Both the position numbers and the translations under genes were made by a program. Positions 1 to 64,000 of a stretch of 64,000 bases of DNA are shown piece by piece. Where the stretch lies: assembly GCA_025355465.1 (NCBI GenBank), contig JANXZO010000046.1, forward strand, positions 1 to 64,000, written 5' to 3'. The DNA is from Bacteroidales bacterium. GTDB taxonomy: Bacteria > Bacteroidota > Bacteroidia > Bacteroidales > FEN-979. Under the pieces are notes generated by a model. It ran no database searches, was not told where the DNA came from, and saw only the letters and a list, made by a program, of their open reading frames with translations. Each line of letters starts with the position of its first letter. Positions within the stretch are counted from its first letter, which is position 1.

Positions 1-67
1 GATTAACACGCTCATATTCTATCTCTTATAGAAACTGAAAAAGAGAATGGGCACAACTCATAAAAGA

Positions 68-135
68 GGGGGGTCACTATGGCCGGAATGGGGGGTCACT
101 ATGCTCCGGAATGGGGGGTCACTATGCTCCGGAAT
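68..135. repeat. Three tandem ~23-bp repeats (GGGGGGTCACTATGCTCCGGAAT), probable terminal transposase-binding repeats of an IS21-like element
   Basis: Copies at 68-89 (variant GGCCGGAAT), 90-112 and 113-135. The GTCACT..CCGGAAT style resembles repeated ends of Bacteroidota IS21 elements. istA/istB are not in the window. Confidence 0.6.
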
Positions 136-500
136 ATACAGTCCAGGGCATCTGTATGGCGGGATGGCATGTTCCGACGGATGATGAGTGGACGGTTTTA
201 ACCACCTATCTTGGAGGGCAGGCGGTGGCCGGCGGAAAGTTAAAGGAGACGGGTACCAAACTGTGGCTGGCACCGAACAGTGCGGCTACCAACGAAAGCG
301 GGTTCACAGCCATACCGGGCGGAATGGGTTACCTTGCCAACTTTGGCTTCCTCACCATCAATAGTCTGTTCTGGAGTTCCTCGCAAAACAGTTCCGCCAC
401 CGCCTGGGACAGGATTCTTTACAGCGACGATGCCAGTATGGGCAGGCGTGGCGACGAGGACAAGAGTTTCTCAAAAAGTGTCCGCTGCATCAGAAATTAG
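129..500 (+). pseudogene. 5'-truncated FISUMP (fibrobacter succinogenes major paralogous) domain protein
   Basis: GICMAGWHVPTDDEWTVLTTYLGG...ESGFTAIPGG...FWSSSQ...SVRCIRN is a FISUMP C-terminal domain. The reading frame enters directly from the repeats with no signal peptide. Confidence 0.65.
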
Positions 501-587
501 CAACAGGTTTTATTGCAATTTTTATCGGCTTGGTGTTCGTTATCAGTTCACTGTATTGAGGCTCACTCAAGAGAGAATTCGTTGATT

Positions 588-2096
588 TTAAATTTTATAA
601 ATATCTTCCAATACACTCCAAATTTCCATTTCTATACTTTCATCATAAATTCCTGATTGCTTTATTAAATCAACAATAGTTTTCGCTTTCTCTGTTATCA
701 AGTCCAGAACTGATTTTTCGGGAATAATGACTGGAATTTTCTTGATGTAATTGGCAGGGTTATTTGCTGATGGATTAATGGTTCTTATCAATTTATTGCA
801 AGTAGGAGAGTTTAAAAAAGCCAACAAGTAATACGTTAAACTTTCATTTTTCGGAAAGACGCCTACAATACTTTGGTCAAAAAGTTTGTTTTCAATCAAA
901 GAGGCTGTTATGCTTGATGAACTAATCATTGGAACACCAATGCCAAATTTGAAGTAGTATTTTGGATTTTGATATCTTGATTTCTTGTCGGTTTTGTAAT
1001 GCTGAACAGCTTCTCTGCTCCAATTCATAAACCAACTTTCAGGTTTTATATACTTGGTGTTTCCACCTTTTACGATGGGTAAGAAGTGTTTGCCTCCATC
1101 AATCCCGTTTAAAATGTCAGCATTGTTTTTGTAATCAGAGGAAACGGAATCAGGATTTACAAGGTCGTAATTTTTGCCATTTTTCAGTTCGGGGCTTATT
1201 ACCTGTAGGAATCTTTTATCATCTCCTGAATAGAAACCCGTAACACAATCCGCAATGTCTCCGATTTTTAGTTTAGCGTGATTTATCAGCTTAGATACGT
1301 TGCTGTTTTCAGCTATTAAAAATGCATGGTCCGGATTATTGAAAACATCTTCTTGTATAAAAGCATAGGTTTTAAGTTTACTGTCTTTTACGTTGTTAAG
1401 TTGTTCTACTTCATAAAAATTATTGATTACAGAAAACGTATTATTCACACACGATTTAAAATCGCTTTTCTTTCTCAAAGTAATTATGGAAAGGTTTGCA
1501 TAACCAAAATTGACTCCCGGAAAAAAAGAAGAAGGAAACAAAGCCAATTCTACAATTTGTGTATTTGTGAAAATGTGTTTTCTCAAAGCCTTGTGCATAT
1601 GCAGATTGAGAAATGTGTCAGGAATGATAAAACTTAAAATCCCATCTTCTTTGAGTAATTGAATACAGCGATATAAAAACAATCCGTAGCTTTCTTTTGC
1701 ATATAAATCAGGATATATTTTTTTTAGAATGGTCCTTTTTGAATAGTCTTGCCAAGCCCCATAAGGTGGATTGGCAATAATTTTGTCGTAATAACCTCCA
1801 AAGCAAGAATTAAAATCCAAATCAGAATCTAATAAAGTATCGCATTCACGAATATTTACATTAAGAAAATGCGAAAATTTTTCATTTAAGACGTCAATAG
1901 ATTTTGAGTTTAATTCGCAAATATCAATGTGGGCAAATTCATTTTCATTTAGAATTGCTTCTACAAAAACACCATCACCACCACATGGTTCAAAAATTTT
2001 ATCGATAGGTTTTATCGATAACTTTGAAACCATATAGTCAACGATTGGAGTTGATTTGGTATAAAATGCTTGATATTTTTTTGCTTCGCTTATCAT
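588..2096 (-). CDS. N6-adenine DNA methyltransferase (type II R-M, Eco57I/TaqI-like)
   Basis: SAM motif FEPCGGDGVF and catalytic NPPYGAW; C-terminal specificity-like region; coupled to the upstream nuclease gene. Confidence 0.85.
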   Translation of the reverse strand: MISEAKKYQAFYTKSTPIVDYMVSKLSIKPIDKIFEPCGGDGVFVEAILNENEFAHIDICELNSKSIDVLNEKFSHFLNVNIRECDTLLDSDLDFNSCFGGYYDKIIANPPYGAWQDYSKRTILKKIYPDLYAKESYGLFLYRCIQLLKEDGILSFIIPDTFLNLHMHKALRKHIFTNTQIVELALFPSSFFPGVNFGYANLSIITLRKKSDFKSCVNNTFSVINNFYEVEQLNNVKDSKLKTYAFIQEDVFNNPDHAFLIAENSNVSKLINHAKLKIGDIADCVTGFYSGDDKRFLQVISPELKNGKNYDLVNPDSVSSDYKNNADILNGIDGGKHFLPIVKGGNTKYIKPESWFMNWSREAVQHYKTDKKSRYQNPKYYFKFGIGVPMISSSSITASLIENKLFDQSIVGVFPKNESLTYYLLAFLNSPTCNKLIRTINPSANNPANYIKKIPVIIPEKSVLDLITEKAKTIVDLIKQSGIYDESIEMEIWSVLEDIYKI

Positions 2097-3010
2097 TACC
2101 AAAGTAAATATTGTAAAAGGTGGTTGTCTGTCAAATGCTGTGTAGTTTCGGAATTGAAGTCATTCTCCCAATCAATGTTGGTTTCAATCCAATTTTTCAA
2201 ATTATAGCCTGAATGTTCGGTGATTTTCTGATATGCTTCACTACCACAATATGCCTCCCAAATACCTGAGTTTTTGAGAGTATTGAAATAGCTGTTGTTT
2301 TCTTCAGCTCTTACAAAAAGCAAGCATTTGAAATTGTCATCAAGGTTTTGGTAAATGGTTGCTACCAATAAAAGTCGATTTGTATTTCCTTTTTCGTTTG
2401 AACCAAATCCACTTTTGAAATCAACGACATATTTCTGCTCCTTGGAAATGAAATGTAAATCCAACTCCAATTGAATTTCTCCGGACGTTACCAAACTCCA
2501 AACCGTATCGTAGTATGATTTTAGTTCTTGTTTTTCTTTGTCCGAAATGTTAAGATTGTTAATGTATTCAATAATTTCATCTGTGAGTTTCTTTTTCACT
2601 TCCGAGAATAAGGGCGGAACAAACAAGGAAACATCATGGATTGGATAGTAGAAACAGAGTTTGCAAAATGGGTCCCACAATTCACCAACTCTTCGTGAAA
2701 AGTCCATATATTCATAGGGTCTTACAGAATTTCGGCTTTCAATCATTACCGCAATATGGCAATAGGTAATCATCAGAATTGTTTCTAACTTCTCTTGATT
2801 AGTCCATTTTTCTTTCTCCGATTTTTGGAGTAGTGTAGCAATAAGGTTGTCCTTAGTTTGGTTTAACTTTTCATTTATTGCTCTTGCTCTCTTGTCTGAT
2901 TGAGTGTCAGCAAACTTTGTCATAACATCAGTTAAAAACTCACTTGCCCGGGCTCTGAAGTAAGCCAAAAGCTCTTGTTTCTTGTGTTTTGTATTTTTGT
3001 CTATATTCAT
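2096..3010 (-). CDS. Putative type II restriction endonuclease, PD-(D/E)xK-like
   Basis: ELDLHFISKEQKYVVDFKSGFG fits a D..DxK core; located between controller and methyltransferase with start/stop overlaps. Confidence 0.65.
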   Translation of the reverse strand: MNIDKNTKHKKQELLAYFRARASEFLTDVMTKFADTQSDKRARAINEKLNQTKDNLIATLLQKSEKEKWTNQEKLETILMITYCHIAVMIESRNSVRPYEYMDFSRRVGELWDPFCKLCFYYPIHDVSLFVPPLFSEVKKKLTDEIIEYINNLNISDKEKQELKSYYDTVWSLVTSGEIQLELDLHFISKEQKYVVDFKSGFGSNEKGNTNRLLLVATIYQNLDDNFKCLLFVRAEENNSYFNTLKNSGIWEAYCGSEAYQKITEHSGYNLKNWIETNIDWENDFNSETTQHLTDNHLLQYLLW

Positions 3011-3327
3011 TTGCTGATTACTCGTTGTTGATATTTAATTCTTGCTTCGGCTGCTTTCAAAATCTCAAGTCCGTTTTCTTCGTCTTGAAGTTGGTATGTT
3101 ATCTTGTCGCTCAAATAGCGAACTTTTAATTCTGATTTGTCGATATGAAAAATTCTTGAAATGCCGTCAATGATTTGTTCGTTGGCATTTCTTTCGTTCT
3201 TCTCAATTTTGCTCAGTGTCGAGGTGTCAATGTCCAACTCTGCTGCAACCTTTCTTAATGGTAGGTTTGAATTTCCTCTGAGCGTTCTGATATACTCTCC
3301 AAATGTTATGTTGTCTGTTTTTGACAT
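3007..3327 (-). CDS. XRE-family HTH controller of the R-M operon
   Basis: FGEYIRTLRGNSNLPLRKVAAELDIDTSTLSKIEKNER HTH; paralogous along its length to the protein at 9161-9475. Confidence 0.85.
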   Translation of the reverse strand: MSKTDNITFGEYIRTLRGNSNLPLRKVAAELDIDTSTLSKIEKNERNANEQIIDGISRIFHIDKSELKVRYLSDKITYQLQDEENGLEILKAAEARIKYQQRVISK

Positions 3328-3335
3328 ATTTCGCC

Positions 3336-3353
3336 TTGGCATATTTTGTCCAA
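3336..3353. promoter_or_regulatory. Imperfect inverted repeat TTGGCATATTTTGTCCAA overlapping the -7 element; candidate controller operator
   Basis: TTGG/CCAA arms between the -7 box and the controller start codon (3327). Confidence 0.4.
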
Positions 3354-3381
3354 AGTTAAAAAATATTTTTTTACGGGTCAA
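3351..3381 (-). promoter_or_regulatory. Bacteroidota promoter for the R-M operon: TTG-N20-TAACTTTG (minus strand)
   Basis: Plus strand CAAAGTTA at 3351-3358 and CAA at 3379-3381; 20-bp spacer. Confidence 0.65.
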
Positions 3382-3459
3382 TTTGTATCAACTTTTTTTC
3401 GCAAAAGGTGGCTGTGTTGTAAATTTTTTAAATTTGTATAATAAACCAAACAAAAAAAC

Positions 3460-4188
3460 ATGAAAAAGATCTTTACATTACTCACGTTGGCCGGTCTGCT
3501 TTTTGCCGGCACAGCCCTGTCACAGAGCCGGCTCTCTTTCGGCCTGGCAGGATCCTTCCTCACCTCTGGCATCACCAACCAGAACAACTACGGATTGCCA
3601 TTTGAAATGGATTATGCCATCACCTTAGGTGGTGCCGGAAACCTTCATATGGAATATGATTTTAATAAACATCTTGGCCTTGTTCTGCAGGTTGGATACA
3701 CAAACCTCGGACAGAATTACACGGATGTTTACATGGACACCAACTACATAAGGCGTATCCAGCTGAACTATCTGACCATCCCCCTGATGTTCAAGTTCAG
3801 GACCGGAGGCGAAGTGGCCCGTTTCTTTGTAATGGCCGGTCCGCAGATCAGCTACCTGCTTTCAGCCACCCAGGTTTATTACAAACAGGACCTTGCCTAT
3901 AATAAGGAGGCATGGAATGATATTACCAAACATTGGGTGAAAATTGGCTCATCCACCATTACCGACCGTTACAACAGCATTGATGTGTCGGCAAGGATCG
4001 ATCTCGGCGTAGAAATCTCCATCATCAAGAATCTCTGGATCAACGGCGGTATTACCATGGGATACGGATTCCTCGACATCAATGCTTCCGACTGGCGGAT
4101 CCCCGATAATTCCAGCAATACATACAATCCGTCGCACAATCTTTTCGGTGGGTTCAACGTAGGGATCAATTATTGTTTCCAGCCGTAG
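3460..4188 (+). CDS. Outer-membrane beta-barrel (PorT-like) protein
   Basis: Signal peptide MKKIFTLLTLAGLLFAGTALSQ; alternating beta-strand pattern (YTNLGQNY, LNYLTIPLMFKFRTGG, FFVMAGPQISYLL). Confidence 0.7.
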   Translation: MKKIFTLLTLAGLLFAGTALSQSRLSFGLAGSFLTSGITNQNNYGLPFEMDYAITLGGAGNLHMEYDFNKHLGLVLQVGYTNLGQNYTDVYMDTNYIRRIQLNYLTIPLMFKFRTGGEVARFFVMAGPQISYLLSATQVYYKQDLAYNKEAWNDITKHWVKIGSSTITDRYNSIDVSARIDLGVEISIIKNLWINGGITMGYGFLDINASDWRIPDNSSNTYNPSHNLFGGFNVGINYCFQP

Positions 4189-4216
4189 GAATCGACACCC
4201 AGATAATTTACTCCCC

Positions 4217-4606
4217 ATGAAAAAATTCAAGAAGATCCTCTGGATCATGGTCGTAGGCTTCCTGGTTATTCTGGCCATTTTCATTTACTGGAAGTTTTAC
4301 TTTACTTACAGTGAAGGGTCGAGGGCCGGGCTTTTGCAGAAGTTCTCCTACAAAGGGAATGTCATTAAAACCTACGAAGGCGAGCTGATCATGAGCAGTA
4401 TCGAAAGCACGAAAAGCGCGACGATCGCCTCAGAAAAATTCTATTTTTCGGTAGCTGAAAAGACTATTGCCGATCAGCTGATGCAGCTTGAAGGAGTTTA
4501 TGTGATTCTGCAGTACAAAGAGAAACACGGTATTCTCTTCTGGCGGGGAGAGACCCGGTATATTGTCGACGGAATTTCCACGCGCGACTCAGGACCGGCC
4601 AAGTAG
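4217..4606 (+). CDS. Small membrane-anchored conserved hypothetical protein
   Basis: N-terminal TM segment KKILWIMVVGFLVILAIFIYW; ORF follows the OMP gene. Confidence 0.6.
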   Translation: MKKFKKILWIMVVGFLVILAIFIYWKFYFTYSEGSRAGLLQKFSYKGNVIKTYEGELIMSSIESTKSATIASEKFYFSVAEKTIADQLMQLEGVYVILQYKEKHGILFWRGETRYIVDGISTRDSGPAK

Positions 4607-4679
4607 CAGCGGTTGCATGGGTCGAGGCCAATGACACGGAGCTGCCAATCTTTACTCCGGCAACCGTCCCTGCATCTGG

Positions 4680-5126
4680 CGGTCGACCATCCAGGCCGCG
4701 CAGGGTCTCTTCCAGCGGAGTAACAGGGTCTACGCCATGGATGTAGAGCAGGTCGGCGTATTCGATCTCCAGCCGTTTGAGGCTCTCATCCACCGAGTCG
4801 AGGATGTGCATCCGCGATAATCCAACCTGGTTGGCGCCGCTTCCCATGCGTCCGCGCACCTTGGTGGCGATCACCACCTGCTGCCGGTGGATGCCCAGCT
4901 CCCGGAGCGCTTTTCCCAGCATGATCTCCGACAGGCCGTCGGAATAGACGTTGGCTGTATCGATAAAGTTGATGCCTTTCTCCAACGCAATCTTTACCAG
5001 GGAGGTGACCTCTTCCTGGGGTAGCTGACCGATGGCGGTCCAGAAGCCTTTTCCCCCGAAAGTCATCGCTCCGAGGCAGAGTTCCGAAACCAGAACCCCC
5101 GTCGTTCCAAGCAGGTTGTATTTCAT
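4680..5126 (-). pseudogene. 3'-truncated aldo/keto reductase
   Basis: MKYNLLGTTGVLVSELCLGAMTFG...INFIDTANVYSDGLSE...ADLLYIHGVDPVTPLEETLRGLD is the AKR N-half; after ~aa 148 the sequence is no longer AKR-like and runs into the 3' end of the opposing ORF. Confidence 0.75.
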
Positions 5127-5260
5127 ATAATTTTGATTCAGTTTAAATAAAAGGTCTTTGCAAAGATACCGGTTTCCCTCAATGAAAGCAAAATCGCAGG
5201 GAGAAAAAGATCAAAAAAATTAGTATTTTTACGGTTCGGTATCCCAAAACTTCCTGAACC

Positions 5261-6475
5261 ATGAAAAAGATCGCTGCCCTTACAACTCTCGGATTGCTGG
5301 TTTCCCTCGGATTATTTTCCCAGGATTTAGCCCAGTGGCGCGGACCACACCGCGATGGTATTTACGATGAAACCTCATTACTTAAAACTTGGCCAGAGGG
5401 TGGTCCGCAGCTGTTGTGGCATTTTGAAGGCCTTGGTCCGGGTCACGCTTCCGCTGCAGTTTACAAAGAGAGGATCTTTACCACAGGAACGATTGATGGG
5501 ATCGGCTACCTTTTCAATTTCGACATGGCCGGTAAACTGCTATGGAAAATACCTTACGGGGAGGAGTGGACCGAGAGCTATGCGGGAGGGCGCAGTACAC
5601 CCCTGGTTACCGATGGTAAAGTTTATCTGTTGAGCGGTTTTGGAAAACTGGTTTGCCGCAGCGCCGACAACGGCGACCTTCGGTGGACAATCGACGTGTT
5701 AAAGGATTACCAGGGGCCGAACATCAAATGGGGAGTGACGGAAAACCTGCTGATTGACGGGAACAAGCTGTTTTGTACTGTTGGCGGCCCCGAACACAAT
5801 GTTATCGCACTCGACAAGAATACCGGAAAGCTTATCTGGACCAGCAAAGGGAAGGGAGAGGAGAGTGCCTACTGCTCCCCGATGATCATCACCCTTGGAA
5901 ACCGAAAGATTTTCGTCACCCAGACGGCTAGTTCTATCCTGGGGCTGGATGCGCAGAGCGGCGCCCTTTTATGGAGTCATCCCCAGCCCAACAAATGGTC
6001 GGTACATGCCAACACCCCGGTATTTCGCGACGGATATCTCTATTGTCAGTCGGGCTATCAGCAGGGTGGGGTGATGCTTAAGGTATCGGATGATGGTGCC
6101 AGTGTGCAAGAAGTATGGCGGGCCAACTTAATGGACAACCGCATGGGCGGTTTCGTGGTGTTGAACGGCAAGCTCTTCGGTTCTGACGACTCCGGCAAAT
6201 TGTGGTATTGCGTTGACTGGAAGACCGGCACCAACATGTTTTCGGAAAAGATCACCGGCCGCGGAAGTATCATCAGCGCCGACGGGATGCTGTATCTCTA
6301 CGGCGAGAACGGTGAAATTGTGCTTGCACAGCCTGAGGCAAACAGTTTTAAAAAGGTCAGCGCATTTAAAGTATCCTACGGTGCAGATCAGCACTGGGCG
6401 CACCTTGTAGTTGTTAATGGCAAGCTTTTCGTGAGGCATGGAACTTCGCTGATGGTTTACGACCTGCAAAAATAG
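5261..6475 (+). CDS. PQQ-binding-like beta-propeller protein (secreted), paralog 1
   Basis: Signal peptide; QWRGPHRDGIYDETSLLKTWPEGGPQLLW; repeated G(x)nLxW propeller motifs. Confidence 0.85.
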   Translation: MKKIAALTTLGLLVSLGLFSQDLAQWRGPHRDGIYDETSLLKTWPEGGPQLLWHFEGLGPGHASAAVYKERIFTTGTIDGIGYLFNFDMAGKLLWKIPYGEEWTESYAGGRSTPLVTDGKVYLLSGFGKLVCRSADNGDLRWTIDVLKDYQGPNIKWGVTENLLIDGNKLFCTVGGPEHNVIALDKNTGKLIWTSKGKGEESAYCSPMIITLGNRKIFVTQTASSILGLDAQSGALLWSHPQPNKWSVHANTPVFRDGYLYCQSGYQQGGVMLKVSDDGASVQEVWRANLMDNRMGGFVVLNGKLFGSDDSGKLWYCVDWKTGTNMFSEKITGRGSIISADGMLYLYGENGEIVLAQPEANSFKKVSAFKVSYGADQHWAHLVVVNGKLFVRHGTSLMVYDLQK

Positions 6476-6512
6476 CATCCCTCTTTTGAACCCGGATCCA
6501 GAAATTGTTGTT

Positions 6513-7787
6513 ATGAATTCCAACATCTTCCTTAGCTGTTTCATGGTCATGGTGGCCCTTCACCAGGTTTTACCGGCACAGCAAATTGCCCAGTGGCGTG
6601 GTCCTGATCGAAGCGGTGTATATCCGGATACCGGCTTGTTGAAATCATGGCCTGCCGGAGGTCCTGTCATGCTATGGTCGGCAACCGGAGCCGGAAAAGG
6701 GCACTCTTCGGTGGTGGTTTACGACAAGCAGGTTTATGTTACCGGGATGAAAGATTCCACAGATTATCTCTCCGCTTTTGACCTGAACGGCAAACTGCTA
6801 TGGCAGGTTCCATTCGGTCCTTCGTGGAGGAATTCCTTTCCCGATACACGCTGCACGCCAACTGTTGAAAACGATCAGATCTACCTTGTCAGCGGAAGCG
6901 GGACGGTTGGGTGTTACAGCACAAAAGACGGAAGTACGCTTTGGCAATTCGACGGGATAAAGCGGTACGACGGGAAGTTTGGTGAATGGGGGGTTTGCGA
7001 ATCGCTGCTGATCCTGGATGAGAAGTTGTTTTATACCCCGGGTGGCCCGAATACGACGGTGGTGGCCCTGGATAAGAACACAGGACAAACGATCTGGACT
7101 TCGGAAAGCCTCGCCGACACCAGCGCCTACGTCTCCCCGTTACTGGTAAGGTGGGGAAATAACCGGATTGTGGTCACCCTGCTATCAAACTATCTGGTGG
7201 GGGTGGATGCCGACAATGGAAAGATCCACTGGAAATTTAAATATTCGGCGTTATCTCCCGAAGCGGGATACAAAATATGGCCAGGAGCGCCCCAGACCAA
7301 TGCGATCACGCCGTTGTTCAGGGACGGGAACCTTTACATCACGGGTGGTTACAACCATGTTGGTGCAATGTTCAGGTTAACGGAGGATGGCACAGGGCTT
7401 CAGCAGGCATGGACCGATACTACGCTGGATTGCCATCACGGCGGGGTGGTTGAAATCGATGGCGCTATATATGGTTCAGGATGGCTGGACAATGCCCGCG
7501 GAAATTGGTGTTCGGTCGACTGGAAAACCGGTAAGCCCAATTATTCTGAAAAATGGTTTACGAAAGGATCGATAATTTCGGCAGACGGCAAGTTGTATTG
7601 TTATGAGGAGAAAAACGGAAATCTGGGCCTCGTGAAGGCTAACCCGTCTAAATTTGAGCTGATCAGTACCTTTAGAATTCCCTTGGGAAAAGGTCCGCAC
7701 TGGTCCCATCCCTCCATCTTTGGGGGAATACTTTACATACGCCATGGAGATGCCGTAATGGCTTACGATCTCCGGGAAAAGAATTAG
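6513..7787 (+). CDS. PQQ-binding-like beta-propeller protein, paralog 2
   Basis: QWRGPDRSGVYPDTGLLKSWPAGGPVMLW; ATG at 6513 preferred over the TTG at 6486. Confidence 0.85.
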   Translation: MNSNIFLSCFMVMVALHQVLPAQQIAQWRGPDRSGVYPDTGLLKSWPAGGPVMLWSATGAGKGHSSVVVYDKQVYVTGMKDSTDYLSAFDLNGKLLWQVPFGPSWRNSFPDTRCTPTVENDQIYLVSGSGTVGCYSTKDGSTLWQFDGIKRYDGKFGEWGVCESLLILDEKLFYTPGGPNTTVVALDKNTGQTIWTSESLADTSAYVSPLLVRWGNNRIVVTLLSNYLVGVDADNGKIHWKFKYSALSPEAGYKIWPGAPQTNAITPLFRDGNLYITGGYNHVGAMFRLTEDGTGLQQAWTDTTLDCHHGGVVEIDGAIYGSGWLDNARGNWCSVDWKTGKPNYSEKWFTKGSIISADGKLYCYEEKNGNLGLVKANPSKFELISTFRIPLGKGPHWSHPSIFGGILYIRHGDAVMAYDLREKN

Positions 7788-7820
7788 GGGACATTTTTAC
7801 CATTATCATATCCTGCAGAG

Positions 7821-9035
7821 ATGAAGAAGTTCATTTTACTTTCCGTTTTTATGATGGTCTCTGTTTCGCTTTTGGCGCAAACCATCGACCAGTGGCGCGG
7901 CCCCAAACGCGACGGCCTGTACAACGAAACCAACCTGCTGAAGCAGTGGCCTCCCGAAGGGCCGAAACTGCTCTGGAAAGCCGACAGCGTGGGTAACGGC
8001 TTTTCCTCGCCAATCATCACCGCCGAGCGGATCTACCTGCCGGGAGAGAAGGACAGCACGGGATATATCTTTGCCTTCGACCGGAGCGGAAAGTTGCTCT
8101 GGAAGGCCGACATGGGCCCCGAGTGGACCGTCAACTTTCCGGGTCCCCGCTGCACACCTGCCGTGGTTGGCGACCTGCTGTACTACCTTTCCAGCATGGG
8201 GAAGCTTCACTGCCTGGATGCCAGGACCGGTGCCACAAAATGGAGTACCGACTATATCAAAGATCTTCACGGCGTGAACCTACGTTTCGGGTACACTGAA
8301 TCGCCGCTGATTGAAGGTGACCGGATCTACTGCTCCCCGGGAGGCCCCGACACCAATGTGGTTGCCCTCAACCGGTTCGACGGCAAGCTGATCTGGAAGT
8401 CGAAGGCCATGGGTGATTCCTCCGCCTACTGCTCACCGGTACTTGTTCAGCTTCCCGGCCGCACGGTCTTTGTCAACCTGACCATTCATCATCTGATCGG
8501 GCTTGACGCGGCAACCGGTGAGCTGCTCTGGAGTTACAAAACGGAGCGCTGGCCCAACGACATCCATTGCAATGTGCCGTTGTTTGAAAACGGCAATATC
8601 TATCTCAACGACCGGGGTGGCAACGGATTTGTGAAGCTGCAGCTGGCTGCCGACGGGAAGAGCGTGACCGAGACCTGGCGCAATTTCAAGGCCGGGAATA
8701 TTCAGGGGGGCTTCATCAGGCTGGGCGATTACCTATACGGTTCACGCTACCGTCCCTCCCGTTTTGAGACGCTGTCGGCTGCCAGCGGAGAGGTTGTTGA
8801 TTCGCTTAAATTCAGCCATGGCAGTACCATTTACGCCGACGGACTGCTTTACTGTTACTCCGAGCAGGGAGCGGTGGGGCTGATCAAACCCGACAACGGC
8901 AAGTCGGAACTGATCTCCTCCTTTAAAATTACCGAAGGAACCCTGGAACATTTTGCCCACCCGGTGATCCGCGATGGCGTTTTGTACATTCGCCACGGAA
9001 AGGTTTTGCTGGCTTATGACATCCGGCGGAGATAG
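7821..9035 (+). CDS. PQQ-binding-like beta-propeller protein, paralog 3
   Basis: QWRGPKRDGLYNETNLLKQWPPEGPKLLW; signal peptide; same length as paralog 1. Confidence 0.85.
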   Translation: MKKFILLSVFMMVSVSLLAQTIDQWRGPKRDGLYNETNLLKQWPPEGPKLLWKADSVGNGFSSPIITAERIYLPGEKDSTGYIFAFDRSGKLLWKADMGPEWTVNFPGPRCTPAVVGDLLYYLSSMGKLHCLDARTGATKWSTDYIKDLHGVNLRFGYTESPLIEGDRIYCSPGGPDTNVVALNRFDGKLIWKSKAMGDSSAYCSPVLVQLPGRTVFVNLTIHHLIGLDAATGELLWSYKTERWPNDIHCNVPLFENGNIYLNDRGGNGFVKLQLAADGKSVTETWRNFKAGNIQGGFIRLGDYLYGSRYRPSRFETLSAASGEVVDSLKFSHGSTIYADGLLYCYSEQGAVGLIKPDNGKSELISSFKITEGTLEHFAHPVIRDGVLYIRHGKVLLAYDIRRR

Positions 9036-9124
9036 AAGTACCCCCAAAGAACCAATTTTACCACACATCATCAGAATGTTGATAAGAAATTAACCTTATT
9101 CAAGGTTGATACAACAAACTTTAT

Positions 9125-9145
9125 TATTTTTGACACGATTGTCAA
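9125..9145 (+). promoter_or_regulatory. -7-like TATTTTTG (9125-9132) overlapping the perfect palindrome TTGACA-CGAT-TGTCAA (9130-9145); candidate controller operator
   Basis: Directly readable 6-bp inverted arms just upstream of the XRE gene at 9161; no clear -33 TTG at 19-21 bp. Confidence 0.55.
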
Positions 9146-9160
9146 GAAATACAATTCAAG

Positions 9161-9475
9161 ATGAAAACAGAAAATTTAGGTGATTATATTAGACAGCTAC
9201 GAGAACAGGAAGAAATGCCACTACGCAAACTTGCTGCATTGCTCGATATTGACCAAAGCACACTAAGTAAATTGGAACGCGGAGCGCGACCAGTAAGCCG
9301 ACAAATGTTACCAATCATTGCAAAGACTTTTAAAGTGGACGAAAAAGAACTTGTCATAAAGTTCATGAGCAAACAAGTGGCTTATCAACTGGCAGACGAA
9401 AAATACGCTAAAGACATTTTGATTGCAGCAGAGGAAGAAATACAATACCTAACCAAAAAGAACGGTAGGAAGTAA
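9161..9475 (+). CDS. XRE-family HTH regulator (R-M controller-like)
   Basis: LGDYIRQLREQEEMPLRKLAALLDIDQSTLSKLERGAR; paralog of the protein at 3007-3327 including the C-terminal extension. Confidence 0.85.
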   Translation: MKTENLGDYIRQLREQEEMPLRKLAALLDIDQSTLSKLERGARPVSRQMLPIIAKTFKVDEKELVIKFMSKQVAYQLADEKYAKDILIAAEEEIQYLTKKNGRK

Positions 9476-10839
9476 TGGAGTTACAATTAGAAAATTTAAA
9501 ATATCAGGACACCGCTATTCAGGCAGTCATTAAGGTGTTTGACGGAACAGAGAAAAACACTTTTGACAATGCTTGCACTGAGGGTATACGTTCAAATGTT
9601 TGTAAACTAATCGCTTCGCAGTTAGCCGACAATATTAAAGCTATTGCAAAAGAAAACGGCCTTGACGAAGAAACGGCAAAGTATTCAGCCGATAACGATC
9701 TCTGCATTGAAATGGAAACGGGAACAGGTAAAACACTTGTTTACATAAAAACCATTTACGAGTTATACAAACACTACGCTTTTACAAAATTCATCATACT
9801 TGTTCCGTCAATTGCAATTAGACAAGGAACTTTAGGCACTTTCAAAACATTTGAAAAGCAATTAGCTACTATTTACGGCTTTACAGTTTCGGCTTTTGAC
9901 TATGACAGCAAGAAGCTGAACAAAGTAACCAATTTCATTGAAGAACAGTATCCGCGGGTTATGATTATGACAACTGGTGCATTTTCTTCTGACGACAGAA
10001 TTTTAAACCGAACCCAAAGAGAAGATTTGTTTAATAATTTGCCATACATTGACGCAATTGCAAAAGTGCGACCAATCATTTTTATGGACGAGCCACAGGA
10101 AGGAATGGACAGCGACAATATGGTGGAACGTTTAAAAACGCTGTCAGCAGAGGAAAGAAAAGAACGTTACAGTGAAAAAGCAGGCCAATCTGTTTGGGAC
10201 TATAATAAAACAGAAGGAACAGACCATAAATTTATATTGATACAAATTCCTGAAGCTACGGACGAGAATAGTGAAGCTTATAAAGCGGGTTACAAAAAGA
10301 TCAGCGACATCACCATTGAACGAAATAAACGAGTGGTTGGAAAACTCATTGAAGAAAAGAAAAAGCAACAACCAGACCTGTTTACCAACGGACACAAAGC
10401 CGATGCAATAAATGGTTTAGGCTTTAAAGTTTTCAAATTGGTAAAATCAAATTTCCCAAGAGTTGAATGGGCTCCCGATATTGAGAAAACAGACGAAGAA
10501 AATATTGCAACCCTGAAAAAATACATTGCCGACAAAGAAGCCCAATTGGTTACAGCATTCAACCGAAACGAATTGCTGACAGAGATTTTATTAAAAAGCG
10601 GTTTTCAACTAAACTACAAGGCCGACAAACAAGACCAGTTTACAAAAAACGAAATTTTATTAGCGACAGACGGATTAAAAGAAACCTTAATTTGTTTAGA
10701 TGTAGCAATTGATGCCGACACAGTAGAGCATTTCAAAAAGCACACAGACAAAAAATTCATTTGCCTTGAACGAGCCTTGGATACTACAAAGAAATACAAC
10801 CTGAAGCACTATTTAGGTGATAAGTTTAATGTGTTTTAG
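9475..10839 (+). pseudogene. In-frame chimera: N-terminal type III restriction helicase (Res) fused to C-terminal type III methyltransferase (Mod)
   Basis: Res part: DLCIEMETGTGKTLVYIKTIYEL (Walker A), FMDEPQEGMDSDN (DExx). Mod C-terminal part: HKFILIQIPEATDENSEAYKAGYKKISDITIERNKR and GFKVFKL...LLTEILLKSGF...FICLERALDTTKKYNLKHYLGDKFNVF. Confidence 0.75.
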
Positions 10840-10884
10840 GGAATTACAATGCAATTGCAGCTGATTTCCCGTCTCCTCAAGCCC

Positions 10885-12312
10885 ATGACAAAGAAGAATA
10901 CAGAGCGAATCCTGCTGCTACTTGTGGCTGCTGTTGCTGCAGGGCTGCTGGTGTGGTGGTTTCTCTACGATCCTTCGGGGAAATTCTCCCTCTCCGTGCC
11001 GGGGATGGACCACCGTAAAAAGGGGCTTCCGGGACAGGGGGCGCCGGTAAAGATCGGGACACTCTTCACCTCCTTTAAAACGGCTGACGATCAGCCCGGA
11101 ACCAGCTGGCCGCGCTTCAGGGGAGAGGATTTTACGAACATCAGCAAAGAGCAGCTCCCGCTGATCGGTAAATTTGCACAAGGCGGACCGAAAATATTGT
11201 GGAAGAAGACGCTTGGCGAAGGGCACGCAGCGCCTGCCGTTTACAAAGGAAAGATCTACCTGCTCGATTACGACGAGGTGAAAAAGGAGGACCAGCTCCG
11301 TTGCTTTATGCTGACGACCGGGGAGGAGCTGTGGCGCCGGGGTTATAATGTAAGATTGAAGCGCAACCATGGCCTTTCGCGCACCATCCCGGCGGTAACC
11401 GAGAAGTTTGTCGTAACCATGGGTCCGCGGTGCCAGGTAATGTGCGTCGACCGTGCCACCGGAGCTTACCGCTGGGGCATTGAACTGGACCGTGAGTACA
11501 AGGCCGAAATTCCCTTCTGGTACACCGGTCAGTGCCCGATGATCGATGGCGACACGGCCATCATCGCGGTGGGAGGAACTTCGCTGATGATCGCGGTCGA
11601 CTGCAACACCGGGAAAAAAGTGTGGGAGACCCCCAATCCACGGTCCTGGAAAATGTCCCACTCGTCGGTGATGCCCATGGTGGTGAACGGCCGGAAGATG
11701 TACGTATATGCTGCCATTGGCGGAATCTGCGGCATTGCGGCGAACGGCCCTGACCGAGGCAAGGTGCTGTGGGAGAATACGGAGTTCGGTCCGAACGTGA
11801 TGGCCCCTTCGCCTGTGGTGATGCCCGACGGGCTGATCTTCGTCACGGCCGGCTATGGTGCAGGCGGAGCCCTGCTGAAGATCCGGGAAACGGGCGGGAA
11901 ATTCACGGCGGAGGTAAAACAGCGGTACAAACCCCTGGAGGGGTTGGCTTCGGAGCAGCAGACACCGGTTTATCAGGATGGTTATCTTTACGGTATCCTT
12001 CCGAAAGATGCGGGAGGGCTGCGAAACCAGTTTGTGGGCTGCAAGGCCACAGACTGCCAAACGATCGTGATGAGCAGCGGCAAAGATGAACGGTTCGGAC
12101 TCGGACCATACATCCAGGCCGACGGAAAATTTTATATCCTGAACGACGACGGAGAGATGACCATTGCAAAGGTCACCCCCGGTTCTTTCAAGGTACTCGA
12201 TAAGGCAAAGATCATCGACGGGCAGGATTCGTGGGGCCCGATCGCCATTACGGGTGGGTATTTGCTGATGCGGGATTCGAAAACGCTGGTTTGTATGGAT
12301 GTCAGACAATGA
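10885..12312 (+). CDS. Membrane-anchored PQQ-like beta-propeller protein
   Basis: N-terminal TM; TSWPRFRGEDFTNIS...GGPKILWKKTLGEGHAAPAVYKGKIYLLDYD propeller blades. Confidence 0.85.
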   Translation: MTKKNTERILLLLVAAVAAGLLVWWFLYDPSGKFSLSVPGMDHRKKGLPGQGAPVKIGTLFTSFKTADDQPGTSWPRFRGEDFTNISKEQLPLIGKFAQGGPKILWKKTLGEGHAAPAVYKGKIYLLDYDEVKKEDQLRCFMLTTGEELWRRGYNVRLKRNHGLSRTIPAVTEKFVVTMGPRCQVMCVDRATGAYRWGIELDREYKAEIPFWYTGQCPMIDGDTAIIAVGGTSLMIAVDCNTGKKVWETPNPRSWKMSHSSVMPMVVNGRKMYVYAAIGGICGIAANGPDRGKVLWENTEFGPNVMAPSPVVMPDGLIFVTAGYGAGGALLKIRETGGKFTAEVKQRYKPLEGLASEQQTPVYQDGYLYGILPKDAGGLRNQFVGCKATDCQTIVMSSGKDERFGLGPYIQADGKFYILNDDGEMTIAKVTPGSFKVLDKAKIIDGQDSWGPIAITGGYLLMRDSKTLVCMDVRQ

Positions 12313-12328
12313 GCATTTAATGTAGCCT

Positions 12329-13303
12329 ATGAAACAACGGATCATTATTGGTATCGCCCTGTTGCTGCTTCTTGTGGTGATCGGGTTCATGGTGTGGGAT
12401 TTTTTCCTGAGCAGACCGGAAGGAGCCGCCAATCCTTACGCCTATGACCTGAGCGAGCTAAAAAAGAGCGACACTGCCCTCAACCGCTATGAAGAGGCAC
12501 TGCAGTTTACTCCCGGACTGGAGGAGATCCACGGTATTGCGGTGGATCCGGCCGGCAGGATCTTCGTGGCCGGAAAAAACGGGGTGAAGGTGTTTGACGA
12601 TTCCGGAAAGCTGTTACGGAAATTCAAATTCGACGGATATGCCGATTGCATCACCCTCGGCCTTTTCGGAAATATCCTGCTGGGGATGGGAGATCATGTG
12701 GAAATTTACAGTGCTGAAGGAAAACTCCTGGAAAAATGGAAGCCGGCCAATTCCGAATCGGTGATCACCAGTATAGCCGCTACGGGTTTGTTCGTTTTTG
12801 TGGCTGACGCGGGAGCGAAGGTTGTTTACCGGTACGACCACAGTGGAAAGCTCTTCAACCGGATCGGGGAGAAGGACCCCGAAAACAGGATCCCCGGGTT
12901 CATCATCCCGAGTCCGTATTTCGATGTATGCATCGGAAAAAAGGGGGAGCTCTGGGTGGCCAACACCGGCCGGCACGAACTGGAGCAGTTTTCGCCTGAC
13001 GGCAGGCTTGTTACCTCGTGGGGTGTTGCCTCCATGGCCATTGAAGGCTTTGCCGGTTGCTGCAACCCCTCCCACTTTGCCATCCTGGCCGACGGGTCGT
13101 TCGTCACTGCCGAAAAAGGAATTGAGCGGGTGAAGATCTACTCTCCCGGCGGCGTGTTGAAATGTGTTGTAGCCACACCCGAACAATTTGAAGAGGGAAC
13201 CAAGGGCCTCGATCTCGCAGTGGATCCGAAAGGGCGCCTCCTTGTGCTGGATCCGGTAAGGAATCAGGTCCGGATATTTGTTGAAAAACTGAAGAAAAAG
13301 TAA
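12329..13303 (+). CDS. NHL-repeat beta-propeller protein, membrane anchored
   Basis: IHGIAVDPAGRIFVAGKNGVKVFDDSGKLLRKF and YFDVCIGKKGELWVANTGRHELEQFSPDGRLVTSWG repeats; vicinal Cys in GCCNPSHFA. Confidence 0.8.
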   Translation: MKQRIIIGIALLLLLVVIGFMVWDFFLSRPEGAANPYAYDLSELKKSDTALNRYEEALQFTPGLEEIHGIAVDPAGRIFVAGKNGVKVFDDSGKLLRKFKFDGYADCITLGLFGNILLGMGDHVEIYSAEGKLLEKWKPANSESVITSIAATGLFVFVADAGAKVVYRYDHSGKLFNRIGEKDPENRIPGFIIPSPYFDVCIGKKGELWVANTGRHELEQFSPDGRLVTSWGVASMAIEGFAGCCNPSHFAILADGSFVTAEKGIERVKIYSPGGVLKCVVATPEQFEEGTKGLDLAVDPKGRLLVLDPVRNQVRIFVEKLKKK

Positions 13304-13306
13304 CCG

Positions 13307-13963
13307 ATGCTGAACAGGCGCGATTTTATTCAGACCCTTGTCCGCGGATCCATCCTCGCCGGCCTGACCCTGCTTACGGGGGCGTTGGTTTACCGCTCGC
13401 GCAAGGGAGGATGTGAATCGGGGTTTGCCTGCGGGAGCTGCCCAAAGTCTGACGGTTGCAATCTGGCTGAGGCCAAAGCCTTCAGGCAAACGGTGTGGCA
13501 GCTCGACCCCGCAAAATGTATCCAGTGCGGCCGCTGCGCCACCAACTGTGTGATGTCGCCTTCGGCCGTGAAGTGTTTTCACGTTTATGCCATGTGCGGC
13601 TACTGCGACCTCTGCGGAGGTTATTTTAAACCCGAAACCAAGGATCTCACCACGGCCGCCGAACATCAGCTGTGTCCCACAAACGCCATCAAACGCAAGT
13701 TCGTGGAGGATCCCTTTTTCGAGTACTCCATCGACAAGCCCCTTTGCATCGGTTGCGGAAAATGCGTTAAAGGATGTGGCGCTTTTGGCAACGGGTCGCT
13801 ACAGCTGCAGATCGACCACCACCTCTGCCAGAACTGCAACGAGTGTTCCATCGCCCGCAGCTGCCCGTCGGAAGCATTCAGCCGGGTACCGGCCGGCAAG
13901 CCTTACCTGCTGAAGAGTTTCGGGAAGGAGCTGTTGCCTGACAAGAAAACTACCTCCGGATGA
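13307..13963 (+). CDS. Tat-type exported multi-[4Fe-4S] ferredoxin
   Basis: N-terminal NRRDFIQTLVRGSILAGLTLLTGAL Tat-like signal; CIQCGRCATNC, CGYCDLC, CIGCGKCVKGC, CQNCNEC motifs. Confidence 0.8.
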   Translation: MLNRRDFIQTLVRGSILAGLTLLTGALVYRSRKGGCESGFACGSCPKSDGCNLAEAKAFRQTVWQLDPAKCIQCGRCATNCVMSPSAVKCFHVYAMCGYCDLCGGYFKPETKDLTTAAEHQLCPTNAIKRKFVEDPFFEYSIDKPLCIGCGKCVKGCGAFGNGSLQLQIDHHLCQNCNECSIARSCPSEAFSRVPAGKPYLLKSFGKELLPDKKTTSG

Positions 13964-15240
13964 AAGAGCGGATGAAAAAACTGTGCTGGATCCTGCTTTT
14001 TACCCTGGTTGTGGTGAATGGCTTTGCCGTACAGCGCTTCCCCAAGCCCGAATTCGAAACGGCCTACCTGCAGCCGCAAACCCACCAGCCTCCGCCCCGG
14101 GCCGAACTCCTGGCTGTGACAGATGTTGTGGTCCTCTTCCTGGCGCTCGCCGTCACCACCTGGCTGGTACTCAAACGCCGCTCCCGGATGGGGGTCTTCT
14201 TTATGTCGCTCGCGTCGCTGGCCTATTTCGGATTTTACCGGCAGGGGTGTGTCTGCTCCATCGGGGCGATTCAGAATGTGACACTGGCGCTCTTTGATCA
14301 CTCCTTTTTCATCCCGCTCACCGTCATCGCCTTTTTTATCCTGCCGCTGATCTTCACCCTCTTTTTCGGCCGTACCTTCTGTGCCGGGGTCTGTCCTTTC
14401 GGAGCGCTGCAGGACCTGGTGGCCTTCCGGCCTGTGAAGCTGGGTTCACGACTTAACGCTGTGCTGGGGATGATTCCCTATGTTTACCTGGGACTCGCTG
14501 TGCTTTATGCCGCCACCGGAACCGATTTCATCATCTGCCGGTACGACCCCTTCGTGGGAATTTTCCGGTTCGGCGCCTCCTTCGGGATGTTCATTTTTAC
14601 CGGGACGCTGCTGCTTTCGGGAATCTTCATTGCCCGCCCTTACTGCCGCTTCCTTTGTCCGTATGGGGTACTGCTCAACCGGACCAGCCGTTTCTCGCGG
14701 AAACATCTCACCATCACCCCCGCCGCATGCATTCAGTGCCGCCTTTGCGAAAACTCCTGTCCCTACGACGCCATCGACATTCCCGTGACCGGTAAAAACC
14801 CTATGGATAAGCAGCGCCGTATGCGGAACCTGATCTTCATCATCCTGCTTGTGCCGGTACTTGTTGGAATAGGCGGCTGGACCGGAGCACGGCTTCATGA
14901 GACCCTGGCCGGCGTCAACCCGAAGGTACGGCTGGCCAGCCTGGTGATGCATCCCGAATCCTATGCCGGGATGGCAGAACCCTTCGAGATCACCGCCTTC
15001 CGCTCCGCGGGCAAACCGGTTGCGCAGCTTTACGCCGAAGCCTCCTCCGTGCTCGGCCAATTCTATACCGGCGGCTGGATCCTGGGCGGATTTCTGGGAC
15101 TGGTATTCGGGCTGGTGATCGCCGGGAGGATGCTGGCGCGGTACAATCCCGATTATGTTCCCAACAAAGGCAACTGCTTCAGCTGTGGCCGCTGCGTGGA
15201 TTATTGTCCGGTTAAAGCCACAACAAATCCACCGTCATGA
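13960..15240 (+). CDS. NapH/NosR-like membrane polyferredoxin
   Basis: Multiple TMs with GRTFCAGVCPFGALQD and ARPYCRFLCPYG; CIQCRLCENSCPYD and CFSCGRCVDYCPVK clusters. Confidence 0.85.
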   Translation: MKERMKKLCWILLFTLVVVNGFAVQRFPKPEFETAYLQPQTHQPPPRAELLAVTDVVVLFLALAVTTWLVLKRRSRMGVFFMSLASLAYFGFYRQGCVCSIGAIQNVTLALFDHSFFIPLTVIAFFILPLIFTLFFGRTFCAGVCPFGALQDLVAFRPVKLGSRLNAVLGMIPYVYLGLAVLYAATGTDFIICRYDPFVGIFRFGASFGMFIFTGTLLLSGIFIARPYCRFLCPYGVLLNRTSRFSRKHLTITPAACIQCRLCENSCPYDAIDIPVTGKNPMDKQRRMRNLIFIILLVPVLVGIGGWTGARLHETLAGVNPKVRLASLVMHPESYAGMAEPFEITAFRSAGKPVAQLYAEASSVLGQFYTGGWILGGFLGLVFGLVIAGRMLARYNPDYVPNKGNCFSCGRCVDYCPVKATTNPPS

Positions 15241-17039
15241 GGAAGCTGGAACCGACCCCCCGGAACATCAGGCTGCTGCGTAACACCGCTACGGTGAGCG
15301 GGATCTTTGCCATGGTTCTGTGCGTGCTCATCCTCATCAACTTTCTTCAGGTAAAAAGGGCCGATCCGCTCAATACGCCGGCGTTGAAGATGCTGGTAGA
15401 ACGACTGAAATCTTCGCCCGGGGACAAGCAGCTTCAGCAGGAGGTGCGCGAACTCGACCTGGTGGCGCGAAAGGCCTTCTTTACCAGCCAGTGGCAGGTG
15501 CGCACCGGTGGCTATCTTCTCTTCTTCAGCCTGTTGCTGGTGATCATCTGTTTGAAGTCGATCGAAATGATGAAACCGGTTATTCCGGAACCTCCCGGCA
15601 AGGAGGATGATTTCTGGAATGAACGGATGCTGAACCGCAAATGGGTGGCATATGCCGGTATTACCCTGATCGTATTGTCGCTGGTGGCGGCATGGCTGAC
15701 CCACAACGAACTCGGGAACAACCTTCAGGCAGCCGCTTCCGGTGGTGCAATTTCGGAGGAGCCGGCAACCGGGGCAGCCTCTCCTTCAGGAAGCAGCGCT
15801 GTTCCGGCAGATTCAACCAGGGCCGACACAACGGCGAAGAGCGATACGGCAGCGGCTTCGAATCCGGTTGACGGTTTTCCGACGCTGAAGGAGATCCGGG
15901 CAAACAGCGCCTCCTTCAGAGGATTTGGCGGGAATGGTATAGATTTCCACACGAATCTGCCCATCTCCTGGGATGGCAAGAGCGGTAAAAACATCCTTTG
16001 GAAAACCGAAGTACCGCTTCCCGGATATAACTCTCCCATCGTTTGGAACGACCAGGTGTTCCTCTCCGGCGCCAGCGATGCAAAGCGTGAGGTGTACAGT
16101 TTCGATGCGAATTCCGGCAAGCTGAAATGGCGGTTTACCGTCGACAAAATTCCGGGAAGCCCGGCGGCCTCGCCGAAAGTCAACTCCGAAACCGGACAGG
16201 CGGCTCCCACCATGGCTACCGACGGACGCAGGGTTTACGCCATTTTTGCCAACGGCGACATGGTATCCCTCGATATGGAGGGAAAGAAAATATGGGCGAA
16301 GAATCTCGGATTGCCTGTAAACCATTACGGGCACTCCTCCTCCCTGATCATGTACCACGACATGGTTATCATTCAGTATGACCAGCGAAATGCCCCCTGT
16401 GTGATGGCATTGGCCGGAAAGAGCGGTGAGGTGGTATGGAAAACAGCCAGAAATGTGAAGATCTCCTGGGCCTCCCCGATCCTTGTGAATACAGGAAAAC
16501 GAACGGAGCTGATCCTGGTCGCGGAGCCTTCCATGAAGGGATACGATCCGGCTTCCGGGAAAGAGTTGTGGAGCATCGACTGTATTGGCGGAGAGGTGGG
16601 ACCTTCGGCAGCATTTGTCGGTGGAATAGCCTTCTCGGTGAACGAATATTCAAAGCTGGCCGCGGTGGAGCTGGGCGAGAACCCCAGGCTGCTGTGGGAG
16701 GGAACAGAGTATCTTTCGGATATCCCGAGTCCGCTGGCTACGGAAAAATACCTCTTCCTCCTCACCAGCTACGGAACGGCAGTTTGCTACGATGCAAAGA
16801 GCGGTGAGAAGCAGTGGGAAAAGGATTTTGGTAACCCCACCTACGCTTCGCCGATGCTGGCCGACGGGAAGATATATCAGATGGACAAGACCGGCATTAT
16901 GCACATCTTCAAACCCGATAAAGTGTATGCGTCGATTGCAGAACCCCAGCTGGGCGAGGGATCGGTGTGCACCCCGGCGTTCGGAGACGGAAGGATCTAT
17001 ATCCGCGGAAACCGGAATTTGTATTGTGTTGGAAGGTAG
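15237..17039 (+). CDS. Membrane-anchored PQQ-like beta-propeller protein with N-terminal TM domain
   Basis: Three hydrophobic N-terminal segments, Ser/Ala-rich linker, then FRGFGGNGIDFHTNLPISWDGKSGKNILWKTEVPLPGYNSPIVW propeller. Confidence 0.85.
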   Translation: MRKLEPTPRNIRLLRNTATVSGIFAMVLCVLILINFLQVKRADPLNTPALKMLVERLKSSPGDKQLQQEVRELDLVARKAFFTSQWQVRTGGYLLFFSLLLVIICLKSIEMMKPVIPEPPGKEDDFWNERMLNRKWVAYAGITLIVLSLVAAWLTHNELGNNLQAAASGGAISEEPATGAASPSGSSAVPADSTRADTTAKSDTAAASNPVDGFPTLKEIRANSASFRGFGGNGIDFHTNLPISWDGKSGKNILWKTEVPLPGYNSPIVWNDQVFLSGASDAKREVYSFDANSGKLKWRFTVDKIPGSPAASPKVNSETGQAAPTMATDGRRVYAIFANGDMVSLDMEGKKIWAKNLGLPVNHYGHSSSLIMYHDMVIIQYDQRNAPCVMALAGKSGEVVWKTARNVKISWASPILVNTGKRTELILVAEPSMKGYDPASGKELWSIDCIGGEVGPSAAFVGGIAFSVNEYSKLAAVELGENPRLLWEGTEYLSDIPSPLATEKYLFLLTSYGTAVCYDAKSGEKQWEKDFGNPTYASPMLADGKIYQMDKTGIMHIFKPDKVYASIAEPQLGEGSVCTPAFGDGRIYIRGNRNLYCVGR

Positions 17040-17054
17040 TGACAAAGTAAAAAG

Positions 17055-19412
17055 GTGACAAAGTACAACGATAATATTATTCAGCAGGTAGACCGGATCG
17101 TGGCTCGGTGTGGTCCCACTGTGGATGCTGTTATCCCGATCCTGCAAGGGATCCAGGAGGAGTTCAACCATCTGCCGGAGGCGGCCTTGAGGCGGGTATG
17201 TGAAACAACGGAGATCACACCGTCGCAGATCACGGGCATCTCCACCTTCTATTCCCAGTTCCGGCACAGCATTGCCGGGAAGCACATCATCAGGGTTTGC
17301 ACCGGAACCGCCTGTCACGTAAAGGGGGCCAACTTCGTTTACGATGCGTTCCGGCGTGAGATGAAACTGGAACCCGGCCAGGATACGGATGCTTCTGGAA
17401 TTTTCACCATCGAAAAGGTGGCCTGCCTCGGTTGCTGCACCATCGCCCCGGTGGTGAAGATCGACGACATGGTTTATGGACATGTTACTCCTGAAAAGAC
17501 GGGTGAGATCCTGAAAGACTTCCTGCAGAAACAGAGGCAAAACAAGGAAACAACCACCGGACTTCCGGTCGACGGACGGGCTTTTCAGGGTGAGATCCGC
17601 ATCGGGCTCGGCTCATGCTGCATCGCCAGCGGGAGTTCGGAGGTAAAGGCTGAACTGGAGAAGACGCTGGCCGGCACGCGGATCAATGTAGCTGTGAAGC
17701 AGGTGGGCTGCGTGGGCATCTGCAACCAGGTACCGATTCTGGAGATTGTGAAGCCCGGCGAGACCCCGGCCTATTATGCGAAGATCAAACCCGAAGAGGT
17801 TCGCGGTGTGATCCTGGATCATTTCCGGTCGGAAAGGATGAGCGATCGTCTGAAGACCGGTTTTATGAACCTCTTTGAGAACATGCTCTCCGACGGCGCC
17901 CCCAGGTCATTTCGCAGGTATAACGAAGACCAGCGCGACACGCCGCTGACCAGCTTCCTGGGGCCGCAGATAAATATTGCGACCGAGAACCGCGGGGTCA
18001 TCCGCCCCGGCGATATTGACGAATACCGGCGATCGGGTGGATTTTCGGCTCTCGAAAAATGTCACTCCGGGTTGTTGCCGCAGCAGGTCGTCGATGAAAT
18101 TTTAGCCAGCGGGTTACGTGGCCGTGGTGGCGCCGGCTTCCCCACCGGAAAGAAGTGGCAGCTGGTAAAGGATCAGGATACTACCGAAAAGTTCATCATT
18201 TGTAACGGCGACGAAGGCGACCCGGGCGCTTTCATGGACCGTATGCTGCTCGAATCTTACCCCTTCCGGGTGATCGAAGGGATGCTCATTGCGGCTTACG
18301 CAACAGGCGCAACCAAAGGAATTTTTTATATCCGGGCCGAATATCCGCTGGCCGTGAAAAGAATCGGCGATGCCCTGGCGGTTTGCCGTAAAGAGGGGAT
18401 CACCGGAACAGCTGATGACGGAAACGGGTTCGCCATCCAAATCCGCATCTTCGAAGGAGCCGGCGCTTTTGTTTGCGGCGAAGAGACCGCCCTGATCGCC
18501 TCGGTGGAGGGGCGGCGCGGGATGCCTGCCATGCGGCCGCCATACCCTGCCGTGAAAGGACTCGATGGCAAGCCCACCCTGATCAACAACGTGGAGACCC
18601 TCTCGCTGGCACCCTGGATCATCCGAAACGGTGCGGACAAATTTGCCGCCACCGGAACTGCCGGAAGCAAAGGGACGAAGGTCTTTGCCCTGGCCGGAAA
18701 GGTGAACCGCGGCGGACTGATCGAGATCCCGATGGGCATCACCATCCGCCGGATTGTTGAAGAGATCGGAGGTGGAATAGCCGGCGGCCGGAAGTTCAAG
18801 GCGGTGCAGATCGGCGGCCCGTCCGGAGGGTGTCTTCCTGCGTCGAAGGCCGACCTGCCGGTCGATTACGAAGCGCTCACTGCAGCCGGCGCCATGATGG
18901 GTTCGGGCGGACTGATCGTGCTGGATGAAACCGATTGTATGGTCGACATTGCCCACTACTTCCTCTCTTTCACCCAGAACCAGTCGTGCGGACGGTGTAC
19001 CTTTTGCCGTATCGGCACCCGCCGGATGCTTGAGATCCTCGAGAAGATCCGCTCAGGACAGGGAACAGATGCTGACCTTCACCATCTCGAACAATTGGCA
19101 AAAAGCACGCAGGCCGGGAGTCTGTGCGGTCTCGGAAAAACAGCCCCGAACCCGGTCCTCTCCACCCTGCATTATTTCCGGGAGGAGTATGAAGCCCATA
19201 TCCGTGGCCTCTGCCCGGCCGGTAAGTGCGCACCGCTGATCAGGTATCTGGTGAACGACAAATGCATCGGATGCACCAAGTGTGCACAGCGCTGCCCGTC
19301 GGACGCCATTGTCTATCAGCCCTATGAAAAACACACGATCGACCTGGAGAAATGTATCAAATGCGACATCTGCCGGCAAATTTGCCCTGTGGATGCAATA
19401 ACCATAAGCTGA
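17055..19412 (+). CDS. NuoE-NuoF-like fusion (NADH-binding flavoprotein) with C-terminal 2x[4Fe-4S]
   Basis: NuoE-like [2Fe-2S] (CTGTACHVKGA...CLGCC), second thioredoxin-like [2Fe-2S] domain, GRGGAGFPTGKKW / NGDEGDPGAFMDRMLLE, CGRCTFCRIGTRRM, CIGCTKCAQRCPSDAI, CIKCDICRQICPVDAI. GTG start. Confidence 0.9.
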   Translation: MTKYNDNIIQQVDRIVARCGPTVDAVIPILQGIQEEFNHLPEAALRRVCETTEITPSQITGISTFYSQFRHSIAGKHIIRVCTGTACHVKGANFVYDAFRREMKLEPGQDTDASGIFTIEKVACLGCCTIAPVVKIDDMVYGHVTPEKTGEILKDFLQKQRQNKETTTGLPVDGRAFQGEIRIGLGSCCIASGSSEVKAELEKTLAGTRINVAVKQVGCVGICNQVPILEIVKPGETPAYYAKIKPEEVRGVILDHFRSERMSDRLKTGFMNLFENMLSDGAPRSFRRYNEDQRDTPLTSFLGPQINIATENRGVIRPGDIDEYRRSGGFSALEKCHSGLLPQQVVDEILASGLRGRGGAGFPTGKKWQLVKDQDTTEKFIICNGDEGDPGAFMDRMLLESYPFRVIEGMLIAAYATGATKGIFYIRAEYPLAVKRIGDALAVCRKEGITGTADDGNGFAIQIRIFEGAGAFVCGEETALIASVEGRRGMPAMRPPYPAVKGLDGKPTLINNVETLSLAPWIIRNGADKFAATGTAGSKGTKVFALAGKVNRGGLIEIPMGITIRRIVEEIGGGIAGGRKFKAVQIGGPSGGCLPASKADLPVDYEALTAAGAMMGSGGLIVLDETDCMVDIAHYFLSFTQNQSCGRCTFCRIGTRRMLEILEKIRSGQGTDADLHHLEQLAKSTQAGSLCGLGKTAPNPVLSTLHYFREEYEAHIRGLCPAGKCAPLIRYLVNDKCIGCTKCAQRCPSDAIVYQPYEKHTIDLEKCIKCDICRQICPVDAITIS

Positions 19413-19413
19413 C

Positions 19414-20961
19414 ATGGTAAAACTGACGATTGATCACATCCCCGTTGAAGTTCCTGAAGGCACCACCCTGATGGAGGCTGCCGCACAACTGGGTATTCAG
19501 GTCCCGTCGATGTGTTACCTGCCGGGTCACCATTGTCACCCCTCCTGTATGGTTTGTCTGGTGAAAGACGTAGCCACTAACCGGCTGGTCACTTCCTGTG
19601 CCTACCCGGCTACGGAAGGAATGAATATCATCACCCACTCACCGGAAGTGCGTGAAGCCCGTCGCAAAGCGCTGGAACTCCTCCTCAGCGACCATGTAGG
19701 CGACTGCGAAGCCCCATGCCGTCTCTCCTGCCCGGCCGGTATGAACATTCCGCTGATGAACCGGCTGATCGCCGATGGAAGGTTTGATGAAGCGCTTGTC
19801 GTTGTACGCGAAGAGATCGCCCTGCCGCTGATCCTTGGCTATATCTGTCCGGCTCCCTGCGAAAAGGCCTGCCGTCGCAAACCGCTGGAGGGCGCCGTAT
19901 CCATCTGTCTGCTGAAAAGGATCACGGCGCAGGATGAAAAAAGACGAAATGAAGAGACGGGAATCCATCGCGTGATGAATGGCAAGAAGGTAGCCGTGAT
20001 CGGTACCGGGCCTGCCGGACTGTCGGCTGCTTTCTACCTGCTCAGATCGGGCCACGAGGTGGTGCTCTTCGACAAAAATGAACTCCCCGGAGGTATGCTC
20101 CGGTACAGCATCCCCGAAGAGAAACTCCCCCGTACTGCGCTGGATGCCGAGATCGCTGTGATCCGCGGGATGGGAGCTGTCTTCAGGATGAACAACCAGA
20201 TTACGCAGGAAATTTTAGAAGCGGAGGCAGAAGGGCATTTTGATGCGGTGATCCTGGCTACCGGGAGCGCCTCTCAGCAAGAATCACTTAAAAGCATGGT
20301 CGGCCTGCCTGCGGTTTTCGCCTGCGGAAACATTCTCCGCGACCAGCCATTGGCTGTACGTTCGGCGGCCCAGGGCAGGATGGCTGCGTGGGAGGCTGAG
20401 ACCTATCTGCAGACCCGGCATTTCAAACTGCACCCACCAAATTTCAATTCGGCGTTTGGAGTACTGAGAGAAAGTGAACTCGGAGAGTATATAAAAGAGA
20501 GTCTCCCTGGTGCAAGAACCTCGCCAGTTGCAGGTTATACTGGTGGTTTCACCCCGGCCGAAGCGATCCTGGAGGCACGCCGTTGCATGCATTGCGACTG
20601 CCGCAAACCGGTTACCTGCAAACTCCGTATCTACGCTGCCGAATACCAGGCAAACCGCAAACGGTACGCAGCTTCTGAACGGAAACAGCTGACCAGAAAT
20701 TTTCAACACGACCTCGTTGTTTATGAATCCGAAAAGTGCATACGCTGCGGCCTCTGTGTTGAGATCACCCGGCGCGAAGGGGAGGCGCTGGGTCTTACGT
20801 ATGTGGGCCGGGGATTTGATGTGAGAATCGTGGTCCCATTTAATGAAACGATGACCAATGCCCTGTTAAAGACTGCCCGGCGCTGTGCGGAGGCTTGTCC
20901 GACGGGGGCACTGGCCGATAAGAGTGACAGGGTCACAGCGAAAGAGGGCAAGAGGGATTGA
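19414..20961 (+). CDS. NuoG-N/GltD-like iron-sulfur flavoprotein
   Basis: [2Fe-2S] domain (HHCHPSCMVCLV), GltD-type Cys region (DCEAPCRLSCPAGMNIP...ICPAPCEKACRR), FAD site VAVIGTGPAGLSAAFYLLRSGHEVVLFD, C-terminal NuoG-like CIRCGLCVE...CAEACPTGALADK. Confidence 0.85.
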   Translation: MVKLTIDHIPVEVPEGTTLMEAAAQLGIQVPSMCYLPGHHCHPSCMVCLVKDVATNRLVTSCAYPATEGMNIITHSPEVREARRKALELLLSDHVGDCEAPCRLSCPAGMNIPLMNRLIADGRFDEALVVVREEIALPLILGYICPAPCEKACRRKPLEGAVSICLLKRITAQDEKRRNEETGIHRVMNGKKVAVIGTGPAGLSAAFYLLRSGHEVVLFDKNELPGGMLRYSIPEEKLPRTALDAEIAVIRGMGAVFRMNNQITQEILEAEAEGHFDAVILATGSASQQESLKSMVGLPAVFACGNILRDQPLAVRSAAQGRMAAWEAETYLQTRHFKLHPPNFNSAFGVLRESELGEYIKESLPGARTSPVAGYTGGFTPAEAILEARRCMHCDCRKPVTCKLRIYAAEYQANRKRYAASERKQLTRNFQHDLVVYESEKCIRCGLCVEITRREGEALGLTYVGRGFDVRIVVPFNETMTNALLKTARRCAEACPTGALADKSDRVTAKEGKRD

Positions 20962-21042
20962 GGGTGTGAGGGAAAGAGTAAATATTTTACCATTTTACAT
21001 TTGACTGAATACATAAAAATACATGAATCTAAAAAATCCGAT

Positions 21043-22161
21043 GTGAAAAGGATATTGTTTTTAACATTGATTTTTTTGATTGCGGTTGGTTCTGCCTTTA
21101 CCCAGCCGATTAGCGCCTCCTGCTGGCCTCAGTTTCGCGGAGATCCGCAGCTCTCGGGGAGTTCGCCGGCGGCAGTGAAACCTCCATACCGGTTGCTCTG
21201 GACCTTCAAGGCGGGTGATGCGATCAAATCGTCGCCGGTGATCAGCGATGGTGTGATCTATTTCGGTTGTGATGATGGATTCATTTACGCGCTGGGTTCC
21301 GGCGGTGAAGTGAAGTGGAAATTCAATGCGGGCACTTCCATCGAAGCAGCACCGCTGCTGCTGAAACATACGGTTTTTGTCGGGTCAACGGAGGGGGTGT
21401 TGTTCGCCATTGATGCAGCCACCGGAGCATTGAGATGGAAATATGTAACCGACGGACAGATCTCCGGTTCACCGAACTGGGTAGCCGGCCCGGATAAACG
21501 GCAGGCGCGAATTCTTACCGGTAGTTATGATTTCAATCTGCATTGTGTGGAGGCTGAAACCGGCACGGGCCTTTGGAAATTTGAATCGGGGAACTATATC
21601 AACGGATCACCCGCCTTGTTTGGCAAACTGGCCATCTTTGGCGGATGCGACGGTTTCCTGCATATGGTCAATACGGAGAACGGAAAACCGGTAAGCCAGA
21701 TCGATGTCGGAACCTATGTTCCCGCTTCAGCCGCGATATCAGGAAACAAAGCATATTTCGGAAATTACGACGGAGCGTTTTTCTGCGTGGATATCCGGGC
21801 GCAGAAAACGCTTTGGAAAACCGAAGGCGGAGGCCCTTTTCTGGCTTCGCCGGCAGTAGCCAAAGGCAAGGTGATCAGCGGGGCACAGAACAAATATCTT
21901 TATTGCTTCAATGCTGAAAATGGAGTGCTCCTCTGGAAATTCAAAGCCCTGGGCAAGGTGGACGCTTCGCCTGTGGTTGCCGGAAACCTGGTTGTAGCCG
22001 CCTCTGGCGACGGCCGGCTGCATGTGCTGGAGATCGGAACGGGTAACGAGATCTGGAGTTATGAAACCGGCAGCGCCATATTTACCACCCCGGCCGTGAC
22101 TTCAAAAATGATCGTTGTGGGGGCCGCCGACGGCACCCTTTACGCTTTCGGGCCAAAATAA
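21043..22161 (+). CDS. PQQ-like beta-propeller protein, secreted
   Basis: Hydrophobic leader; CWPQFRGDPQLSGSSPAAVKPPYRLLWTFKAGDAIKSSPVI; regular blades. GTG at 21043 preferred over the TTG at 21001. Confidence 0.85.
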   Translation: MKRILFLTLIFLIAVGSAFTQPISASCWPQFRGDPQLSGSSPAAVKPPYRLLWTFKAGDAIKSSPVISDGVIYFGCDDGFIYALGSGGEVKWKFNAGTSIEAAPLLLKHTVFVGSTEGVLFAIDAATGALRWKYVTDGQISGSPNWVAGPDKRQARILTGSYDFNLHCVEAETGTGLWKFESGNYINGSPALFGKLAIFGGCDGFLHMVNTENGKPVSQIDVGTYVPASAAISGNKAYFGNYDGAFFCVDIRAQKTLWKTEGGGPFLASPAVAKGKVISGAQNKYLYCFNAENGVLLWKFKALGKVDASPVVAGNLVVAASGDGRLHVLEIGTGNEIWSYETGSAIFTTPAVTSKMIVVGAADGTLYAFGPK

Positions 22162-23457
22162 ATGAAGATGAAAATTGTCAATATTGTTCCGGGATTCGGC
22201 GGGACCTTTTATTGTGGAAACTGCCTTCGCGACAGCGCCTACGTGGCATCCCTCCGCGAGGCCGGACACGATGCCGTAACCCTCCCGATGTACCTCCCGC
22301 TTACGATGCTCCACGAGCCGGGAGAGCAGGAGGTTCCGGTGTTTTACGGCGCCGTGGGGATCTATCTGCGGCAGTTTCCGGTGTTAAGAAATATGCCGGG
22401 ATGGCTGGAACAACTTGTCAACAGCCGTCCCATGCTCAAATATGCCGCAAAAAAGGCCGGCTCCACGCGCGCCCACGGGATGGAGAAACTGACCGAATCG
22501 ATGCTCCTGGGAAGCGAAGGACTTCAGCATCACGAACTTCAGCAGCTTGTCGATTTCCTGAAATACAACCTGAAACCCGATGTGGTTCACTTTTCAAATG
22601 CCCTCCTTCTCGGAATGGCACGTCAGATCCGCGAAGAGGTGGGAGTGCCCGTCGTGTTCTCGCTGCAGGATGAAGATGTATGGGTGGATGCCATGGATAT
22701 AAGCTACCGGGAAAAGATCTGGAAAATGATGTCTGATAAGGTGGCCGATGTGGATGCCTTTATTGCCGTGAGCGAATGGTTTGCACGGGAGATGCAGCAC
22801 CGGATGAAGATCCCCGACGAAAAGCTGCATGTGGTCCACATCGGTGTGAACCCCGGTAAATATAAGATCCGGAAGCCGCAGAACAATCCGCTTGCCGTCG
22901 GCTACCTCTCGAGGATCAACCAAGAGAACGGGTTTGAGGTGCTGGTTGATGCCTTCATCCTGCTGAAAACGGATCCCCGGTTCAAAGAATTAAAACTTCG
23001 TGCCACCGGAGGTATGACAGCCGACGACAAACCATTCCTGCGAAGGCAGATTGCAAAACTGGAAACGGCCGGTATCTCAGGCGACCTTGAGGTTCTTTAT
23101 GACTATGAAAATGTGGATCCGGATGATTTCTTCGCTTCCGTCTCGCTGATCTCGGTACCGGTTTTGAAGGGCGAAGCTTTCGGACTTTACCAGGCAGAGG
23201 CACTGGCGTCGGGCATCCCCCTCGTTCAGCCCGCCCTCGGAGCCTTTCCCGAGATCATCAGCACCTCAGGCGGCGGCGTGATCTATCAGCCCAATACCGC
23301 AAAGGCGCTGGCAGAAAAACTGGCAGAAGTGCTGGCGGATTACCCCGGGTTGGAAGCAATGGGAGCCAGGGGCCGGAAATCCGTTGAGGAGCATTTCGAC
23401 TGCCGGAAGATGACTGCGAAGATGGTGGAGATCTATCAGATGGTGAGAACGAGATAA
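22162..23457 (+). CDS. Family 4-like glycosyltransferase
   Basis: KIVNIVPGFGGTFYCGNCLRDSAYVASLREAGHDAV; C-terminal EAFGLYQAEALASGIPLVQPALGAFPEII nucleotide-sugar site. Confidence 0.85.
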   Translation: MKMKIVNIVPGFGGTFYCGNCLRDSAYVASLREAGHDAVTLPMYLPLTMLHEPGEQEVPVFYGAVGIYLRQFPVLRNMPGWLEQLVNSRPMLKYAAKKAGSTRAHGMEKLTESMLLGSEGLQHHELQQLVDFLKYNLKPDVVHFSNALLLGMARQIREEVGVPVVFSLQDEDVWVDAMDISYREKIWKMMSDKVADVDAFIAVSEWFAREMQHRMKIPDEKLHVVHIGVNPGKYKIRKPQNNPLAVGYLSRINQENGFEVLVDAFILLKTDPRFKELKLRATGGMTADDKPFLRRQIAKLETAGISGDLEVLYDYENVDPDDFFASVSLISVPVLKGEAFGLYQAEALASGIPLVQPALGAFPEIISTSGGGVIYQPNTAKALAEKLAEVLADYPGLEAMGARGRKSVEEHFDCRKMTAKMVEIYQMVRTR

Positions 23458-23476
23458 GAAGTTAAAATGAGATGTT

Positions 23477-24178
23477 ATGCTGGCGGAACTTAAAGATATT
23501 TACAAAAGCTACGAAACAAACTCACGGTTGCAGGGGGAGGACCGGCAGCGGAGCCTCGTTCTCGATGGGTTGTCGCTGCAGATTCCGGTTGCCGGATCCA
23601 TCGCCATTGTGGGGCCTTCGGGTTCGGGAAAAAGTACTTTGCTGAATATTCTGGGAACACTCGACCGGCCCACATCGGGAGCTGTGATCCTTAACGGAAA
23701 AAATATCTCAGATCTGGCAGAGGATGAACTCCCGACAATCCGGAACTCCTTTATCGGATTCGTTTTCCAGCTGCACCACCTGCTTCCCCAGCTCACTTTG
23801 CTGGAAAATGTTCTGCTTCCGGTGTTGCCGCAAAACAATAAACTGGTGATGAAGCAGGCAACGGAACGGGCTATCGGACTGCTCGAAAGGGTCGGACTGA
23901 AGGAGCATCTGACCAGGCATCCTTACCAGCTTTCGGTTGGTGAGTGTCAGCGGACGGCGCTCGTTCGGGCGCTGATCAACCGTCCGAAATTGTTGCTGGC
24001 CGACGAGCCAACCGGGTCGCTGGATGCAAATAACGCCACACTGCTCGGGGAACTTATGTCAAGCCTGGGAAAAGAGCAGGAATCTGCGGTGGTTGTGGTA
24101 ACACACGCTTCGGAGCTGGCTGCAAGGATGGACGAAACCTACCGGCTGACCGGTGGAAAACTAAACCGTATCCCCTGA
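23477..24178 (+). CDS. ABC transporter ATP-binding protein (MacB/LolD-like)
   Basis: GPSGSGKSTLLNILGTLDRPTSG Walker A; LSVGECQRTALVRALINRPKLLLADEPTGSLD. Confidence 0.9.
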   Translation: MLAELKDIYKSYETNSRLQGEDRQRSLVLDGLSLQIPVAGSIAIVGPSGSGKSTLLNILGTLDRPTSGAVILNGKNISDLAEDELPTIRNSFIGFVFQLHHLLPQLTLLENVLLPVLPQNNKLVMKQATERAIGLLERVGLKEHLTRHPYQLSVGECQRTALVRALINRPKLLLADEPTGSLDANNATLLGELMSSLGKEQESAVVVVTHASELAARMDETYRLTGGKLNRIP

Positions 24179-24179
24179 G

Positions 24180-27100
24180 ATGAATTACTGGCGGCTGATC
24201 TCCCGGAATCTTGCATACTACCGCCGGCCATACCTTGCGGTGCTGGCTGGCGTGGTTGTAAGTACAGCCGTTCTTACAGGAGCGCTCATGGTAGGCGATT
24301 CGGTTCGTTACAGTCTGGAAAGGATGACCGATCAGCGGCTTGGAAAAACACGGGTTGCCGTAGTCCCCGGAGAACGGCTTTTCCGGCAGATGCTAGCGGC
24401 GGATATTTCCCGGAACGCCGGCGTCATCGCGGTGCCCATCCTGAAAACCAATGGCATCGCCGTATGTGAAGAAAAAGGTACCCGGATCAACCGAGTTGAG
24501 ATCATCGGGGTGAGTGACCCGTTCAAAGAATTATGGGAGGAGCGTATCCTCATCCCGGGTGAAAATGAGGTGGTACTCAGCCAAAATGCAGCTGCCCGGT
24601 TGATGGTCTCTGTAAATGATGAGGTCCTGATACGGATAACCCCAGTTGAAAAGGCATCTCCCAATGCTCCTTTTGTTCCCGACCGGGCCGACCCGGTGGC
24701 CTTACGTTTGAGGGTAATTGCCATCGCCGGCGACGATAATGGTGGCAGGTTCAGTTTAAAAAGCGAGCAGTCCGCACCCCTCAATTTTTTCGTAAACCTT
24801 CACCAGCTTTCAGCCCGGCTCAAACTTGCCGGTATGGCAAACGCAATATTGGCGACAGGCAACAACGAAGGAACACTGACCCCGGCAGAACTCGACAGCC
24901 TGACCGGCCAGAATTGGCAGATGGCAGATGCCGGCCTGAAGATCAGTGCGCTTGATCAGCCGGATACCTGGGATGTCACTTCCGGCCGGATCTTCCTCAG
25001 CCCGGAACAGTCGCGGGCCATCGCCGCGGCCATTCCCAATGCCACTCAGGTTCTCACCTACATGGTGAATTCCATCTCCGATGGAGTGCTCTCAACGCCT
25101 TACTCCTTTGTAACAGCAGCCGATTCATCCATGCTTCACCTCCAGCCGGGTCCCCGTGAGATCCTTATCAACCGCTGGCTGGCCGGGGACCTGGATGCGG
25201 TTCCCGGAGATATGGTTAATCTAACCTATTGGGTGATGGGGCCAATGCGTTCTTTGAAGGAGGAGAGCGCCAGGTTTTTCGTCAAGGCCATCGTGCCGGT
25301 TGATGCGGTTTCGTCAGGCCGAAGGCTGATGCCCGATTTCCCGGGAATGTCGGGGGCCGGAAACTGCCGCGACTGGGAAACCGGCTCCCCGGTGGATCTC
25401 TCCCGGATCCGCAAACAGGATGAAGATTACTGGAAAGATTACAGAGGAACCCCCAAGGCGTTCATCAGCCTGAACACAGGACAAAAACTCTGGGCCAATG
25501 CTTTCGGAAATGTCACAGCCTTCAGGTTCAGGGCTGCCGGAACAGAATTGCCGAAGCTGAGCCGGGCGGTAATGCATCAGCTTCATCCGCTGCAAAACGG
25601 ATTGGTATTCCGGCCGGTTTACGAGGAGGGGAGAGCGGCCGCAGGTCATCCCACCGACTTCGGACAGCTTTTTCTCGGACTTAGTTTTTTCATCCTTGCT
25701 GCTGCCCTGCTCCTCACAGCCCTGCTCTTTTCGCTGCATATCTCCGGCCGCATTTCCGAAGCCGGGGTTCTGGCAGCTACCGGTTTCAGCCGGTCGCTCA
25801 TATACCGCCTGCTGATGGGGGAAGCACTCCTTGTGGCGCTGGCCGGAACCATTCTGGGAGCCTTGTCCGGGATCCCCTGCAATGCCCTTTTGCTGGCCGG
25901 GCTGAACACCCTCTGGTCAGGTGCCGTGCAGACCTCCTCGCTGGTGGCCTGTATCCGCATGCCGACACTTGTTACAGGCGCCCTGGCCGGACTCATCACG
26001 GCCATCCTTGTGATGATGCTTGCCCTTCGGCGGAAACTAAGGTTGCCAATTGCCTTGCTTGTTAAAGGGGCCCACCAACCGTCCCGGAAAACGGGTCTTC
26101 ACCGGCCGCGCAACATCGCAGCCGTTGCCCTCCTGGCGCTGGGAACTTTCGCTGTTGTGGTTACAGGGGCCAACCGGAAGGGTGAGAACAGCGAAACCGG
26201 CAGGAGTTCGGGAACAGGCGGTTTCCTGCTCTGGGCCGAATCCACCCTTCCCGTGCTGAAAGATCTGAATTCCGTTGAGGGGAAGAAGAGCCTCTCACTG
26301 GAGGATGAACCGGTCCTGAAGGGGGTCACCTTTATTCCGCTGCAGCGGCTGGAGGGTGATGATGCCAGCTGTCTCAACCTCAACAGGGTGTCAGATCCGC
26401 CGCTGCTGGCTGTTCCCGCTACCCTTTTTGATTCGCTGGGTTCATTCACGTTCAATGCCCTGGCACGCGATGTCGACCCGGCTCACCCCTGGAGGACGCT
26501 GACTCAAAACGACACTCCGGTAGTCAATGGGTTTGCTGATATGACCGTCATCACGTGGGGTTTGCAGAAACAGATCGGGGATACGCTCCGGTATACTGAT
26601 GAGAGGGGAAACAAGGTGCTCGTGAGGTTGGCGGGCGGACTGGACAACTCCCTTTTCCAGGGTAATGTCCTGATCTCCGATGTCCGGTTCCGTCAGCTCT
26701 TCCCTTCCGTGGCCGGGTCGCGGTTGATGCTGGTGGAAGGACCTGCACCGAAACGTGATTCCATCGCTTCAAGACTCGAAGCGCTCCTGCGCGATTACGG
26801 GATGCTGGCCGTTCCTGCGGCAGAAAAGCTGGCATCGTTCAACGCGGTAGAAAATACTTATCTCACCGTCTTTATGATGCTCGGCGGACTCGGAATGATC
26901 ATCGGTACCATCGGCCTGGGGATCATCCTCTGGCGCAATACCCGTGAACGGATGGCAGAATTTGCCCTGCTGAGGGCACTCGGACATCCGAAGCGGCGGA
27001 TTATGAGAAGGCTGGTCAGGGAATACCTGCACATCCTGATGGCCGGGACCGGGTTAGGTTTCGGCGGTGCATTGCTGGTGTTGCTCCCGAACTTTTTCAT

Positions 27101-27236
27101 TCCGGGATACCACTTTCCCTTTGTGTGGGTATCAGCCATACTCCTCCTCATCCTGGGTTCCGGTTTTGCCTGGATTTGGGCTGCAGCTGAAAAATCGATG
27201 CGGCGGGAGATTGTTACCGACTTACGCGAGGAGTAA
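24180..27236 (+). CDS. ABC transporter permease (large FtsX/MacB-like)
   Basis: N-terminal TM, large extracytoplasmic domain, clustered C-terminal TMs; 2 bp downstream of the ATPase stop. Confidence 0.85.
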   Translation: MNYWRLISRNLAYYRRPYLAVLAGVVVSTAVLTGALMVGDSVRYSLERMTDQRLGKTRVAVVPGERLFRQMLAADISRNAGVIAVPILKTNGIAVCEEKGTRINRVEIIGVSDPFKELWEERILIPGENEVVLSQNAAARLMVSVNDEVLIRITPVEKASPNAPFVPDRADPVALRLRVIAIAGDDNGGRFSLKSEQSAPLNFFVNLHQLSARLKLAGMANAILATGNNEGTLTPAELDSLTGQNWQMADAGLKISALDQPDTWDVTSGRIFLSPEQSRAIAAAIPNATQVLTYMVNSISDGVLSTPYSFVTAADSSMLHLQPGPREILINRWLAGDLDAVPGDMVNLTYWVMGPMRSLKEESARFFVKAIVPVDAVSSGRRLMPDFPGMSGAGNCRDWETGSPVDLSRIRKQDEDYWKDYRGTPKAFISLNTGQKLWANAFGNVTAFRFRAAGTELPKLSRAVMHQLHPLQNGLVFRPVYEEGRAAAGHPTDFGQLFLGLSFFILAAALLLTALLFSLHISGRISEAGVLAATGFSRSLIYRLLMGEALLVALAGTILGALSGIPCNALLLAGLNTLWSGAVQTSSLVACIRMPTLVTGALAGLITAILVMMLALRRKLRLPIALLVKGAHQPSRKTGLHRPRNIAAVALLALGTFAVVVTGANRKGENSETGRSSGTGGFLLWAESTLPVLKDLNSVEGKKSLSLEDEPVLKGVTFIPLQRLEGDDASCLNLNRVSDPPLLAVPATLFDSLGSFTFNALARDVDPAHPWRTLTQNDTPVVNGFADMTVITWGLQKQIGDTLRYTDERGNKVLVRLAGGLDNSLFQGNVLISDVRFRQLFPSVAGSRLMLVEGPAPKRDSIASRLEALLRDYGMLAVPAAEKLASFNAVENTYLTVFMMLGGLGMIIGTIGLGIILWRNTRERMAEFALLRALGHPKRRIMRRLVREYLHILMAGTGLGFGGALLVLLPNFFIPGYHFPFVWVSAILLLILGSGFAWIWAAAEKSMRREIVTDLREE

Positions 27237-27241
27237 AAAGG

Positions 27242-29323
27242 TTACTTGTTTGCGTCGGCCCTTTTCTTCTCTTCCACTTTTTTGATCACCTCGTCCTGCA
27301 GGTTTTTGGGCAGCGGGGTGTATTTGTAGAACTCCATGGAGTAGTTGGCGCGACCGCTTGAAATATTACGGAGCTGCGTGGCATATCCGAACATCTCCAT
27401 CAGCGGAACAAACGCATTTACTTTTTGTGATCCCTTACGGTAACGGCGCATTGCTTCGATCTTGCCGCGACGGCGGTTGAGGTTGCCCACCACTTCACCG
27501 ATATATTCGTCGGGGGTGTTTACCTCAACCTTCATCATGGGTTCGAGAAGGATCGGGTCGGCTTTCATGAAACCATGTTTGAAACCGATGGAGGCGCAGG
27601 TCTGGAATGCCATGTCGGAGCTGTCGACGGGATGGAAACTGCCGTCGAGCAGAACGACTTTCACATCCACTACCGGATAACCAGCCAGGATGCCCCGTTC
27701 GAGGGTCTTCAGAATTCCCTTGTTTACCGAAGGGATATATTCGGCCGGGATGTTCCCGCCTTTGATCTTCTCGATGAATTCGTAACCGTTGCCGGAGTTG
27801 GGCTCGAGCCGCATCAGCACGTGGGCGAACTGACCCTTGCCACCGGTCTGCTTGGAGTGTTTGTAATTGGACTCCACCTCGGTGGTGATGGTTTCGCGGT
27901 ATGCCACGGAGGGTTCTCCCACGATGGCGTCGACCTTGAATTCGGTCTTGAGGCGGTCGACAATGATTTCAAGATGAAGTTCGCCCATCCCGGAGATTAC
28001 AGTCTCTTCGGTCTCCTCGTCAAATCTGACGTTAAAGGAGGGGTCTTCCATGGCCAGTTTGTGGAGTGCTTCACCAAGTTTCGTCATCTCGGCACGTTTG
28101 GCCGGATTGATCTTGAGCTCAATAACACTGGGCGGAACGTGGATCGACTCCAGCAACATACGGTGTTCGTCGGAACAAAGCGTATCGCCGGTCTTGGTCA
28201 CCTTCATCCCGATCAGTGCCACGATGTCGCCCGGACCAGCTTCGGAAATCTCCTCCCGGTCTTTGGCATGGATGCGGAAGATGCGGCCCACCCGTTCGTG
28301 CTTGCCTTTGCTGGCGTTGAATACCTGCATTCCGCTCTTCAGGGTTCCGGAGAAAATACGGGTAAATGTTTGTTGTCCTACAAAGGGGTCGTGAATAAGT
28401 TTGAAAGCCAGGGCGGAGAAGGGTTCTTTATGGGAAGGATGACAGGTATGAAGTTTCTCGGGGTTGTCGAGGTCGGTACCGGTCACGGCACCTACATCAA
28501 TAGGAGAGGGGAGGTAATCCACCACCGAATCAAGCAGCATGTGAACACCCTTGTTTTTGTAGGCGGCACCACAAAATACCGGTGTGATCAGCAGTTTGAG
28601 GGTGGCATCACGGAGTGCTTTTTGTATCAGTTCGGGCGAAACCTCTTTCTCCTCCATGAAGTGCTCCATGATCTCATCGTTGAATTCAGCCAGTTTTTCA
28701 ACCGCCCAGGCACGCGCCTCTTCAGTTTTCTGTATATAGTCTGCCGGGATGGGGATCTCAACCTGTTCCAGGTCGCGGAAGCTGTAGGCTTTTTTGTATA
28801 TGATGTCGATGATTCCTTCAAAATGCTCCTCGGCCCCGATGGGGATCTGGAATGGCACTGCGTTGGCATCCAGGTATTTGTTCATCTGGGAAACCACAGC
28901 CGGGAAGTCTGCGCCGGTCCGGTCCATCTTGTTGATGAAAGCAAAACGGGGTACACGGTAACGGTCGGCCTGGTTCCAAACGGTTTCACTCTGGGGTTCA
29001 ACACCTCCTACCGCACAGAAAACGGCAACCATCCCGTCGATGACGCGCAGAGAGCGTTCCACTTCAATGGTGAAGTCGACGTGTCCGGGGGTGTCGATAA
29101 GGTTGATCTGGTGATCTTTCCAGGCGCAGCTGATGGCGGCCGACGCGATGGTGATCCCGCGCTCCTGCTCCTGTTTCATGAAGTCCATGGTGGCAGCTCC
29201 GTCGTGCACTTCACCCATTTTTCGGTTGGTTCCCGTAAAGAAAAGAATGCGTTCCGTAACCGTGGTTTTGCCGGCGTCGATATGGGCGGCAATCCCGATA
29301 TTTCTCAATTTGTTTAATGGCAT
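27242..29323 (-). CDS. fusA: Elongation factor G
   Basis: [49 protein letters not shown]; full length. Confidence 0.95.
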
Positions 29324-29436
29324 GATAGGTCTATTTTTGGGGGTGCAAAGGTACAATAATTTTCTGATTTACAGTACAGAGACGAATATTAAATTTGAGT
29401 TAAATCAGGTAAAGTAAGGAAGGAGGCGTGTTTGCG

Positions 29437-30510
29437 CTATCTTGTCATCTCGCTGTTGCGCTTCTTCAGTTCAAGCGCCCTGGTGAAGTCGGCGATAGAA
29501 CCGGAAAGGTCGCCGAGGTTCTTTTTGGCAAATCCCCGGTAATAATATGCATCACCCTGATCGGGCCTCAACTGGATAGCGGTGGTGAGCGACTCCAGCG
29601 CTTTCTGGTATTTCTTCATCCGCAGCAATACAACACCCCTGTTGTAATAGGCTTCAAATATTCGCTTGTCCTTTGAAATTGCTTTTCCGAATGAGTTGAT
29701 GGATTTGGAATATTTTTCAATATAGGCTTCCGTACACCCTCTGTTGTTGTAGGAGGGGGCAAGGCCGGGCTTTTTGGAGATCAGCAACTGATATGATTTT
29801 ATGGATTGCGCATTGTCGCCAACCAGCCGGTAAAGGTAACCCATGCAAATAAGCAGCGCACTGTCGTCTTTTTGATCCAGCTCGCGTGCCTTCAGAAAGA
29901 GATTTATTGAGTTACTGTAGCGGTGCATTGTAAACATGTATGTCCCGAAGTTGTAATACGCATCGTAAAACTTGGGATCCTTCGTCGCATATTTGAAAAG
30001 GGCTTCGATCAGCAGTGTGTCGGCAGGCCGGTGCAGCGCGTTGTTGGTCCCCATAAGGTAGGCGGCAAACGTGTTATCCTTAACATAATCGGCGTTATCC
30101 CAGTACTCGGCTTTTTTAAGTTGGGTCACCGGTACTTTCATCGCCCGGCTGTACATGGTGAGAATGCTGTCTGGCATATTCAGCTGCATAAAGGCAATGC
30201 CAAGATAGAGGTTGCATAAGGAACGGTTGGTGGTGGTGTCGTTGAGGGCGCTTTTGAAATCAAAGATGGATTCCTGATAGGCACGTTTCCGCAACAAGCT
30301 GAGCCCGCGATAAAAATGGACAAACCCAACCGTATTTCCTTTGGGAAACAGATCATCCTTGTTGCGGTCGGCAATAGAGGTATAGTCTGTCTGGTAACCA
30401 ATATTGCAGATCTCCTTCAGTTCCAGTGTCTGACTCTTCGCCTGCAACGGGAGAAGAAAAATACAAACCAATGCCGTCAGTAAATACTGCACTCCTTTCA
30501 TTTTACTCAA
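29437..30510 (-). CDS. TPR-repeat protein, secreted
   Basis: Signal peptide; repeats such as AYYNRGVVLLRMKKYQKALESLTTAIQLRPDQGDAYYYRGFAKKNLGD. Confidence 0.85.
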   Translation of the reverse strand: MSKMKGVQYLLTALVCIFLLPLQAKSQTLELKEICNIGYQTDYTSIADRNKDDLFPKGNTVGFVHFYRGLSLLRKRAYQESIFDFKSALNDTTTNRSLCNLYLGIAFMQLNMPDSILTMYSRAMKVPVTQLKKAEYWDNADYVKDNTFAAYLMGTNNALHRPADTLLIEALFKYATKDPKFYDAYYNFGTYMFTMHRYSNSINLFLKARELDQKDDSALLICMGYLYRLVGDNAQSIKSYQLLISKKPGLAPSYNNRGCTEAYIEKYSKSINSFGKAISKDKRIFEAYYNRGVVLLRMKKYQKALESLTTAIQLRPDQGDAYYYRGFAKKNLGDLSGSIADFTRALELKKRNSEMTR

Positions 30511-30600
30511 AATTGATAAGTTAGCCGGAATTTTCTTTCAAATATAGGCTTTTTTGGAAATCAATGATTTTTCTAACTTTACAAAAAATGCATTGGTTAC

Positions 30601-31431
30601 ATGAATTTCAGGCTTAAAACAAGGGAGCTGCTCCTTTTTATTACAATTGCACTGGGCATCTACATGCTATTGATCATCGGATTTGCCTGGCTCTATTATG
30701 GCACGAACAGCATCGGGCTGACTCCTTACTCAAAGCCATTTACCGAGACGATCGACTTTGAAAAGGCCATCTATTTCAGCATCGTATCGTTCCATACCAT
30801 CGGGTTTGGCGATATTCATCCCACCAGCGACCTTGGCCGGCAGATCGTGATGGTTCAGTCGACCCTTTCACTTTTCTTCACCGCAATTTTTTCGGGCTTC
30901 CTGGTCTATTTCGTCATCAAACGCCCCAGGGATATTTTTGCTACCGAAAGAGTCTATATCCGTTTTCGAAAACACCATTATTTTTTATCGATACGGCTTG
31001 GCAACCTGGGGCGCGATATCATCGACCTGAAGAGTAAATTCGAAGCATGGACCATCGTAAACAACACCCGCATCCGTGCCTTCCGGTCGGAAGAGGAGCT
31101 GGCCGACCTGGAAAAAATCCTGTACTTCGATATCGACCTTAATGAACCGGCCAATTTAAACCTGCGCAATGCCATCAAAACCTCCCTGGAAAACAAGACC
31201 CTGCTGCATATGAAATTTTCATTCATTGGCAACGATATCAAAACCGGAGAACAGGTAGCGTATGCAAAATACTACGACACGGGGCATCTTCGCTTCGGCA
31301 AGATGTTCCTGAATGTATATTCATGGGATACTAACGGCCGGCGAAAAAATTTCCGCTGGAATAATTTTGAGCGTATAGAAGAGATGAACCCGGAACTGGT
31401 TCAGGGGTTTCTTGAAGCTGAGGCGCCCTGA
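30601..31431 (+). CDS. K+ channel, Kir/2-TM type
   Basis: Two TMs flanking pore sequence SFHTIGFGDIHP; C-terminal IRK-like beta-rich domain. Confidence 0.8.
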   Translation: MNFRLKTRELLLFITIALGIYMLLIIGFAWLYYGTNSIGLTPYSKPFTETIDFEKAIYFSIVSFHTIGFGDIHPTSDLGRQIVMVQSTLSLFFTAIFSGFLVYFVIKRPRDIFATERVYIRFRKHHYFLSIRLGNLGRDIIDLKSKFEAWTIVNNTRIRAFRSEEELADLEKILYFDIDLNEPANLNLRNAIKTSLENKTLLHMKFSFIGNDIKTGEQVAYAKYYDTGHLRFGKMFLNVYSWDTNGRRKNFRWNNFERIEEMNPELVQGFLEAEAP

Positions 31432-32039
31432 TCGGATTCCACTTTTCCCTGCACTCCCGGGGGAAGGCGGAAATATAGTGTCGCCCTCCGGGCTGCATAA
31501 GCGATCCAGATGATCCACATGATCAGGATCTCCAGATAGAACATCGGGCCGAACAGAATATCCTGAAGCAAATGAAAATGTTCAGGATAAATGGTGCAAT
31601 GGAGCGTGAGCAGTACGAACCGGATCAATACGAGGGCCAGTATGATCAGGATGTTCAGGGGAATGTACCAAAGTTTAACCCTCCACGGCCCCGGGAGGAT
31701 CAAAAAGACGGCGGAAACGAGAAAAATCTGCTTCAGGCCGGAAAAATAGAACCAGTAACTCATTAAAAATCCGCCAGGCAGAACCAGACTGTTGCTTTCA
31801 CGCACAATCCCGATGTGCAGCACAGGATTCAAAATGGATGGCGTAACCCGAAGCAGGATGTCCCCGATGAAATTACTGATCCCCGTTAGCAGCGGCAGAT
31901 TTGAAATAACCTCTTCCTTCGATTCCCATAGCACCTGATAAGCGACCATGATGAACATAAACAACCACAATTCAGCAAACAGACGGTGGTTCCACGTTGA
32001 TTTCTGGTCATTCTTCCGATCTGGCAGGGAGGTGGACAT
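31401..32039 (-). CDS. Multi-TM exosortase-like membrane protein
   Basis: LVLPGGFLMSYWFYFSGLKQ..WRVKLWYIPLNILIILALVLIRFVLL..HFHLLQDILFG resembles the exosortase core with Cys replaced. Confidence 0.45.
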   Translation of the reverse strand: MSTSLPDRKNDQKSTWNHRLFAELWLFMFIMVAYQVLWESKEEVISNLPLLTGISNFIGDILLRVTPSILNPVLHIGIVRESNSLVLPGGFLMSYWFYFSGLKQIFLVSAVFLILPGPWRVKLWYIPLNILIILALVLIRFVLLTLHCTIYPEHFHLLQDILFGPMFYLEILIMWIIWIAYAARRATLYFRLPPGVQGKVESDQGASASRNP

Positions 32040-32060
32040 CCGGTACGTTTAAACTTTCAC

Positions 32061-33014
32061 TCAGAATCTTTTTACGTAACCATGACAATAGGGCGTTGTT
32101 CCTTTGTGATTGTAGTAGTCTTGGTGATAGTCCTCGGCCTTCCACAAGGTAGTGGCAGGTTTAACCTCCGTGACTACCCTGAACCCCTTTTCTTTGAGTT
32201 CGGCAATTAGTTTTTCAGTGATGGTTTTTTGCGATTCATTCCGGTAAAATACAGCTGACCTGTATTGCTCTCCCCAGTCGGGTCCCTGGTGGTTCCATTC
32301 CGTGGGATCGTGAATTTCGAAAAAGAGACGGGCAATGGTTTCAAAATTTGTAAGGGAAGCATCAAACACCACCTCAATGGCTTCATAATGCCCGGTTGTT
32401 CCGGTACACACCTCCTTGTAAGTAGGATGGTCTTTATGTCCACCGGTATATCCGACCTCGGTGGAGATCACCCCCCTGGATTTCATCATGTAGTATTCAA
32501 CCCCCCAGAAACACCCCCCGGCAAAAATAGCGGTATCGTAGTTTTTAGGTGCATTCGCAGGCAGGAAATCAAGCGAGATCGAGTTTACGCAATGACGTGT
32601 GTTCTTTGGCGTGAAACCTTCGCCCTTGAAAACATGCCCAAGGTGCGCCCCGCATCTGGCACATACGATTTCCGTTCGCATGCCGTCGGCATCAGGTATA
32701 TGCTTTACCGCCCCGTGAATTTCGTCGTCGAAAGCCGGCCAGCCGCATTGTGCATCAAACTTGTCGGTGGACCGGTAGAGCGGAGCTCCGCAACGTTTGC
32801 AAACATAGGTGCCGGGTTCGTTATACTTCTCATATTTTCCGGTAAACGGACGTTCCGTCCCTTTGTTGATGATCACCTGCTCCTCTTCGGGAGTGAGTTT
32901 CCTGTATTCCATGTTCTTCACAATTTTATCACTATTCCGGGTCTGTGTTTGTGAACACCCCATCGTGGTTGTGATCAGGGCAGCCATGATGAAACCAACG
33001 TGCTTGACAGACAT
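32061..33014 (-). CDS. msrBA: Bifunctional methionine sulfoxide reductase MsrB-MsrA, lipoprotein-like signal
   Basis: MsrB: YVCKRCGAPLY, CGWPAFDDEI, RHCVNSISLDF; MsrA: AIFAGGCFWGVEYYMMKSRGVISTEVGYTGG; N-terminal lipobox TTMGCSQ. Confidence 0.9.
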   Translation of the reverse strand: MSVKHVGFIMAALITTTMGCSQTQTRNSDKIVKNMEYRKLTPEEEQVIINKGTERPFTGKYEKYNEPGTYVCKRCGAPLYRSTDKFDAQCGWPAFDDEIHGAVKHIPDADGMRTEIVCARCGAHLGHVFKGEGFTPKNTRHCVNSISLDFLPANAPKNYDTAIFAGGCFWGVEYYMMKSRGVISTEVGYTGGHKDHPTYKEVCTGTTGHYEAIEVVFDASLTNFETIARLFFEIHDPTEWNHQGPDWGEQYRSAVFYRNESQKTITEKLIAELKEKGFRVVTEVKPATTLWKAEDYHQDYYNHKGTTPYCHGYVKRF

Positions 33015-33100
33015 TTTAATCTGATTTAGTCTTGCTAAATACGATAATCTGTCGGAATTATTTCAAAAAGCAGGGATAATATTTTGCACGTCCGGGAGAA

Positions 33101-33598
33101 TTAAAGGATCATGATCTTTTCCACCTTGGTGATCACACCCGAGGTAAGTCTGACGTAGGCAGCGCCGGGCCTTACTTTTCCAAGAACGTTGAAGGAGCTG
33201 CAGTTCGTGCCGCCGCGCATGGTCTTATGCATCAGGGTCTCGATTACGCTTCCATCGCATGCCAGAAGCTCGATTTTAACGGGTGCTGTCTCCTCAATGG
33301 TGTATACCAGGTTGATAATTTCCATCACCGGATTGGGGAGAATCTTTACCCGCATGTCGTCTCGCTGATGCACCGCACGCTGGTTCGGACATTCAACCAA
33401 CATGGGAGGAGGGTTGATCCCCCCGGGGTACAATTCATACTTGGCATATTTTTTAACCGGCGCCGGCTTTGGCTTGGGTTTGGGAATTATTTTCACAACC
33501 GGCTTCTTTCGGCATGGGCAGTCATCCTCCACCGGAACAGCAGAAAAGGATGATAATGAGAAGATAAGGAGAAGGAATAAAATATAGCCGCTTTTCAT
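33101..33598 (-). CDS. Small secreted protein with T9SS type A-like C-terminal sorting domain
   Basis: Signal peptide; C-terminal VKILPNPVMEIINLVYTIEETAPVKIELLACDGSVIETL...GAAYVRLTSGVITKVEKIMIL. Confidence 0.65.
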   Translation of the reverse strand: MKSGYILFLLLIFSLSSFSAVPVEDDCPCRKKPVVKIIPKPKPKPAPVKKYAKYELYPGGINPPPMLVECPNQRAVHQRDDMRVKILPNPVMEIINLVYTIEETAPVKIELLACDGSVIETLMHKTMRGGTNCSSFNVLGKVRPGAAYVRLTSGVITKVEKIMIL

Positions 33599-33763
33599 GA
33601 TGTTCAATTTCAGTTTTGTACGCAGCTCAACCACATCGGGTTACAGTTTTGATATGGGAATTAGTAACTGTGCACTTTTTCAGCCATTTTGTATCCCTCG
33701 GCAGATGTAAATTCAACCTGCCGCCAGAATGATTACCTTTACCGCCCCAAAAGAGATAAGACC

Positions 33764-34777
33764 ATGAAGAAAATACTTGGAATGGGCAATGCCCTTGTTG
33801 ACATCATGATTCCGCTGGAAAGCGACACCATACTTCAAATGCTGGACCTCCCGAAAGGGAGTATGCAGTTGGTTGACAAGGATCGCAGCAACGCAGTACT
33901 TACCGCTTTGAGAGGGTATGAAAAGAGCCAGTCGGCCGGGGGGTCGGCGGCCAACACCATTCACGGACTTGCCATGTTGGGTGCCGGTACCGGTTATATC
34001 GGAGTGGTAGGCGAAGACGAATTGGGCGGGTTCTTTGTCCGCGACCTCATCCAGGCCGGAGTTGATCCGCATCTGATCCACAGTCAGGGTGAAACCGGTC
34101 GTGCCGTGGCCCTCGTGACCCCCGACTCGGAAAGAACTTTTGCAACCTTCCTCGGTGCAGCCATCGAACTGACAGCAGAGCACCTCGGAGTTGAGAATGG
34201 TCACACCGGAATGCCCTCTGCAGGAGGCGACATTTTCAAAGGCTACTCCTACTTCCATATCGAAGGGTACCTTGTGCAGAACCATGACCTGATCCGCAGG
34301 GCGGTTGAACTTGCCAGGTCCAATGGATTACTGGTGTCGCTCGACATGGCCAGTTACAATGTGGTAGAAGCCAACCGTGACTTCCTGTTGTCCATCATCA
34401 CCGACTATGTGGACATTGTCTTTGCCAATGAAGACGAAGCCAGGGCGCTCACCGGCCTGGAACCCGAAAAGGCGTTGGAGGAGATCGCCGCTATCTGTAA
34501 AATCGCCATCGTTAAAACCGGCAGCAGCGGTTCGCTGGTAAAATCAGGTTCCGACGTGCATACCATCGGAATCATCGAGGTGACTCCCATCGATACCACC
34601 GGCGCCGGCGACCTCTATGCAGCCGGATTCCTTTACGGACATTCCAACGGATTTTCTTTACAGCGCTGCGGCGAACTGGGAGCCCTGCTGGCAGGCAACG
34701 TAATCGAATTCATGGGATCAAAGATGCCCTCCGATCGCTGGACCCGGATCCGGGAACAGGTCTCCCCAACCCCTTAA
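33764..34777 (+). CDS. PfkB-family sugar/adenosine kinase
   Basis: GGSAANTIHGLAMLGAGTGYIGVVGEDELG and DTTGAGDLYAAGFLYG signatures. Confidence 0.9.
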   Translation: MKKILGMGNALVDIMIPLESDTILQMLDLPKGSMQLVDKDRSNAVLTALRGYEKSQSAGGSAANTIHGLAMLGAGTGYIGVVGEDELGGFFVRDLIQAGVDPHLIHSQGETGRAVALVTPDSERTFATFLGAAIELTAEHLGVENGHTGMPSAGGDIFKGYSYFHIEGYLVQNHDLIRRAVELARSNGLLVSLDMASYNVVEANRDFLLSIITDYVDIVFANEDEARALTGLEPEKALEEIAAICKIAIVKTGSSGSLVKSGSDVHTIGIIEVTPIDTTGAGDLYAAGFLYGHSNGFSLQRCGELGALLAGNVIEFMGSKMPSDRWTRIREQVSPTP

Positions 34778-34859
34778 GCATCTCCATCCGGCCGACGCAA
34801 CACGCTTTAATAGATTGATTCTTAATTCCTAATTCCGCTTTCTTAATTGGGTCAGGGGC

Positions 34860-34890
34860 TTGGTTAATTCCGTAAAAATTTCTATTTTTG
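34860..34890 (+). promoter_or_regulatory. Bacteroidota promoter TTG-N20-TATTTTTG
   Basis: TTG 34860-34862, TATTTTTG 34883-34890; upstream of the EF-G2 gene. Confidence 0.75.
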
Positions 34891-34945
34891 TGGCCCTTTC
34901 ACGAAAATTTTAATTCTCAATCACTTATATAATTATTCAGCTGCC

Positions 34946-37081
34946 ATGAAGGTATATCAAACCAACGAAATCCGCAACATCGCCCTCATCGGGGGAGCCA
35001 AATCAGGAAAAACAACACTTGCTGAAGCCATGCTGTTCGAAGGTGGTGTAATCAGCCGCCGGGGAACAGTAGAAGACAAGAATACCGTTTCCGACTATCG
35101 TCCGATTGAACTTGAACGTCAGAACTCGGTTTCAGCTTCGATCCTCTATACCCTGGCCGACAACAAGAAGATCAACATGCTCGATACCCCGGGATTTGAT
35201 GACTTCTGCGGCGAAGTTATTTCAGCCCTTCGGGTAGCCGATACAGCTTTTATGGTAGTAAACGGACAGAATGGTGTGGAAGTTGGCACGGAGATTACCT
35301 GGCGGTATTCAAACAGGGCCAACACGCCGGTGGTATTTGTCATTAATCATCTGGATCAGGAAAATGCCAATTTCGACGAAACCATTCGTCAGTTGAAGGC
35401 TCAGTTCGGAAAGAATATCACCCTCATGCAGTATCCGGTCAATGCCGGAACCGGTTTTAACAGCATCATCGACCTGTTGAAGATGAAGATGTTTGTTTAT
35501 CCTAAAGGGGGCGGAAAACCCGAGATTAAAGACATCCCTGATGGCGAAAAGGGAAAAGCCGAAGAGATGTATGCCGCCCTCATGGAGGAGCTGGCTTCCA
35601 AAGATGAATCGCTGATGGAGGTCTTTTTCGATAAAGGTGTACTTACCGAGGAGGAGATGCTGAAAGCGCTGAAGACCGGCCTGATCAGCCGTACCATTTT
35701 CCCGGTGATGTGCGTGTGTGCAAAACAGAATATGGGTGTTGGCCGTCTGCTCGATTTTATTGCCGGGAGCGTTCCTGCACCAAACGAGATGCCCGGAACC
35801 AAAACCAAAGACGGAAAAGTGCTGAAATGCAACTCTTCCGACCCCACTTCGGCCTTCATCTTCAAAACTTCCATCGAGCAGCATCTGGGAGAGATCTCCT
35901 ATTTTAAAGTCTATTCCGGTGAGATCACCGAAGCCATGGATATGATCAACCCGGCCCGGCAGTCGAAAGAACGCCTGTCACAGCTCTTTGTCGTAAACGG
36001 CAAGAATCGCGAAAAGGTTGACAAAATGGTTGCCGGCGACATCGGTGCCACCATCAAACTGAAAAACACCTATACCGGAAACACCCTGAATTCTCAGAAG
36101 AATGCAGATGACGTAATTGAGAAGACAGTTTATCCTGAGCCCAAATTCAGGACAGCAGTGAAGGCGAAAAACACTGCCGATGATGAAAAGATCAGTACCA
36201 TCCTCCACGAACTTGCCAAGATGGATCCCACCCTCATCATGGGATATTCCCGCGAACTGAAGCAGATGATCCTCCAGGGGCAGGGTGAACTTCATCTTAA
36301 CCTGGCCAAATGGCATGTAGAGACACTGGAGAAAATTCCGGTCGAATATTACGCACCGCGCATTCCTTACCGCGAAACCATTACCAAACCCGCCAAAGCA
36401 ATGTACCGCCACAAGAAACAATCGGGCGGTTCGGGCCAGTTCGGAGAGGTGCATATGCTTATTCAGCCTTTCCGTGAAGGAATGACCGAACAAACTGAAT
36501 TTCCCATCCGCGGCCGCGATGTGACAGAACTCGAATGGGGCGGAAAACTCCAGATGAATAACTGTATTGTCGGTGGTTCCATTGATGCACGCTTTATGCC
36601 GGCAATCCTCAAGGGAGTTATGGAAAAGATGGAAGAGGGTCCCCTCACCGGTTCCTATGCCCGTGACATTGTTTTCAACGTTTACGACGGTAAGATGCAC
36701 CCGGTCGACTCCAACGAAATCTCCTTCAAACTCGCCGGCCGCCAGGCTTTTAAAGAGGCCTTCAAAAATGCAGGTCCCAAAATTCTGGAGCCGATCTACG
36801 ATATTGAGGTGATCGTTCCGGAAGACAAAATGGGGGAAGTTATGACCGACCTCCAGGGCCGCCGTGCCGTGATCATGGGAATGGACAGCGAAGGCAACTA
36901 CCAGAAGATCCTTGCCAAAGTGCCGCTGGCCGAGCTAAACCGATACTCTACAGCCCTGAGTTCCATTACCAGTGGCCGTGCCACCTACGGAATGAAGTTT
37001 GCCGAATACGCACAGGTACCGGGCGACATTCAGGACAAATTGCTGAAAGCCTACGAAGAACAGGAGAACGAAGAGGAATAG
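34946..37081 (+). CDS. EF-G paralog (EF-G2 type)
   Basis: MKVYQTNEIRNIALIGGAKSGKTTLAEAMLFEGGVI; EF-G domains III-V (GQGELHLNLAKWHVE; KKQSGGSGQFGEV). Confidence 0.9.
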   Translation: MKVYQTNEIRNIALIGGAKSGKTTLAEAMLFEGGVISRRGTVEDKNTVSDYRPIELERQNSVSASILYTLADNKKINMLDTPGFDDFCGEVISALRVADTAFMVVNGQNGVEVGTEITWRYSNRANTPVVFVINHLDQENANFDETIRQLKAQFGKNITLMQYPVNAGTGFNSIIDLLKMKMFVYPKGGGKPEIKDIPDGEKGKAEEMYAALMEELASKDESLMEVFFDKGVLTEEEMLKALKTGLISRTIFPVMCVCAKQNMGVGRLLDFIAGSVPAPNEMPGTKTKDGKVLKCNSSDPTSAFIFKTSIEQHLGEISYFKVYSGEITEAMDMINPARQSKERLSQLFVVNGKNREKVDKMVAGDIGATIKLKNTYTGNTLNSQKNADDVIEKTVYPEPKFRTAVKAKNTADDEKISTILHELAKMDPTLIMGYSRELKQMILQGQGELHLNLAKWHVETLEKIPVEYYAPRIPYRETITKPAKAMYRHKKQSGGSGQFGEVHMLIQPFREGMTEQTEFPIRGRDVTELEWGGKLQMNNCIVGGSIDARFMPAILKGVMEKMEEGPLTGSYARDIVFNVYDGKMHPVDSNEISFKLAGRQAFKEAFKNAGPKILEPIYDIEVIVPEDKMGEVMTDLQGRRAVIMGMDSEGNYQKILAKVPLAELNRYSTALSSITSGRATYGMKFAEYAQVPGDIQDKLLKAYEEQENEEE

Positions 37082-37101
37082 AAACCCTGCTTTAGTTATT
37101 G

Positions 37102-37130
37102 AAAACCCGGTCGTTTGGCCGGGTTTTTTT
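37102..37130 (+). terminator. Rho-independent terminator after the EF-G2 gene
   Basis: AAAACCCGG tcgtttgg CCGGGTTTTTTT hairpin with T-tract. Confidence 0.85.
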
Positions 37131-37147
37131 GAATCCATCAAGCTGAA

Positions 37148-38410
37148 ATGAATCCAGACGATATATCTCCGGTAAAACATGATGCCTATGCTGTTCTGAA
37201 AGTCAGGGATTTCAGACTGTTTATGACGTTCAGGTTTTTTACAACCATCGCATTCCAGATGCAGGGTCTCATCGTTGGCTGGCAGATGTATGAGTTTACC
37301 CGGGATCCGCTTGCCCTGGGCCTTATCGGGCTGGCCGAAGCCCTGCCCAATATTGCCACCGCGCTCTATGCCGGTCATGCAGCCGATCGTTATAACCGTA
37401 AACGGATCATCGTATGGTTTACCCTCCTTTTCCTCGTCGGAACCACGCTGTTGTTTCTGTTTTCGATTAAAAAACTCGGCCTTGTTGCCGCCTTCGGCGT
37501 ATTTCCAATTTACCTGGTCGTCATGATCTCCGGAATTTCCCGGTCGTTTCTCTATCCCTCCATTGTTGCCCTTATGTCGCAGCTTATCCCAAGGCACCTT
37601 TACACCAACGCCTCCACGTGGAACAGCACCATGTGGCATGTGGCTGCCATCACAGGTCCTGCCCTCGGCGGAATGATTTATGGGTTTTTCGGAGTACGGG
37701 TTGCTTACCTTACGGTACTGTTTTTCCTGATGCTCGCATTGTCACTCCTTTTCTTCGTCAAAAATCGTCCGCTCCCACAGTTTGTGGAAGGTGAAAAACT
37801 CGTTCAACGCTTGTCTTCGGGATTAAGGTTTGTCTTTAAAAACCAGATTTTACTCGGGACCATGTCCCTCGACATGTTCGCCGTACTGTTTGGAGGTGCC
37901 GTAGCCATGCTTCCCGTTTTTACCGCAGAGGTCCTGATGGTGGGTCCGCAGGGGCTGGGATTCCTTCGGGCAGCGCCCATGCTGGGAGCGGTGATGATGT
38001 CGCTGGTGATGGCTCACCGGCCTCCGATGGTGCATGCCGGTCGCTTCCTGATGATCGGCGTGGCAGGTTTCGGGCTGAGCATCATCTGCTTTGCCCTGTC
38101 CAGAAACTTCTATCTCTCCCTTTTCCTGCTCATTTTGAGCGGCATGTTCGACAATATCAGTGTGATCATCCGCTCCACGGCCATGCAACTGCTTACCCCC
38201 GACGAGATGCGCGGCCGTGTCGCCTCCGTCAACGCCATCTTCATCGGATCCTCCAACGAGATCGGCTCCTTCGAGTCAGGTGTCGCCGCCAAAATCATGG
38301 GACTCATCCCCTCCGTCATTTTCGGCGGCATGATGACCCTGGGGATCGTCGGTTTCACGGCTAAGTTCGCACCCAGGCTGAGGAGGTTGAATCTGAGAGA
38401 GATCGATTAA
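37148..38410 (+). CDS. MFS transporter
   Basis: 12-TM pattern; GHAADRYNRKRIIVW and STMWHVAAITGPALGG motifs. Confidence 0.85.
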   Translation: MNPDDISPVKHDAYAVLKVRDFRLFMTFRFFTTIAFQMQGLIVGWQMYEFTRDPLALGLIGLAEALPNIATALYAGHAADRYNRKRIIVWFTLLFLVGTTLLFLFSIKKLGLVAAFGVFPIYLVVMISGISRSFLYPSIVALMSQLIPRHLYTNASTWNSTMWHVAAITGPALGGMIYGFFGVRVAYLTVLFFLMLALSLLFFVKNRPLPQFVEGEKLVQRLSSGLRFVFKNQILLGTMSLDMFAVLFGGAVAMLPVFTAEVLMVGPQGLGFLRAAPMLGAVMMSLVMAHRPPMVHAGRFLMIGVAGFGLSIICFALSRNFYLSLFLLILSGMFDNISVIIRSTAMQLLTPDEMRGRVASVNAIFIGSSNEIGSFESGVAAKIMGLIPSVIFGGMMTLGIVGFTAKFAPRLRRLNLREID

Positions 38411-38438
38411 ATGATGAACAGGAAGGAGTGTGACGGGG

Positions 38439-39584
38439 TTACTGATAAAAACGCCCCACCAACGCTTCATATTCCCCCTCGCCGAATTTCAGGGCAGCGC
38501 CGTTCACCTTATTAGAAACCATTCCATCGATGATTGCCTGCGGGCTGGTGGCGGATATGTTCATTCCGGAAAGGCGGACAGGACAGCCGATTGAAAGGAA
38601 GAAATTTTCGATCCGGTCGATCGACTGGTCTGCAGTGAGCGGGGTGTCGAAGAGACGTGTCCCCAGTTCGGCAATACGCCCCGGTATTTGCGCTTTGAAG
38701 TGGCGCATCCACGCAGGGTAGACAATGGTAAGCGAAGCGCCGTGCGGAACATCGTAAAGCAGCGAAAGGATATGGCCGGCACTGTGAACGCCCCAGTCGC
38801 CGGAACTTCTGCCGTACATGGTGGTGCCGTTGAGCGCCATGGTGGCGGCAAACATGATCCTGGCACGGAGATCGTAATTGGTGAGGTCGTTGAGCAGGAG
38901 GGGCCCGAACTCCATGGCCTCCTTTACGATGGAGATCACAAACCGGTCGCTCAGCGAGGCTTCGCCGTTGCCGAACCAGGCTTCGAAACAGTGCGCGATC
39001 AGGTCGGCAATTCCGTATGCGGTGTAATCACGGGGCACAGAAATGGTAAGCCGGGGATCGAGGAAGGAGTGCTTCGGAAAAGTGAGGGGCGAACCAAAGG
39101 CCGCTTTTTGTCCCAGGGCATGGTTTGAAACGACTGCAAACGGGTTCATCTCCGATCCGGTGGCAGCCAGCGTAAGCACCGCCACCAGCGGAACAGCTTT
39201 CACCGCCCTGGCCTTGCCGGAGAAGAAATCCCAACCGGTGTGGGTCACGGGTATGGTAACCGAGATGATCTTGGCGGAATCGATAACGCTTCCTCCCCCA
39301 ACGGCAAGGATCATATCGACCTGGTTTTTCCGGCCAACCTCCGCAGCCCCGTCAACATCTTCGATAACGGGGTTGGATTTGATACCGCCATACTCGAATA
39401 CTTCCAATCCGTCTTGCTCAAGATATCCCTTCACCTGGTCGTAAAGCCCGCTGCTTTTAACAGAACCTTTGCCGTAAACCAACAGAACTTTGCTGCCGTA
39501 CTCTTTCAAAATCAGGCCAAGGTTGGCCAGAACATCTTTCCCGAAATGTAGGGTTGTCGGGTTATATATTGTGAAATTTTCCAT
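38439..39584 (-). CDS. Iron-containing alcohol dehydrogenase (butanol dehydrogenase-like)
   Basis: AVGGGSVIDSAKIISV, LAATGSEMNPFAVVSN, HSAGHILSLLYDVPHGASLTIVYPAWM. Confidence 0.9.
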   Translation of the reverse strand: MENFTIYNPTTLHFGKDVLANLGLILKEYGSKVLLVYGKGSVKSSGLYDQVKGYLEQDGLEVFEYGGIKSNPVIEDVDGAAEVGRKNQVDMILAVGGGSVIDSAKIISVTIPVTHTGWDFFSGKARAVKAVPLVAVLTLAATGSEMNPFAVVSNHALGQKAAFGSPLTFPKHSFLDPRLTISVPRDYTAYGIADLIAHCFEAWFGNGEASLSDRFVISIVKEAMEFGPLLLNDLTNYDLRARIMFAATMALNGTTMYGRSSGDWGVHSAGHILSLLYDVPHGASLTIVYPAWMRHFKAQIPGRIAELGTRLFDTPLTADQSIDRIENFFLSIGCPVRLSGMNISATSPQAIIDGMVSNKVNGAALKFGEGEYEALVGRFYQ

Positions 39585-39646
39585 GATTGATGGTTATAAT
39601 TCGTCCCAATTTCCGCATTCAGAAGTGTGTGGGAGCAGATAGAAAC

Positions 39647-40084
39647 TTATTTTGCTTTTGAACAGTAGTAGGTTCCCGAAGTATAGTCACTCGGGTTGGT
39701 CGGACTGTAGGATTTAAACGTTCCGGTGAGCGTCATATTGCCTGTGTTAAAAGTTCCCTCGATGAAGGATTGACCGTAAATACCCGTTCCCAGTATATAT
39801 TTGAAATAGCGGTTGCTCACAGGGGTGATTCCGGAAGTGCTATAGGCCTGGATCGTTTGCTGACCACCCGTATCAAACAGGATGATGAACTTGAGGCTCG
39901 TCAGGTAAAGGGTTCCTCCGATGTTATCGACATAAAAGTTGATCACCTGCGACTGGGAAGTTGATCCGGGCCAGGAACCGATGAGCTCCGGATTATCGGG
40001 TTGGGGAGTGGATTTTTTGCAGGCCGGGGATGCCATGAGCAGGAAAATAAAAAGCAGGAAAACGGATTTCGTAACGTATTTCAT
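39647..40084 (-). CDS. Hypothetical lipoprotein
   Basis: Signal with lipobox FLLMASPACKKS. Confidence 0.7.
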   Translation of the reverse strand: MKYVTKSVFLLFIFLLMASPACKKSTPQPDNPELIGSWPGSTSQSQVINFYVDNIGGTLYLTSLKFIILFDTGGQQTIQAYSTSGITPVSNRYFKYILGTGIYGQSFIEGTFNTGNMTLTGTFKSYSPTNPSDYTSGTYYCSKAK

Positions 40085-40196
40085 AACTGTGGTTTGAAGT
40101 TGATCAAAGATAGGGATTATACCCTTTCCGGCTACGGTCGCCTCATTTTTTTTCTTAATTTTGCCGGCTGTTTGATTTCAAAAGAAAGAACCTCCC

Positions 40197-41393
40197 ATGT
40201 ACGGAAAATTTCAGCAATATCTGCAGAAGCAGATAGAAGGCATTCATAACGACGGATTGTATAAAACGGAACGCGTCATCACCACTCCCCAGGGGGTTGA
40301 AATACAGACCAACGGCCGGAAAGTACTTAATATGTGTGCCAACAACTACCTCGGACTCTCGAACGACCCAAGGACGATGGCCGGAGCCAATATGACTTTT
40401 TTCAGGTATGGTTACGGGATGTCGTCGGTGAGGTTTATCTGCGGAACCCAGAAGATCCATAAAGATCTCGAAGCCAAGCTCAGCGAATTTTTGGGGATGG
40501 AAGATACCATTTTGTACTCCTCGGCTTTCGACGCCAACGGAGGAGTGTTCGAACCGCTGCTGGGAGAGCAGGACGCGGTCATCAGCGACGAGCTGAACCA
40601 TGCTTCCATCATCGACGGTGTAAGGCTTTGCAAAGCCCAGCGGTTCAAATACAAGAACAACGACATGGACGACCTGGAGGAGGTGTTGCAGGATGCTGGT
40701 GAAGCCCGCTTCAAGCTCATCGTCACCGATGGAGTTTTCTCCATGGACGGTATTATTGCCCAGGTCGACAAGATCTGTGATCTGGCCGAAAAGTACAATG
40801 CACTGGTAATGGTCGATGATTCGCATGCCACAGGATTTGTTGGAAAGACAGGCCGCGGAACGGTTGAACACTGCAATGCTCAAGGCCGGGTGGATATCAT
40901 CTCCACAACCTTCGGTAAAGCGCTTGGTGGCGCTTCCGGTGGGTCTGTTTCAGCCAAAAAAGAGATTGTAGAGATCCTTCGTCAGCGCTCAAGGCCCTAT
41001 CTTTTTTCAAATACTCTTGCTCCGGCCATTGCAGGCGCCACCCTGGAAGTGCTGAAGATGCTGAGCGAAACCACTTCGCTGCGTGACAAACTGTTCGAGA
41101 ATACCCAACTGTTTCGCAAAGGCATGCAGGATGCGGGATTCAGGATCGTTGACGGGATACATCCCATTGTCCCTGTCCTGTTCGGGCATCTTCCCAATGA
41201 TGCGAAACTTTCCCAGGAATTTGCCAATGCACTTCTTGAGGAAGGAGTGTATGTCATTGGATTTTATTACCCCGTCGTGCCCAAAGGCAAATCCAGGATC
41301 AGGGTTCAGATCAGTGCGGCCCATTCCCTGGAACAGATCGGTTTTGCGCTCGACAAGTTCAGGAAAGTAGGCAAGATGGTTAGGGCGATATAA
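40197..41393 (+). CDS. kbl: Glycine C-acetyltransferase / 2-amino-3-ketobutyrate CoA ligase
   Basis: [54 protein letters not shown] (PLP Lys). Confidence 0.9.
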
Positions 41394-41660
41394 GTATCGA
41401 TCTCCTTTTACTCATATACGATGCCAACAACGGTAGTATTTACTTCTCCGGTTTTAAATAAAACACCTTTTTCATCGTAGATATTAACGCAATGGCCAGG
41501 AGGCCGTACCCGGAAAGTTTTCTTATGCTTTTTGTGGGGATGACAATCACAAAGGAACGTTATCAGACAAAGTTAATTTGAAAATTTGTTATTCGCTATT
41601 TTACCGAAATAATAATTTTGTACGCCAAAATAAGTTCATGGGATTACAGAAGAAATAATT

Positions 41661-42041
41661 ATGATCTACGGAACCGGAGTTGATATCATCGAATGTGCCC
41701 GCATTCAGAAAGTGATGGAACGGGACCTTGGGTTTAAGGACAAGATATTTACACCCGGGGAGATAGAATACTGCGAATCGAAAAATCGCAATAAATACCA
41801 GCATTATGCGGCAAGGTTTTCGGCCAAAGAAGCTTTTATGAAGGCCATCGGTACCGGATGGAGATTCGGGATCCGGTTTGGCGATATCGAGGTTATCCAT
41901 GATGACCTCGGAAAGCCCCATATTCGCCTTCACGGAAAAGCAAAAGAATTGGCAGAAAACGAGGGGTTCTGGAAAATTCATGTATCTTTATCGCATGTTA
42001 AAGAATTAACAACTGCGATCGTGATTATAGAGCGTGAATAA
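41661..42041 (+). CDS. acpS: Holo-[acyl-carrier-protein] synthase
   Basis: MIYGTGVDIIECARIQKVMER...AARFSAKEAFMKAIGTG. Confidence 0.9.
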   Translation: MIYGTGVDIIECARIQKVMERDLGFKDKIFTPGEIEYCESKNRNKYQHYAARFSAKEAFMKAIGTGWRFGIRFGDIEVIHDDLGKPHIRLHGKAKELAENEGFWKIHVSLSHVKELTTAIVIIERE

Positions 42042-42069
42042 CGTATAACCTAAAAACCCCTTAAAACTC

Positions 42070-43773
42070 ATGTCAAACATCGGATCCTACGACGAAAGGA
42101 TTAAAAATTTCGATTGGAGTATTGCTGAAAAGGAACTTGATTACCAGCCAGGTAAAGTAATTAACATCGGCTGGTACTGTACCGACCGAATCTGCAAGCT
42201 CGGAAAAGCTGATAAAACGGCCCTCATCTGGGAGGGCTCTGCCGGCAACGAAAAACGCTACACATACAACGACATCCGCTTGGCTTCCAACACCATCGGC
42301 CAGTTCCTCCGCGACCTCGGCATCAACCCCGAAGACCGCGTATGCCTTTTCATGGATAAGATCCCCGAACTCTACCTGAGCTTCCTCGGAGTGCTCAAGA
42401 TCGGCGCCATTGTTCAGCCACTCTTTTCCGCCTTCGGCGATGAGTCATTGCACGTCCGGCTCGACAACGCCCAGACTACGGCCATCATCACCCAGCGTAA
42501 GCACGCTCCCAAGGTGCGCAAGATCCTCGACAAAATGCCTTATCTCAAGCACATCATCATCGTGGATCCGGATCCTGCCAAACCGCTCAACGACCGTGAA
42601 GTGGCTTTTGAACTCGAAAAAATGCCGAAAGTTGACCAGTTCGAGATCCACCCCACACTGGCCGAATCGCCGTCGGTCTTGCATTATACTTCCGGAACAA
42701 CCGGTCAGCCCAAAGGTGTGAAACACGTTCACTATTCGCTGATTTCGCAGTACCTCACCTCAAAGTGGGTCCTCGACCTGCTCGATACCGACATTTACTG
42801 GTGCACCGCCGACCCGGGCTGGGTTACAGGAACCTCATACGGTATCATCGGAGCCTTCAGCAACGGGGTTACGCAGTGCGTACTCGACGCCGGCTTCTCA
42901 GCCGACAACTGGTATAAGTTCATCGGGAAACACAAGATCAGCATGTGGTATTCGGCCCCGACAGCCATCCGCTCGCTGATGAAAGCCGGCGAAGAGGTGA
43001 TCAAAAAGTATGACCTCTCCTCCCTGCGCCACCTGGCTTCTGTGGGCGAGCCGCTCAACTCTGAGGCCGTTATCTGGAGCGAACGGGTATTCGGGAAACC
43101 ATTCCTTGACACCTACTGGCAAACCGAAACCGGCTCGATGATGATCACCAACTTCCCCGGCATGAAGATCAAACCGGGCTCCATGGGCAAACCGTTCCCG
43201 GGCATCACAGCCACGGTGATCCATCCCGAAACCTACGAACCTTTTACCGAGACCGGAAAGATCGGCCTCATCGCCATCAAACCCGGCTGGCCCTCCATGA
43301 TGCGCACTTACTGGCGTAATGAAGAGACCTACAATAAAAAATTCCAGAATGGCTGGTATCTTCCGGGCGACCGCTCCTCCATCGACAACGAAGGCTATTT
43401 CTGGTTCGTCGGGCGCGACGATGATGTGATCAACACCGGCGGTCACCTGGTCAGTCCGTTCGAGGTAGAATCCGCACTGCTCGAACATCCTGCCGTAGCC
43501 GAATCAGCCGTTGTCGCCAAACCCGACTTCGTAAACATGGAGGTGGTGAAGGCCTTTGTTACGCTGAAACCCGGATTTGTGGCCAGCAAGGACCTCGACC
43601 TCGACATCATGAACTTCGTACGCAAAAAACTTTCACCGCTCGCCATGCCGCAGGAGATCGAATTCATCGACAATCTCCCCAAAACACGCAGCGGAAAGAT
43701 CATGCGCCGTATCCTCCACGCCAAAGAGTGGGGAGAGGAGATCGGGGATACGAGCACACTTGAAAATGATTAA
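42070..43773 (+). CDS. Acyl-CoA synthetase, acetyl/propionyl-CoA synthetase-like (AMP-forming)
   Basis: HYTSGTTGQPKGVKHVH, YWCTADPGWVTGTSYG, WYLPGDRSSIDNEGYFWFVGRDDDVINTGGH, PKTRSGKIMRR. Confidence 0.9.
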   Translation: MSNIGSYDERIKNFDWSIAEKELDYQPGKVINIGWYCTDRICKLGKADKTALIWEGSAGNEKRYTYNDIRLASNTIGQFLRDLGINPEDRVCLFMDKIPELYLSFLGVLKIGAIVQPLFSAFGDESLHVRLDNAQTTAIITQRKHAPKVRKILDKMPYLKHIIIVDPDPAKPLNDREVAFELEKMPKVDQFEIHPTLAESPSVLHYTSGTTGQPKGVKHVHYSLISQYLTSKWVLDLLDTDIYWCTADPGWVTGTSYGIIGAFSNGVTQCVLDAGFSADNWYKFIGKHKISMWYSAPTAIRSLMKAGEEVIKKYDLSSLRHLASVGEPLNSEAVIWSERVFGKPFLDTYWQTETGSMMITNFPGMKIKPGSMGKPFPGITATVIHPETYEPFTETGKIGLIAIKPGWPSMMRTYWRNEETYNKKFQNGWYLPGDRSSIDNEGYFWFVGRDDDVINTGGHLVSPFEVESALLEHPAVAESAVVAKPDFVNMEVVKAFVTLKPGFVASKDLDLDIMNFVRKKLSPLAMPQEIEFIDNLPKTRSGKIMRRILHAKEWGEEIGDTSTLEND

Positions 43774-43848
43774 TAACCGGATTGTAAAGATGCACCGCAG
43801 TGCGTCTCCGTAAAATATTACTAACCAAAAAATAAGGAGAACAAACCA

Positions 43849-44091
43849 ATGGACGAAATGAAAGAAGTTGTAAAAGCTTATGTGATCAAGGAGTATGTTG
43901 AAGATGATACCGAACTTACCTACGACACCCCGCTGATCTCGGGAGGTATTGTCGACAGCTTCTCGATGGTCTCCCTGAAACGGTTTCTCGAGAACAAATA
44001 CAACATCTCGATCCCCGACGACAAAGCAACTCCGGAAGCTTTTGATTCGGTGAATAAGATTTGTGTGCTCGTCAATGAATATTTAAAATAG
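43849..44091 (+). CDS. Acyl carrier protein
   Basis: 80 aa; GGIVDSFSMVSLKRFLENKYNISIPDDKA with phosphopantetheine Ser. Confidence 0.9.
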   Translation: MDEMKEVVKAYVIKEYVEDDTELTYDTPLISGGIVDSFSMVSLKRFLENKYNISIPDDKATPEAFDSVNKICVLVNEYLK

Positions 44092-44100
44092 GAGGTTTAC

Positions 44101-45348
44101 ATGGCTTATACCGACAAAACCCGCGGGATGTATGGCGATGTTCTCACCGGCCTTAAAGATGCCGGACTGTATAAACAGGAACGCTACATCCACTCTGCCC
44201 AGGCTGCCGACATCGAAGTTGAATTCCCCGCCGGCGCCTCCCTGAAGAAAGTGATCAATATTTGCGCGAACAACTACCTGGGCCTGTCGAGCCATCCCGA
44301 AGTGGTGAAGGCTGCCCATGCCGGACTCGATTCCCACGGCTATGGCATGTCATCCGTACGCTTCATCTGCGGAACACAGGACATTCACAGGACGCTCGAA
44401 GGAATGGTCACCAAATTCCTCGGAACCGAAGATACCATCCTCTTCCCTTCCTGTATGGATGCCAATGCCGGCGTTTTTGAGGCCGTCCTCACCAAGGACG
44501 ATGTCATGATCTCCGACCGTCTGGTGCATGCTTCGATCATCGACGGGATCCGTCTTTGCAGCGCCATGCATGATACTTTCAAGCACTCCGACATGGAACA
44601 TCTGGAGGAGAAACTGCAGCTGCACAACGACAAGCGCCTGAAGTGCGTCATTACCGATGGCGTATTCTCAATGGATGGCGACACCGCCAAACTGGATAAG
44701 ATGGTAGAATTGTGCGAAAAGTATGATGCACTCCTTTTTGTCGACGAGTCGCATTCCAGCGGCTTCATCGGCAAAACCGGCCGCGGAACGCATGAGCAGT
44801 ACGGCGTTATGGGCAAGATCGACATCATCACCACCACTTTTGGTAAAGGTCTCGGAGGAGCTTCCGGCGGTTGCGTTTCCGGACGCAGGGAGCTGGTTGA
44901 GATGTGCCGCCAGAAGGCCCGTCCCTATCTCTTTTCCAATACCATCGCCCCGCCGGTTGTTGCCGGGGTCATCAAAGTGCTGGAGATCCTTTCTGCATCC
45001 ACCGACCGTCGCGATAAGCTGGAAAAGAACACTGCGTTCTGGCGCCAGGGCTTGACTGAAGCGGGTCTGATCATTAAGGCAGGCGACACCCCCATTGTGC
45101 CGGTGATGCTGTTCAACGCCAAGCTGGCGCAGGATGTATCGCGCGACTTGTACGAAGAGGGTATCTATGCCATCGGCTTCTTCTTCCCGGTAGTACCCCA
45201 GGGAGCTGCCCGCATCCGCACCCAGATCTCCGCAGGCCACGAGATCCACCATCTCGAAAAAGCGCTCGAAGCCTTCCGGAAAGTAGGAAAGAAATATGAT
45301 ATCCTGGGAAAAACAAAGCAGGAGATAATCGAGCGATATGGAATGTAA
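44101..45348 (+). CDS. Alpha-oxoamine synthase, Kbl-like paralog
   Basis: [68 protein letters not shown]. Confidence 0.9.
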   Translation: MAYTDKTRGMYGDVLTGLKDAGLYKQERYIHSAQAADIEVEFPAGASLKKVINICANNYLGLSSHPEVVKAAHAGLDSHGYGMSSVRFICGTQDIHRTLEGMVTKFLGTEDTILFPSCMDANAGVFEAVLTKDDVMISDRLVHASIIDGIRLCSAMHDTFKHSDMEHLEEKLQLHNDKRLKCVITDGVFSMDGDTAKLDKMVELCEKYDALLFVDESHSSGFIGKTGRGTHEQYGVMGKIDIITTTFGKGLGGASGGCVSGRRELVEMCRQKARPYLFSNTIAPPVVAGVIKVLEILSASTDRRDKLEKNTAFWRQGLTEAGLIIKAGDTPIVPVMLFNAKLAQDVSRDLYEEGIYAIGFFFPVVPQGAARIRTQISAGHEIHHLEKALEAFRKVGKKYDILGKTKQEIIERYGM

Positions 45349-45895
45349 ACTGGCCAACCCCGCCCCCCTGGGCCTTATGGGCTTCGGGATGACGACTGTT
45401 CTGCTGAACATTCACAATGCCGGATTTTTCCCTGTAAGCGCCATGGTGCTGGCCATGGGTATCTTCTATGGAGGCATCGCACAGGTGATCGCCGGCATTC
45501 TGGAATTCAAAAAGGGCAACACTTTCGGATTGACCGCCTTTACCTCCTACGGCATGTTCTGGCTTACACTCGTTGCCCTCTGGCTGCTGCCGGAGATCAG
45601 CAATGGCAAAGGGGTGAAAACCGACGAAGCCTACATGGGCTGGTATCTTTTCATGTGGGGAGTTTTCACGCTTTTCATGTGGATCGGAACCTTCGGGAAA
45701 AGTTTTTGCCTCCAGTTCGTCTTTCTCTCCCTCTGGATCTTGTTCTTCCTGCTGGCTATCCGCGACTGGAGTGGTTCGGCACTGATCGGCACCATCGCCG
45801 GCTACGAAGGGCTCATCTGCGGGCTCTCGGCTATCTATTTAGCGATGGCAGAGGTTCTGGAAGAGGCCAGGGGCAAGAAGATATTGCCCTATTAA
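45338..45895 (+). CDS. GPR1/FUN34/YaaH (SatP) family acetate transporter
   Basis: NPAPLGLMGFGMTTVLLNIHNAGFF; six-TM pattern; overlaps the upstream gene by 11 nt. Confidence 0.9.
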   Translation: MECKLANPAPLGLMGFGMTTVLLNIHNAGFFPVSAMVLAMGIFYGGIAQVIAGILEFKKGNTFGLTAFTSYGMFWLTLVALWLLPEISNGKGVKTDEAYMGWYLFMWGVFTLFMWIGTFGKSFCLQFVFLSLWILFFLLAIRDWSGSALIGTIAGYEGLICGLSAIYLAMAEVLEEARGKKILPY

Positions 45896-45977
45896 CGGGT
45901 AACTGCACCGGAAAAACGACTAAACAAACCATTTGGTCTAAATAGTTTTTCTCTGTTTCGGAGATTATCTATTTTTA

Positions 45978-48506
45978 TTGCCGATGAGAACCCGGAATGT
46001 CTGCCCTCCCATAGTCCTGCACCGGATCTGGGTATTTATCGTAATCGCCGGCTTTTTTCTGACTTCCGAAGTGCGGTCGCAGGAAACCAACAGGGTTCTT
46101 GATTCCGCGGCGCGAAGTACAAAAAACATAGCGGCTGTTCGCGTCCTCACCGGGCCAAAAATCGATGGTCGCCCCGATGACGCTATCTGGAAGAACATTC
46201 CGGCCACCGGGGATTTTGTGGAATATGCTCCCAGGAACGGATCACTTCCGGCACTCCCGACCAGGATCCGGTTCGCCTACGACGACAATGCCCTCTATAT
46301 TCTGGCCGTGATGTACGATCCGCGCCCCGACAGTATCTGCAAAGAGCTGGGCCGCCGCGATCAGATCGAACGGCTGAATACCGACTACATTTCATTCGAC
46401 ATCCTGCCTTACAACGACGGGTTGAACATGTACGAGTTCAAGGTGAGCCCGGCGAACCTGCAGAATGATTGCAAATATTCTGCCATCGGACAGGATATTA
46501 CCTGGGATGCGGTTTGGGAAAGCGCGACCCTTATCACCGACAGCGCCTGGATTGCGGAGGTTAAAATTCCGTACTCTGCGTTGCGGTTTCCTAAGGTCGA
46601 AAACCAGGTGTGGGGAATCAATATGTGGAGGAATATAAACCGGTATCATGAATTTTCCACCTGGTCGTGGGTCGACAATAAATCGCAGGATATATTCCGC
46701 TATTATGGAACGGTCTCCGGAATCAACAACGTGAAACCACCGGTCAGACTCTCCTTCTCCCCTTATATTTCGGGGTATGTAGAGAAAAATCCCGACAGCA
46801 AGAACTGGTCCTGGTTCCTGCGTGGCGGACTCGATCTCCGCTATGGTATCAACGAAAGTTATACCCTCGACATGATGTTGATCCCCGACTTCGGCCAGGT
46901 GCAGTCGGACGACAAGGTGCTCAATCTTACTCCGTTTGAAATACGGTACGACGAGAAGCGGCAGTTCTTTACAGAGGCAACCGAATTATTCAACAAATGT
47001 GAGATTTTCTATACGCGGCGGGTCGGGAGCACACCGAAAAATTTCAACGCAGGATACGACAGTCTGAAACCCGGTGAAAAGGTAACCAGCAACCCCGATC
47101 AGACAAGGATCATCAATGCCACGAAAATTTCGGGACGGAACGCAAAGGGGCTGGGTATCGGTTTTTTTAACGGGATGACAACCAACACATGGGCCACGCT
47201 TACCGATACGGTGAAAGGTGAATCCAGAAGGGTGATGACCCAGCCGTTTACAAATTATAACGTCCTTGTATTCGATCAGAACCTGAAGAATAACTCCTAT
47301 GTAACGCTGATCAACACCAATTACTGGACCCCGGAGGAAGGATACTCAGCCAATGTTACAGGGATGGAAACCATGATCAAAAACAAAAAGGCTACTTTCC
47401 AGGTATTTGGTCGGGTGAATGTAAGTCAGCTGTATAGCCGGGCAATCAGCCCGCAGTTCGGACATCAGTATGTCGTTGCCCTGGAAAAGCCAAGCGGCAA
47501 ATTTCAGTGTCAGCTCTTCCGGCAGGAAACCGGTGATACCTACGACCCGAACGACATGGGTTTTCTTCCATACAACAATGAAACTTTTAACCGGCTGAGG
47601 CTATCCTGGTATGATTTTGATCCGAAGGGAAAGATCATCAATACGCAGACCGACTTTCAGACAATCTATTCGACGCTCTATAAGCCCTACGACTTCAAAA
47701 CACTGGATTTCAGCCTGCACAATCAGATCACCTTCGTGAAATACTGGACAAACTCTCTCTATGCCGCCTTTCAGCCGCTGGGTTATAATGATTACTACGA
47801 ACCCAGGGTTTGGGGAAGGGTTTATAAGCGGCCGTTAAACTATTCGGGCGAATGGAGTTTCTCCTCCGATGGAAGAAAGCCATTCAGGTACATGCATAAT
47901 TTCGGGATTGGAATAAGCCCTGCCAACAATAACATCGAATATTTTATCGGGTTTACTCCGCGTATCAGATTTAGCGACCGGCTATCTGTCAGCCTTAACG
48001 TACAATACGAAAAGGAGCTCAACGCTTACGGCTGGGTTACCCAGGACGATAATTTGCCATTCGAACCGACCATCTATTTCGGCAGACGCGATGTTAACAC
48101 CATTAACAACATCCTTACGGCAAGTTATATTTTCAGCACAAAAGCCTCACTTTCGCTGCGGGCCCGGCACTACTGGTCGCAGGCAAATTATCTCTCATTC
48201 TATACACTGGAATGGGAGGGAACTCTCGCTCCGGCTCCCTTCATTCAGAATCAGAACATAATCTTCAATGCATTCACCGCCGATCTCCAGTTTATCTGGT
48301 ATTTTGCACCGGGCAGCGAGATGAGTGTCGTATGGAAAAACATCATCAATACCTGGGGCGATCAGCTGGTTCACAATTACCTGACCGACCTCAGCAACAC
48401 GCTCGCGGCGCCGCAATTGAACAGTTTTTCGGTGAGGATACTTTATTACCTTGATTACCTGAACCTTCGCAAGGTTTTTACCAAAAAACAAGAGAAGCAA
48501 AGCTAA
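45978..48506 (+). CDS. DUF5916-type protein with N-terminal CBM9-like domain
   Basis: GPKIDGRPDDAIWKNIPATGDFVEYAPRNGSLPALPTRIRFAYDDNALYILAVMYDP; C-terminal beta-barrel-like region. Confidence 0.85.
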   Translation: MPMRTRNVCPPIVLHRIWVFIVIAGFFLTSEVRSQETNRVLDSAARSTKNIAAVRVLTGPKIDGRPDDAIWKNIPATGDFVEYAPRNGSLPALPTRIRFAYDDNALYILAVMYDPRPDSICKELGRRDQIERLNTDYISFDILPYNDGLNMYEFKVSPANLQNDCKYSAIGQDITWDAVWESATLITDSAWIAEVKIPYSALRFPKVENQVWGINMWRNINRYHEFSTWSWVDNKSQDIFRYYGTVSGINNVKPPVRLSFSPYISGYVEKNPDSKNWSWFLRGGLDLRYGINESYTLDMMLIPDFGQVQSDDKVLNLTPFEIRYDEKRQFFTEATELFNKCEIFYTRRVGSTPKNFNAGYDSLKPGEKVTSNPDQTRIINATKISGRNAKGLGIGFFNGMTTNTWATLTDTVKGESRRVMTQPFTNYNVLVFDQNLKNNSYVTLINTNYWTPEEGYSANVTGMETMIKNKKATFQVFGRVNVSQLYSRAISPQFGHQYVVALEKPSGKFQCQLFRQETGDTYDPNDMGFLPYNNETFNRLRLSWYDFDPKGKIINTQTDFQTIYSTLYKPYDFKTLDFSLHNQITFVKYWTNSLYAAFQPLGYNDYYEPRVWGRVYKRPLNYSGEWSFSSDGRKPFRYMHNFGIGISPANNNIEYFIGFTPRIRFSDRLSVSLNVQYEKELNAYGWVTQDDNLPFEPTIYFGRRDVNTINNILTASYIFSTKASLSLRARHYWSQANYLSFYTLEWEGTLAPAPFIQNQNIIFNAFTADLQFIWYFAPGSEMSVVWKNIINTWGDQLVHNYLTDLSNTLAAPQLNSFSVRILYYLDYLNLRKVFTKKQEKQS

Positions 48507-48655
48507 GCCGGGTTCACAGGTTTTTTCACAAAAAGAATTTATATTTGCTAAAACATTCATGCCTGAAATCCGATGGGCCTGCAATCCTGCGGCATCTTAT
48601 CCGGCCTCGCATAATGTTAATTTCCTGAGATGAATAACCCAACCACCCGAAAAAA

Positions 48656-49631
48656 ATGACGAAAAATCAATTTCCCGGAGATCAGCAGGTCGTTGCAAGA
48701 TCGCTGGAAGTGACCATAAAAGTTGGCTTGGCCTTGGGGCTTGTCCTGGTCTGTTTTTTTATCCTGAAACCCTTTATTCTTCTGATACTATGGGGAATTA
48801 TTATCGCCGTATCCGTACATCCGCTTTACAGGAAGCTGGGAACCCTGCTGGGGAATAGGCATAAACTCGCGGCCATCCTTTTTACATTGTTCCTGTTGAT
48901 CATCCTCATCACCCCGATCGCAATCCTTGGAGCATCACTTGTGGATGCAGTGATCTTTATCAAAAACACCTTTGAAGCCAAGCAAAGCATTATCCCGGCT
49001 CCGGTGGATGCTTGCCTCCCTCACCGGAGCCGGGCTGAGCCTGGTACTCTTCTTTGTATCGATCGTAATTTCAGGTGTACTGCTCATCTATTCGGATGAT
49101 ATCCGGCCGGTTACCCATACTTTCGCCGTTCGGATCATGGGGAACCTGGGTACAAAAGCCGTAGGAGATTCCGTGATCACTGTCCGGAACGTAATTCGAG
49201 GGATCCTCGGCATTGCGTTTATCCAGGCCGTTCTTGCAGGGCTGGGATTTATGGTAGCGGGGGTTCCGGGAGCCGGATTGTGGGCGTTCATTGCCTTTTT
49301 CCTGTGTATCATTCAGATCGGCCCCCTGCCTGTAATTCTTCCCGTATTGATCTTTGTGTTTGTCAAAGATTCCACGCTCACCTTCGCCCTGCTCACCGCC
49401 TGGTGCATTCCGATCCTGCTGATCGACAATGTACTCAAACCAATCATGCTCGGCAGAAAATCCCCCTCCCCGATGCTGGTCGTTTTCATGGGAGCGATCG
49501 GAGGCTTCATCTATTTCGGGATCATCGGGCTCTTTGTCGGATCGGTCGTCCTTTCATTGGGATATAACCTCTTCCTCATATGGCTCAGGGCAAACAACGA
49601 AAACGAAGGCGAAATACCCTTGGAATCGTGA
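48656..49631 (+). pseudogene. AI-2E family transporter, frameshifted / internally deleted
   Basis: N-half in the ORF from 48656 (ILWGIIIAVSVHPLYRKL), C-half in another frame (ORF 48972-49631; GIAFIQAVLAGLGFMVAGVPGAGLWAFIAFFLCIIQIGP). Frames switch near 49000-49035. Confidence 0.75.
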
Positions 49632-49651
49632 CCGGGAATTATTTATTTTTG
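49620..49651 (+). promoter_or_regulatory. Bacteroidota promoter TTG-N21-TATTTTTG
   Basis: TTG 49620-49622, TATTTTTG 49644-49651; upstream of the ATG at 49667. Confidence 0.65.
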
Positions 49652-49666
49652 CAAAAACAGATCCCT

Positions 49667-50194
49667 ATGAAAACCATCGTAAAGTCGCTGACAATTTTTC
49701 TCGTGCTTACTTTTCTTTGTACCTCGTTCAACAGTTCAGCGCAATCTGCCGGTAAACCTTACAACGAAAACCAGGATGTGAGGGCCGATCTGAAAAAGGC
49801 GATTGACCAGGCGCAAAAAGAAAACAAAAATATCCTCATTCAGTTCGGAGGCAACTGGTGCTCCTGGTGTATGCGCTTTCACGCCCTGGTGAGTGGTGTC
49901 AGCAGCGTTGATTCGGTCATGAAGGCGAATTATGTTTATATGCTGCTGAACGTATCTCAGGATAAAGCAAAACGTGATTATACCCTTTTCCAGGAATTCG
50001 GATACCCCAACCGCTTTGGTTATCCTGTTTTTGTAATCCTCGATAAAAACGGGAAAAGATTGAATACTCAGGACTCCGATGCGTTTGAATATTTCAACCC
50101 GAAGGTGAAAGGGTATGATACTACAAAGGTGGTTCGATTCCTCACAATGTGGTCGCCGAAGGCAATAGACCCGGCTACCTATCAGAAAAAGTAG
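49667..50194 (+). CDS. Secreted thioredoxin-family protein
   Basis: Signal peptide; NILIQFGGNWCSWCMRFH active site; GYPVFVILDKNGK. Confidence 0.85.
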   Translation: MKTIVKSLTIFLVLTFLCTSFNSSAQSAGKPYNENQDVRADLKKAIDQAQKENKNILIQFGGNWCSWCMRFHALVSGVSSVDSVMKANYVYMLLNVSQDKAKRDYTLFQEFGYPNRFGYPVFVILDKNGKRLNTQDSDAFEYFNPKVKGYDTTKVVRFLTMWSPKAIDPATYQKK

Positions 50195-51558
50195 TAAACC
50201 CCGATAAGCAGCCTCAGATTTGCAACCTCCTTTGAGTCGACAGCATACCCGTATTCAGTCACCCTGCCGTAAGCCGTTGCAGTATACTCAACTTCGGCGG
50301 CGATCCTGAGTTTTTGGACATTCAGAATCATCCGGGGAGAGATCCGGTAGAGGTAATCGATATTTGTTCCGCGGGCATAAGCCGGACCCGTGATTATGTC
50401 CAGCGAACCAAGGTTGCGACTATAGGCGGCAAAAATTCCGGGTTGCCATTTTGTGCCGTTTGTATGAACCTCGCCCCATACTGCCAGCGAACGAATGCAG
50501 GTATAATCCACAAATCCCCTGAGCGGGTCTGTGATGCTGCGAACAGCATAACCTCCCACCATGGTATAGGAGTAGTTATTCTCCCCGTACTCCCCGCCAG
50601 CCTTCATGGTCAGGTTTTTCAGTTTCAGCTTGGCGTAAATATTTGCAGCGAACGCACCGGTTTTGGTATTTGTTTTATAGGAGGCCGTAACGGCATCATG
50701 GTGAAAAACCAAGTTATTGATCACGGTATCGTAGCCCTTTTTTATCACAACATCGGTATTCAGCCTTGGCGTGAGCAATAGGTAATTGATACCGGCCCCG
50801 GCCAGGAATTCCATCTTTTTTTCCTCATTCTTAAACCCATATTGCAACTGAAGGTCCAATTCAGGGAGTACCGAATTGCGGGCATATCGGGGCGAGGGTC
50901 CTGACGGGCCGTCGCTGACAAAATCTATCTGCGACAAAGCCGTTAACGAAATGTTGAAATGGCCAAACCCCCGGGTGACTTTTATCTGCGGATTGCGCGA
51001 AAAAACCACAAACGGCGCTCCGGTGTTGAACGACACGGTGGCAGGAGAGCACTCTGGTATAAACATCGGATGCCACCACTGTCCAACCAGGAGTTCTGTT
51101 TTCGGCCATGCAAGCTTTACCCAGGCATGCCGCAGCCGGAATGCATTGATGGCAGTATTGATATTGCCGAAGAACTCCCCTTCCACATAGGCGGATGTTT
51201 TGGCTCCCAGTGCATCAGGACCGGTGGCCGAGCAGGCAAGACGGGTTTGAATTGACAGGAAATTATAGCTGGCCTTCGCATTGATATCGTTCCCCTCAGC
51301 ATCTTTCCTGACAGCCTCCGGAAAAAGCAGAAACTGACTTTCACGCAAGCCCACGGTTTGCCGGCTGTCAAAGAAGATGTCAGTTTTCACATAGCCTGAA
51401 AACACTACCCCGAAAAGGGGAGCCTTCTTGGCCGGAATTTCATGCTGTTCCTCTTTGGCAGGTGGCTTGGGATCGCCAGTCTGAGCGGAGCAATTTATCA
51501 GGGAAAAGTAAAAAATGAGAACGAACAAAAGGGTGGTAATTCTGAGAAGTTGTTTCAT
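50182..51558 (-). CDS. Outer-membrane porin-like beta-barrel protein
   Basis: Signal peptide; FSGYVKTDIFFDSRQTVGLRE...; repeated amphipathic strands; C-terminal LRLLIGVYYFF. Confidence 0.7.
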   Translation of the reverse strand: MKQLLRITTLLFVLIFYFSLINCSAQTGDPKPPAKEEQHEIPAKKAPLFGVVFSGYVKTDIFFDSRQTVGLRESQFLLFPEAVRKDAEGNDINAKASYNFLSIQTRLACSATGPDALGAKTSAYVEGEFFGNINTAINAFRLRHAWVKLAWPKTELLVGQWWHPMFIPECSPATVSFNTGAPFVVFSRNPQIKVTRGFGHFNISLTALSQIDFVSDGPSGPSPRYARNSVLPELDLQLQYGFKNEEKKMEFLAGAGINYLLLTPRLNTDVVIKKGYDTVINNLVFHHDAVTASYKTNTKTGAFAANIYAKLKLKNLTMKAGGEYGENNYSYTMVGGYAVRSITDPLRGFVDYTCIRSLAVWGEVHTNGTKWQPGIFAAYSRNLGSLDIITGPAYARGTNIDYLYRISPRMILNVQKLRIAAEVEYTATAYGRVTEYGYAVDSKEVANLRLLIGVYYFF

Positions 51559-51663
51559 GAAACAGGTTGGCTTAATTTTCGGTGGCAAAGGAACGACATT
51601 TTTGTAAATTTGTAACCGATTACCAGTAATGATCAACATTCCGGAGCATTTACTTCCCCTGCT

Positions 51664-54348
51664 ATGAACATCCACAAACTCAACAACATCTTCAATCCGC
51701 AACGCATCGCGCTGATCGGCGTTACCACCAATCCCAACAGCGTAAGCGGCAAAGTGCTCATCAATCTTGTCGGCGGTGGCTTCAAAGGGGTAGTTTATCC
51801 GATCAATCCTGATCACGAGGCCGTGATGGGCATCCCGTGTTTTCCGGATTTGAAAAGTCTCCCTAAAATCCCTGACCTGGGAATTATCTGTTCACCTGCC
51901 GAAAAAGTTCTGAACACGGTGCGGGAGTGCGGGGCTTCGGGAATCCGTGGAGTGATCATTATCTCAGCCGGATTCCGGGAGACGGGAACAGCGGGAAAAC
52001 AACTGGAGGATGAGATCAGGGCAGAGATCCGGAAATGGGAAGGGATGAGGGTGTTAGGGCCAAACTGCCTGGGCATCATTGTTCCGGGGCTGAAGTTAAA
52101 TGCCAGTTTCGCGGCAAGTATGCCCAAACCGGGAAACATTGCCTTTATTTCACAGTCGGGGGCCCTCTGTACTTCCGTTCTTGACTGGGCCATGGAAGGC
52201 AGGATCGGATTTTCTCAGTTCGTCTCCATCGGAAACAGCATCGATGTGGAATTTGGCGATCTCATTGACTATTTCGGGGAGGATGAAAATACAAAATGTA
52301 TCATACTTTATATCGAGTCAATACAAAACCCCCGAAAATTCATGACGGCGGCAAGGGCTTTTGCCCGCAAGAAGCCGATCATCGTTTACAAGGCAGGCAG
52401 GTTTCCTGAATCGGCCAAAGTCGCTGCCTCACACACCGGGGCCATGGCTTCGGAAGATGCCGTTTATGATGCCGCATTTCAAAGGGTTGGACTGGCAAGG
52501 GTTTACGAGATCGGAGATATTTTCAGTGTTGCAGAATTGATCGGTCGAAACAAATTTCCAAAAGGACCGAGGCTCGGAATCATCACCAATGCCGGTGGCC
52601 CCGGGGTGATGGCAACAGATGCCCTGATTGCATCGAACGGGGTGCTGGCAGAATTGTCGCCGGAAACATTGGAAAAACTGAATGAGAACCTGCCAGCCTT
52701 CTGGTCTCACGGAAATCCGGTGGATGTTCTCGGTGATGCAAGGGCCAAACGTATTGCCAAAGCCACTCAAATAGTGCTGGACGACCCATCGGTGGATGCC
52801 GTTCTCGTCATCCTGACCCCGCAGGCTATGACCAATCCCGACGCTACTGCCAGGGAGATCACCCTGCTCGTTTCTGCCACGCAAAAGCCCATCCTGGCTG
52901 CCTGGCTTGGCGGACAGAGCATGCATGCCGCCGACGACATACTCATCGAAAGCGGAATTCCTTCGTTTCGCACACCCGAACAGGCCATCCGTGCTTTCAT
53001 GACACTGGTCGCCTATTCAAGAAACCTCGACACCCTCTACGAAACACCCAAAGACATTCCTGTCGAATTTTCGGTTGACCGGCTGCGCCTAAGGGAGGAA
53101 TTTAAACGCACCATCCATGGGAAAGAACCCATCCTCTCCGAAAATGACTCCAAGTCAATCCTCGAATCATATGGGATCAGCACCACCAAACCCGTTTTTG
53201 CATCGTCAGCAAAAGAGGCTATCGAAATGGCAGGAAAAATCGGCTACCCCGTTGTTCTGAAAATACAGTCGCCCGATATCACTCATAAATCGGATGTGGG
53301 AGGCGTTCAGCTCAACCTGGGCACCGAAAACCAGGTGAATGCCGCCTTCGAACGCATCATGGAAGCAGCCCGTACCCGACGCCCCGATGCAAGAATCGAA
53401 GGAGTAACTGTTCAAAAAATGGCTTCGGTAAGGGATGGGGCTGAGCTGATCCTCGGCATTAAAAAGGACAGTGTTTTCGGTACGGTATTGATGGTGGGGA
53501 TGGGGGGTATCAATGCAGAGTTATTTGGTGACAAGGCACTTGGATTTCCTCCGTTAAATGAACGTCTGGCCAGCCACATGCTGGAATCGCTTAAGATCTA
53601 TCCGATCCTTAAAGGATACAGGGGTAACCCCGCCATGAATATTCCGCAACTGATCCAGGTTTTGATCAGGTTGTCATACCTTGCGGCCGACTACCCCGAA
53701 ATCGCTGAGCTGGATATCAACCCTTTGCTTGTAACTACCGGGGAAGTTATTGCACTGGATGCGCGCATCGTGGTCGAAGACTACCCCGGCCCGCATGAGA
53801 GTAAGAACTATGCTCATCTCGCCCTGCATCCGTATCCTGAAAAATATGTGAAACAGACCCTTCTTCAGGATGGGACAGAAGTGCTGCTGCGGCCGATCAA
53901 ACCGGAGGATGAACCAAATTGGCTCGCAATGCTTGGAGCCTGCTCCAAAGAGTCACTTTACAGCAGGTTCCGTTACTTTTTTCACTGGCAATCGCACGAA
54001 GTCGCCACGCGTTTCTGTTACATTGATTACGATCGTGAACTGGCCATCGTGGCAGAAATAATTGTGAACGGGCAGAAGAATTTAATCGGTGTTGGCAGGC
54101 TTATCGCAGATCCTGATCACGAAACGGTGGAGTATGCCATTCTTGTCGTTGATGCATGGCAACACAAGGATCTCGGAAACAGCATTACCGACTATTGTCT
54201 GGATATCGCCGCACAATGGAATCTGAAAAAAATCGTGGCACAAACCACTCCCGATAACAAACGGATGATCTCGGTATTTCAGAAAAGAGGATTTGATGTT
54301 CATATCAATACTCATGATTCAACCGTGGATGTGATAAAGATCCTATAA
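51664..54348 (+). CDS. ADP-forming acyl-CoA synthetase (alpha+beta fused) with C-terminal GNAT acetyltransferase domain
   Basis: CoA-binding NPQRIALIGVTTNPNSVSGKVLINLVGGGFKGVVYPINP; ASHTGAMASEDAVYDAAF; ATP-grasp GYPVVLKIQSPDITHKSDVGGV; C-terminal GNAT-like YSRFRYFFHWQSHE...QHKDLGNSITDYCLDIAAQWNLKKIVAQT. Confidence 0.9.
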   Translation: MNIHKLNNIFNPQRIALIGVTTNPNSVSGKVLINLVGGGFKGVVYPINPDHEAVMGIPCFPDLKSLPKIPDLGIICSPAEKVLNTVRECGASGIRGVIIISAGFRETGTAGKQLEDEIRAEIRKWEGMRVLGPNCLGIIVPGLKLNASFAASMPKPGNIAFISQSGALCTSVLDWAMEGRIGFSQFVSIGNSIDVEFGDLIDYFGEDENTKCIILYIESIQNPRKFMTAARAFARKKPIIVYKAGRFPESAKVAASHTGAMASEDAVYDAAFQRVGLARVYEIGDIFSVAELIGRNKFPKGPRLGIITNAGGPGVMATDALIASNGVLAELSPETLEKLNENLPAFWSHGNPVDVLGDARAKRIAKATQIVLDDPSVDAVLVILTPQAMTNPDATAREITLLVSATQKPILAAWLGGQSMHAADDILIESGIPSFRTPEQAIRAFMTLVAYSRNLDTLYETPKDIPVEFSVDRLRLREEFKRTIHGKEPILSENDSKSILESYGISTTKPVFASSAKEAIEMAGKIGYPVVLKIQSPDITHKSDVGGVQLNLGTENQVNAAFERIMEAARTRRPDARIEGVTVQKMASVRDGAELILGIKKDSVFGTVLMVGMGGINAELFGDKALGFPPLNERLASHMLESLKIYPILKGYRGNPAMNIPQLIQVLIRLSYLAADYPEIAELDINPLLVTTGEVIALDARIVVEDYPGPHESKNYAHLALHPYPEKYVKQTLLQDGTEVLLRPIKPEDEPNWLAMLGACSKESLYSRFRYFFHWQSHEVATRFCYIDYDRELAIVAEIIVNGQKNLIGVGRLIADPDHETVEYAILVVDAWQHKDLGNSITDYCLDIAAQWNLKKIVAQTTPDNKRMISVFQKRGFDVHINTHDSTVDVIKIL

Positions 54349-54389
54349 TAATTATTTCAAAATGCCGTTTACCTAAAAACTAAATTCAG

Positions 54390-54926
54390 ATGAAGATTAC
54401 TCGATTTTTACCTTTTTATGTGATGATGCTGGGAATTTTAATATTAAGTTCCTGCGTCACCGTTCACCCAAACCAGAAACTTTTAATCGGAAGCTGGAAA
54501 CCGGAAAGTGTTGTAAAATATGTCGATCAGAATACCGTACAGGCTCCATCGGCCACCACGTCAACCCCTGCAACTGCACAGCCGGTCAAAGCCAAAAGTG
54601 CAGATACTTCCGGCAAGGGAAGAGCCCCCGCCACCCCTGCTGTGCCGATCGACCAGAAAATGGCACTGATGCTCGATCGATTGATCGTGGCTGAAGAACG
54701 TTCAACCCTGGATATCAGTGCAAACGGAACCGGCGCCAAAATATACCACGGTAAAGTTCTCAAAGCCAAATGGAAGCTGAAAGCCAAGGGAACCCGGATC
54801 GTCGGAAAAGAACTGGAAGGAGGACGTAAGTTCGTCGCCGATATTGTCGAAATATCTGATAAACGGCTGGTGGTTATCGAACGTACACAGGTTGGCGATA
54901 TGAAAGTCGTTTATATTAAACAATAG
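54390..54926 (+). CDS. Hypothetical lipoprotein with Ala/Pro/Thr-rich linker
   Basis: Lipobox ILSSCVTVHP; low-complexity ATTSTPATAQPVKAK segment. Confidence 0.75.
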   Translation: MKITRFLPFYVMMLGILILSSCVTVHPNQKLLIGSWKPESVVKYVDQNTVQAPSATTSTPATAQPVKAKSADTSGKGRAPATPAVPIDQKMALMLDRLIVAEERSTLDISANGTGAKIYHGKVLKAKWKLKAKGTRIVGKELEGGRKFVADIVEISDKRLVVIERTQVGDMKVVYIKQ

Positions 54927-54936
54927 ACACAACAAC

Positions 54937-54991
54937 AAAGAGGCAGTTTCCAGGGGTCTTATCTGACTTTTTTTGGGAACGCCTCTTTTTT
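54937..54991 (+). terminator. Rho-independent terminator (long loop)
   Basis: AAAGAGGC ... GCCTCTTTTTTTT. Confidence 0.65.
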
Positions 54992-55002
54992 TTAAATAAC
55001 AT

Positions 55003-55034
55003 TTGGAATTAGTCTAAATTAAATTGTACATTTG
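55003..55034 (+). promoter_or_regulatory. Bacteroidota promoter TTG-N21-TACATTTG
   Basis: TTG 55003-55005; TACATTTG 55027-55034; upstream of the ATG at 55056. Confidence 0.7.
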
Positions 55035-55055
55035 CAACACAAAAACATTATTTTT

Positions 55056-55811
55056 ATGAAGCACCTTTTGAAATTTTCATTATCAGCCGGATTATTCCTG
55101 TCACTTTTTCTGGCAGGATGCAGCAAATCGGAAGATTCAACCCCTTCAACTCCGTCCACCCCGGGTTCGCAAACTCCGGGAGTGAGCTTTAAGGATGGAT
55201 ACGGCGCCCTTGCTGCGGTAAAAACAGTTTCGTATCAAACCGTTTCCGGATTCTCGGTTCCCGTTGTGGTGAATACAGCGGTGGCTGCATTTCCCTCCAC
55301 AGCAGGTTCGGGCGGCAACCTGGTGGATGCAGGAAATGTTTCACTCAATGGCAAAATGCTGACCAAAACAGCCACCAATGCTTACGTATATCAAACCCTG
55401 ACGGACCCGTTGGTGTTTAACCAGTTTGCCTGGAAGGTAAGCGGTTCAGGGGCTGTTCCTGCCATCACCTATACCGATGACAGGCCAATGGCGGATTTTT
55501 CGGGATACGAAACTCTTCCGGGTACCATCACCCGGGCAAGCGGCCTTACCATAGCTCTCGGATCCGCCGTAACGGATGCTGATTCGGTGTATGTGGTATT
55601 GACGGATTACAGCAACGGTTACATTTTGAAACGTGTGGTCGGAAATGCGGCTCAATGCGTTTTTTCCGCTGCTGAGCTGGCTAAACTGGCTGCCGGACAA
55701 GGAATGTTACAGATCTGTCCGTGGAATTATAAAGCTGAAGACATCAGCGATAAACGATTTTACTTTGTGAATGAATCAGCCTACACGAAGATGGGGGTTA
55801 CGATCAATTAG
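55056..55811 (+). CDS. Hypothetical lipoprotein
   Basis: MKHLLKFSLSAGLFLSLFLAGCSKSEDSTPSTPSTPGSQTPG lipobox and linker. Confidence 0.8.
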   Translation: MKHLLKFSLSAGLFLSLFLAGCSKSEDSTPSTPSTPGSQTPGVSFKDGYGALAAVKTVSYQTVSGFSVPVVVNTAVAAFPSTAGSGGNLVDAGNVSLNGKMLTKTATNAYVYQTLTDPLVFNQFAWKVSGSGAVPAITYTDDRPMADFSGYETLPGTITRASGLTIALGSAVTDADSVYVVLTDYSNGYILKRVVGNAAQCVFSAAELAKLAAGQGMLQICPWNYKAEDISDKRFYFVNESAYTKMGVTIN

Positions 55812-55827
55812 CCCATGGGAAAGAGAC

Positions 55828-55923
55828 CCCGGGTAAAACCGGGTTTTTGTTTGGTTTCTAACCCCGGGGTGGTTCCCGGGGATTTGGTTTCTATGAAAAA
55901 CCCGCTGAAAGGCGGGTTTTTTT
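55828..55923 (+). terminator. Cluster of three consecutive stem-loops, first and last with T-tracts
   Basis: CCCGG-GTAAAA-CCGGGTTTTT (55828-55848); CCCCGGG-GTGGTT-CCCGGGG (55862-55881); CCCGC-TGAAAG-GCGGGTTTTTTT (55901-55923). Confidence 0.8.
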
Positions 55924-55952
55924 GAAATTCTTTACATTAAATGGTACCTTTG
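55922..55952 (+). promoter_or_regulatory. Bacteroidota promoter TTG-N20-TACCTTTG overlapping the upstream terminator T-tract
   Basis: TTG 55922-55924; TACCTTTG 55945-55952; upstream of the ATG at 56003. Confidence 0.75.
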
Positions 55953-56002
55953 TCAGGAGAAATGACAAGTTATTTAAAATTAATGCTTTAACCCAAGAAA
56001 CC

Positions 56003-57145
56003 ATGAATTTCGATTTCACCGAAGAACAGATCATGATCCAGCAATCTGCGCGGGACTATGCACAGCGCGAACTGATAAAGGACGTCCTGGAGCGGGATGC
56101 CAAAGCTGAATTTCCAACCCAACATGTAAAGGCCTTAGCCGAACTTGGTTTCCTGGGCATGCTTGTGGATACAAAATATGACGGAGGCGGGATGGATACT
56201 GTATCCTATGTTCTGGCCATGGAGGAGATCTCCAAAATCGACAGTTCTGTTTCGGTGATCATGTCGGTAAACAACTCCCTGGTATGTTATGGTATCGAGG
56301 CTTTCGGTACGGAGGAGCAGAAGGAGAAATGGCTTAAACCCCTCGCCCGAGGCGAAAAAATAGGCGCCTTTCTGCTCTCTGAACCTGAAGCTGGTTCCGA
56401 TGCCACATCACAGCGTACCACAGCCATTGATAAAGGTGATCATTACCTGGTAAACGGCGTAAAAAACTGGATCACCAACGGGAATTCAGCGAGCACCTAC
56501 GTGCTCATTGCACAGACTCATCCCGAAAAAGGACACAAAGGGATCAATGCATTTCTGGTTGACCGGCACGCTCCCGGTATTTCGCTGGGCCCGCACGAAG
56601 ACAAAATGGGAATGCGCAGCAGCGACACCCATTCGGTGATGTTTACCGACGTGATCGTGCCAAAAGAAAACCGGCTTGGAGAAGATGGTTTTGGGTTTAA
56701 ATTTGCCATGAAGACCCTGGAAGGCGGACGCATTGGCATTGCCGCACAGGCATTGGGAATTGCACAGGGTGCCTACGAACGGGCGCTGAAATATTCAAAA
56801 GAACGCAAAGCTTTTGGAACCGAGATCATCAACCACCAGGGGATCGCTTTCAAACTTGCCGAAATGCATACCCGCATTGAGGCAGCGCGCTACTTTTGTT
56901 TAAAATCGGCCTGGCTTAAAGATCAGGGAAAACCTTACGGTACAGCCAGTGCCATGGCAAAATACTGGGCTGCCGAAACAGCCATGTATGTTACAACCGA
57001 GGCAGTACAGATACACGGTGGTTATGGTTATGTGAAAGAGTACCATGTGGAAAGACTGATGCGTGAAGCCAAACTTACCCAAATCTATGAAGGCACCAGC
57101 GAAATACAGCAGGTGATAATTGCCCGGGCTATAATGAACGATTAA
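56003..57145 (+). CDS. Acyl-CoA dehydrogenase (short-chain type)
   Basis: [70 protein letters not shown]. Confidence 0.95.
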
Positions 57146-57146
57146 A

Positions 57147-60100
57147 ATGAATATTCCCGAACCTTACAAACCCAAGAATCATATCCGCATTGTAACCGCT
57201 GCCTCACTTTTCGACGGTCACGATGCGGCCATCAACATCATGCGTCGTATCCTCCAGGCCAGTGGCGCCGAAGTGATACACCTTGGACATAACCGCTCGG
57301 TGCAGGAGGTGGTCGACTGTGCCATCCAGGAGGATGCACAGGCCATTGCCATTACCTCTTACCAGGGAGGTCACAACGAGTACTTCAAATATATGTACGA
57401 CCTGCTGAATGAGCGGGGAGCCGGGCACATCCGGATTTTCGGAGGCGGCGGGGGTGTTATCCTTCCGGATGAAATCAGCGACCTGCATGCATATGGTATT
57501 ACGCGGATCTATTCTCCCGATGATGGTCGGGAGATGTCTCTTCAGGGGATGATCAATGACCTTCTGGAACGGTGTGATTTCCCGGTTGGGTTATTACCGG
57601 CAGAACCCCGCGAAGATTTGACTTTGCAGGTATCCTCTGTAAATGAAATTGCCAACCTTATTTCAGCTGCTGAAAATTTTCCTGAGCAGGCCCGTCTGCT
57701 GCTGGATAAAATCTCGCTGGAGGCGGAAAAGAAAAGGATCCCTGTACTCGGGATCACGGGAACCGGAGGAGCAGGCAAATCTTCACTGGTTGATGAACTC
57801 GTAAGAAGATATCTGCACGATCTCCCCGGTAAAACGATGGCCATAATATCGGTAGATCCTACAAAACGTAAAACGGGTGGTGCGCTCCTGGGCGACCGCA
57901 TCAGGATGAACGCCATCTTCAATCCAAGGGTCTACATGCGGTCGCTGGCTACCCGGCAGTCGAACCTGGCCCTTTCAAAATATGTTAAAGATGCCATCAA
58001 TATTGTGAAGGCAGCCGGGTTTGACCTGGTGATCGTCGAGACTTCAGGGATCGGGCAATCCGACACCGAAATCGTCGATCACAGCGATGTTACGCTTTAT
58101 GTGATGACACCTGAATATGGGGCGGCAAGTCAGCTCGAAAAGATCGACATGCTTGACTGGGCAGACCTGGTGGCCATCAACAAATTTGATAAAAGGGGAG
58201 CGCTGGATGCACTGCGCGATGTAAAGAAACAGTATCAGAGAAACCAGAAACTATTCGATCTCCCGGTTGAAAAAATGCCGGTGTACGGAACCGTTGCATC
58301 GCAGTTTAACGATCCCGGAGTAAATGAACTTTACCGCGAACTGATCCGTAAGGTGGAAGCGAAGACAGGGGCTTCCTTTTCGAGTAAATATGCCGGTGGC
58401 ATGGAGATGGTGGAGAAGATCTACATTATCCCCCCGTCGCGTACCCGTTACCTTGCCGAAATTGCTGAAGGGGTGCGGAGTTATAACCTCTGGACAGAAT
58501 CCCAGGGCCAGGTAGCCCAACGTCTTTATTCAATTGTTCAGACTATCCAAACGCTACAGTCAGAGGCAGAAGGCAAAAACAGCAACAAGTTACCGGATCA
58601 AGGCCAAAAAACCGGGATGTTGTCCGAACTCGAAATGCTTTACGAGCGTACCCTCAAAGAACTTGACCCCGCGAACCACGACATCATCAGAAACTGGAAC
58701 GGGAAGGTGAAATCCTATACGGATGACCACTATGTTTACAAGGTGAGGAACAAAGAGCTATGCATTGAAACCCACACCGAATCCCTTTCGCGGCTGAAGA
58801 TTCCGAAAATATCGATGCCACGCTATGAAGCCTGGGGCGATGTGCTGAGATGGAATCTGAGGGAAAATGTTCCCGGCGAATTTCCTTATGCCGCCGGCGT
58901 TTTTCCGTTCAAGCGTGAAGGAGAAGACCCCACCCGGATGTTTGCAGGTGAAGGTGGACCAGAGCGTACCAATAAAAGATTCCATTATGTATCCCTGGGG
59001 ATGCCTTTTGTTAGGTTGTCAACAGCCTACGATTCTGTTACCCTTTACGGTTTCGATCCGGGGATGCGTCCCGATATCTATGGGAAGATCGGGAATGCCG
59101 GGGTGTCGATCGCCTGTCTGGACGATGCAAAGAAACTCTATTCCGGATTTGACCTGGTGAATTCCAACACGTCAGTCTCCATGACCATCAACGGTCCTGC
59201 ACCAACCATGGTTGGATACTTCATGAATGCCGCCATCGATCAGCAGTGCGAATTGTATATCCGGCAGAATGGCCTGGAGGCGGAGGTTGAAAAAAAGATC
59301 AAAGCGATCTACAAAAAGGCAGGAACAAGAAGGCCGGCGTATCAGGGTGAACTACCGCGGGGCAACAACGGACTGGGTCTGATGCTTCTTGGCATTACCG
59401 GCGACCAGGTGTTGCCCAAAGAAGTCTACGCAAAGATAAAATGTGAAACCCTGGCCAATGTGCGCGGAACAGTGCAAGCCGACATACTCAAAGAGGACCA
59501 GGCGCAGAATACCTGCATCTTTTCCATCGACTTTGCGCTGAAGATGATGGGAGATATCCAATCCTATTTCATCGAAAACAATGTCAGGAACTTCTATTCG
59601 GTGTCCATCTCAGGTTACCATATTGCCGAGGCAGGCGCCAATCCAATATCGCAACTGGCCTTTACCCTGGCAAACGGTTTTACCTACGTGGAATATTATG
59701 TTTCACGCGGGATGGATGTTAATAAATTTGCACCTAACCTTTCGTTCTTTTTCTCCAACGGCATCGATCCCGAATATGCTGTTATAGGCCGCGTAGCCAG
59801 GCTCATCTGGGCAAAGGCAATGAAATACAAGTATAAGGCGGATGCCCGTTCACAGATGTTGAAATACCATATTCAAACTTCCGGACGATCGCTGCATGCG
59901 CAGGAGATCGATTTCAACGACATCCGCACCACATTGCAAGCCTTGTATGCCATTTACGACAATTGCAATTCACTGCACACCAACGCATACGATGAAGCCA
60001 TCACCACGCCTACCGAAGAGTCTGTTCGCAGGGCCATGGCCATCCAGATGATCATTAACCACGAACTCGGACTGGCGAAAAATCAGAATCCGCTGCAGGG

Positions 60101-60563
60101 CGCCTTCATCATTGAAGAGTTGACCGACCTTGTAGAGGAGGCCGTAATGCTGGAATTTGAAAGGATTTCCGAACGCGGAGGCGTGCTGGGCGCCATGGAA
60201 ACCATGTATCAGCGCAGTCGTATCCAGGAGGAGTCACTTTACTATGAATCCCTGAAAAACAGCGGAAAACTGCCAATCATGGGGGTAAATACTTTCCTGT
60301 CGAGCAAAGGCTCCCCGACCATAACACCCGGGGAGGTGATCAGGGCAACGGAGGAGGAGAAGCAGTACCAGATTACGATGTTGGAACAGTTGCACGAAAC
60401 CAACAAGGAGATGTCGGCGGTGATGCTTTCCAATCTGAAAACCGCTGCAACGCAAAATAATAATATCTTTGAAAGCCTTATGGAGGCCGCCAAATACTGT
60501 TCGATTGGTCAGATCACCGATGCCCTTTTTGAAGTAGGCGGACAGTATCGCAGGAACATGTAA
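57147..60563 (+). CDS. icmF: Fused isobutyryl-CoA mutase: B12 domain, MeaI-like G-protein, mutase
   Basis: B12 domain [31 protein letters not shown]-protein [22 protein letters not shown]-terminal methylmalonyl-CoA-mutase-type domain. Confidence 0.9.
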
Positions 60564-60582
60564 AAACCCAAAAATCCGTCGT

Positions 60583-61659
60583 ATGAACCCGTTTAATATT
60601 TTGGTTGTAAATCCCAAAGATCAGCTCACGCAGATTGCCGTTTACCAGAATTACAAGGTGCTTTATATGATCAGTCGCCGGCACAGTGAACAGGAATTAT
60701 CTGCCTTTCCGACAATTTATGACCAGGTGAACTTTCGCAAAGACATCGTGATGCGGGAGCTGAAAAACAATGATTTTTCACTGGCGGAACTCACCATCGT
60801 AATCTCGCGTGGCGGATTGATCAAACCGGTACAGTCGGGTGTGATCGCGGTGAATGAACTGTTGAAACAAGACTTGATTCACAGTCCGGTCGGAGAAGAT
60901 ATCATCAATATTGCGGGTCTTCTGGCGGATGCCATTGCCAGCGAAGTTCCCGGAGCGCAAGCCATGATTGCAGATCCTACCGTGGTTGATGAATTGCAGG
61001 ATGTTGCCCGGATCACCGGCTCACCAGACCTGAAGCGCAAATCAATATTCCATGCCTTGAACCAGAAGGCCGTAGCAAAGATGCATGCCGAAACCCACAA
61101 GAAGAAATATGAGGAGATGAACCTCATCATTGCCCACATGGGAAATGGAACCACGGTTGGAGCGCATCGTAAAGGACGTGTCATCGATGTAAACCAGGGA
61201 TTCGAAGGCGATGGCCCTTTTTCCATGGTGAGGAGCGGTACACTTCCGCTGGGAGATGTTGTGAAGCTTTGTTACGGCGGCACAAAGACCCTGGATGAAA
61301 TGCTGTGCCTGCTCACCCATTGTGCCGGCGTAAATGCCCACCTGGGAACGATGGACATCAGCGAAATTGAGTACCGCATTTATCATGGAGATACCCATGC
61401 ACGGCTGATCATGGAGGCGATGGCTTACCAGGTTTCGAAAAGCATCGGCGAAATGTTCGCTGTACTTAAAGGTGATGTCGAGGCGATCCTCATCACCGGC
61501 GACCTAGCGCACAGCCAGTTTGTGGTCAGGTATATTATTGAACATGTTGAAAAATTTGCTCCCATCTTTATCTATGCCGGCGACAACGAAATTCAGGCAA
61601 TGGCTACCAATGCGCTACGTGTGCTGAAAGGTGAGATGGAGGTGCAGGATTATAAATAA
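60583..61659 (+). CDS. buk: Butyrate kinase
   Basis: NILVVNPKDQLTQIAVYQN; LIIAHMGNGTTVGAHRKGRVIDVNQGFEGDGPFSMVRSGTLP; ILITGDLAHSQFVV. Confidence 0.9.
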   Translation: MNPFNILVVNPKDQLTQIAVYQNYKVLYMISRRHSEQELSAFPTIYDQVNFRKDIVMRELKNNDFSLAELTIVISRGGLIKPVQSGVIAVNELLKQDLIHSPVGEDIINIAGLLADAIASEVPGAQAMIADPTVVDELQDVARITGSPDLKRKSIFHALNQKAVAKMHAETHKKKYEEMNLIIAHMGNGTTVGAHRKGRVIDVNQGFEGDGPFSMVRSGTLPLGDVVKLCYGGTKTLDEMLCLLTHCAGVNAHLGTMDISEIEYRIYHGDTHARLIMEAMAYQVSKSIGEMFAVLKGDVEAILITGDLAHSQFVVRYIIEHVEKFAPIFIYAGDNEIQAMATNALRVLKGEMEVQDYK

Positions 61660-61717
61660 CGAACCGGAGCGAAGCGGAGTTCGGCGGAGCCAAATGGCGA
61701 AATAGTGAAATAGCGAA

Positions 61718-62557
61718 ATGAAATTATATCCGATTAATACAGGAAACCTGAAGCTTGACGGGGGGGCCATGTTTGGCGTAGTACCCAAGGTGATGTGGAG
61801 CAAACTTTATCCCTGCGATGAAAACAACCTTTGCAACTGGTCGATGCGGTGTCTGCTTATTGTTGACGGAGATCGAAAGATCCTGATCGATTGCGGTATT
61901 GGAAACAAGCAGCAGGAAAAATTTCTGGCCAACTATTACCTTAACGGGGATGACACCCTCGAAAAATCATTGGATAAACAAGGGTTTACGACCGATGACA
62001 TTACCGATGTGATCCTTACTCACCTGCACTTTGACCATGCCGGCGGCGCTATCCGGTGGAATACCGACCGGACGGGATTTGAACCGGCCTTTAAAAACGC
62101 AGACTACTACACCAGCCGGCAACAGTGGGAGTGGGGGACAAGCCCCAACAACCGTGAAAAGGCCTCGTTTTTGAAGGAAAATATCCTGCCTATCAAGGAG
62201 AGCGGACGTCTCCATCTTATCGAAACCGACACCGAACTTTTCCCGAACATCTTCGTAAGGCTTTTCAATGGCCATACCGATGGTCAGGTTATCCCCTTCA
62301 TCCGCTTCGGAGACAAGACCGTTGTTTACATGGCCGACCTGCTCCCGTCTGCAGCCCACATCCCGCTTCCCTACGTGATGAGCTATGACACCCGTCCGCT
62401 GATCACACTGACTGAGAAAGAGGCATTCATGGCTGAAGCAGCAGAGAAGGGATATATTCTCTTTTTTGAGCACGACATCCAGCATGAATGCTGCACAGTG
62501 CACGCAACAGAAAAAGGTGTAAGGCTGAAAGAGACCTTTGCGCTGGCCTCGGTTTAA
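61718..62557 (+). CDS. MBL-fold metallo-hydrolase
   Basis: DVILTHLHFDHAGG; NGHTDGQVIPFI; FEHD. Confidence 0.9.
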   Translation: MKLYPINTGNLKLDGGAMFGVVPKVMWSKLYPCDENNLCNWSMRCLLIVDGDRKILIDCGIGNKQQEKFLANYYLNGDDTLEKSLDKQGFTTDDITDVILTHLHFDHAGGAIRWNTDRTGFEPAFKNADYYTSRQQWEWGTSPNNREKASFLKENILPIKESGRLHLIETDTELFPNIFVRLFNGHTDGQVIPFIRFGDKTVVYMADLLPSAAHIPLPYVMSYDTRPLITLTEKEAFMAEAAEKGYILFFEHDIQHECCTVHATEKGVRLKETFALASV

Positions 62558-62563
62558 TTCTCC

Positions 62564-63511
62564 ATGTTGACGAAGATCCTTGCATTGAGATTCATGCAGC
62601 TGTACCGGAGTTCCGGGGACGTAGGAATTTTCAGGGCACTTTTCGTTCTTCTCCTTATCCTTCCGCTGCTAATCCTCTTTCTGATCCAACGGATCGGAAT
62701 TCATCCCTGGCCAATGGTTGTGCCTTCTGTAGCCGGGCTTATTATCTGGGTGATACACAGTCGTCGCAAAGATTACAAATTCCTGAAATCTTTGATAAAG
62801 CACACCCGGGTACTCTTTTTTACAGAGTACCTCATTTTTACCTCTCCTCTGATTATTCTCATGCTATCAAAAGGACTTGTTTATCAGACATTGGCTTTCT
62901 CTTTACTGCTGGCTTTAATAGCCATTGCCGCTCCAACAGCCACAACCCTTACTTCGCATACTATAAAACTCCGCATGATCCCTGTGGGAATGTTTGAATG
63001 GCAAAGCGGAATCCGCAAAAACCTTGGTGCTTTTGTTGTGTTTTATTTTGCCGGACTTTTTGGCTTTTTTCATCCTCTATTTTCGGCGGTTGCTGCCCTG
63101 TTGATTACTGCGTTATTCATCTCATTTTATTCTGAGTATGAACCCAGAAATATGATTTGTGCAACCAGATATACAAGCAGGGAGTTTCTGCTGCTGAAAC
63201 TGGCCACACATGCAGGATACTTTGCTCTCATTCTGATGCCATTACTCTTCATTGCATTGATCCATCCCGGTTACCGGCTCATAACGTTGGGTTATTTTCT
63301 TGCCGCAATAAACCTCATGGTGTTTTCAATTTTGCTGAAATATTACCATTACCGTCCCGGTGCCTATTCCGGCGCACACCAGCTATTGGTGACCCTTGCT
63401 GCCATGGTTTGTGTATTGCTTCCCATGGCATTGCTGATATTTGTGCTTAACCTTTTCCTGGCCTTCGGTGCACTGGCAAATCTAAAACGCTTCCTGGATG
63501 ATCGCAATTGA
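62564..63511 (+). CDS. ABC transporter-associated multi-TM protein
   Basis: Highly hydrophobic with multiple TMs; overlaps the downstream ABC ATPase gene. Confidence 0.65.
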   Translation: MLTKILALRFMQLYRSSGDVGIFRALFVLLLILPLLILFLIQRIGIHPWPMVVPSVAGLIIWVIHSRRKDYKFLKSLIKHTRVLFFTEYLIFTSPLIILMLSKGLVYQTLAFSLLLALIAIAAPTATTLTSHTIKLRMIPVGMFEWQSGIRKNLGAFVVFYFAGLFGFFHPLFSAVAALLITALFISFYSEYEPRNMICATRYTSREFLLLKLATHAGYFALILMPLLFIALIHPGYRLITLGYFLAAINLMVFSILLKYYHYRPGAYSGAHQLLVTLAAMVCVLLPMALLIFVLNLFLAFGALANLKRFLDDRN

Positions 63512-64000
63512 AAATGTTAGTGTAGCCTACGGCGACAAACTGGTGATAGATGATCTCAGTCTGATTCTGCCGGATGGGCAAATACATGGACTTGTCGGGA
63601 TGAACGGTGCGGGTAAAACCACCCTCCTGAATGCCATGGCGGGTTATGTAAAGCCGCTCCGGGGTTCAGTCTTTATGAACGGACAGCCGTTGCAAAGAAT
63701 GGATCTCTCATTCCTTGAAACAGAGAATTTTTTCTACAGTCACATTACAGGACGCGAATACCTGGGGTTATTCACAGGGCCCGCCGGATCTCCCGGTCCC
63801 GATGAATGGAACCAGATGTTCCGGCTACCCCTTGACCAGATCATAGATGGTTATTCAAGTGGTATGAAGAAAAAACTTGCCCTTGCCGGCGTGCTCATGC
63901 AGGACAAACAACTTGTCATACTCGATGAACCATTTAACGGACTTGATCTTGAATCATCACGACTGCTTAGCATGATCATTACAAAATTGAAAGAACGGGG
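63498..64000 (+). CDS. ABC transporter ATP-binding protein (3' truncated by window end)
   Basis: Translation from ATG 63498: GLVGMNGAGKTTLLNAMAGY Walker A; YSSGMKKKLALAGVLMQDKQLVILDEPFNGLD. Not in the supplied ORF track because it runs off the end. Confidence 0.9.
   Translation, partial: MIAIENVSVAYGDKLVIDDLSLILPDGQIHGLVGMNGAGKTTLLNAMAGYVKPLRGSVFMNGQPLQRMDLSFLETENFFYSHITGREYLGLFTGPAGSPGPDEWNQMFRLPLDQIIDGYSSGMKKKLALAGVLMQDKQLVILDEPFNGLDLESSRLLSMIITKLKER

Follow-up and report, generated by a model that had tools for sequence, protein, structure and literature searches.

The window, a 64,000-nucleotide stretch of DNA from a Bacteroidales bacterium, appears to encode a variant Bfu-family enzyme in a gene cluster for which we found no description in the literature, nor one of the combination of Bfu with NapH. 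The protein encoded at 19414-20961 (the 19414 protein) is probably a BfuA subunit that lacks the NADPH domain and serves as an iron-sulfur wire joining the Bfu core, encoded by the fusion gene at 17055, to a third partner other than NADPH. We use mini-C as a label for the 19414 protein and its homologs without the NADPH domain. The features of the locus are:

10849..12312, + strand: P1, PQQ/BamB-like beta-propeller with an N-terminal anchor
12329..13303, + strand: NHL-repeat beta-propeller with a conserved GCCNP motif and an N-terminal anchor
13307..13963, + strand: FdG, NapG-like ferredoxin with a conserved Tat motif (RRxF) and 16-18 conserved Cys
13960..15240, + strand: polytopic membrane protein, NapH/MauN-like, with two CxxxCP and two 4Fe-4S motifs
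15237..17039, + strand: P2, PQQ/BamB-like beta-propeller with three N-terminal hydrophobic segments
17055..19412, + strand: EF, BfuC-BfuB (NuoE-NuoF) fusion of 785 aa with all BfuBC ligands, predicted to be an FMN electron-bifurcating core
19414..20961, + strand: mini-C, BfuA-type subunit of 515 aa (Pfam, phmmer against the PDB, AlphaFold2)
19975..20418, + strand: FAD Rossmann domain of mini-C, about residues 188-335 (sequence, alignment, AlphaFold2)
21001..22161, + strand: P3, PQQ-like beta-propeller with an N-terminal hydrophobic segment, probably secreted
22162..23457, + strand: family-4 glycosyltransferase, conserved cluster member
23477..24178, + strand: LolD-like ABC ATPase, conserved cluster member
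24180..27236, + strand: FtsX/MacB-type permease, conserved cluster member

The 19414 protein contains a single Rossmann domain

The open reading frame of the 19414 protein has no internal stops. Read from sequence, its domain order is a NuoG-like [2Fe-2S] domain, a GltD-type Fe-S domain, an FAD Rossmann domain, and His-Cys3 and N4-type [4Fe-4S] sites. Pfam placed Fer2_4 at residues 1-76, Fer4_20 at residues 98-177, and Pyr_redox_2 at residues 191-288, the last covering profile positions 1-112 of 291 only; a weak Fer4_Nqo3 match at residues 434-500 fell under the Pfam cut-off. In phmmer alignments against the PDB, residues 7-289 matched residues 9-291 of StnC (8oh5_C), and residues 300-504 matched StnC 465-675. 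The approximately 173 StnC residues without a counterpart are the NADPH Rossmann domain, which is present in 9bov_A and 9n5u_A, and everything past StnC residue 675 (the FdhF-like domain) is also missing. AlphaFold2 gave a poor model when run on 17 sequences (pLDDT 61), and an 82-row alignment was used instead. The resulting model (mean pLDDT 94.3, pTM 0.92) contained one Rossmann domain, with elements at 192-334, and no second dinucleotide-binding domain. The top Foldseek matches of this model were 9bov_A, 8oh5_C, and 9n5u_A (TMq 0.81–0.82). An earlier note, made from the sequence, had proposed that the protein lacks an NAD(P)H-binding Rossmann domain, and the gap in the StnC alignment, Pfam, the AlphaFold2 model and the homologs described below all confirm this; the size it gave for the missing part (~130 residues) was too small, the loss being nearer 170. 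Its NuoG-like N-terminus was likewise borne out by Fer2_4, but the C-terminal region that it had described in similar terms holds only one NuoG-N4-type [4Fe-4S] motif (C442, C445, C448, C495), where StnC has a two-cluster ferredoxin.

The Sporomusa ovata transhydrogenase StnABC (8oh5; PMC10482914) has the same arrangement as mini-C, with the NuoG N-terminus, the GltD-type Fe-S and FAD domains, and the His-Cys3 and N4-type sites in the same order, and its StnAB corresponds to EF. Compared with StnC, mini-C lacks the NADPH domain, the FdhF-like C-terminal domain and clusters C1 and C2, does not conserve the equivalent of R239, and has gained a near-invariant Cys165; compared with StnABC as a whole, BfuC and BfuB are fused and the genes are set in a NapGH/beta-propeller cluster. 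The NfnABC enzymes of Thermococcus sibiricus (9n5u) and Caldicellulosiruptor (9bov) rank with the best matches to mini-C in both sequence and fold. The T. sibiricus subunit resembles mini-C in having no second ferredoxin cluster, but the large subunits of NfnABC keep the full NADPH domain, and PMC9304861 showed that NADP(H) is the third substrate of T. sibiricus Nfn-Bfu. The closest NCBIfam model, at residues 2-287, was PRK12814 (putative NADPH-dependent glutamate synthase small subunit), with a score of 371 against a cut-off of 916; this 657-position model spans the NADPH-domain region missing in the 19414 protein. GltD, the glutamate synthase small subunit, combines FAD and NADPH domains and partners glutamate synthase, whereas mini-C has no NADPH domain and partners BfuBC.

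Loss of the NADPH domain in a multi-phylum family

Among 60 related genomes, many carried a homolog of identical architecture. Scanning 84,980 species genomes gave 80 loci, of which 76 lack the NADPH domain, in Bacteroidota, Aminicenantes, Planctomycetota, Hydrogenedentota, Kiritimatiellota, Spirochaetota, and Lentisphaerota. Isolates among the mini-C carriers included Draconibacterium orientale, Maribellus sediminis, and Marinifilum. The NADPH domain was missing in 97 of 101 aligned homologs and kept in L126, L127, L129, and L130. In a tree built by a quick method without bootstrap on the Fe-S and first FAD segments that the sequences share, one branch (SH-aLRT 100) had all the NADPH-bearing sequences on the same side, so that a single loss suffices; the domain was most likely lost in one ancestral event. 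The window's own genome has a separate, complete StnABC (StnC of 1242 aa), also seen in five related genomes sampled, and NADPH transhydrogenation is thus already covered. At one locus (L123) the C gene and its neighbors are found as an inverted duplicate on one contig (3286-4668 and 11837-13219), possibly an assembly palindrome.

The iron-sulfur ligands are conserved across the 97 mini-C sequences: C34/45/48/62, H94/C98/C396/C402, C102/C106/C391/C394, C145/C149/C153, and C442/C445/C448/C495, where single cysteines were assigned to individual clusters by reading motifs. The exceptions were alignment gaps where ends are truncated, a single masked residue, and the highly divergent L124, which has lost three ligands; members with a degenerate FAD domain keep the ligands as well. 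As a set these residues match the on-path StnC clusters C7-C3, with the off-path C1 and C2 gone (PMC10482914). For this path, which leads from the FAD domain to the core, the window protein has the full ligand set, near-invariant in the family. The minimum of a BfuA subunit, a 2Fe-2S and a 4Fe-4S ferredoxin domain, is represented by Fer2_4 and the sub-threshold Fer4_Nqo3, again with near-invariant ligands. The new cysteine at residue 165 lies three residues before the Lys (StnC K170) that can coordinate C7; position 165 is Arg in most FAD-degenerate mini-C.

Mini-C resides in a conserved gene cluster

Across several phyla the order P1-NHL-FdG-NapH-P2-EF-C recurred, usually followed by P3, the glycosyltransferase, the LolD-like ATPase, and the FtsX-type permease. 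Of the mini-C loci, 67 had an upstream flank of 8.6 kb or more; EF was found there in 64, P2 in 63, NapH in 63, FdG in 61, NHL in 61, and P1 in 59; some of the absences are contig ends or FdG-NapH fusions, FdG and NapH being in one open frame in three genomes. P2 and FdG occurred in an identical set of 35 of 61 genomes, the mini-C carriers. Of the NADPH-bearing loci, three had sufficient flank, and at these EF was the only one of the upstream partners found; none of these partners was seen at six Stn loci inspected by eye. The cluster was split in a few genomes, with C-P3-GT-ABC-permease apart from EF (L084, L091) or C apart from the cluster (L069). At L084 and L091, where the locus has no EF, this half is preceded by genes resembling those of heme biosynthesis (hemN/hemY/hemH by eye).

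None of the NCBIfam models listed for the cluster members reached its cut-off; NapH scored 53.8 bits against TIGR02163 (cut-off 213), and the beta-propellers matched generic PQQ/BamB and NHL models only. The polytopic NapH-like protein and the Tat-exported multi-cluster ferredoxin resemble NapGH/MauMN, which are quinol dehydrogenase or ferredoxin-type pairs. Such pairs are usually linked with NapAB or methylamine dehydrogenase, whereas the pair in this cluster is tied to a bifurcating module and beta-propellers.

Two further candidates for the partner of C were dropped, each being carried by only a few loci. One is a dicluster ferredoxin of the L060 type, 267–293 aa long, which recurs near the cluster in Bacteroidota and Planctomycetota (L060:11636-12436, L098, L100, L101, L070, L110); the other is a thioredoxin-like protein (Pfam Thioredoxin_3) between EF and C in Draconibacterium orientale (L074:9501-9959). 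Upstream of the cluster in the window, three tandem secreted PQQ/BamB-like beta-propeller paralogs are encoded at 5261-9035 (+ strand), and similar ones precede P1 in many relatives. Between these paralogs and the redox cluster lies a 454-aa stretch from the N-terminus of a type III restriction Res subunit (9475-10839, + strand; model 986 aa), a fragment or insertion that stops 10 bases before P1.

Retention, erosion and deletion of the FAD domain

The GxGxxG, GG, and ATG motifs were intact in 81 of 97 mini-C, and most Bacteroidota members keep the FAD domain with intact GxGxxG and GG motifs, so the domain may well have a flavin function there; in the window's own lineage FAD binding is plausible. 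The domain is nevertheless altered. The Arg near the flavin N5 (StnC R239, NfnB R201) is K in the window protein and K/E/V/R/L across the family, being lost in most mini-C, including those whose domain shows no other damage. The third-motif Asp (GD Asp) is N/S/T/G in 79 of the 81 otherwise intact members. Both residues are kept in 4/4 NADPH-bearing relatives and in three solved structures. A further 16 members have lost the second or third motif; starred branches support at least two independent origins of this loss, and the best tree has as many as five or six. The whole domain is deleted in the 323-aa C proteins of two genomes, G059 and G061 (loci L137:9797-10765 and L140), which are 91% identical to each other. 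In these lineages at least, FAD is dispensable to the conserved function, because the Fe-S ligands were kept while the whole domain was lost, and in G059 all Cys/His ligands are present and the gene cluster around the gene is complete.

These observations bear on the role that the earlier note had favored, a flavin electron relay. In such a scheme FAD, no longer facing NADPH, would act as a one-/two-electron gate between C7 and a docking protein or small molecule. The intact motifs in most members and the confidently predicted FAD fold speak for this role, and C165 and K168, on the C7 side, co-occur with intact FAD motifs (Fisher p 1e-10 and 4e-8 with no correction for kinship). That association was dropped as evidence, however, since it comprises only 3–6 independent pairs on the tree and is unsupported after kinship correction. 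Given also the lost Arg and Asp, the repeated decay of the motifs, and the complete deletion in G059 and G061, we consider a flavin relay unlikely, though the strongest of the alternatives. The proposal finds only partial support, a relay not being what the family as a whole conserves.

The NuoEF fusion has the hallmarks of a bifurcating core

EF matched the BfuB subunits of NfnABC and StnABC with E-values from 1e-201 to 1e-192, and its N-terminus is a BfuC thioredoxin-like [2Fe-2S] domain (PF01257, E 2e-47) with C82, C87, C124, and C128 as ligands of cluster C1. Using the Bfu ligand list of PMC9304861, we located ligands for B1 [4Fe-4S] (C645/648/651/691), all five for B2 (C593, C628, H715, C720, C725), those of the C-terminal clusters B3 and B4 (C737-747 and C767-777), and those of the N-terminal [2Fe-2S] cluster B5 (C188/189/219/223). 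Each BfuB ligand was kept in at least 76 of 81 EF homologs and most in 80–81 (C628 in at least 93%); the B2 His, H715, was present in 81/81. According to PMC9304861, the B2 His is typical of bifurcating BfuB, and non-bifurcating homologs lack both it and B2-B5. By these hallmarks EF would be an electron-bifurcating BfuBC core, its activity being predicted. In the B5 motif, EF has a second Cys at residue 189 (window 17619-17621; GSCC, against GSCG/NSCG of StnB/NfnB), which is invariant in 81/81 homologs, whereas five of them have Ser in place of the usual Cys188.

Bifurcation is absent from many NuoEFG-like complexes, and EF-C could in principle be a simple NADH:acceptor oxidoreductase in which C is mainly a scaffold. 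This is improbable, as B2-B5 and the B2 His are all near-invariant in EF and a scaffold would have no need for near-invariant Fe-S ligands. The partnership with NuoEF suggested earlier holds, given the frequency of EF at mini-C loci and the binding of StnB to StnC in the solved complex (PMC10482914), but to regard C as fed by EF undersells a partner with every sequence feature of a bifurcating BfuBC core.

The excision junction

The point at which the NADPH domain was excised is bracketed by 'DAVILATGS' (near residue 285) and 'GLPAVFACGN' (near residue 297). Loss of the domain would leave the flavin exposed on its isoalloxazine side, and an FAD site performing redox chemistry on another small molecule (e.g., a quinone, an F420-like cofactor or a disulfide) through the vacated NADPH cleft could be imagined, with the several variable insertions at the junction in its favor. 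We give this very little weight, since across relatives the junction is hypervariable and partly low-complexity, with no conserved new pocket, and FAD is dispensable in G059 and G061. The window copy is shorter than its relatives at this point by a further ~16 residues (the 'FGLxxDExGxxxxKxTFxT' segment), as an assembly artifact or local deletion of a normal GltD/StnC might produce, but such an origin is rejected as next to impossible because the same domain is missing in ~97 homologs from independent assemblies, including the isolates Draconibacterium orientale and Maribellus sediminis.

Discussion

The evidence is best accommodated by the BfuA subunit of a HydABC/StnABC-type Bfu complex, pared down to an iron-sulfur wire. 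Its ancestor would have been an NADPH-type (StnC/NfnA) BfuA from which the NADPH domain was excised once. The FAD domain would then have become optional, kept but altered in most Bacteroidota and decayed or deleted elsewhere, while selection would preserve the Fe-S wire that runs between the core and the GltD-type clusters, which are C6/C7 by StnC numbering. With the NADPH domain gone, NADPH cannot be the third substrate, in line with the view of the earlier note that the protein does not serve as an NADPH reductase.

BfuA subunits, in the Bfu scheme, move electrons to or from the third substrate, and the co-inherited candidates for this role here would be NapH and FdG. The conserved NapH-like protein, NapG-like ferredoxin, and beta-propellers in the cluster suggest that the third partner is a trans-envelope electron conduit. 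NapH is a membrane protein whose 4Fe-4S motifs are presumably cytosolic, and FdG would be exported. Electrons would most likely pass between the mini-C wire and the NapH-like protein together with the Tat-exported FdG; we infer this contact from genomic association. The complex could thereby couple cytoplasmic NADH and reduced ferredoxin to a trans-envelope redox process involving the beta-propellers. We prefer an outward flow, from NADH and reduced ferredoxin to the envelope, with the beta-propeller proteins as a putative endpoint, either as terminus or as regulators. Bifurcation by EF-C is itself predicted from ligand conservation.

Relative to the Bfu family as presented by Schut et al. (2022; PMC9304861), the system shares the full BfuBC core ligand set and a BfuA with the shared Fe-S core, but its third-substrate domain has been removed, and its association with NapGH-like proteins and beta-propellers is unnamed in the main text of that paper. 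The BfuB tree given there comprises 57 clades; 17 BfuB clades are without assignment in the main text, which names no NapGH-type partner. We regard it as an evenly balanced proposition that mini-C loci represent a widespread Bfu class, bifurcating or confurcating between NADH/ferredoxin and the envelope through a NapH/NapG conduit and beta-propellers, whose BfuA shed the NADPH domain and later, in certain lineages, the FAD domain too, with a bare Fe-S wire remaining.

Bfu enzymes are one of four known electron-splitting families, and the mini-C family is a concrete multi-phylum candidate for an envelope-wired bifurcating enzyme. Its natural deletion series, from NADPH and FAD domains through FAD only to neither, makes it possible to ask whether StnC-type subunits need their flavin for electron transfer or for NADPH chemistry alone, and the cultured Prolixibacteraceae and Marinifilaceae among its carriers make the system experimentally accessible.
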